In this document: positions 1 to 32,249 of the stretch, piece after piece | Layout: each line of letters starts with the position of its first letter | Numbering within the stretch: the stretch's first letter is position 1 | DNA from: Streptomyces sp. SID4985 | Lineage (GTDB): Bacteria; Actinomycetota; Actinomycetes; Streptomycetales; Streptomycetaceae | Direction: 5' to 3' | NCBI RefSeq assembly: GCF_009863025.1 | Contig: NZ_WWIR01000260.1 | Span: 1 to 32,249, forward strand | Length of the DNA stretch: 32,249 bases | Notes under the pieces: model-generated | What the model was told of the DNA's origin: nothing | The model's input: only the letters and a program-made list of their open reading frames with translations | The model's database searches: none | Made by a program: the position numbers and the translations under genes

Positions 1-106
1 TCGCCGATGCTCCGCATCGACTCCCTCCTCCGCCTTACGATGCACGGCGCCAGACGCCGCTCCCTGATCCGGCGTGATCGGCGAGACACCCCCTAGCGGG
101 GGCGGG

Positions 107-664
107 TCACTCGGGCCGAGGATGACAGGGCTTCCCCGCCCCGAGCGACTTCGTATACCCCTGGATCAACTGCCCCATGGCCCCCTCGTCCTCCCGCCCG
201 GGCTTCAGCACCTGCACGAGCGTGCTGACGTCCTCCTTCTCCACCCCGGCCCCGCGGCACTCCACCAACGACGCGGCTCCCCCACCGGCGTACACCTCGG
301 AACCCCCCTCCGCCTCCTTCTGGTCCCAGATCTTCAGCTCATGAATCAGGATGTGCCGAGCCGACCAGCCCGGCGTGATCCACTCCTGCGTGACGACCAG
401 CACGGTCCGCTTGTCGACCGCCACCTCACAGAGATACGACCCGTCCTCCTTGGCCCCGACCTGCTTGACGGCAACCCGCTCCCCGTTCGCGGGCAGCACC
501 CGCGAGAGTGCCGTGGACGGCACCGAGACGCCGCACAGGGACGCGGGGACGGCGAAGTCCTGCTTCGCCTCGCCGGAGGAGCAGCCGGATGCTCCGACCA
601 TGGCGAGCAGGAGCGCGCCGGCGCTCAGCGCGTACGACGACGATTTCGTGCGCGCTCTGTCCAC
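107..664 (-). CDS. secreted lipoprotein, ESX-linked four-cysteine family, copy 1
   Basis: A predicted lipoprotein of 185 aa with no function I can name. It has a basic N-terminus, a hydrophobic stretch (ALLLAMVGASGC) ending in a lipobox cysteine, then SSGE, so it should be exported and lipid-anchored to the outer face of the membrane. The mature part carries four further cysteines, in the contexts SLCGVSVP, YLCEVAVDK, LVECRGAG and KPCHP near the C-terminus. The same spacing occurs in the two genes upstream, and the sequence is clearly homologous to both. The frame stays open far upstream, but that part overlaps copy 2. I chose the GTG at 664 because it aligns with the starts of copies 2 and 3. 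A GTG at 682, overlapping the stop of copy 2, is an alternative. This is the last gene of the minus-strand run. Confidence 0.8.
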   Translation of the reverse strand: MDRARTKSSSYALSAGALLLAMVGASGCSSGEAKQDFAVPASLCGVSVPSTALSRVLPANGERVAVKQVGAKEDGSYLCEVAVDKRTVLVVTQEWITPGWSARHILIHELKIWDQKEAEGGSEVYAGGGAASLVECRGAGVEKEDVSTLVQVLKPGREDEGAMGQLIQGYTKSLGAGKPCHPRPE

Positions 665-678
665 TGACCGCCCGACAA

Positions 679-1218
679 TCACTCGGAAGTGGGATTGCAG
701 AGGCTCTGCGGCTTCAGGGAGTTGTTGTATCCGCGCATCAACTGCCCCATCGCCTTCTCGTCCCGCCGCCCGGGCTCCAGCACCTTGATGAACGTGCTGA
801 CGTCGAACTTCTTCACCCCAGCGTCCTGGCACTTCACCACCGACGCGGCGGCCCGGTCCGAGTAGACGACGGCGCCACCGTCCGCCGACTTCTGCTGCCA
901 GAGGCCCAGGCGCTCCACCAGAACGTGCTGGGCACTCCAGCCCGCGGTGACCCATTCCGTGCTGACGACGAGCACGATGTGCTTGTCGACCGTCACCTCG
1001 CACAGAGGCGACTCCTTGTCCCATGCCCCCTGCTGCTGAACGGAGACCCGCTTCCCGCTCGCGGGCAGGAGCCGCGAGAGCGCTTCGGACGGCACGGAAA
1101 CGCCGCAGAGTGACGTGGGCACGGTGAACTCCTGCTTCGCCTCGGCGGAGGAGCAACCGCCAGAGCCCAGCACGGCCAGCAGGAGCGCTCCGACGCCCAG
1201 CGCGTACGACGACCTCAC
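679..1218 (-). CDS. secreted lipoprotein, ESX-linked four-cysteine family, copy 2
   Basis: A 179-aa predicted lipoprotein. The GTG start has an AAGGAG ribosome site five bases away. Residues 1-22 form a signal peptide ending SGGC with lipid-modified Cys22. Conserved cysteines follow at 38 (SLCGVSVP), 73 (PLCEVTVDK), 130 (VVKCQDAG) and 174 (SLCN), suggesting two disulfides outside the cell. The middle contains WVTAGWSAQHVL, and the C-terminal third has VLEPGRRDEKAMGQLMRGY, both shared with the neighbouring copies. The reaction or ligand is unknown. It sits in a tandem array downstream of a WXG-motif ESX protein, so a role as surface partner or immunity-type protein of that cargo is possible but is inference only. 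Confidence 0.88.
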   Translation of the reverse strand: MRSSYALGVGALLLAVLGSGGCSSAEAKQEFTVPTSLCGVSVPSEALSRLLPASGKRVSVQQQGAWDKESPLCEVTVDKHIVLVVSTEWVTAGWSAQHVLVERLGLWQQKSADGGAVVYSDRAAASVVKCQDAGVKKFDVSTFIKVLEPGRRDEKAMGQLMRGYNNSLKPQSLCNPTSE

Positions 1219-1240
1219 GCGTGCTCCTTCCCGCTGCCGG

Positions 1241-1777
1241 TCAGTCGGACCGGCACGGGTTCCGGGCCTTCAACGACAGGGTGTACCCGCGCATCAACTG
1301 CCCCATGGCTTTCTCGTCCTGCCGACCCGGCTTGAGTACCTTGACGAGTGTTCCCACGTCGTACTTCTTCACCCCGGCCGCCTGGCACTTCACCACCGAC
1401 GCGCCGCCCCGATCCGCGTAGACGACAGCGCCGCCGTCCGCCGACTGCTGGTCCCAGATCTTCATTTCGTGGATGAGGACGTGCCGGGCCGAGTAACCGG
1501 CCGTGACCCACATCTGGTTGACGATCAGCACGACGTTTTTGTCGACCGTCACTTTGCAGAGGAACGAACCGTCTTCCCATGTCCCGTCCTGCTGGACGGA
1601 GACCCGGGCGCCATCGGCGGGGAGCAGCCGCGAGAGCGCGGCGGAGGGCACGGAGACACCGCACAGGGATTTGGGGGCCGCGAACTCCTGCGTTGCCTCG
1701 TCCGAGGAGCAGCCAGACGCTCCCACCACCGCCAACAAGAACGCGCCGACGCCCCACGCGTACGACGATGACCTCAC
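1241..1777 (-). CDS. secreted lipoprotein, ESX-linked four-cysteine family, copy 3
   Basis: A 178-aa predicted lipoprotein. The GTG start follows GAGAGGGG by five bases. The signal peptide ends GASGC, and the mature domain has cysteines in SLCGVSVP, FLCKVTVDK, VVKCQAAG and NPCRSD. It is the closest relative of copies 1 and 2: VPSAALSRLLPADGARV, WVTAGYSARHVLIHEMKIWD and LKPGRQDEKAMGQLMRGY have near-identical counterparts in both. The gap of 22 bases to copy 2 and the common strand suggest one transcript starting upstream at the small protein at 5128. No enzyme motif is visible. Confidence 0.88.
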   Translation of the reverse strand: MRSSSYAWGVGAFLLAVVGASGCSSDEATQEFAAPKSLCGVSVPSAALSRLLPADGARVSVQQDGTWEDGSFLCKVTVDKNVVLIVNQMWVTAGYSARHVLIHEMKIWDQQSADGGAVVYADRGGASVVKCQAAGVKKYDVGTLVKVLKPGRQDEKAMGQLMRGYTLSLKARNPCRSD

Positions 1778-1801
1778 GATTGCCCCTCTCCGAATCCGTG
1801 A

Positions 1802-2327
1802 CTAACAGGGTTGCTGCTTTCCCAGTGCCGCCGTGTAGCCGGAGATGAGCGCCTTCATGGCGGACTCGTCCCGGCGCCCCGGCTTCAGAGTCCGGACGTA
1901 CGTGCTCATGGACTCGTCCTGCGCACTGGCCTGTACGCAGGGCACGACCGAAACCGCTGCCCCGCCCGTGTAGGCGATCGAGTCACCCCCCAGCAGGCTC
2001 CATAAGGCCGATGCGGCGGTCGTACGACGCGATGTTCCACGCTGAGCGGCTCGCATCGACACGCTCCTGCTCGACCGAGAGCACCGGCTTCCCATCGACA
2101 CTCACCGTGCAGACGTTGCTGGTATCGGCCGTGGACGGAGGGCCCGTTGCGTGAAGGCGCGTTCCGGAAGCGGGCAGCAGTCGACCGAGCGGGGCCGCCG
2201 GAACGGCAACTCCGCACAGCTCGTCAGGTACGGCGAAGCCGCGTGTCGGCCCACCCGACGAACATCCGGCAACGCATCCCACGGCCAGTCCCGCCGACAG
2301 GACGATCTCCACTACGAGACGCCTCAA
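1802..2327 (-). pseudogene. secreted lipoprotein, copy 4, interrupted by a frameshift
   Basis: This is the most diverged member of the lipoprotein array and it reads in two frames. The N-terminal part starts at a TTG (2327) that overlaps the TGA of the upstream WXG gene (TTGA) and has GGAGAG nine bases ahead. It encodes MRRLVVEIVLSAGLAVGCVAGC, LCGVAVPAAPLGRLLPASG and VCTVSVDGKPVLSV, then stops at 1983. The C-terminal part, in the next frame, runs through VVPCVQAS, VRTLKPGRRDESAMKALI and a final QQPC to 1802. Aligned to the other copies, one extra base somewhere in 1986-2010 explains the break. A run of six C (G on the coding strand) at 1986-1991 is the obvious slip site. It could be a true inactivation or a sequencing error. 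Confidence 0.75.
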
Positions 2328-4633
2328 TGCGCGCTGCTCTCCGACTTCCACTGAGCTCCATCCGTATGGCTGAGGCCGGCGGAATTGGCGGCCGCTCTGC
2401 GAAGGTCTTCGGCAGTGTCCGGATTGACGGATTCGTTGTTCACCAAGGCCTTGTCCACGGCCGCCTTCGCGGAGTCCACGGCAGCCATCCTTCCCTCGGA
2501 ATAGCTCGAGCCCGCCTGCGTATCGGCCTCGGTCGCGGTGTCGCGCTCGATACTCTTCATGATGGACTCCTGGATGTCCTCGGAGGCCCATTCGAGGGGA
2601 GCACCGGCGATCGGTACCCGCTCGCCCACCTTCTCGATCCCCATGCCCAGAATGCGGTTCACCCACTTCTGTTTGTCGGCGGCGGCCTCGTTGAATTCCT
2701 TGTCGGAGGCGGAGTGGTACTCGTAGATCGCGTGCGCCCTGGCATCGCTCATGACACCGGCGATCGCAGACCCGGGCGCGACGGCGGCCCCTACACGCCC
2801 GTCCAGCGAGGCGGTTGAATCAGTCGGATCGTTGATGACGTGGTTCACCGCCTCACTTGTGTACGCCTGCTGCGCGCTGGTGATGGCCGAATACGCATCG
2901 GGGTCCTGTCCCACCTCGCCGAGGAACCGGGCGGCGTGATCCGGATTGAGGCCTGCGGCCGCTCCGAACGTCGGGAACAGGCTGCTGTTGGGATCCTCCC
3001 GGTACATGGCCTGCTGGAAGTCCCCCATGTACTCGGCCGTGATGTCCCCCAAACTCCCCCGCATCGCATACAAGGGCCCCGACTCCGCGTCCTCCAGCTC
3101 CCCGTTCTCGTTGTGCCGGATCAGTTCCGGATGTTCGCCGAACTTGTCGACGATCTCGCCCACCAGCTGGGCCCGCGCCTCGGTGTGGCGGATGGCGTCG
3201 GCGGCCGGGTCGCCGTCGTAGGGGCGGCCCGTGGTGGCGGATTCCAGGGCGTGACCGAGGGCGGTGGGGCCGAAGCCGAGGGCGGCCTTGGTCTTGTCCT
3301 CGTCCGCGAGGATGTTGGTCGCGTTGGTGTCGACCGTCCACTCGAAGTCCTTGTCGGTGAACAGGTCGAGGTAGGAGGAGAAACCGGGGTTGCCGCCCGG
3401 CTTGACGGTGCCGTCCTCGTTGTAGGCGGTCGGGGCCGAGGTGAAGAACTTCTCCGAAGCCTCGGGGCTGTGCCCGAGCGCCTCCAGAACGCTGTTGAGG
3501 GGATCGTTGCCGCTGCCGAGCTTGCCGGAGGGGTTGAAGCCGTAGCTGTCGGGGCTCCCGGCCGGCTTGTCGGAGACGAAGAAGTGCGGGTCCTTCTTGT
3601 GGAGTTGGGTGATGTGCTCCGCGATGGGGTTGAGGAACCGCGGGTCGTAGTCGCCGTAGCGGAGCAGCCCGCCGAGGACCTGGTAGCCGTACGGCTTGTT
3701 CCACTGCCCCTGTTCCCAGCCGAGCCGCCGGGTGCCGAGCCGCCGGAAGTCCTGGCCCCAGCTGTCGGGCAGGTGATGCCGGTGGTCGGGGTCGGTCGCG
3801 TTGGCGAGGTTGTAGCCCATCACCCGCTGGAGATCGCGTACTTCGTCCAGCCGTGTCTTGGACGCGTCGGCGCCGGTGCCGTCGATGGACATCGCGGCGT
3901 AGAACTCCAGCGCCTTCTCGGGGCCGCCGAGCCCCTTGTAGAACTCCGTCGAGAACTCCCCGTCCTTCTCACCGGCGTTGAACCGCAACAGCTCGTTGAG
4001 TTCACGCAGCTCCGCGTCGGACATCCTGTCGCCCTTGCGGGCGAGTTCGACCGCGCGCTCGGCCTCCGCGTCGTTCAGGGACTCGTAATTGGTGTGGCCC
4101 GCGTTGTGCCGGTCGCTGCCGTGGATCTTTCCCAGCGCGCGGGAGACCGAGGCGTCGATCTCCTCCGCGTGGGCGACGATCCGGTTGATCTTGCTTTCCA
4201 GTGCCTGCCGGGAGTCGAGCTGCTCCTGCGTCCGCTCGTCGGTGTCCCCGCGCACATGAGGGAAGAAGCAGCGGGCCTTCCCGCCCCCGATGTCCTCGAC
4301 CCGCACCCCGAGTTGCGCGGCCTCGACGTCGACGGCCGTCCTGAGCTGCTTCTGCAGCGACTCCAGCTCACGGTGCCCGTCGTCCAGCACCTGGTGCACG
4401 CTGTGCGCCTCGGCGTGGAGATCCGCGACCTCCTTGGCCGTCTTGGTGACGAACTCCCGCGTCACGGTGGCGTTGACGCCCGCCCACCGGGCGGAGTCGG
4501 ACTTCGACCGCATCCCCGTACGCGCGTTGTCGGCGGCCTTCTTCAGGCCGTCCGCGGCCGACTTCCAGTCGGCCACGGCGGAGGCGAGCCGGCCGAGGTC
4601 CACCTCGGCGAGATCGGTGAAGGTGAGAGCCAC
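2324..4633 (-). CDS. large WXG-motif ESX-associated protein A (DUF6571-like)
   Basis: A 769-aa protein, probably a type VII secretion cargo or accessory factor. The GTG start lies ten bases after the stop of small protein A. The first ~65 residues look like a WXG100 hairpin: a helix with VADWKSAADGLKKAADNA, then a turn with W50-A51-G52 in ARWAGVNATV. A long alpha-rich region (65-200) follows, then a conserved body with LRYGDYDPRFLNP (~325) and LEALGHSPEASEKFF (~385). There is no signal peptide and no convincing TM segment. It is a full-length paralogue of the protein at 10628-12910, with the same motifs at the same positions. I think the family is DUF6571, with moderate certainty. No nuclease, lipase, ADP-ribosyltransferase or other toxin motif stands out. 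Confidence 0.85.
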   Translation of the reverse strand: MALTFTDLAEVDLGRLASAVADWKSAADGLKKAADNARTGMRSKSDSARWAGVNATVTREFVTKTAKEVADLHAEAHSVHQVLDDGHRELESLQKQLRTAVDVEAAQLGVRVEDIGGGKARCFFPHVRGDTDERTQEQLDSRQALESKINRIVAHAEEIDASVSRALGKIHGSDRHNAGHTNYESLNDAEAERAVELARKGDRMSDAELRELNELLRFNAGEKDGEFSTEFYKGLGGPEKALEFYAAMSIDGTGADASKTRLDEVRDLQRVMGYNLANATDPDHRHHLPDSWGQDFRRLGTRRLGWEQGQWNKPYGYQVLGGLLRYGDYDPRFLNPIAEHITQLHKKDPHFFVSDKPAGSPDSYGFNPSGKLGSGNDPLNSVLEALGHSPEASEKFFTSAPTAYNEDGTVKPGGNPGFSSYLDLFTDKDFEWTVDTNATNILADEDKTKAALGFGPTALGHALESATTGRPYDGDPAADAIRHTEARAQLVGEIVDKFGEHPELIRHNENGELEDAESGPLYAMRGSLGDITAEYMGDFQQAMYREDPNSSLFPTFGAAAGLNPDHAARFLGEVGQDPDAYSAITSAQQAYTSEAVNHVINDPTDSTASLDGRVGAAVAPGSAIAGVMSDARAHAIYEYHSASDKEFNEAAADKQKWVNRILGMGIEKVGERVPIAGAPLEWASEDIQESIMKSIERDTATEADTQAGSSYSEGRMAAVDSAKAAVDKALVNNESVNPDTAEDLRRAAANSAGLSHTDGAQWKSESSAH

Positions 4634-4642
4634 GGAAGTCCC

Positions 4643-5128
4643 CTACTTGAAGTACTCGTCGAGCTGGGACACCGGCACGGCGCCCCCGTCACCGCCGCGC
4701 AGCACCGTCCCGATCCTGGCGTCGTCCTCCGCGTGCAGCCTCTTCGTGTAGTCCAGGTGGTCCGAGATGTGCGCACACGCCTGGAGCACCGACTTCACCT
4801 GCGAACTCCACACATCCACAGTCGTGTTGAGCGCGCCGCCGAGCTGAAAACCGTGCGACTTCAGCGAGGCCGCCGCCTGCGCGGTGGAGCCGCTCCCGCT
4901 CTTGTCCGCCCCGGCGCCCGCGATGTCCGCGCAGCCCTTGACCTCGTCGTAGAGGAGATGGGCGTCATGGCCGACGGCACCGAGGTCGTCCTGGTGCACG
5001 ACCAGATCCCCGCCGCCACCGCCGCCCCCGCCGTCCGGCGCGACCTGGTTCAGCCGCGTATGCGCCGTACGGTCCGAAGGCCGCTGCGCTGCCTCAGCCT
5101 TGAGCTGTTCCCACTCGTCCCACGCCAT
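4643..5128 (-). CDS. small helical ESX-associated protein A (partner of WXG protein A)
   Basis: A 161-aa protein that I cannot name. The ATG start follows GGAGG by eight bases. It begins MAWDEWEQLKAEAAQ, has a run of eight glycines around residue 35 (encoded by GGC/GGT/GGG codons, so not a simple slip), then predicted helices. The C-terminal part has QVKSVLQACAHISDHLDYTK, which is the region best conserved with its paralogue at 12916-13362. There is no signal peptide or TM segment. It lies ten bases upstream of the large WXG protein, as in the second module. By analogy with small helical partners encoded next to LXG effectors of other type VII systems, it may chaperone or co-target the large protein. 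That is inference. Confidence 0.82.
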   Translation of the reverse strand: MAWDEWEQLKAEAAQRPSDRTAHTRLNQVAPDGGGGGGGGDLVVHQDDLGAVGHDAHLLYDEVKGCADIAGAGADKSGSGSTAQAAASLKSHGFQLGGALNTTVDVWSSQVKSVLQACAHISDHLDYTKRLHAEDDARIGTVLRGGDGGAVPVSQLDEYFK

Positions 5129-5566
5129 GGAGTGGACCTCCGTTCCCCGGTGACCGCGCCGGTCGTCCGGCGCCCCCGTGTCGGTCTGCCGTCAACGTAG
5201 CAACCGAGGCTCGGTGAAATCTCCGTCCCGAACAGTTCGGCAAGGCGACAGCCCTTTCACGGGGGTGATGTTTTGTGGATGCAAAGTTCCCATTGACCCG
5301 GACCTGGGAGGTCGTACGGCCCGTTCCGTACGTGAAAGTTCTGTGTTCGCGGAGCGGAAATTCCGCCCGTTCGGCCCGAGTTGCCGGATCTGCGGGGCCC
5401 TGGCGACCCCCTGATCCGGGACATGGTTGCAACTTAACCGTCGCAGAGTTCAGTTGGCCGCGATTTACACAGTGACTACAGTGGTCCGTGACGGTACGGG
5501 GGTACGGCTGCGTACGACCCCTTTGTCAAAAGTTGCACAAACGGGGTACGGGGAAGGGGTCGTCCG
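5129..5566. other. divergent intergenic region between module A and the esx operon
   Basis: A 438-base non-coding stretch between divergent genes, and the longest gap in the ESX locus. It holds a good promoter candidate for the plus-strand operon (5454-5482) and a cluster of GTACG words at 5494, 5502, 5512 and 5546 just ahead of the ribosome site of the 5567 gene. No convincing promoter for the minus-strand gene was found. Open frames across it have no coding character. Confidence 0.7.
5454..5482 (+). promoter_or_regulatory. candidate sigma-70-type promoter of the esx operon
   Basis: TTGGCC (5454-5459), a 17-base spacer, then TACAGT (5477-5482). This is a close match to the HrdB-type consensus of streptomycetes. 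The expected start near 5489 would give a leader of about 78 bases before the GTG at 5567. Confidence 0.5.
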
Positions 5567-6031
5567 GTGGCTGGCGGTAGCGGCTCGCATGTCAGGCGCG
5601 GAATCGACGCGCTGTCGAAGTTCAAGACGAAGGTCGACGACGCGCTGCGCACGTTCGAGGACGCCCCGGGCGGGCCGTCCAAGGTCGCGCAGCACAGGCT
5701 CGAGAGAAGCTCGTTCGGCGGCGCGAACGCCCCGTTCCACGAGGCGGTCGACCTGCACGGCCAGTACGAGCGCGTCCACGAGCGGCTCACCTATCTGTCG
5801 AAGTCCCTGGGACTCCAGATCGAGGCGCTGACCCTCGCCACCCGGGCGTCCGACGGGACGTACGACGGGGCCGAGGCCGAGGTGGAGCGACGGTTCTGGG
5901 AGATCAAGTCGCATCTCGACGAGGAGCACAAGAAGGCGACGGAGCCGCACGACAAGAAGCCCGAGTCGCACGACAAGAAGCCGGAGCCTCTTCGAGAGAC
6001 CAGCAAGACGGCCGTGAAGGACTACCAGTGA
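5567..6031 (+). CDS. small helical protein with YxxxE motif, first gene of the esx operon
   Basis: A 154-aa hydrophilic, mostly helical protein of unknown function. The GTG start has GGAAGGGG seven bases ahead. The N-terminal 85 residues read like two helices with a SSFGGANA turn. Y99-D100-G101-A102-E103 fits the YxxxD/E signal carried by one partner of ESX substrate pairs. The tail is charged and holds two copies of HDKKPE (about residues 127-138). The gene overlaps the next one by four bases (GTGA), so the two are translationally coupled. I infer an EspC/PE-like partner for the PPE-like protein that follows. I do not recognise a named family. Confidence 0.8.
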   Translation: MAGGSGSHVRRGIDALSKFKTKVDDALRTFEDAPGGPSKVAQHRLERSSFGGANAPFHEAVDLHGQYERVHERLTYLSKSLGLQIEALTLATRASDGTYDGAEAEVERRFWEIKSHLDEEHKKATEPHDKKPESHDKKPEPLRETSKTAVKDYQ

Positions 6032-7752
6032 GCGACAACTGGCGGCAGAAGCCGCAGTACAAGGCCGACGTCGAGCAGGCGGACGTCCAGGTCGGCGTGG
6101 TCGACGTACTCAACTCCCTGAGCGGCCTGTTCAAGGGCACCCCGCTGGGGGCTCCGCTGCTCCTCGGCCGGACCGACTTCGAGAACCACGACCTCAACGA
6201 GATGATCGACCTGGTCGAGCACGCCAACCCGGAGCATCTGGAGCAGGCGAGCAAGACCCTGTGGGACGCCCGCACGGCCATCCACGACGCCGCCACCGAC
6301 CTGGACACCAACCTCGGCCAGGTCGACTGGGAGGGCGAGGGCGCGGACGCCTTCCACAAGTGGACCAAGGACCTCGTCAACTGGACCAAGGACCTCGCGA
6401 CCTACGCCGACGTCGCCGCGACCCAGATCGACGCGGCGGCCTCCGGCCTGGCCTCCGTCCGCAAGTCCATGCCCCCACGCGACCACCGCCCCGCCGCCGA
6501 CCAGCAGCGCCCCCACGACCTCCCCAAGGCCAAGCAGGTCGACACCAACCCGGACTACACGGCCGCCGTGAGGGTCGAGAAGAACCGGCAGGAGGCGATC
6601 AACCAGATGAACCGGTTGGCGTCCTTCTACTCGGTCTCGGCCATGACACTGAAGGCCGCGCCTGAGCCGGAGCCGCTTCGGGGGATGCCGGATGTGGGGG
6701 TGCCGAAGCCGCCGCAATGGGTGGAGGGAGGGCGGTCTCCAGTAGGTTCCGGAACGGCGACCTCGTCCAGTACGCCCAGGCATGTGGCCGAGGGCCGTCA
6801 CGAAGCGCTGGCCGCATCTCATGGCGCGGAGACGGCCACAAGCGGGCTTGCTCACAAGACGCCGCACGAGTCCACAGCACCGGTCGCTCATGACATCGGC
6901 ACCGAGGTCAACACGGTGGGCACGTTGCCCGCGTCGGCCCCCACGGTGCCTACGACTCACCCCGCGCCCACGCTTCCGACCGCTGGCGGTGGGGGACAGT
7001 TTCCCGCGTCGTTCCCGGGGCCCGGGGCGCCGTCTCCGATCATGCCCGCCACTGGGCGGCCTACCGGAGTCGGAGGCCCGGTCAACCGACTGCCTCTGTC
7101 CGGCCAAGGCCGCACGGGCCCGACGGGTATCGGCAGCGGTCGAGGTACGCAGGGCCCCACCGCACAGACGGGACGGTCCTCGGTCGGCGGCCGCGCGCCA
7201 CAAGGCCCGCTGGGGCAGGCCGCTCGCGCCACCGGGCGTACGGCTCCTGCCGGTCAGTCGCCGCTGCGCGGCGCGACCCAGCCGGGACAGTCGCCGATGG
7301 GGCGTGGGGTCACCGGCGGAACGCCACGTGCCAGTGGGCCGACCGGACGTTCCGGCGCGGTCAACCCTGCCGGTCCGGTGCGCAATGGCGTGGTCGGCGG
7401 CAAGCCCGTCGTAGGCCGTACACCGGGAACTGCGGCCGGTCCCCGTGTGCCGCGCGGAATGGTCGTTGGCACTGGCGAGTCGGCCTCCTCCGCGCAGCCC
7501 AAGGGGCCGCTCGGCGGCCGAGGTGTCATCGGGTCGCCTACGGCGAAGTCCGATCCCGCTGCCGGTCAGGCCGCCCTGCGCTCGGCGAGGAATTCGAACA
7601 GCGTGGTCGGCGCCCCCCGGGCCAAGTCCGACACGCCCAAGGACTCCGGGAAGGGCCTCGGCCGCGGAGCGGTGGGAGCCGACTCCCACGACGGAAAGCA
7701 CGGCTCGTCGCAGAAGAAGAAGCGGCGTGACGCGCCGAAGCAGAGCGACTGA
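6028..7752 (+). CDS. PPE-like WXG protein with Gly/Pro/Thr-rich tail
   Basis: A 574-aa protein. Residues ~60-215 are helical and contain the turn W101-E102-G103 in QVDWEGEGADAF, followed by a long helix with KWTKDLVNWTKDLATYAD. This is the arrangement of WXG/PPE-type ESX substrates. From ~225 to the end the chain is low-complexity, rich in G, P, T, R and S with recurring GPTGR/GRGxxGG-like words, and it ends in a lysine-rich stretch (QKKKRRDAPK). There is no TM segment or signal peptide. The start overlaps the preceding stop by four bases. Its place between a YxxxE protein and mycosin suggests a secreted or surface-exposed substrate. An open frame antisense to it (6022-7818) is a GC artefact. 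Confidence 0.85.
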   Translation: MSDNWRQKPQYKADVEQADVQVGVVDVLNSLSGLFKGTPLGAPLLLGRTDFENHDLNEMIDLVEHANPEHLEQASKTLWDARTAIHDAATDLDTNLGQVDWEGEGADAFHKWTKDLVNWTKDLATYADVAATQIDAAASGLASVRKSMPPRDHRPAADQQRPHDLPKAKQVDTNPDYTAAVRVEKNRQEAINQMNRLASFYSVSAMTLKAAPEPEPLRGMPDVGVPKPPQWVEGGRSPVGSGTATSSSTPRHVAEGRHEALAASHGAETATSGLAHKTPHESTAPVAHDIGTEVNTVGTLPASAPTVPTTHPAPTLPTAGGGGQFPASFPGPGAPSPIMPATGRPTGVGGPVNRLPLSGQGRTGPTGIGSGRGTQGPTAQTGRSSVGGRAPQGPLGQAARATGRTAPAGQSPLRGATQPGQSPMGRGVTGGTPRASGPTGRSGAVNPAGPVRNGVVGGKPVVGRTPGTAAGPRVPRGMVVGTGESASSAQPKGPLGGRGVIGSPTAKSDPAAGQAALRSARNSNSVVGAPRAKSDTPKDSGKGLGRGAVGADSHDGKHGSSQKKKRRDAPKQSD

Positions 7753-7776
7753 ACACAAGCGAGGACGTACACAGGC

Positions 7777-9054
7777 ATGAAGCCAGAGTTCAGCCGGCGG
7801 CGGGCCGTGACCGCCCACCTGACGAAACTCAATGCGAGACGTGTCTCTGCCGTGTGCTCAGCGCTGGGCATGCTGGTCCTCGGATCAGTGGCCGTGGGGC
7901 CCGAGGCGGCCGCATCGGACATCCAGTCGAAGCAGTGGTACCTGAAGGCGATGGGTGCCGAGGAGATGTGGAAGTACAGCACTGGCAAGGGGGTGAAGGT
8001 GGCCGTCATCGACAGTGGAATCAATCCGAATACGCCTTCGCTCAAGGGCCAGGTGCTGGCCGACGAGGTGCCGAAGTCGGTGGCTTATCACGTCACTCAG
8101 GACTATGCGGGCCACGGCACCGACATGGCCGAGCTGATCGCCGGTACGGGAGCGGGAGGCGAGATCAAGGGGCTCGCGCCGGGAGCCAAGGTCGTTCCTT
8201 ACCGGATCTACGGGGAAGGCTTGAAGGACCCGAAGGAAAAGGAGCGAACTCCCAGTGCGACGGCTGCGATCAAGGCGGCAGCCGACAGCGACGTCAAGAT
8301 CATCAACATGTCGTTCGCGAGCCCTTACTACAGCCTGGACGAGGAAGAGGCCATCAAGTACGCCGCTTCCAAGGGTAAATTGCTGTTCGCGGGTATAGGC
8401 AACACGGGGGACAAGGGAAACAAGGGGCAGTACCCCGCCCAATACCCCTATGCGGTCGGTGTGTCCGCCATCAACGAAGACGGCGAAGTCGGCAAGTTCT
8501 CCACTCATGGTAATTACGTAGACTTCGCGGCACCGGGTGTTGGCATCCCCTCTTGGTGCGACAACACCTTCACCAAGCGCTGCATCGCGTACGGCACGAG
8601 CCCCGCGACGGCGCTTGCCTCCGCCTCCGCCGCCCTCATCTGGTCCGCCCACCCCGACTGGACCGCGAACCAGGTCCTCCGCTCCCTCATCGACACCGCC
8701 GCCCGAACCTGGCCGAAGGACAAGCCCGGCACGTACCTCGGCTACGGAGTGGTCCGCCCTCGTCGGGTGCTGATCAACAAGAACATCGACCCGGGCCCGG
8801 CGAACGTGGACCCCCTCGCGAAGGAGAACGGAACGGCGGACGGTGAGGGTGAGGACGCCAAGGGCACCTCCACCCCCACCCCGTCGCCCAAGCCCTCCGC
8901 GGGAGACAAGGCCGACGGACAGACCTCCGCCGCCGCCAAGACCACCGACTCCGGCGACCACACCCGCACATGGGTGACCATCGGCGCCGCAGCAGCCGTA
9001 CTACTCATCGCAGGAGCCGGTTTCGCCGTGCTGCGCGCACGCCGTAACGCCTAG
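7777..9054 (+). CDS. mycP: mycosin, type VII secretion subtilisin-like protease
   Basis: A 425-aa membrane-anchored serine protease of the S8 family that belongs to the ESX core. It has an N-terminal signal peptide (about residues 1-47, hydrophobic core 26-40) and a catalytic triad D79 (VAVIDSGI), H113 (GHGTDMA) and S275 (AYGTSPATAL), with oxyanion N209 (GIGNTG). A Thr/Pro/Ser linker spans 350-390, one TM helix lies near 399-418, and a short basic tail (RARRNA) follows. This signal-protease-linker-TM order is the mycosin architecture. The protease domain faces outward and in mycobacteria stabilises the membrane complex. The Pro usually found four residues after the catalytic Ser is replaced by Ala here. 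The gene lies 24 bases after the PPE-like gene. Confidence 0.95.
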   Translation: MKPEFSRRRAVTAHLTKLNARRVSAVCSALGMLVLGSVAVGPEAAASDIQSKQWYLKAMGAEEMWKYSTGKGVKVAVIDSGINPNTPSLKGQVLADEVPKSVAYHVTQDYAGHGTDMAELIAGTGAGGEIKGLAPGAKVVPYRIYGEGLKDPKEKERTPSATAAIKAAADSDVKIINMSFASPYYSLDEEEAIKYAASKGKLLFAGIGNTGDKGNKGQYPAQYPYAVGVSAINEDGEVGKFSTHGNYVDFAAPGVGIPSWCDNTFTKRCIAYGTSPATALASASAALIWSAHPDWTANQVLRSLIDTAARTWPKDKPGTYLGYGVVRPRRVLINKNIDPGPANVDPLAKENGTADGEGEDAKGTSTPTPSPKPSAGDKADGQTSAAAKTTDSGDHTRTWVTIGAAAAVLLIAGAGFAVLRARRNA

Positions 9055-9070
9055 ACCGGACCCGCGTACG

Positions 9071-9091
9071 CGGCCGCTCGCCGAGCGGCCG
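9071..9091 (+). other. GC-rich hairpin between mycP and esxB
   Basis: A perfect nine-base-pair stem (CGGCCGCTC / GAGCGGCCG) with loop GCC, 17 bases after the mycosin stop and without a U-tract. It lies inside the operon, so it may act as an mRNA processing or stability element that separates mycP from the highly expressed esx pair. Confidence 0.5.
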
Positions 9092-9165
9092 GCACTCCGC
9101 CTGTCAGGGGCGAGGCCCCAGAACCCCGCCCCGGGCAAGGCCAGTTCACACAGAAGGGCATCGAA

Positions 9166-9504
9166 ATGGCGCAGCGCCAGAAGGTAAGTGACAAGGACCT
9201 CATCGTCCTCGAAAAGGAGCTCACGCACCGTTTCGAGAGCGTCAAGGGCCAGCTCAAGGAACTCCAGGCCCTCATCGACAGCCTCGAGGGCAACTGGAAG
9301 GGCATCGGCGCCGGTGCCTTCAACACCAAGCAGACCGAGATCAACGAGCGCATGGTGCACATCGGCGGCATCCTCGTGAAGTTCATCGAGGCGATGAGCC
9401 AGACCCGGCGCATCAAGGACGGCACCGAGGACGAGGTCCGCGCCCAGGTGCAGGGCATCGACGTGAACCTCGGCGGTTCGCACTCCGCGCTGTCGAACTA
9501 CTGA
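9166..9504 (+). CDS. esxB: WXG100 protein, EsxB-like
   Basis: A 112-aa WXG100 protein, the usual size for this family. Two helices flank the turn W44-K45-G46 in LEGNWKGIGAGAF. The sequence lacks a signal peptide, as expected for an ESX substrate, and no YxxxD/E motif is visible at the C-terminus. EsxA and EsxB are known to form a heterodimer secreted by the type VII system and needed for normal sporulation in S. coelicolor. I assign EsxB by position (first of the pair) and by the YxxxD being on the second protein, so the A/B naming is less certain than the family. It is 40 bases upstream of esxA. Confidence 0.9.
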   Translation: MAQRQKVSDKDLIVLEKELTHRFESVKGQLKELQALIDSLEGNWKGIGAGAFNTKQTEINERMVHIGGILVKFIEAMSQTRRIKDGTEDEVRAQVQGIDVNLGGSHSALSNY

Positions 9505-9544
9505 TCCCCGCCCGCCCATTCTTTCTCGCGAAAACGGAGCAACC

Positions 9545-9847
9545 ATGAGCGCCAACAACAGCGGCGAGCTGGAAGTCACTTACCAGAGCCTCGACGAGAC
9601 CGCCACGCAGCTGGCCAACCACGCCAAGCGGCTCGAGGAGAGCCTGGAGGCCATCAAGCAGAAGGTCGCCAGCGTCGCCGGTATGTGGGAGGGCGAGGCC
9701 CACACCGTCTACGCCGAGCGCCAGGCCGACTGGGACAAGCAGGCCAAGGGCATCCACGAGGCCCTGATGGCCATCAGCCGCGTCGTCCACTCGGCCGGCG
9801 GCGACTACCTCGGCGGCGACAAGAAGGCCGCCAGCTACTACATGTAA
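9545..9847 (+). CDS. esxA: WXG100 protein, EsxA-like
   Basis: A 100-aa WXG100 protein. The ATG has GGAG five bases ahead. Helix one (about 14-44) and helix two (about 52-82) flank W48-E49-G50 in AGMWEGEAHTVY. The tail has Y88-L-G-G-D92, a textbook YxxxD export signal, followed by SYYM. It forms the expected heterodimer with the preceding protein and is the last gene of the plus-strand ESX operon, closed by a strong terminator 15 bases downstream. Confidence 0.93.
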   Translation: MSANNSGELEVTYQSLDETATQLANHAKRLEESLEAIKQKVASVAGMWEGEAHTVYAERQADWDKQAKGIHEALMAISRVVHSAGGDYLGGDKKAASYYM

Positions 9848-9862
9848 GTCACGGCACCGGCA

Positions 9863-9895
9863 AAGGGTGGGCACGCACGGGAGGTGCCCACCCTT
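9863..9895. terminator. bidirectional terminator between convergent ESX operons
   Basis: A perfect 12-base-pair stem (AAGGGTGGGCAC / GTGCCCACCCTT) with a nine-base loop, flanked by A-rich and T-rich ends. It lies between esxA and the convergent lipoprotein gene, so it can serve both strands. Confidence 0.85.
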
Positions 9896-9939
9896 CGCCG
9901 TACCCGCGTACGGAACTCAGGGCCCCGTACGCCCGCCCC

Positions 9940-10614
9940 TCACCCCAGCCCCGCCTCCGACGCACACCCGGCTTCCCGCGCCACCGCCCGGGAAATCGAA
10001 CCGAGGATCGCGATGCGGTCCGCGTTCGGGTCCTCGCCGCGCAAGCGGCCCGCAGGGGAGTACATTTCGGCCTTCACGTACTTCGTGTCGCCAATGTGTG
10101 ACTGGCTGGACGGTGCTTTGGTGGCGCATCGAAAGTAGACGTCGACTCCATCGCGTCCGGTCCTCGTATACACACCCAGCGACTGTCTGCCGGAACCTGA
10201 TTCGGCTCCTGCCGACTTGGGGTACGTGTCGTCTGCCGAGAACTGGATGTCCAGGAGCGGATGATCGCTGCCGTCGCCGGACGTGTAGATCAGACAGACG
10301 CCCTGCTGGTCGTACTCATCGTGCAGGTGCTGGACCGTGTACCGCACGGAGAACAGATTCGGGACGTTTCCCCCGGCCGACTCGTCGAACCGGTCCGTAC
10401 CCGCCAGTCGGCGCAGCGCGCTTTGGGCCGGTGCGTCGAGCGTGCCGCCGCAGAGCCGAGCCGCAGTGACGTCTGTGCCAGGTTCCTTCTTATCCTTCTT
10501 GCCCGTGTCGTCGCTGCATCCGCCGACCAGCAGTGCCGCGGCCACGACGGTGACGACAACCGGTCCCTGGACGCCGAAGCGACTCCGGGCACCGATCCCT
10601 GAGATTCGCCGCAC
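9940..10614 (-). CDS. secreted lipoprotein, ESX module B
   Basis: A 224-aa predicted lipoprotein. The GTG start has GGGGAG close upstream, and the signal peptide ends LLVGGC with lipid-modified Cys33. The overall identity with the lipoprotein array at 107-2327 is low, but the cysteine plan is the same: RLCGGTLD, GVCLIYT, YFRCATK and EAGC at the end. The LCG motif is followed by a similar LRRLAG/LSRLLP stretch. I therefore place it in the same family. It is the last gene of the minus-strand operon eccC > small B > WXG B > lipoprotein, 13 bases after WXG protein B. Function unknown. Confidence 0.85.
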   Translation of the reverse strand: MRRISGIGARSRFGVQGPVVVTVVAAALLVGGCSDDTGKKDKKEPGTDVTAARLCGGTLDAPAQSALRRLAGTDRFDESAGGNVPNLFSVRYTVQHLHDEYDQQGVCLIYTSGDGSDHPLLDIQFSADDTYPKSAGAESGSGRQSLGVYTRTGRDGVDVYFRCATKAPSSQSHIGDTKYVKAEMYSPAGRLRGEDPNADRIAILGSISRAVAREAGCASEAGLG

Positions 10615-10627
10615 TTTCTCTCCCCGA

Positions 10628-12910
10628 TCAGCCCGCGTAAGGAGGTCGGCCCCGGTAATCGTTCTCCTGGGAGCCGATGCCCGTGTAATTGTTCTTTATC
10701 CCTTCGACCCAATTAAGGTCGTCGGCCGTCTGCCGTGCCCCCGGATGGCCCGTGAAGTATGCGTCGTAGATCAAGCCCAGGTCACGGGTGCCCTTGCCGA
10801 AGAAATCCCGGCTGCTCATCTGCGACGGCACCAGCGCCTTCTCCTCCGCCTTGTCCGTAGCCTTGTCGATCTCGTGCCCGAGCAGTGTGTTGACTGCCTC
10901 GGTGGCGGTGTCCGCGGCGAGCGGAGCGATGACGAGGGCCGCGGCGGTCGATCCGGGGACCGGGACGGCGGCGACGCCGCCGGCGACGACCGCTCCCACC
11001 GCCAGCTTCTTCCAGTCGGCGGACCGGCCCAGCGCCTTGTTGGCCTCCTCGGAGCTCTCGCCGTACGTCGTCGCCACCTGCTGTGCACGGGAGTGGTCCA
11101 GGATGCCGCGGGCCTCGGCGCCCACCGACATGATGTCCCGGGCGTGATTCATATGGGCTTCGTTGGTAGGCGGGTGGGTGTCCAGCATGCTCAGGGTGTA
11201 GAGGTGCTGGGCCACCGTCACGGCCTTGTGGGAGTGTTCGTCCTGGCCGAGAACGCTCAGGAAATCGATGGCTCCCTGGTTGCCGAACTGAGCCCGTCCG
11301 CCGTACCGGGCGGGGAAGTCACCCGCGTCCTTGGCGTGATCGCCGAGGCCGGAGAGCTCGTAGTCGAGGTCGTCGATGTACGCGCCCGCCATCTTGCCGA
11401 GGCTGTCGGCGAGTTCGGGCTGGTCGTGCAGCATCGTCGGGCCGTCCTTGCCTCCGTAGAGGTAGGCGACCTGTTCCATGACGCCGGCCGTGGCCGCGGT
11501 GCGCCCGTCGCCCGCTGTGACCTCTTTCGCGGTGGCGTCGGCCGAGTAGCCGGTGGTGGCCGCGTCCAGGGCCCGCCCCAGCGAGTTGCGGCCCGCGACG
11601 TAATCGTGGTCGCCCTCGAACGTCGAGTCGGAGAGCCAGACCCGTTCCGTCGTCAGGTACTTCAGATGGCCGTTGACCTCGGAGTCCTTGTCGACGGTGT
11701 CGCCGGTTCCGTCGGGCTGCGCGAAGAACTGCGTCGATGCCTCCGGGTTGTGGCCCAGCGCCTCCAGGAAGCCGGTCATGGGGTCGCGGCCGCGGTCGTT
11801 CTTGTAGCCCCAGAAGTTCAGGTCGCCCTGGTTCAGATTGTTGATCCAGGGGCTCATGGGCTGCCCGTTGACCTGTTTGTCGTACGCGAGGAGCTTGTCG
11901 CCGTAGTTGTTGAGGAACTGGTCGTCGTAGTCGCCGAAACGCATCAGGTTGCTCATGACCGCGTAGCCGAGCGGATTGTTCGCGTCGTCGGTGCCGAGCT
12001 GGTCGGGGCCCAGGCCGATCATCCGCTTCTCCCAGCCCTGCATCCTGTCGCTGTCGGAGAGGGTGGCCCGGCCGATGACGGTTCCGAGGTTCTTCTGGAG
12101 CTGCTTCGCCTGCTTGGCGCGCTCCGGGTCGTACGTGCCCTGGTAGGGATCGGCGATGCCGGCCCAGAAGGTGAGTACCTTCTTGGGGCCGACCTGGGTG
12201 GCGAACTCCTCCGCGAAGAGCGGATCGTTCTTGTACTTGGCCAGACTGGCGTTGAGCGAGGCGAGTTCGGTGCTCGTCACGTCGTGCGGGTTCTTCTTGA
12301 GAATCTTCGCCAGACGGTCGGCGTCCGCGACGGCCTTGGCCGCCGCGTCCCGGTCACCGTAAGCGGCGCTGGAGAAACCGAACCTGGCCTGGTTCACGAT
12401 CAGCGTGAGGGCCTTCGCCGCGGTGCTGTCGCTCTCGTCGGCCTTGCTCAGGATGCGCTGAATCTCGTCGCGGAGGCCGTCGACGTCCTTCTGGTCGACG
12501 GCGCCGGACTTGCCGCTGGGGTCGGCGGCCCAGTCGGGGCGTGTGTTGCCGGTGACGGTGAACGTGCCGTGACCGGTGTCGACGACGGTGAGGTTCTTCG
12601 CCGCTCCCCGCGCGATCGCCTCGTTCAACTGGGTCCGGTAGTCGATGAGTTCGCTGCGGGTGTCCTTGAGGATCTTCGCGACGGTGTCCGCCTGCGTGTG
12701 GGCGTCCGCGAACTCCTTCGCCGTCTTGTCGATGAACTCACGGCTCACCTGGGCGTTGACGCCTGCCCAGTTCGCCTTGTCGGCCTTGGCCTTGAGGTTG
12801 TCGCGGGCGTCCGCCCGCAGGGTGTCGAGCTTCTTGGCCATCTCCTCCCAGTCGGTGATGGCCTCACCGAGTTGGGAGAAGTTGCCGTCACGCAATGCGT
12901 TGAGGTCCAT
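10628..12910 (-). CDS. large WXG-motif ESX-associated protein B (DUF6571-like)
   Basis: A 760-aa paralogue of the protein at 2324-4633. It has an N-terminal WXG-type hairpin with W48-A49-G50 in ANWAGVNAQV, a helical region to ~200, then LMRFGDYDDQFLNN (~325) and FLEALGHNPEASTQFF (~385) at the same positions as in protein A. Unlike protein A, residues ~633-677 are strongly hydrophobic and Ala/Val/Pro-rich (KKLAVGAVVAGGVAAVPVPG and onward), possibly membrane-interacting. The start is five bases after the stop of small protein B and it is in the same operon as eccC, which ties it to the secretion machine. I suspect DUF6571. No catalytic motif was recognised. The last ~25 codons are AT-richer and use codons such as ATA and AAT that are rare nearby. 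Confidence 0.86.
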   Translation of the reverse strand: MDLNALRDGNFSQLGEAITDWEEMAKKLDTLRADARDNLKAKADKANWAGVNAQVSREFIDKTAKEFADAHTQADTVAKILKDTRSELIDYRTQLNEAIARGAAKNLTVVDTGHGTFTVTGNTRPDWAADPSGKSGAVDQKDVDGLRDEIQRILSKADESDSTAAKALTLIVNQARFGFSSAAYGDRDAAAKAVADADRLAKILKKNPHDVTSTELASLNASLAKYKNDPLFAEEFATQVGPKKVLTFWAGIADPYQGTYDPERAKQAKQLQKNLGTVIGRATLSDSDRMQGWEKRMIGLGPDQLGTDDANNPLGYAVMSNLMRFGDYDDQFLNNYGDKLLAYDKQVNGQPMSPWINNLNQGDLNFWGYKNDRGRDPMTGFLEALGHNPEASTQFFAQPDGTGDTVDKDSEVNGHLKYLTTERVWLSDSTFEGDHDYVAGRNSLGRALDAATTGYSADATAKEVTAGDGRTAATAGVMEQVAYLYGGKDGPTMLHDQPELADSLGKMAGAYIDDLDYELSGLGDHAKDAGDFPARYGGRAQFGNQGAIDFLSVLGQDEHSHKAVTVAQHLYTLSMLDTHPPTNEAHMNHARDIMSVGAEARGILDHSRAQQVATTYGESSEEANKALGRSADWKKLAVGAVVAGGVAAVPVPGSTAAALVIAPLAADTATEAVNTLLGHEIDKATDKAEEKALVPSQMSSRDFFGKGTRDLGLIYDAYFTGHPGARQTADDLNWVEGIKNNYTGIGSQENDYRGRPPYAG

Positions 12911-12915
12911 CCCCG

Positions 12916-13362
12916 TCAGCCGCCCTTCCGCTCGTCGAAGCCCTGGTCCAGCTGGGAGATGCTGCTGAGGGTGCCTGCGATGTAGGACTCGTCGGCCGCG
13001 TGCTGGTTCTTGGTGTAACGCAGGTGGTTGGAGATGTGGGCGCAGGCGTCGAGGAGTGTCTGAACCTGGTCGACCCAGTGTCCGGCGACGTGATCGAGGG
13101 CGGCTCCGATGGCGAAACCCTCGCTCGTGAGTCCTCCGGCCGCTTTCAGCGAGGACATGCGCGCGTGGTCGCTGTAGTGCCCGAAGTCCTCGAACAGGTC
13201 GTGGGCCGCCTTGCCGATGGCGGCCAGGTCCGTGTCGTGCACGGTGAGATCACCGCGCGGAATCGATGCACCGGCGTCGGGCGGTACATGGTCGATCCGC
13301 GTGTGCGCCGCCTGGCTCCTCGCGGCATCCGCCTTCAGTTGCTCCCACTCGTCCCACGCCAT
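12916..13362 (-). CDS. small helical ESX-associated protein B (partner of WXG protein B)
   Basis: A 148-aa paralogue of the protein at 4643-5128. The two share MAWDEWEQLKA at the N-terminus, VHxxDL in the middle, and QTLLDACAHISNHLRYTK with a following HAADE segment near the C-terminus. The poly-Gly run of the other copy is absent. It has no signal peptide or TM helix. The gene lies between eccC (73-base gap) and WXG protein B (five-base gap) on the same strand. I infer a cytoplasmic targeting partner or co-secreted heterodimer half of the large protein. No named family recognised. Confidence 0.85.
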   Translation of the reverse strand: MAWDEWEQLKADAARSQAAHTRIDHVPPDAGASIPRGDLTVHDTDLAAIGKAAHDLFEDFGHYSDHARMSSLKAAGGLTSEGFAIGAALDHVAGHWVDQVQTLLDACAHISNHLRYTKNQHAADESYIAGTLSSISQLDQGFDERKGG

Positions 13363-13435
13363 CTGTCGAGCCTCCCCGTTTCTCCCATGCCGCGCCGCCG
13401 AGACGCGGCCCCGTCACCCCACGACCGGCACCCGC

Positions 13436-16400
13436 CTAGTACTCCACCTCCACCCACCCCGTCTGCACCAACGGCTTCCCCCGCTTCCGCGACACGAAGA
13501 CGCCCCGTCCCGCGGGCATCGGACGCGGCCGGACGCCGCCGAGGATGTCGCCCTCGCCCGGGTCGCCGGACAGGATGAGGCCCTGGGCGCCGAGTTCCTT
13601 CATGCGCTGGAGGACGGGCTCGTAGGAGGCGCGGCTCGCGCCCGCGGAGGAGCGGGCGATGATGAAGCGGACGCCGACGTCGCGGGCGAAGGGGAGCATC
13701 TCGGTGAGGCCCGCGAGGGGGTTGCCGGTGGAGGTGGAGACGAGGTCGTAGTCGTCGATGACGACGAAGACCTGCGGGCCCCGCCACCAGCTGCGCTCGC
13801 GGAGTTGCTGCGCGGTCACGTCGGCGGTCGGGGTACGGCGCTGCATGAGGTCGGCGAGGGCCGTCATGTGGTGGTCCATCTGGCTGGACATGGGGATGTA
13901 CTCGGCCAGGTGGGTCGCCGGGGTGACGTCCAGCAGGGAGCGCCGGTTGTCGACGACGAAGAATTTCGCCTCGTCGCCGCCGTACCGCCGGGTCAGCTGC
14001 TCGATCAGCAGCCGGAGCAGGTTGGACTTGCCGGACTCGCTCTCGCCGAAGACCAGGAAGAACGGGTCCTGCTCGAAGTCGAGGAACACCGGCTCCAGGT
14101 TCTCCTCGTCGAGCGCGAAGGCGATCCCCTGCTTCGGGAAACGGTCGCCCGAGGGCAGCTCGGACGCCTCCAACTGCCGGGGAAGAAGGCGTACTTCGGG
14201 CGCGCCCGGGCCCTGCCAGTGGCGGGAGACCTCGGTGGTCAGCGCGGCCGTGGCGTCCGCCAGGTCGGTGTCGGAGGTCAGGCCGTCGATGCGCGGCACC
14301 GCCGCCATGAAGTGCAGCTTCTGCGGGGACAGACCGCGTCCCGGCACACCCGCGGGCACGTTCGCCGCGACCTTGCGGTCGACCTCGGAGTCCATGACGT
14401 CACCGAGCCGCAGTTCGAGCCGGTTCATCAGGTGGTCCTTGAGGTTCGCCCGGACCTCCATGGAGCGCGACGCCGTGATGACGACGTGGATGCCGTAACC
14501 CAGACCGCGCGCGGCGATGTCCAGGACGGCCTGCTCCAGACCCTCGTAGTCGGTACGGAAGTTGCCCCAGCCGTCGATGACGAGGAAGACGTCGCCCCAG
14601 GGCTGGTCGGCGACCGAGATGTCACCGCGCGCCCGGCGGGCCCGGAACTCGGCGATCGAGGGGATGCCCGCCGAGCGGAAGTACTCCTCGCGGCGGGTGA
14701 GGACGCCGTACACCTCGGAGACCGTGCGCCGCACCCGCTCCGGGTCCAGGCGCGAGGCGATCCCGCCGACGTGAGGGAGCCCGGCCACGGCCGAGAGCCC
14801 GCCACCACCGAAGTCGAGGCCGTAGAACTGCACTTCCTGCGGGGTGTGCGTGAGCGCGAAGGAGCAGATCAGGCTGCGCAGCAGCGTGGACTTGCCGGAC
14901 TGTGGGCCACCGAGGATCTGCATGTGTCCGGCCGCGCCGGAGAAGTCCAGCATGAGCCGGTCGCGCCGCTGCTCGTACGGCTTGTCGACCAGACCGGCGG
15001 GGACGATCAGACGGCCGGCGCCCTCGTAGTCGGGCTGGGTGAGACCGCGTCCCGGCACCGGGGCGAGGCCCGGCAGCAGCGCGTCGAGCGCGGGCGGGCT
15101 CTCCAGCGGCGGCAGCCACACCTGGTGCGCGGCCGGTCCCTGTGCCTCCAGACGGCGCACGATGACGTCGAGCACGGTGTCGGCGAGCGCGTCGTCCACG
15201 TCCTTGACGGACTCGGTGCGCGGCTGGGGCACGGCGGCGTAGTGCACGGGCACCTCGGCCGCCGTGAACAGCACCGGGCGCCGGTCCACCGGCAGCGGAC
15301 CGCCGGACAGCGCGGCCGCGCCCTGCGGCCCCGAGCGGTACACCCCGGAGACGTACGCCGCCTTGAAGCGCACCATCTCGTCCGTGCCGAACTTCAGGAA
15401 GCCGGAACCGGGCACGTTCGGCAGCTCGTAGGCGTCCGGGACGCCGAGGGCCGCGCGGGACTCGGCGGCGGAGAAGGTCCGCAGACCGATCCGGTACGAC
15501 AGATACGTCTCCAGACCGCGCAGCCGGCCCTCCTCCAGGCGCTGCGAGGCCAGCAGCAGATGCACGCCGAGCGAGCGGCCGATGCGGCCGATCTGCACGA
15601 ACATCTCGATGAAGTCCGGCTTGGCGGTGAGGAGTTCGCTGAACTCGTCGATCACCAGGACCAGCGAGGGGATCGGCTGCAGGGGCGCACCGGCGGCGCG
15701 CGCCTTCTCGTAGTCGTGGATGTTGGCGTAGTTGCCCGCGTCGCGCAGCATCTCCTGGCGGCGGTTCAGCTCGCCGCGGATGGAGTCGCCCATGCGGTCG
15801 ACCAGGGTGAGGTCGTCGGCCAGGTTGGTGATGACGGCGGCGACGTGCGGCATCTGCGACATGCCCGCGAAGGTCGCGCCGCCCTTGAAGTCGGCCAGGA
15901 CGAAGTTCAGGGTCTCCGAGGAGTGCGTGACGGCGAGGCCGAGCACCAGCGTGCGCAGCAGCTCCGACTTGCCGGAACCGGTCGCGCCGACGCACAGACC
16001 GTGCGGGCCCATGCCCTCCTGCGCGGCCTCCTTGAGGTCCAGCATGACCGGGCGGCCGTCCTCGCCGAGACCGATCGGCACGCGCAGCCGCTCGGCCAGC
16101 GCGCGCTGCCGCCAGGTCCGCTTGGTGTCGACGGAGGCGGCGTCGCCGAGCCCGAGCAGATCGGTGAACTCCAGGTTGGCGAGCAGCGGTTCGTCGTCGT
16201 CCCCGCCCGAGGCCATCCGCAGCGGCGCGAGCTGGCGGGCCAGCGCCTCGGCGGACTCGGGGGAGAGGGCGTCCGGAGTGCCCTCGTAGACGATCCCGTG
16301 GCCGGACTCCAGGTGCAGCGTGCCGGGCCGTACGACGACGGACAGGTCGCCCGCCATGCCGGTGGGCTCGCCCGGCGCCACCTCGACCAGCGTGACGCCC

Positions 16401-17404
16401 TGCAGGCCGTCGGCCGAGGCGAGCACGGAGTCGGGCAGCAGGGAGAGGTCGTCCAGGACGATCACGATGTGCGGCTCGTCAAGGAGCGGCGCCGCGTCCG
16501 GGTGGAAGCGGGGGCGACCGGTGAGCCGGGTCGCCAGCAGGTCCTCCAGCTCGCGGACGTCCGATCCGATCAGGCGGCGGCTGCCCGCGCCGTCCACCGC
16601 GCCGGGGGCCTGCGCGTGCGGCAGCCACTTCGCCCAGTCCCAGCGCGGCAGCGCCTCGCGCCCGGCGGCCACCGCGACGATCAGGTCCTCGGGGGAGTGC
16701 AGCGAGGCCAGCGAGCCCACCAGGGCGCGGGCGCAGGCCCGTACGGAGTCCGGTTCGCCGCTGAGGACGACGTGCGAGAAGGCGCGCAGCGAGACGGCCA
16801 TCGGCAGGTCGCCGAGCGTGCCGTGCGCCGCGACGAAGCGCTGCATGGCGCCCGCGGTCAGCGGCTCCAGCTGCTCGACCGGACCGGTCTCCGGCGCGAT
16901 CAGCGGAGTCGCCAGTGGCTGCGGGCCGAGCCCGATGCGCACGTGCGCGAAGTCCTCGTCGCCCGCCCGCCGTTCCCACACCCGGCTGCCCTCGGCGACC
17001 AGCGCCCACAGCTGCTCGGGGGAGGGGTGCAGGTAGTACTGCGCGTCCCGCTGCGCCCGCGCGGTGCGTACGGCGTTCTTGCGGGTCTGCGAGAGATAGC
17101 TCAGGTAGTCACGGCGCATGTCGGCCAACTGGCCCTGGGAGCCGCGCCGGAAGCGGACCACCATCGCGACGGACATGGCGACCGTCGAGGCGATCATGAT
17201 CATTCCCATGATCTTCATGAACGGCTGGCCGTTCGTGAAGAAGAAGACCACGGAGCCACCCATGCCGAGCGTGGGCAGCAACTGCATCAGCACGCTCTCC
17301 TGATGCCCGCGCGGCAGCTCCGGCGGCGGCTGGACGGCGATCTCCTCCGTCGGCACTTCGGACGGAAGCGCCCGAGGCGGGCGTTTGACGACAATCTGGC
17401 TCAC
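13436..17404 (-). CDS. eccC: EccC, FtsK/SpoIIIE-type ATPase of the type VII secretion system
   Basis: A 1322-aa motor protein of the ESX membrane complex. Two TM helices lie at about 39-57 and 62-84. A domain with a Walker-B-like IVIVLDD (313-319) but no P-loop follows. Then come three FtsK/SpoIIIE ATPase domains: D1 with P-loop GATGSGKS (473-480) and LVLVIDE (581-587), D2 with GGPQSGKS (832-839) and LVIDG (941-945), and D3 with GESESGKS (1120-1127) and VVIDD (1214-1218). Only D1 keeps the usual Asp-Glu Walker B, in line with D1 being the active ATPase in known EccC proteins. All three domains are fused in one chain rather than split as EccCa/EccCb. D3 is expected to bind the EsxB tail. The start is a GTG. 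It heads the minus-strand operon. Confidence 0.97.
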   Translation of the reverse strand: MSQIVVKRPPRALPSEVPTEEIAVQPPPELPRGHQESVLMQLLPTLGMGGSVVFFFTNGQPFMKIMGMIMIASTVAMSVAMVVRFRRGSQGQLADMRRDYLSYLSQTRKNAVRTARAQRDAQYYLHPSPEQLWALVAEGSRVWERRAGDEDFAHVRIGLGPQPLATPLIAPETGPVEQLEPLTAGAMQRFVAAHGTLGDLPMAVSLRAFSHVVLSGEPDSVRACARALVGSLASLHSPEDLIVAVAAGREALPRWDWAKWLPHAQAPGAVDGAGSRRLIGSDVRELEDLLATRLTGRPRFHPDAAPLLDEPHIVIVLDDLSLLPDSVLASADGLQGVTLVEVAPGEPTGMAGDLSVVVRPGTLHLESGHGIVYEGTPDALSPESAEALARQLAPLRMASGGDDDEPLLANLEFTDLLGLGDAASVDTKRTWRQRALAERLRVPIGLGEDGRPVMLDLKEAAQEGMGPHGLCVGATGSGKSELLRTLVLGLAVTHSSETLNFVLADFKGGATFAGMSQMPHVAAVITNLADDLTLVDRMGDSIRGELNRRQEMLRDAGNYANIHDYEKARAAGAPLQPIPSLVLVIDEFSELLTAKPDFIEMFVQIGRIGRSLGVHLLLASQRLEEGRLRGLETYLSYRIGLRTFSAAESRAALGVPDAYELPNVPGSGFLKFGTDEMVRFKAAYVSGVYRSGPQGAAALSGGPLPVDRRPVLFTAAEVPVHYAAVPQPRTESVKDVDDALADTVLDVIVRRLEAQGPAAHQVWLPPLESPPALDALLPGLAPVPGRGLTQPDYEGAGRLIVPAGLVDKPYEQRRDRLMLDFSGAAGHMQILGGPQSGKSTLLRSLICSFALTHTPQEVQFYGLDFGGGGLSAVAGLPHVGGIASRLDPERVRRTVSEVYGVLTRREEYFRSAGIPSIAEFRARRARGDISVADQPWGDVFLVIDGWGNFRTDYEGLEQAVLDIAARGLGYGIHVVITASRSMEVRANLKDHLMNRLELRLGDVMDSEVDRKVAANVPAGVPGRGLSPQKLHFMAAVPRIDGLTSDTDLADATAALTTEVSRHWQGPGAPEVRLLPRQLEASELPSGDRFPKQGIAFALDEENLEPVFLDFEQDPFFLVFGESESGKSNLLRLLIEQLTRRYGGDEAKFFVVDNRRSLLDVTPATHLAEYIPMSSQMDHHMTALADLMQRRTPTADVTAQQLRERSWWRGPQVFVVIDDYDLVSTSTGNPLAGLTEMLPFARDVGVRFIIARSSAGASRASYEPVLQRMKELGAQGLILSGDPGEGDILGGVRPRPMPAGRGVFVSRKRGKPLVQTGWVEVEY

Positions 17405-17479
17405 TGCTCACCAATTCCCTTGCCCGACCCCGGCTTTCCGTCCGCCGCCCCGTATCCGGCGGACGCGGGCCGCCGCGCG

Positions 17480-17509
17480 ATCCTACTGAGTTCACGGCGC
17501 GCGGGTGAG
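17480..17509 (-). promoter_or_regulatory. candidate eccC promoter
   Basis: On the minus strand, CTCACC (17509-17504) and TAGGAT (17485-17480) are separated by 18 bases. The -10 is good and the -35 is weak. It overlaps the opposing eccD promoter candidate. The leader to the GTG would be about 70 bases. Confidence 0.33.
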
Positions 17510-17518
17510 CGGTAGGGT
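17491..17518 (+). promoter_or_regulatory. candidate eccD promoter
   Basis: TTCACG (17491-17496), a 16-base spacer, and TAGGGT (17513-17518). This is a reasonable HrdB-type match. Confidence 0.4.
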
Positions 17519-17736
17519 GCCGGATGTTCGCGTGAGCACACGTCGACGCGACCGGAGAAACCGGGGCAACTCGCCTCATCCCCGCGCGGGAGGGGCCCGG
17601 AATCCGGCCGTACGGCGGGTCTGCCGCCGCACCCGCGGCGGACGCGGGAGCGAACGGTACAGGACCTTCACCACACGGACGCGTCACCGTCACGGAGCGG
17701 AACGCGTCGCCACCATCACCGAGGGGGAGCAGACAG

Positions 17737-19245
17737 GTGAGCATGACGGCCGCCGCAACCGGCGGACCCGGGACCGGAACACCGGCCGGGGCCGGTACGG
17801 GACTCGGCTTCTGCCGGGTCACCATCGTCGCCCCGGACAGCCGCATCGACGTGGCACTCCCCGACGACGTGCCCGTCGCCGACCTCTGTCCGGAGATCCT
17901 CCGGCTCGCCCGGCAGAGCCCCGAGACGGGCGCCCCGGTCGGCTACCACCTCGTCCGCACCGACGGCACCGTGCTGGACAGCTCCCGCTCCTTCGCCGCC
18001 CAGCGCATCCTCGACGGCGAACTCCTCACCCTGCGCCCCTTCGCGGAGTCCCTGCCCCCGGCCGTCTTCGACGACGTGGCCGAGGCCGTCGCGGCCGCCG
18101 TCACCAGGCAGCACCGGCTCTGGAGCGGCGACCTCACCCGGACCGCGGGCCTGATCGGCGGCGGCGTCCTGCCCGCCCTGCTCGCCTTCGTGGCCTGGAC
18201 CGCCGACCCGCGCCACGACATGAACGGCCTGGCCGGCATCCTCGCCGCCGTCACCGGCGTCCTGCTGGTCGTCCTGTCCGCCGTCCGCGCCCGCGTCTAC
18301 GACGACCGCGCCTCCTCCGTCGCCCTCGGCCTCGGCGCGCTGCCCGGCATCGGCGTCGCGGGCAGCGGCCTGCTGCCGCTCAGCGGCGGCGAGGGCATCG
18401 GCAGACTCCAGTTCCTGCTGGCGTGCGCCGCCGTGCTCGTCGCCTCGCTCGTCCTCGCGCTCGTCTCCCCGCACCGCGACGGCCCGTTCGTGGCCTTCGT
18501 GTTCGCCTCCGGCGTCGCCCTCGTGGCCGTCTTCGTCGCCACCCTGGCCGACTGGGCCCCGACCGAGACGGCCGCCCTGTGCGCCACCGTCGCCGTCGGC
18601 GCCCTGGCCTTCCTGCCCGGCCTGTCCATGCGCATCGCCCGGCTCCCGATCGGCTTCGAGGCGCCCAACTCCGCGCCCCGCGCCACCGCTTACGGCACCG
18701 AGACCGCGGCCCCCGAGCCCGTGGACACGGAGCGCGTCGAGGCACAGGCCCGGCGCGGCCACGAGATCCTCGTCGGACTGGTCGGCGGCTGTGCCCTCCT
18801 CGCCGTCGGCGCCGGAGCGGTCCTCGGCTTCTCCGACAACGTGTGGGCCCAACTCCTCGCGCTCGCCGCCGGTGTCGCCCTGCTGATGCGCGCCCAGCTC
18901 TTCCGCTACACCGCGCAGGTCGCCTCCGTCCTCGCGGCGGGCCTCGGCACCCTGGTCCTGCTCGGCCTCGGCCTCGCCCTCAACCCGCCCCCGTCGGTGA
19001 TGCGCGCGGCCCTCGCGGGCGACCGCACCGACCTCGACATCCGCACCGTCTGGCTCATCGCCGTCATCGGCGCCGCCGCCGCGCTCTTCACCGGCCTCGG
19101 CCTGGTCCTCGCGCGCGGCGCCCTGACCCCGTTCTGGGGCCGCTTCCTGGAGATCTGCGAGGGCTTCGTCCTGCTGACGCTGATCCCGCTCACCCTCGCC
19201 GTCTTCGACGTCTACGCCACCGTGCGGGCGATGACCAGCAAATAA
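17737..19245 (+). CDS. eccD: EccD, type VII secretion integral membrane subunit
   Basis: A 502-aa ESX core membrane protein. The GTG start has GGGGGAG seven bases ahead; an ATG two codons later is a weaker choice. Residues ~24-105 form the ubiquitin-like (YukD) domain (FCRVTIVAPDSRIDVALPDD, LLTLRPF), which in known complexes sits in the cytosol against EccC. About eleven TM helices follow from ~135 to the end, with a charged cytosolic loop at ~310-345 between the two halves. This is the standard EccD layout. EccD dimers line the membrane part of the ESX pore. It is transcribed divergently from eccC and ends in a strong terminator whose stem begins at the stop codon. Confidence 0.96.
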   Translation: MSMTAAATGGPGTGTPAGAGTGLGFCRVTIVAPDSRIDVALPDDVPVADLCPEILRLARQSPETGAPVGYHLVRTDGTVLDSSRSFAAQRILDGELLTLRPFAESLPPAVFDDVAEAVAAAVTRQHRLWSGDLTRTAGLIGGGVLPALLAFVAWTADPRHDMNGLAGILAAVTGVLLVVLSAVRARVYDDRASSVALGLGALPGIGVAGSGLLPLSGGEGIGRLQFLLACAAVLVASLVLALVSPHRDGPFVAFVFASGVALVAVFVATLADWAPTETAALCATVAVGALAFLPGLSMRIARLPIGFEAPNSAPRATAYGTETAAPEPVDTERVEAQARRGHEILVGLVGGCALLAVGAGAVLGFSDNVWAQLLALAAGVALLMRAQLFRYTAQVASVLAAGLGTLVLLGLGLALNPPPSVMRAALAGDRTDLDIRTVWLIAVIGAAAALFTGLGLVLARGALTPFWGRFLEICEGFVLLTLIPLTLAVFDVYATVRAMTSK

Positions 19246-19289
19246 CTCGACGGGGGACCGGAGTTCACCACCCCGGTCCCCCGTCGAGT
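19245..19289. terminator. strong bidirectional terminator after eccD
   Basis: A perfect 17-base-pair stem (19245-19261 with 19273-19289, ACTCGACGGGGGACCGG and its complement) with an 11-base loop. It begins at the last base of the eccD stop codon and lies between convergent genes. Confidence 0.9.
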
Positions 19290-19303
19290 CGTACGCGACG
19301 CGC

Positions 19304-19645
19304 TCAGACCTCCCCGGCCCGAGCCTCCTCGGCCTCGGCCCGGAACCGCTCCTGCGCCTCCAGGCCGCCGTTGTGCTCCATCGGCCGCAGGTCGAACTCC
19401 CCGTCCCGCGCCCCCAGTACGAAGGCCCGCCACTCGGCCTCGGTGTAGCGCAGCACCGTGTCCGGGTCCAGCGAGGACCGCATCGCCACCGCACCCTCGG
19501 GCATGTACGCGATCTCCACCCGCTCCTCGTGCTCCTCGGTACCCGGCGCGGAGTGCCACTCCAGCCCCGAGATGTCGACCGCGTACAGCTCGTCCCGCTC
19601 CCGTTCCTTACGAGCCTTCAGTTCCGTGTCCTCGGCGTCGGTCAT
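19304..19645 (-). CDS. DUF397 domain protein
   Basis: A 113-aa protein. The C-terminal two thirds match the DUF397 pattern common in streptomycetes: W30-H-S, then VEIAYMPEGAVAMRSSLDPD (43-62), then YTEAEWRAFVLGARDGEFD (67-85). The N-terminal 25 residues are highly charged (KARKERERDEL). I took the ATG at 19645, which has GGAAGGA upstream. The frame stays open beyond it, but that part has no coding character. DUF397 genes usually sit beside an XRE/helix-turn-helix regulator, and none is present here. The role is unknown. It is convergent with eccD. Confidence 0.85.
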   Translation of the reverse strand: MTDAEDTELKARKERERDELYAVDISGLEWHSAPGTEEHEERVEIAYMPEGAVAMRSSLDPDTVLRYTEAEWRAFVLGARDGEFDLRPMEHNGGLEAQERFRAEAEEARAGEV

Positions 19646-19938
19646 CGCGGCCGTCGTCCTTCCATCCGTACCGGCGAACTGTGAAGTCACCCTACTGGCC
19701 GGGGTTCCGGGCGGTCCTGGATTCAGGGGCGGACCACACGTGCGGAGGCGGTGGACGGCAGAGGGCTTCGGTGGAGGTGACGTGGGGCGTCCGCTACGGC
19801 GCCTCCTCGTGGCGGGACCGCTGGGGCCGAGCACCGTTTCGCCCTGGCGGTCCCGCCCAGGCGCGATGCGGCACCCCACCCGGCCCGGAAGAGCCCCCTG
19901 CGGAGCAGCCCCGCCCCGACGCCCTGGAAAGGACCCCG
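19646..19938. other. divergent intergenic region, DUF397 / beta-propeller genes
   Basis: A 293-base non-coding region. On the minus strand TAGGGT (19695-19690) is a plausible -10 for the DUF397 gene, but no matching -35 is clear. I see no convincing promoter for the plus-strand gene. Confidence 0.5.
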
Positions 19939-21399
19939 ATGACCTCACCCCCGCCCTCCGCCTTCACCGCCTCCACCCTCGCGGTCGACCAACAGCGCCG
20001 TCGCCGTCGTACCCGGCTGCTCCTCGGCGGGGCGGCCGCCGCCGTGGTCGCCTCCCTGGCCGTCTGGGCCTGGTCCGGCAGCGGAGGCATACCAGGAGAC
20101 GACGCCCGGCCCGCGTCGGCCGCGCAGGCCCCGGACGCGGTCCGCCGTACGGTCGAGACCGGGCCCCGCTCGGTCGAGGGCAGGGCGGCGGTGCAGTACC
20201 GCGAAGAGATCCGCCAGGTCGGCGCCACCGCCGACGCCCTCGGCGCCTGGGCGACGGACAAGGTCTTCGCCAAGGGGCTCGTCAACACGGTCAAGGGCTT
20301 CTCCCTCACCAAGGAGAACGCGACCGACGCGAAGGGCGACCGCCCCGCCTGGACCCTGACGTTCCCCGGCCCCCTGTGCGCGACCACCCGGCACGTCAGC
20401 GCGGCGGGCTGGACGGCCGTCGCCTACGCGGGGGAGCGCGTGGACCCGGGCCAGAGCCTCGGCGCCCCCTGCGACCGGCTCGCCGTCATCGACCTGGACA
20501 CCGGGAAGAAGCGCTGGGAGACCCGGCTCGGCACCGCCGACGCCCCGGCGGGCAACGTCAACGTGACGATGACCGACGGCGCCGTGGCCGTGGCGGGCGA
20601 CCAGGGATCCGCCGCGTACGACACCACGAGCGGCAAGCGCCTGTGGACCCGCTCCGCCCGGGGCACCTGCGCGGACTCCGGCTTCGCGGGCGGCTCCGCG
20701 CTGCTCGCCCTCGTCCGCTGCGGCGACTCGGCGGGTCCCCGCTTCCGCGTCGAACGCGTCGACGCCCACACCGGCCGCACCCGCTGGACGTACCGCGTCG
20801 GCGAGGGCATCGAGGCCGTCTATCTCGCCTCCGCCGCCCCCGCCGTGATCGCCGTCGCCGCCGGGGACGTCCAGGTGAGCCATCTGATCCCGCTCGACGA
20901 GCACGGCCGGGCGCGCGGCACGATCCGGCTGGCCGACACCCACATGCCCGTCGGCTGCGACCGCCCCTTCAGCGCCGTGGTGGAGAGCTGCCGGTCGGTC
21001 GTGGTCGGCCCCCGAGAGCTGTACCTCCCCGTGGACGACGACATCGTCTCCTTCGACCTGGCCACCGGGAAGAGTGGGCGCCGCTTCGCCTCGCCCGCCG
21101 GCGCCATGACCCCGCTCAGGACCAACGGGGACCACCTCATCGCCTACCGTGAGGGCAGCGGCTTCACCCCCTCCGCCGTGGTCTCCCTCGACCCGGCCAC
21201 CGGCGAGGAACGCCCGCTGCTGCTCTTCGGCGCGAACCCCGACGACCTCGCCGGGACCGACGACCCCACGCGGGACGACATCCTCTACGAGCACGGCCGC
21301 CTCTTCCTCGCCGCGACCAGCGTCTACGGCCCGACCGACAAGGGCCACCTGGGCGAGCTGTCCAACGTGGCGGTCGGCGTCGAGAGCATCGCCCCGTGA
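19939..21399 (+). CDS. membrane-anchored PQQ-like beta-propeller protein
   Basis: A 486-aa protein. The ATG has GGAAAGGA five bases ahead. A cytosolic arginine-rich segment (QQRRRRRTR, ~19-26) precedes a single TM helix (~27-45), and the rest faces outward. Blade motifs of the PQQ/YVTN type recur: [55 protein letters not shown] and [11 protein letters not shown]. There are no cofactor-binding residues typical of quinoprotein dehydrogenases, so it is probably a structural or binding propeller. It sits between eccD and rpsO. Its size and topology (one N-terminal TM, large outer domain) resemble those of EccB, but the fold is different. Function unknown. Confidence 0.85.
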
Positions 21400-21424
21400 C
21401 CCGGACGGCCGCACCCGGCCGCCC

Positions 21425-21442
21425 CGGGCGGGCCACCGCCCG
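21425..21442 (+). terminator. hairpin after the beta-propeller gene
   Basis: A perfect seven-base-pair GC stem (CGGGCGG / CCGCCCG) with loop GCCA, 25 bases after the stop and without a T-tract. A possible terminator. Confidence 0.45.
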
Positions 21443-21582
21443 AAACCCCGGCCGGAGCCCCCGCGACCCCCTGGTACCCTGAGTGACGGCCGTTCGTGTC
21501 AGCGCCCCCGCAGCAGATGCCTCGCAGCACCCGCTCCGGAGGCCGCGCCCGACGGCTCCCCGCCCTCCGAGTCACGGAAGCA

Positions 21583-21604
21583 CCCCCGAGAGTCAGACCG
21601 GGGG
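21583..21604 (+). promoter_or_regulatory. possible S15 autoregulatory leader hairpin
   Basis: In the ~240-base rpsO leader, CCCCCG (21583-21588) pairs with CGGGGG (21599-21604) around a ten-base loop, with GAGT/ACTC words on either side that could extend it. It ends about 25 bases ahead of the GAGGAG ribosome site. S15 represses its own mRNA through structured leaders in several phyla, including actinobacteria, but I could not match a known leader fold here. Confidence 0.3.
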
Positions 21605-21640
21605 CACTCGAAGGGCAACTCAAGAACCCGAGGAGTAAGC

Positions 21641-21931
21641 GTGTCGCTCGACGCCGCTACGAAGAAGCAGATCATCGCCGAGTTCGGCCAGAAGGAGGGC
21701 GACACCGGCTCCCCCGAGGTCCAGGTCGCCATGCTCTCGCGTCGGATCTCCGACCTGACCGAGCACCTCAAGGCCCACAAGCACGACCACCACTCCCGCC
21801 GTGGTCTGCTGATCCTGGTCGGCCAGCGTCGCCGCCTGCTGCAGTACCTGGCCAAGAAGGACATCCAGCGCTTCCGTGCCCTGGTCGACCGCCTCGGCAT
21901 CCGCCGCGGTGCGGCCGGCGGCGCCAAGTAA
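21641..21931 (+). CDS. rpsO: 30S ribosomal protein S15
   Basis: A 96-aa protein of normal S15 length. The sequence starts [20 protein letters not shown] and carries the family signature around [20 protein letters not shown] (about 44-63) and [13 protein letters not shown]15 binds 16S rRNA helices h20-h22 and nucleates the platform of the small subunit. The GTG start is fixed by GAGGAG five bases ahead. Larger open frames through this region start far upstream and are not real. It is followed by pnp, the order conserved in most bacteria. Confidence 0.98.
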
Positions 21932-21940
21932 GACGCCACG

Positions 21941-21980
21941 AAGGGAGCGGTTCCCGATGAGGATCGGGAGCCGCTCCCTT
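21941..21980 (+). other. rpsO-pnp intergenic hairpin (terminator / RNase III site)
   Basis: An 18-base-pair stem: AAGGGAGCGG pairs with CCGCTCCCTT, a T-G wobble follows, then TCCCGAT pairs with ATCGGGA around loop GAGG. A short T-containing tail follows. In S. coelicolor the hairpin at this place is known to be cut by RNase III (AbsB) in the rpsO-pnp read-through transcript. The rest of the 296-base gap to pnp holds TAGGGT (22023-22028), a -10 candidate for pnp, without a clear -35. Confidence 0.85.
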
Positions 21981-22227
21981 TGCTGTACGTGCGGAAACGT
22001 GCGGAGTGTCACTCCCCCTTTGTAGGGTGTTGGCACACAACGCATCACGTACGACACAGAACGAGGGAGACGCGCACCTCGCCGCCGCCGGTCCTCGGTA
22101 GTGGCCCCCGGGGGGAAGACGCCCCGGGTGCTTCGATCGAAGACCGGCCCGCACCAAAGGGGCGCTTCTCCCACCACCGTCCCCCCGCCACACGGGCGAG
22201 CGGGACGAAGACGAGGAGAAAACGCTA

Positions 22228-24443
22228 GTGGAGAACGAGACCCACTACGCCGAGGCCGTCATCGACAACGGCTCCTTCGGCACCCGCACCATCCGCTTCG
22301 AGACGGGCCGCCTGGCCAAGCAGGCCGCCGGCTCCGCCGTGGCGTACCTGGACGACGACACCATGGTGCTGTCGGCCACCACCGCCTCCAAGGCCCCCAA
22401 GGACCAGCTCGACTTCTTCCCCCTCACGGTGGACGTCGAGGAGCGGATGTACGCCGCCGGCAAGATCCCCGGCAGCTTCTTCCGCCGTGAGGGCCGCCCC
22501 TCCGAGGACGCGATCCTCACCTGCCGCCTGATCGACCGCCCGCTGCGCCCGTCCTTCAAGAAGGGCCTGCGCAACGAGATCCAGGTCGTCGCCACGATCA
22601 TGGCGCTCAACCCCGACCACCTGTACGACGTCGTGGCGATCAACGCCGCGTCCGCGTCGACGCAGCTGGCCGGCCTGCCCTTCTCCGGCCCGATCGGCGG
22701 CGTCCGCGTCGCGCTGATCCGCGGCCAGTGGGTCGCGTTCCCGACGCACACCGAGCTCGAGGACGCCGTCTTCGACATGGTGGTCGCCGGCCGCGTCCTG
22801 GAGGACGGCGACGTCGCGATCATGATGGTCGAGGCCGAGGCCACCGACCAGACGATCAAGCTCGTCGAGGGCGGTGCCGAGGCGCCGACCGAGGAGGTCG
22901 TCGCCGCCGGTCTCGAGGCCGCCAAGCCCTTCATCAAGGTGCTGTGCCGTGCCCAGTCCGACCTCGCCTCCAAGGCCGCGAAGCCCGAGGGCGAGTTCCC
23001 GATCTTCCTGGACTACCAGGACGACGTGTACGAGGCGCTGAAGAAGGCCGTCCAGCCGGAGCTGGCCCAGGCCCTCACGATCGCGGGCAAGCAGGAGCGC
23101 GAGGCCGAGCTGGACCGCGTCAAGGGTCTGGCCGCCGAGAAGCTGCTGCCGAAGTTCGAGGGCCGCGAGAAGGAGATCTCCGCCGCTTACCGTTCGCTGA
23201 CCAAGCAGCTGGTCCGCGAGCGTGTGATCAAGGAGAAGAAGCGCATCGACGGCCGCGGCGTCACGGACATCCGTACGCTCGCCGCCGAGGTCGAGGCCAT
23301 CCCGCGTGTGCACGGCTCGGCGCTGTTCGAGCGTGGCGAGACCCAGATCCTGGGCATCACCACCCTGAACATGCTCCGCATGGAGCAGCAGCTGGACACC
23401 CTCTCCCCGGTGACCCGCAAGCGCTACATGCACAACTACAACTTCCCGCCGTACTCCGTCGGCGAGACCGGCCGCGTCGGTTCCCCGAAGCGCCGCGAGA
23501 TCGGCCACGGCGCCCTCGCCGAGCGCGCCCTCGTGCCGGTGCTGCCGACGCGCGAGGAGTTCCCCTACGCGATCCGTCAGGTGTCCGAGGCCCTCGGCTC
23601 CAACGGCTCGACGTCCATGGGCTCGGTCTGCGCCTCCACCATGTCGATGCTGAACGCCGGTGTGCCGCTCAAGGCCCCCGTCGCCGGTATCGCCATGGGC
23701 CTGATCTCCGAGCAGGCCGACGGCGAGACGCACTACGTCACCCTCACCGACATCCTCGGTGCGGAGGACGCCTTCGGTGACATGGACTTCAAGGTCGCCG
23801 GCACGAAGGACTTCGTGACCGCCCTCCAGCTCGACACCAAGCTGGACGGCATCCCGGCCTCCGTCCTGGCCGCGGCCCTCAAGCAGGCCCGCGACGCCCG
23901 TCTCCACATCCTCGATGTGATGACCGAGGCCATCGACCGGCCGGACGCCATGTCCCCGAACGCGCCGCGGATCATCACCGTGAAGATCCCGGTCGACAAG
24001 ATCGGTGAGGTCATCGGCCCCAAGGGCAAGATGATCAACCAGATCCAGGAGGACACGGGCGCCGAGATCACGATCGAGGACGACGGCACGATCTACATCG
24101 GTGCCTCCGACGGCCCGGCCGCCGAGGCCGCCCGCGCCACGATCAACAGCATCGCCAACCCGACGATGCCCGAGGTCGGCGAGCGCTACCTGGGTACGGT
24201 CGTGAAGACCACCACCTTCGGTGCCTTCGTCTCCCTGATGCCCGGCAAGGACGGTCTGCTGCACATCTCGCAGATCCGCAAGCTCGCCGGTGGCAAGCGC
24301 GTGGAGAACGTCGAGGACGTGCTCGGTGTGGGCCAGAAGGTCCAGGTCGAGATCGCCGAGATCGACTCGCGCGGCAAGCTCTCCCTCATCCCCGTGATCG
24401 AGGGCGAGGAAGGCGACGAGACCAAGAAGGACGACGCCGACAA

Positions 24444-24447
<4 letters not shown>
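22228..24447 (+). CDS. pnp: polyribonucleotide nucleotidyltransferase (PNPase)
   Basis: A 739-aa enzyme that degrades RNA 3' to 5' with phosphate and can add 3' tails. In Streptomyces it was first described as guanosine pentaphosphate synthetase. Domain order: RNase PH 1 (~12-145, with [10 protein letters not shown] near 84), a helical linker, RNase PH 2 (~325-470, with RRDIGHG-type [16 protein letters not shown]), a KH domain with VIGPKGKMI (~595-603), an S1 domain (~650-720, [20 protein letters not shown]), and an acidic tail. The GTG start has GAGGAG nine bases ahead. The stop overlaps the start of the M16 peptidase gene. Confidence 0.98.
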
Positions 24448-26611
<2,164 letters not shown>

Positions 26612-26621
26612 GAGCCCCGTC

Positions 26622-27074
26622 ATGCGCGCGAAGATCACTTACCTTGTCACGGCCGCCGTCCTGGTCTTCTACTTCGTCCTGGTCGGCAGCCGGGGCGTGA
26701 TGCTCATCGAGTCCGGCACGCTCCTCACCGTCACCTTCGGCGTGACGGTGCTGATCCTGCCGGTCATCGGTCTGTGGTTCCTGTGGAAGAACACCCAGTT
26801 CGTCCGCCGGGCCAACGCCCTCGCCGCCGAACTGGACGCCGAGGGCGGCCTGCCCGTCGACGAGCTGAAGCGCACCGCGGGCGGCCGGATCGACCGCGAC
26901 TCGGCCGACGAGGTCTTCGCCCGCCGCAGGGCCGAGACCGAGGCCGCCCCGGAGGACTGGCGCAGCTGGTTCCGGCTCGCCGTCGCCTACCACGACGCCC
27001 GCGACACCCCGCGCGCCCGCAAGGCGATGCAGCGCGCCATCGCCCTGCACGACGGCAGGCCCGTACCGGCCTGA
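26622..27074 (+). CDS. two-TM membrane protein with TPR-like C-terminus
   Basis: A 150-aa protein not tied to a named family. TM helices lie at about 5-22 (TYLVTAAVLVFYFVLVG) and 34-54 (LLTVTFGVTVLILPVIGLWF). A cytosolic domain follows, ending in a helix pair WFRLAVAYHDARDTPRARKA that looks like one tetratricopeptide repeat. The gene starts ten bases after dapB and ends the operon at a strong hairpin. The ribosome site is weak (GAGAG), which suggests translation coupled to dapB. Function unknown. Confidence 0.85.
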   Translation: MRAKITYLVTAAVLVFYFVLVGSRGVMLIESGTLLTVTFGVTVLILPVIGLWFLWKNTQFVRRANALAAELDAEGGLPVDELKRTAGGRIDRDSADEVFARRRAETEAAPEDWRSWFRLAVAYHDARDTPRARKAMQRAIALHDGRPVPA

Positions 27075-27089
27075 ACCCGGTGACAGCCG

Positions 27090-27126
27090 AAGGGGCCGCC
27101 CCGCGACTTGCGCGGGACGGCCCCTT
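27090..27126. terminator. bidirectional terminator
   Basis: AAGGGGCCG (27090-27098) pairs with CGGCCCCTT (27118-27126), then after a C/A mismatch CCCGCG pairs with CGCGGG around loop ACTTG. It lies between the convergent genes ending at 27074 and 27154. Confidence 0.85.
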
Positions 27127-27153
27127 CTCCGTGGGCTCGGCTTCTCCGTGGGC

Positions 27154-27708
27154 TCAGTGCGGCCGGTACTCCGCCGCCCACGCCTCCACCGCGTCCGCCG
27201 CCCGGTCGAACCCGGCGGGCCGGTTCAGGAAGTCCAGGCCGTGCGTGGTGAGCAGCGGCGCGGTGTCGTCGGGCGCCCGGTCGGCGCGCACCAGCGTCAG
27301 CGCCTGCCCCTGCACCGTGCGGGGCAGCCCCAGCCAGCGCACCGGCTGCTGCGCGGTCCGCACCGAGACCACCCGCTGCCAGGGCACCGTCCGCGTCGTC
27401 AGGAAGCCCACCTGGCGCAACCCGCGTTCGCTCACCCACACGCCCATGCGCAGCACCCGCAGCGCGGCGAGGATGATCGCGAAGGCCAGCCCGAAGATCG
27501 CCCCGGCGGAGGACGCCGAACCGGTGAGGGCGATGAGCACCGCGGCGAACAGCACGAAGGACGACAGCAGCAGCCCCACGGCCACTCCGCCCACCCGCCA
27601 GGGCCCGGGACGGTACGGCCGCCGCCAGCGGTCCCGGTCGTCGTACGGCAGCGAGCTCTCGGGCGCCGCCTCGGTGGTGCGGTCGGCCGTCAGGAAGGGG
27701 AGGGGCAC
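27154..27708 (-). CDS. PH-domain membrane protein
   Basis: A 184-aa protein. A proline/arginine-rich cytosolic N-terminus (~1-38) is followed by two close TM helices (~40-62 and 67-86). A bacterial PH-like domain comes next, with WVSERGLRQVGFLTTRTVPW, then RVVSVRTAQQPVRWLGLPR and a beta-rich end. This resembles the small membrane PH proteins common in actinobacteria, whose role is unclear. The GTG has GAGGAA five bases ahead. On the minus strand TGGTGA-17-TAGCCT (about 27775-27747) is a weak promoter candidate. Confidence 0.85.
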   Translation of the reverse strand: MPLPFLTADRTTEAAPESSLPYDDRDRWRRPYRPGPWRVGGVAVGLLLSSFVLFAAVLIALTGSASSAGAIFGLAFAIILAALRVLRMGVWVSERGLRQVGFLTTRTVPWQRVVSVRTAQQPVRWLGLPRTVQGQALTLVRADRAPDDTAPLLTTHGLDFLNRPAGFDRAADAVEAWAAEYRPH

Positions 27709-27795
27709 GGCTGTTCCTCACTCGGTCGCGTGGGCTGTGCCCGGTGAGGCTATCCGCCGGTGATCGCGCTCACCAGCCATGGACCGCCGTAAGGG

Positions 27796-28032
27796 TCAGT
27801 GTCCCCGCGCCGCCTGGGACTGCGGCCCCTGCGGAGTACTGGGCGTGGAGAGCGCGGGCATGCCGAGCAGCAGCGAGCCGACCAGACCCGCGACGAGGGT
27901 GAGCCCCAGCAGCCAGCGCCCGGCTATCTCGCCCGTGGACGCCCGCTCACGGGGCGGGGGAGCGACATTGCCGCGGAACCTGTCGGCTTCGGCGAGGAAG
28001 GCGAAGGGCACGGGCTCACGGCGACGGAACAT
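27796..28032 (-). CDS. small membrane protein, 78 aa
   Basis: A small protein with a charged N-terminal half (MFRRREPVPFAFLAEADRFR, then PPPRERAST) and one TM helix (~37-56, GRWLLGLTLVAGLVGSLLLG), ending in a Ser/Thr/Pro/Gln-rich outer tail. I chose the ATG at 28032 because GAGGAG lies ten bases ahead. The frame is open upstream, but that part lies in a repeat-rich non-coding region. No homologous family is known to me. The codon pattern and the good ribosome site support it as a real gene. Confidence 0.7.
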   Translation of the reverse strand: MFRRREPVPFAFLAEADRFRGNVAPPPRERASTGEIAGRWLLGLTLVAGLVGSLLLGMPALSTPSTPQGPQSQAARGH

Positions 28033-28258
28033 GGGGATGTGTCTCCTCTCGGGGGCTCGGGGGCTCGGGGGCTGACGGGGACGGATCTCACCGCCGATAC
28101 AGGCGTACCTCACCGGTACAGACGTGCGAGTGCCACAAAAGGATCCCATGTCCGGAAAACCGATGGATGTGATCTTTGAGGTGAGGTGGCGGTTGTCCTG
28201 AGAGGGTGCGCGTGCCCCGTATGGTGGGCGCAAACCCGGAAGTGATGGAAGGACCCGC
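28033..28258. other. divergent region upstream of thyX with 8-bp tandem repeat
   Basis: A 226-base non-coding stretch. GGGGGCTC is repeated almost three times in tandem at 28051-28073. An imperfect direct repeat (TACAGGCGTAC at 28098 and TACAGACGTGC at 28117) follows, then a relatively AT-rich patch at 28135-28180. TATGGT (28220-28225) is a -10 candidate for thyX without a properly spaced -35. Confidence 0.55.
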
Positions 28259-28987
28259 GTGACCACCCCCCAGCCGCTCACCCTCCGCAGCGACGTCACC
28301 GTCGAGCTGGTGAAATCCAGTGCGTCGGACGCCGATGTCCTCTTCGCCGCCCGCGTCTCCACGCTCGGCGAGCAGTCCCTGGACGAGCTGGGCAAGGACC
28401 CCGAGCGCTCCAAGGGGCTGATCAACTACCTGATGCGCGACCGGCACGGCAGCCCGTTCGAGCACAACTCGCTGACCTTCTTCATCAGCGCCCCGATCTT
28501 CGTCTTCCGCGAGTTCATGCGGCACCGCGTCGGCTGGTCCTACAACGAGGAATCGGGCCGCTACCGGGAGCTGGAGCCGGTCTTCTACGTCCCCGACACC
28601 TCCCGCAAGCTGGTCCAGGAGGGCCGTCCGGGCAAGTACGTCTTCGTCGAGGGCAGCCCCGCCCAGCACGAGACGGTGCGCGACACCCTGACGGAGTCCT
28701 ACGAGCAGGCGTACGCGGCCTACCAGAAGCTGCTCGCCGAGGGTGTCGCCCGCGAGGTCGCCCGCGCGGCCCTCCCGGTCGGCCTCTACTCCTCGATGTA
28801 CGCCACCTGCAACGCCCGCTCCCTGATGCACTTCCTCGGCCTGCGCACCCAGCACGAGCTGGCCAAGGTGCCGTCCTTCCCGCAGCGCGAGATCGAGATG
28901 GTCGGCGAACAGATGGAGGCCAAGTGGGCGGAACTCATGCCGCTCACCCACGCCGCCTTCAACGCCAACGGCCGCGTCGCCCCGTAA
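28259..28987 (+). CDS. thyX: FAD-dependent thymidylate synthase ThyX
   Basis: A 242-aa flavin-dependent enzyme that makes dTMP from dUMP with methylene-tetrahydrofolate and NADPH. The ThyX signature is present as R88-H-R90-VGWSYNEES-GR, and the second substrate region has RAALPVGLYSSMYATCNARS. The length is typical. The GTG start follows GGAAGGA by five bases. It is a monocistronic unit by spacing: a small membrane-protein gene diverges upstream, and hairpins plus a new promoter separate it from dapA. Confidence 0.97.
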   Translation: MTTPQPLTLRSDVTVELVKSSASDADVLFAARVSTLGEQSLDELGKDPERSKGLINYLMRDRHGSPFEHNSLTFFISAPIFVFREFMRHRVGWSYNEESGRYRELEPVFYVPDTSRKLVQEGRPGKYVFVEGSPAQHETVRDTLTESYEQAYAAYQKLLAEGVAREVARAALPVGLYSSMYATCNARSLMHFLGLRTQHELAKVPSFPQREIEMVGEQMEAKWAELMPLTHAAFNANGRVAP

Positions 28988-28997
28988 AAACGAAGCC

Positions 28998-29018
28998 CCG
29001 TTCCCCTCGACGGAACGG
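28998..29018 (+). terminator. hairpin downstream of thyX
   Basis: CCGTTCC (28998-29004) pairs perfectly with GGAACGG (29012-29018) across a seven-base loop, ten bases after the thyX stop. No T-tract follows, so it is a weak terminator candidate. Confidence 0.5.
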
Positions 29019-29049
29019 ATGTACGGAGCAACCTTGCGAAGTGTCCGTA

Positions 29050-29079
29050 TTGCGGCATTTAGCGAAGTTCATCTAGCCT
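29050..29079 (+). promoter_or_regulatory. candidate promoter upstream of a short terminated transcript
   Basis: TTGCGG (29050-29055), an 18-base spacer, then TAGCCT (29074-29079). A start near 29086 is expected. A GCGAAGT word occurs at 29036 and again at 29062, inside the spacer. Confidence 0.45.
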
Positions 29080-29085
29080 GATCAA

Positions 29086-29138
29086 ACGGACCCGGCACTG
29101 CTTGAACCCCCGAGCAGGCAGTGCCGGGCTCCTCTTTT
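29086..29138 (+). ncRNA. possible short RNA or attenuated leader ending in a strong terminator
   Basis: From the predicted start, the transcript would consist almost only of a hairpin: CCCGGCACTGC (29091-29101) pairs perfectly with GCAGTGCCGGG (29118-29128), and the loop can pair further (CTGCT/AGCAG as an alternative). The hairpin is followed by CTCCTCTTTT, one of the few T-rich terminator tails in this window. The terminator call is strong. The existence of a separate ~50-base RNA is inference, and it may simply terminate thyX. Confidence 0.45.
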
Positions 29139-29188
29139 GTCCTGACTTACCCGGCACCCCACGGGGCGACCATGGATCGAGTACCGAG

Positions 29189-29194
29189 TAGCGT
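29189..29194 (+). promoter_or_regulatory. -10 element placing dapA on a leaderless mRNA
   Basis: TAGCGT lies seven bases ahead of the dapA ATG at 29202, and GCGACC sits 17 bases upstream of it as a partial -35. No Shine-Dalgarno is seen before the ATG. This spacing is typical of leaderless genes in actinobacteria. Confidence 0.4.
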
Positions 29195-29201
29195 GTCACC
29201 C

Positions 29202-30101
29202 ATGGCTCCGACCTCGACTCCGCAGACCCCCTTCGGGCGGGTCCTCACCGCCATGGTCACGCCCTTCACGGCGGACGGCGCACTCGACCTCGACGGCGCG
29301 CAGCGGCTCGCCGCCCACCTGGTGGACGCAGGCAACGACGGCCTGATCGTCAACGGCACCACCGGCGAGTCCCCCACCACCAGCGACGCGGAGAAAGCGG
29401 ACCTCGTCCGGGCCGTCATCGAGGCGGTCGGCGACCGCGCCCACGTCGTCGCCGGAGTCGGCACCAACGACACCCACCACAGCACCGCACTGGCCCGCCA
29501 GGCCGAGGCCGCCGGCGCCCACGGCCTCCTGGTCGTCACGCCGTACTACAACAAGCCCCCGCAGGAGGGCCTGTACCGGCACTTCACCACCGTCGCCGAC
29601 GCGACCGGCCTGCCGGTCATGCTCTACGACATCCCCGGCCGCTCCGGCGTCCCGATCAGCACCGAGACGCTGGTCCGCCTCGCCGCGCACCCCCGGATCG
29701 TGGCCAACAAGGACGCCAAGGGCGACCTCGGCCGCGCCAGCTGGGCCATCGCCCGCTCCGGCCTCGCCTGGTACTCCGGCGACGACATGCTGAACCTGCC
29801 GCTGCTGTCCGTCGGCGCCGTCGGCTTCGTCTCCGTCGTCGGCCACCTGGTCGCCCCGGACCTGCGCGCGCTCGTCGATGCCTACACCTCCGGCGACGTC
29901 GTCAAGGCCACCGAGATCCACCAGAAGCTGCTCCCGGTCTACACCGGCGTCTTCCGTACCCAGGGCGTCATGACCACCAAGGCCGCCCTCGCCCTCCAGG
30001 GCCTGCCCGCGGGCCCGCTGCGCGCGCCCATGGTCGAGTGCTCCGCCGAAGAGATCGCGCAGCTCAAGCTCGATCTCGCCGCCGGCGGGGTACAGCTCTG
30101 A
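29202..30101 (+). CDS. dapA: 4-hydroxy-tetrahydrodipicolinate synthase
   Basis: A 299-aa aldolase that condenses pyruvate with aspartate semialdehyde, the first committed step to diaminopimelate and lysine. Key residues are T53-T54 in NGTTGES, Y142 in LYDIPGRSG and the Schiff-base lysine K170 in VANKDAKGD. The length is normal. The frame is open to 29121, but the ATG at 29202 fits the family N-terminus (MAPTSTPQTPFGRVLTAMVT) and a -10 box just upstream. An ATG at 29172 is a less likely start. It is followed by rnj after 110 bases. Confidence 0.95.
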   Translation: MAPTSTPQTPFGRVLTAMVTPFTADGALDLDGAQRLAAHLVDAGNDGLIVNGTTGESPTTSDAEKADLVRAVIEAVGDRAHVVAGVGTNDTHHSTALARQAEAAGAHGLLVVTPYYNKPPQEGLYRHFTTVADATGLPVMLYDIPGRSGVPISTETLVRLAAHPRIVANKDAKGDLGRASWAIARSGLAWYSGDDMLNLPLLSVGAVGFVSVVGHLVAPDLRALVDAYTSGDVVKATEIHQKLLPVYTGVFRTQGVMTTKAALALQGLPAGPLRAPMVECSAEEIAQLKLDLAAGGVQL

Positions 30102-30160
30102 CAACAGACTTCCGCACCACGCGGCCTCACAACTGAATCGACAACTGCACGCACGAACGT

Positions 30161-30197
30161 CACCCGCGCCACGTGCCACCGGTACGTGGCGCGGGTG
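30161..30197 (+). other. strong hairpin in the dapA-rnj gap
   Basis: CACCCGCGCCACGT (30161-30174) pairs perfectly with ACGTGGCGCGGGTG (30184-30197), with a nine-base loop. It ends four bases ahead of the rnj ribosome site (GGAG at 30202) and has no T-tract. It could end dapA mRNA or control rnj translation or processing. Confidence 0.75.
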
Positions 30198-30211
30198 GTC
30201 AGGAGAGTCTT

Positions 30212-31897
30212 TTGAGTCATCCGCACCCTGAACTCGCCCCCCCGCCGCCGCTCGCCAAGGGCGGCCTGCGGGTCACTCCGCTCGGCGGTCTCGGTGAGAT
30301 CGGCCGGAACATGACGGTCTTCGAGTACGACGGCCGTCTGCTGATCGTCGACTGCGGCGTCCTCTTCCCCGAGGAGGAGCAGCCCGGCGTCGACCTGATC
30401 CTGCCGGACTTCTCGTCCATCCGGGACCGCCTCGACGACATCGAGGGCATCGTCCTCACGCACGGCCACGAGGACCACATCGGCGCCGTGCCCTACCTGC
30501 TCCGCGAGAAGCCGGACATCCCGCTCATCGGCTCCAAGCTCACCCTCGCGCTGATCGAGGCCAAGCTCCAGGAGCACCGCATCCGTCCGTACACCCTTGA
30601 GGTGGAGGCGGGCGACCGTGAGCAGGTCGGTCCGTTCAACCTCGAGTTCGTCGCGGTGAACCACTCCATCCCGGACGCCCTCGCGGTCGCCATCCGTACC
30701 CCGGCCGGCATGGTCGTGCACACCGGCGACTTCAAGATGGACCAGCTGCCGCTGGACGGCCGGCTGACCGACCTGCACGCCTTCGCGCGCCTGAGCGAGG
30801 AGGGCATCGACCTCCTCCTCTCGGACTCCACGAACGCCGAGGTACCCGGCTTCGTCCCGCCCGAGCGCGACATCTCCAACGTGCTGGACAACGTCTTCGC
30901 CGGTGCGCACAGCCGCATCATCGTGGCGAGCTTCGCCAGCCATGTGCACCGCATCCAGCAGATCCTGGACACCGCCCAGAAGTACGGCCGCAAGGTCGCC
31001 TTCGTCGGCCGCTCCATGGTCCGCAACATGGGCATCGCGCGGGACCTCGGCTATCTGAAGGTCCCGCCGGGCCTGGTCGTCGACGTCAAGCAGCTGGACG
31101 ACCTGCCCGCCGACAAGGTGGTCCTGGTCTGCACGGGTTCCCAGGGCGAGCCGATGGCGGCCCTGTCCCGCATGGCCAACCGCGACCACCAGATCCGGAT
31201 CGTCGAGGGCGACACGGTCATCCTGGCCTCGTCCCTCATCCCCGGCAACGAGAACGCGGTCTACCGCGTGATCAACGGCCTGACCCGCTGGGGCGCCAAC
31301 GTCGTCCACAAGGGCAACGCCAAGGTGCACGTCTCCGGACACGCCTCGGCCGGCGAGCTGCTGTACTTCTACAACATCTGCAAGCCGAAGAACCTCATGC
31401 CGGTGCACGGCGAATGGCGCCATCTGCGCGCCAACGCCGAGCTGGGCGCCGCGACGGGCGTCCCGCACGACCGCATCGTGATCGCCGAGGACGGCGTCGC
31501 GGTCGACCTGATCAAGGGCAAGGCCAAGATCGCGGGCAAGGTCCAGGCCGGTTACGTCTACGTCGACGGCCTCTCCGTCGGTGAGGTCGGCGAGCCCGCG
31601 CTGAAGGACCGCAAGATCCTCGGCGACGAGGGCATCATCTCGGTCTACGTGGTCATGGACTCGACCACCGGCAAGATCACGGGTGGCCCGCACATCCAGG
31701 CCCGGGGCTCCGGCATCGACGACTCCGCCTTCGCCGAGATCCTCCCGAAGATCACCGAGACGCTGGAGAAGTCCGCCTCGGACGGCGTCGTGGAGCCCCA
31801 CCAGCTCCAGCAGCTCATCCGGCGCGTGCTCGGCAAGTGGGTCTCCGACACCTACCGTCGGCGCCCGATGATCCTCCCGGTTGTCGTCGAGGTCTGA
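30212..31897 (+). CDS. rnj: ribonuclease J
   Basis: A 561-aa metallo-beta-lactamase/beta-CASP ribonuclease with endonuclease and 5' exonuclease activity in the actinobacterial and firmicute families. Zinc motif H84-G-H86-E-D88-H89 is present in LTHGHEDHIG. Further metal residues are in NHSIPDA and HTGDFKMDQ, the beta-CASP region has VASFASHVHRIQQI, and LMPVHGEWRHL lies near the end. The TTG start is chosen because GGAG lies six bases ahead. The frame stays open to 30173, but that part runs through the hairpin. It shares the window with pnp, its likely partner in mRNA decay. Confidence 0.96.
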   Translation: MSHPHPELAPPPPLAKGGLRVTPLGGLGEIGRNMTVFEYDGRLLIVDCGVLFPEEEQPGVDLILPDFSSIRDRLDDIEGIVLTHGHEDHIGAVPYLLREKPDIPLIGSKLTLALIEAKLQEHRIRPYTLEVEAGDREQVGPFNLEFVAVNHSIPDALAVAIRTPAGMVVHTGDFKMDQLPLDGRLTDLHAFARLSEEGIDLLLSDSTNAEVPGFVPPERDISNVLDNVFAGAHSRIIVASFASHVHRIQQILDTAQKYGRKVAFVGRSMVRNMGIARDLGYLKVPPGLVVDVKQLDDLPADKVVLVCTGSQGEPMAALSRMANRDHQIRIVEGDTVILASSLIPGNENAVYRVINGLTRWGANVVHKGNAKVHVSGHASAGELLYFYNICKPKNLMPVHGEWRHLRANAELGAATGVPHDRIVIAEDGVAVDLIKGKAKIAGKVQAGYVYVDGLSVGEVGEPALKDRKILGDEGIISVYVVMDSTTGKITGGPHIQARGSGIDDSAFAEILPKITETLEKSASDGVVEPHQLQQLIRRVLGKWVSDTYRRRPMILPVVVEV

Positions 31898-31917
31898 CCT
31901 CCGACGCTCTGACCTGC

Positions 31918-31953
31918 ACAGAGGCCCCCCGACTCCGGTCGGGGGGCCTCTGT
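31918..31953 (+). terminator. strong terminator after rnj
   Basis: A perfect 16-base-pair stem (ACAGAGGCCCCCCGAC with its complement) and loop TCCG, 20 bases after the rnj stop. Confidence 0.92.
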
Positions 31954-31988
31954 CGTACCCCCGCTGGAAAAAATCTTGACAGCACGGG

Positions 31989-32017
31989 TTGACACCCCCT
32001 GGCCAGATCCGTAGTGT
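31989..32017 (+). promoter_or_regulatory. consensus promoter, probably rRNA operon promoter
   Basis: TTGACA (31989-31994), a 17-base spacer, then TAGTGT (32012-32017). The -35 is perfect. A second TTGACA lies 13 bases upstream (31976) but has no -10 at the right distance. Confidence 0.7.
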
Positions 32018-32249
32018 TCTCTGTCTGCCCCGGAGCCGTAACGGTTCTGCGGTGGCACCTCCGCCGCGCAAGCGGCACTCCAACCACCAGCACGATCTCC
32101 CGTTCGGGAATGTATTCGGCACGTCCGAATTCAATTCGAATGGGGCTCGGCAGCCCGATTAGGAACTGCCGGGGTTGATCCGCTAAGGTTTGAGACGTCG
32201 GAACGGCCGCGAGGCCGGGAAGACAAACCCCGCTGACTGGGGGTCAGAC
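32018..32249 (+). other. rRNA operon promoter/leader region (16S lies downstream)
   Basis: A non-coding stretch with local AT-rich patches (palindrome CGAATT-C-AATTCG at 32126-32138) that is atypical of the rest of the window. From 32175 on, the words TTGATCCGCTAAGGTTTGAG, GACGTCGGAACGG and GGGAAGACAAACCCCGCTGA match what I recall of the leader of Streptomyces 16S-23S-5S operons. TAAGGT (32184-32189) may be the -10 of a further promoter. Small stems (GGCC-GCGA-GGCC near 32205 and CTGAC/GTCAG near 32234) are present. No rRNA gene starts inside the window. Confidence 0.7.

Follow-up and report, generated by a model that had tools for sequence, protein, structure and literature searches.

Can the two overlapping genes that lie upstream of a mycosin gene in a Streptomyces genome encode a type VII substrate pair of the kind known from mycobacteria, and if so, how closely do they resemble PE and PPE proteins? 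Streptomyces is a soil bacterium without a mycomembrane, unlike the hosts of PE/PPE proteins. The stretch of DNA analysed here (the window; 32,249 nucleotides, Streptomyces sp. SID4985) contains the following features:

5567..6031, plus strand: 154-aa predicted signal-bearing partner, a PE/EspC/EsxB-like helical protein (ORF, GTG start)
5861..5875, plus strand: YxxxE motif, Y99-E103, of the 154-aa protein (conservation; coupling to partner position 105)
6028..6031, plus strand: GTGA start/stop overlap (sequence)
6028..7752, plus strand: 574-aa WxG partner with a PPE-like N-domain and a long low-complexity tail (ORF, GTG start)
6172..6687, plus strand: PPE-like helical domain, residues 49-220 (span aligned to PPE41 1-174)
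6328..6342, plus strand: W101-E-G103-E-G105 of the 574-aa protein (WxG turn; G105 coupled to Y99)
6715..7749, plus strand: 345-aa Gly/Ala/Pro/Ser/Thr/Arg-rich tail (composition; five V[VI]G repeats at residues 455-528)
7777..9054, plus strand: mycosin-type S8 protease, the next gene (Peptidase_S8, E=4.6e-43)
9166..9504, plus strand: WXG100 protein, EsxB-like by position (WXG100, E=6.7e-7)
9545..9847, plus strand: WXG100 protein, EsxA-like (WXG100, E=1.5e-16)
13436..17404, minus strand: EccC ATPase belonging to this type VII locus (FtsK_SpoIIIE, E=3.8e-83)
17737..19245, plus strand: EccD (PF19053, E=2.9e-85; YukD, 4.1e-23; TIGR03920 above cut-off)

Both reading frames of the pair are real genes, as originally predicted: their third-position G+C is 0.92 (154-aa) and 0.84 (574-aa), whereas the antisense ORFs reach 0.65 and 0.70, and purine-rich, Shine-Dalgarno-like stretches, judged by eye, precede both starts (5552-5559, and AAGGA at 6017-6021). 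The GTGA overlap is likewise present, and translational coupling may be presumed from it, but most relatives do not have the same overlap. For 102 pairs, that of the window included, starts were assigned by choosing the start codon that came closest to giving a 4-base overlap: the genes then overlap by 1 base in 17 pairs and by 4 bases in 10, no call was possible for 11, and the remainder show other overlaps or gaps. The proposed position at the head of an esx operon holds insofar as the mycosin gene and two WXG100 genes come next in the same orientation, but eccC is encoded on the opposite strand. The mycosin matches T7SS_mycosin with E=1e-71, yet its 241.9 bits are below the cut-off of 278.75. 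The pair has WxG and YxxxD/E on adjacent partners within a T7SSa locus, which is the broad description of a T7SSa heterodimeric substrate.

The homologues collected from Streptomyces and its family comprise 264 adjacent pairs, 252 of them distinct. Genes of the 154-type and the 574-type are adjacent in all 102 pairs of the first set, in 79 of 80 named Streptomyces loci (the sole miss is 167 bases from a contig end) and in 83 of 86 loci of a further set, where two misses are at contig ends and one is real at the threshold used. Adjacency and gene order, not the overlap itself, are what is conserved. The YxxxE motif (Y99-E103) and the W101-E-G103 (codons at 6328-6336) are present where the original prediction placed them, and both are near-invariant among the 252 distinct pairs: the full [Y/F]xxx[D/E] motif occurs in 249 of them, and W together with G in 247. 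In the 154-type protein, position 99 is Phe in 130, Tyr in 120 and Leu in 2 pairs, and position 103 is Glu in 138, Asp in 113 and Asn in 1; in the 574-type protein, position 101 is Trp in 250, Ile in 1 and a gap in 1, and position 103 is Gly in 248 and Ser in 4. Given this near-invariance, the two motifs are not a matter of chance. The pair is also confined to the EccC-bearing genomes of the sample: none of the 11 genomes that we read as lacking EccC has it, whereas the 574-type domain is found in 154 of the remaining 189, that is, those read as EccC-bearing (a match is absent from 35 of the 189 searched).

Many genomes of the Streptomyces family carry a second copy of the pair. No homologous second pair was found in the SID4985 genome, where two stretches with weak WXG100 matches (C184 and C608) gave no profile match at E 0.001. 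A plasmid tblastn search with the 574-aa protein returned one Streptomyces record.

The fold of the larger protein provides the closest link to PPE. In the AF2 model of residues 1-241 (pLDDT 86), W101xG103 sits between helices 68-96 and 104-147, i.e., at the turn between the second and third helix that typifies the PPE fold, in agreement with the PPE-length helical domain originally proposed. In the VIA fold comparison of this N-domain, the top six rows consist of four PPE41 entries, PPE15 and PPE4, with Z of 11.9-12.7; residues 49-220 align to PPE41 1-174 over 165 residues (Z 12.7, rmsd 3.9). The next, unrelated row has Z 10.9, a margin of 1.0-1.8, which among helical bundles counts as moderate evidence. 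At the sequence level, the match to Pfam PPE (PF00823; E=1.3e-4, 22.5 bits) is under the gathering cut-off of 26, and the protein starts MSDNWRQKPQYKAD, with no Pro-Pro-Glu near the N-terminus. It is not a WXG100 (PF06013) member either, given its 19.5 bits vs 27.3 and the length of that family, about 100 residues. Across 72 domains of the 574-type, 14 match PPE and 31 match EspA_EspE (PF18879; best 3e-5), both at E up to 0.1, and 58 match WXG100. The profile reaches ORFs at esxA positions, and a PDB sequence search with the family finds EsxA entries (best E 0.002). The top row of that search (E 1.8e-5) is sc-apCC-4, which looks like a designed coiled coil.

The AF2 model of the smaller protein (pLDDT 80) contains a helical hairpin (5-32 / 58-95) with two short helices inside the hairpin loop and a further helix at 102-125, so that the two helices originally described are roughly right. 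Y99-E103 follows the modelled hairpin, which is the PE arrangement of helix-turn-helix and then YxxxD/E, and the profile of the family matches the C-terminal helices of EsxB with Y-x3-E aligned to the signal-bearing segment. No Pro-Glu is present near the N-terminus, as the protein starts MAGGSGSHVRRGID, and scans of Pfam (E up to 1) and NCBIfam yielded no family for it. For 75 members of this type, 7 match EspC (PF10824) at E up to 0.1 (best 1e-4) and 11 match DUF2563; PE (PF00934) is missing among the 25 families listed of 49. Fold comparison of the model retrieved generic two-helix bundles alone, with no PE structure listed, and the PDB sequence search with the family gave nothing usable. 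Accordingly, membership of the pair in the PE or PPE family is rejected on the name-giving motifs and the Pfam cut-offs.

The two motifs appear to co-evolve. The strongest coupling between the proteins links position 99 (Y/F) of the 154-type with position 105 of the 574-type, two residues past the WxG (Z 10.4, compared with at most 8.2 in 30 shuffles); its raw value is 2.79, against at most 1.71 for intra-protein pairs at least 6 apart. In an earlier run on 181 pairs, the highest raw value from 40 shuffles (1.76) was above the real 1.73. On the first tree (222 pairs), 8 of 11 Y/F switches fall on a branch on which position 105 changes as well, against 1.9 expected (0 of 5000 draws), and on three other trees 7 of 10, 7 of 11 and 7 of 12 switches do so (2, 2 and 13 of 20000 draws); an earlier tree test with 181 pairs and 6 switches was weak, and that with 222 pairs is stronger. 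Phe-99 occurs with Gly-105 in 1 and Tyr-99 with Ser-105 in 3 of 222 pairs. The choice of position 105 came from the couplings listed for the very data that were later tested on the tree; when 15,540 column pairs were scanned blind, 99-105 came 4th, 11th and 10th. With A for the 154-type and B for the 574-type protein, the couplings A103-B111, A88-B99, A26-B124, A17-B111 and A62-B205 were not upheld on the tree, and A103-B112 has p=0.01. A helix-diagonal packing test (181 pairs, 300 permutations) gave no significance for Aa1xBa3, Aa2xBa2 and Aa2xBa3 (real value equalled or exceeded in 105, 44 and 195 of 300) and 11 of 300 for Aa1xBa2, in an unexpected orientation; among the controls, Aa1xBa4 gave 171 of 300 and Aa2xBa4 0 of 300, the most significant band. 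This test being mostly negative, no helix-by-helix geometry is claimed. The co-evolution of the motifs supports a putative heterodimer whose composite signal lies at one end.

The long Gly/Pro/Thr/Arg-rich tail of the original prediction is indeed a low-complexity, repeat-bearing stretch of 345 aa, which is also rich in Ala and Ser (G 19, A 12.5, P 12, S 9.6, T 9.6 and R 7.5 %) and carries repeated RGxVVG-type segments. The tails of 181 homologues are uniformly low-complexity, 295-370 aa long (10th-90th percentile), with G, P, A, T, S and R making up 71 %; a hydrophobic 19-mer is found in 2 of the 181. A second YxxxD/E-type motif, C-terminal in the tail (YLxEDEETW; 21-23 residues from its end), is present in 117 of 264 proteins, namely in 117 of 254 tails of at least 250 aa and in 115 of 242 distinct tails.

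Taken together, the genes, the conserved pairing and motifs, the PPE-like fold of the larger protein, the EsxB-like signal segment of the smaller one, the co-evolution of the motifs and the EccC-limited occurrence in the sample support the PE/PPE-like reading, from which we infer complex formation, export and cleavage. We consider it likely that the two genes are the halves of one T7SSa substrate, an EspB-like protein split in two, that is exported via EccC as a composite-signal complex. The 154-aa protein would be a helical hairpin bearing the YxxxE signal and the N-domain of the 574-aa protein a PPE-like fold in which WxG sits at the turn between two helices; the two would pair in a helical bundle, with YxxxE against WxG forming the composite export signal, and the complex would leave the cell via the EccC machine of the same locus. 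With a YxxxE domain followed by a WxG domain, a disordered tail and the mycosin gene, the order of parts is the EspB one, which makes it probable that the mycosin cuts back the tail while the complex is being exported or afterwards.

The constancy of the mycosin, found 1.5-3 kb downstream of the pair in 96 of 102 cases and following it in 77 of 79 in a further set of relatives, as well as the fairly constant tail size, could also indicate a fixed accessory of the secretion machine, a cell-bound helical dimer gating the mycosin or coupling it to the membrane complex. We regard this as unlikely, because YxxxD/E and WxG mark exported T7SS substrates, as described in a review (PMC7028111), the YxxxE segment aligns with EsxB, the second copies in many family genomes are odd for a fixed machine part, and hydrophobic 19-mers are nearly absent from the tails. 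It is still less probable that the pair is a polymorphic toxin (or effector) plus a chaperone for its export, in the LXG-Lap style, in which a small helical partner with [Y/F]xxxD/E would likewise adjoin a larger protein with WxG; the same genome does carry another YxxxD / WXG-like pair elsewhere. The uniformity of the 181 tails, unlike a variable toxin end, led us to reject this reading, and the next gene is usually a mycosin.

Least probable of all, to the point that we dismiss it, is that ordinary helical proteins happen to be neighbours, with coincidental motifs and a coupling that reflects shared ancestry. Helical charged proteins do match many profiles weakly, the packing test is mostly negative, and because Y/F at position 99 follows lineage, part of the 99-105 coupling is ancestry; however, the near-invariance of both motifs and the tree-corrected co-change of 99 and 105 argue against this explanation.

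The split-substrate reading is best placed by comparison with known pairs. As in PE25-PPE41, PE8-PPE15 and PE5-PPE4 of mycobacteria, the small partner has YxxxD/E and the large one WxG and a long C-terminal extension, and the domain of the large one has a PPE-like fold (the 165 aligned residues come from a 173-residue PPE41 chain). Unlike PE/PPE, the Streptomyces pair lacks Pro-Glu and Pro-Pro-Glu, its small partner gave no match to PE, its PPE score is sub-cut-off, and EspG (PF14011) has no match in the genome at E up to 10. EsxA/EsxB also have WxG in one partner and a YxxxD/E C-terminal helix in the other, but the Streptomyces pair is much longer and a separate WXG100 gene pair is present in the same locus. 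To the EspA/EspC and EspE/EspF pairs the link is a weak match (PF18879, PF10824). In those pairs, the gene of the large partner comes first. EspB of ESX-1 has a YxxxD domain, a WxG domain, a disordered C-terminal part and a mycosin association, and is cleaved by MycP1 (PMC10140165); it is, however, one chain with a linker, whereas here there are two genes with a GTGA overlap, and its fold match to the 574-aa domain (Z 9.3) is no better than the surrounding BAR-domain rows. LXG toxins with Lap proteins (T7SSb) likewise combine a larger exported protein with small helical partners (PMC11217815), but here no LXG or toxin domain was matched and the locus is T7SSa, with mycosin and EccD.

According to a 2019 review (PMC7028111), searches of monoderm bacteria such as S. 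aureus have yielded no PE or PPE orthologues; pe/ppe genes are described in some other mycolic-acid producers (PMC4791881). For S. lividans, three secreted type VII proteins, termed ESAT-6-like, have been counted (PMC5853079). In the literature surveyed, which was available in part and does not extend to the ESX papers in Microbiology (2010) and Mol Plant Pathol (2013), we came across no description of a Streptomyces pair of this kind. If our interpretation is correct, the combination of a PPE-like fold and a YxxxE partner with EccC in mycomembrane-free Streptomyces speaks against a role restricted to crossing an outer membrane, and the pair is a candidate for non-Esx substrates of the Streptomyces system. 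Because of the Y99/105 coupling, the composite-signal model can be put to the test with two point mutations, in a host that is harmless and tractable. More speculatively, and with the balance tilted against it, PE/PPE-type pairs might be an old, general part of type VII secretion and not a mycomembrane speciality; a split EspB-like pair with its own mycosin would then routinely accompany the core locus in the Streptomyces family and in at least one further family of actinomycetes, cleavage by the mycosin would free the tail for a role in the wall or matrix in hyphal development, and Tyr/Phe against Gly/Ala/Ser may be a general rule of WxG/YxxxD contact.

The two genes lie on the plus strand in the same locus as genes for core components of a type VII secretion system:

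5567-6031, plus strand, ORF for the 154-aa protein
6028-7752, plus strand, ORF for the 574-aa protein
7777-9054, plus strand, mycosin-type S8 protease gene, downstream of the pair
9166-9504, plus strand, first WXG100 gene downstream of the pair
9545-9847, plus strand, second WXG100 gene downstream of the pair
13436-17404, minus strand, EccC
17737-19245, plus strand, EccD
19681-21399, plus strand, PQQ/BamB-like protein, after eccD (PF13360, E 6.8e-11)

The codon-position G+C of both pair genes is that of real genes (the window is 70 % G+C), and the genome contains one match for each protein. Given that a gap (5129-5566) sets the pair apart from a divergent ORF, its original placement at the head of an operon is fair for the pair-mycosin-WXG100-WXG100 series. 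Neither EccB nor EccE was identified among the scanned ORFs, which are part of those of the window, itself one whole contig. The window also contains two similar minus-strand modules (2324-5128 and 10628-13362), each encoding a small protein starting with MAWDEWEQLK (161 and 148 aa), then a 760-769-aa protein (the second one matching DUF6571 at E 5e-10), and containing lipoprotein-like genes; a minority of the 102 relatives have ORFs of this kind close to the pair, and the modules could represent further secreted partners. On another contig of the same genome (C184, locus L199) there is a different T7SS-like pair, at 5439-5921 and 3847-5427, both minus strand, without profile relation to the pair described here: the 160-aa protein contains YDGSD and has weak EspC/WXG100 matches, the 526-aa protein has a weak WXG100 match, and the pair adjoins a 982-aa ORF resembling a regulator.

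In the Streptomyces family, the 574-type N-domain is present in 154 of 200 genomes and the 154-type protein in 136, and the 154-type profile detects its target in 283 of 394 genomes at E 1e-8. When 100 stretches were fetched around 154-type matches, giving with the window 102 strong matches, each of the 102 had a 574-type gene in the same orientation no more than 1500 bases downstream. The pair was likewise found in 79 of 80 loci retrieved via the 574-type domain (all Streptomyces among the matches listed; the exception lies 167 bases from a contig end), and in 83 of 86 loci of a third set, where two of the misses are at contig ends and the third (L401) is genuine at the threshold applied. Locus selection is biased toward a detectable 154-type protein, and the three sets overlap, comprising 264 pairs in total, 252 of them distinct. 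The GTGA overlap by which the two plus-strand genes were predicted to be coupled is present in the window but is not conserved: judged by the nearest start codon, the overlap is 1 base in 17 of the 102 pairs and 4 bases in 10, with 11 unjudged.

The assignment of YxxxE to the small partner and WxG to the large one is borne out by the relatives, all four positions being retained in 244 of the 252 distinct pairs. Position 99 is F in 130, Y in 120 and L in 2, and position 103 is E in 138, D in 113 and N in 1, so that the YxxxE of the window is a case of [Y/F]xxx[D/E]; in the partner, W101 is W in 250 (one I, one gap) and G103 is G in 248 and S in 4.

The AlphaFold2 model of residues 1-241 of the 574-aa protein (custom alignment, mean pLDDT 86) has helices at 56-64, 68-96, 104-147 and 175-210, besides a low-confidence one at 14-36, with W101xG103 between the second and the third. 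The VIA comparison is headed by six PPE rows, four for PPE41 and one each for PPE15 and PPE4 (Z 11.9-12.7 over 158-165 aligned residues), followed by an unrelated BAR domain (Z 10.9), with EspB entries (Z 9.1-9.3) among BAR domains. PPE chains are also first in plain Foldseek (E 0.003-0.05, none below 0.001). Z alone is weak for helical bundles; nevertheless, the predicted match to the PPE fold is credible because all six top rows are PPE proteins and the protein matches Pfam PPE, at E 1.3e-4, below the cut-off. The 154-aa protein is modelled as a hairpin with a further helix (pLDDT 80), for which the structure search yielded only generic matches. More informative is its family profile, which matches EsxB-like proteins along their C-terminal helix: in locus L207, Y-x3-E falls on Y-x3-E, at a domain E of 8.7e-10 when nine sequences were searched and 1.5e-7 with a larger set. 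The 574-type profile, for its part, reached ORFs at esxA positions. Taken together with the PPE-fold match, these relations indicate that both halves belong to the Esx/PE/PPE/Esp superfamily.

Contact between the two proteins was approached by inter-protein co-evolution analysis. With 181 pairs, 15 inter-protein couplings exceeded Z 5, compared with 2.95 on average and at most 6 over 40 shuffles, whereas the raw maximum of the shuffles (1.76) was above the real one (1.73); the 8x8 block 97-104 x 100-107, which contains both motifs, was among the four tied highest of 12,220 blocks. In a larger run (222 non-redundant pairs, effective number 130, 111 x 144 columns), the top inter-protein coupling was 99-105 (Z 10.4), followed by 99-106 (Z 7.0), position 105 being two residues past the Gly of WxG. 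The maximum Z in 30 shuffles was 8.2 (mean 5.9), and the raw 99-105 value (2.79) exceeds any intra-protein coupling at a separation of 6 or more (1.71). Nine pairs had Z>5 versus a shuffled mean of 2.7 (maximum 7), and 32 had Z>4 versus 17.5 (maximum 25). The states are complementary, with Tyr accompanied by Gly (56) or Ala (49) and Phe by Ser (57) or Ala (52), while the 222 pairs include a single Phe-Gly and three Tyr-Ser combinations.

Since Y/F also varies between lineages, the changes were mapped on trees built without the coupled columns. Eight of 11 Y/F switches share a branch with a change at 105, against 1.9 expected (0 of 5000 random draws), and on three other trees 7 of 10, 7 of 11 and 7 of 12 do (2, 2 and 13 of 20000 draws). 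This test is only partly directed: proximity of the motifs, which lie together in PE/PPE structures, was stated beforehand, but the choice of position 105 came out of the coupling results for these very data. When 15,540 column pairs were ranked blind, 99-105 took 4th, 11th and 10th place. Among six other high couplings, only 103-112 reached p near 0.01 on the tree, and a helix-diagonal packing test was mostly negative; hence our claim from covariation is limited to a probable contact between YxxxE and WxG and does not extend to the full geometry.

The original description of a long Gly/Pro/Thr/Arg-rich tail also holds: residues 230-574 are low-complexity. Among 181 relatives, the tails measure 295-370 aa (10th-90th percentile) and contain G 22, P 13, A 10, T 9, S 9 and R 8 %; just two of them have a hydrophobic 19-mer. 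On average, a tail has 2.4 copies of V[VIM]G (0.5 after shuffling), with an interquartile spacing of 21-26 residues; an example is residues 455-528 of the 574-aa protein. Of the 254 tails with 250 aa or more, 117 (115 of 242 distinct ones) carry a YLxEDEETW-type motif, which usually holds a second Y-x3-[D/E] and is often accompanied by a PV[IV][DE] end. In 116 of these 117, it lies 21-23 residues from the C-terminus (e.g., loci L103, L072 and L107). The tail of the 574-aa protein has no such motif and terminates in a basic stretch.

In 96 of 102 pairs, a mycosin-like ORF of the same orientation lies 1.5-3 kb downstream of the 154-type domain start, and 98 have such an ORF somewhere in the stretch; in the set of 80 loci, a mycosin follows 77 of the 79 pairs (one of the two exceptions is a contig end) and esxA lies downstream in 78 of 79. 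Several loci (L072, L075, L083 and similar) have, in addition to the downstream one, a second same-strand mycosin-like gene about 1.3-2 kb upstream. Eleven of 200 genomes were read as being without an EccC orthologue (best E 2e-18 to 1e-112; 1.8e-191 or better in the others), one of which (G138) is only 71 % complete. None of the 11 has a 574-type or 154-type match; the hypergeometric chance of such an absence for the 574-type, calculated by hand and uncorrected for kinship, is about 3e-8. Among the 189 EccC-bearing genomes, 35 lack a 574-type match, and three of these (G033, G056, G083) have a shorter, divergent pair by profiles. These divergent pairs (at L208, L207 and L204, respectively) consist of 113-126-aa and 484-525-aa open frames located between mycosin-like genes, 3' of esxB-esxA.

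Outside the Streptomyces family, two loci of family f94 of the same class (L201, L202) have, between eccC upstream and a mycosin downstream, a 574-like gene (E about 1e-25) immediately preceded by a 154-like open frame with Y-x3-D (E 1e-6, 2e-4); at a third (L203), a 574-like gene is placed in the same way and no 154-like partner was detected. Family f6 contributes one locus, L206, in which an open frame with YRTAE and a weak 154-like match (E 5e-5) immediately precedes a 574-like frame with WTG; no mycosin was found within this stretch. Across 296 genomes of the phylum, a profile search at E 1e-4 gave 7 genomes with the 154-type protein, all from the genus of the window. At E 1e-5, 345 genomes of the class yielded 50 with a match to the 574-type profile, but short matches among them may be plain WXG100 proteins.

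No account of such a pair in this genus was encountered in the literature searched, which did not include the two principal papers on Streptomyces ESX. Look-alikes in S. avermitilis are regarded as repeat artefacts in PMC1660551, and a later survey (PMC4791881) reports pe/ppe genes in further mycolic-acid producers and gives S. coelicolor a table entry that can be read as plain ESX-4. Unlike PE/PPE proteins, the pair has no PE or PPE motif and scores below the Pfam cut-offs, and no EspG match was found in the genome; the order of its parts is that of EspB cut at its linker, with two genes here instead of one. It therefore belongs to neither PE/PPE nor EspB, although it appears to work like both.

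By analogy with the behaviour of PE/PPE, Esx and Esp substrates (PMC7028111, PMC11217815, PMC10140165), the simplest account is that the 154-aa and 574-aa proteins would form a heterodimer exported by EccC via a composite WxG/YxxxE signal. MycP1 trims EspB within its disordered C-terminal part (PMC10140165); given this and the equivalent order of parts, our best guess, a tentative one, is that the adjacent mycosin might trim the 574-aa tail. Phenotypes published for the type VII system of Streptomyces, as cited in PMC8401907, concern sporulation and development.
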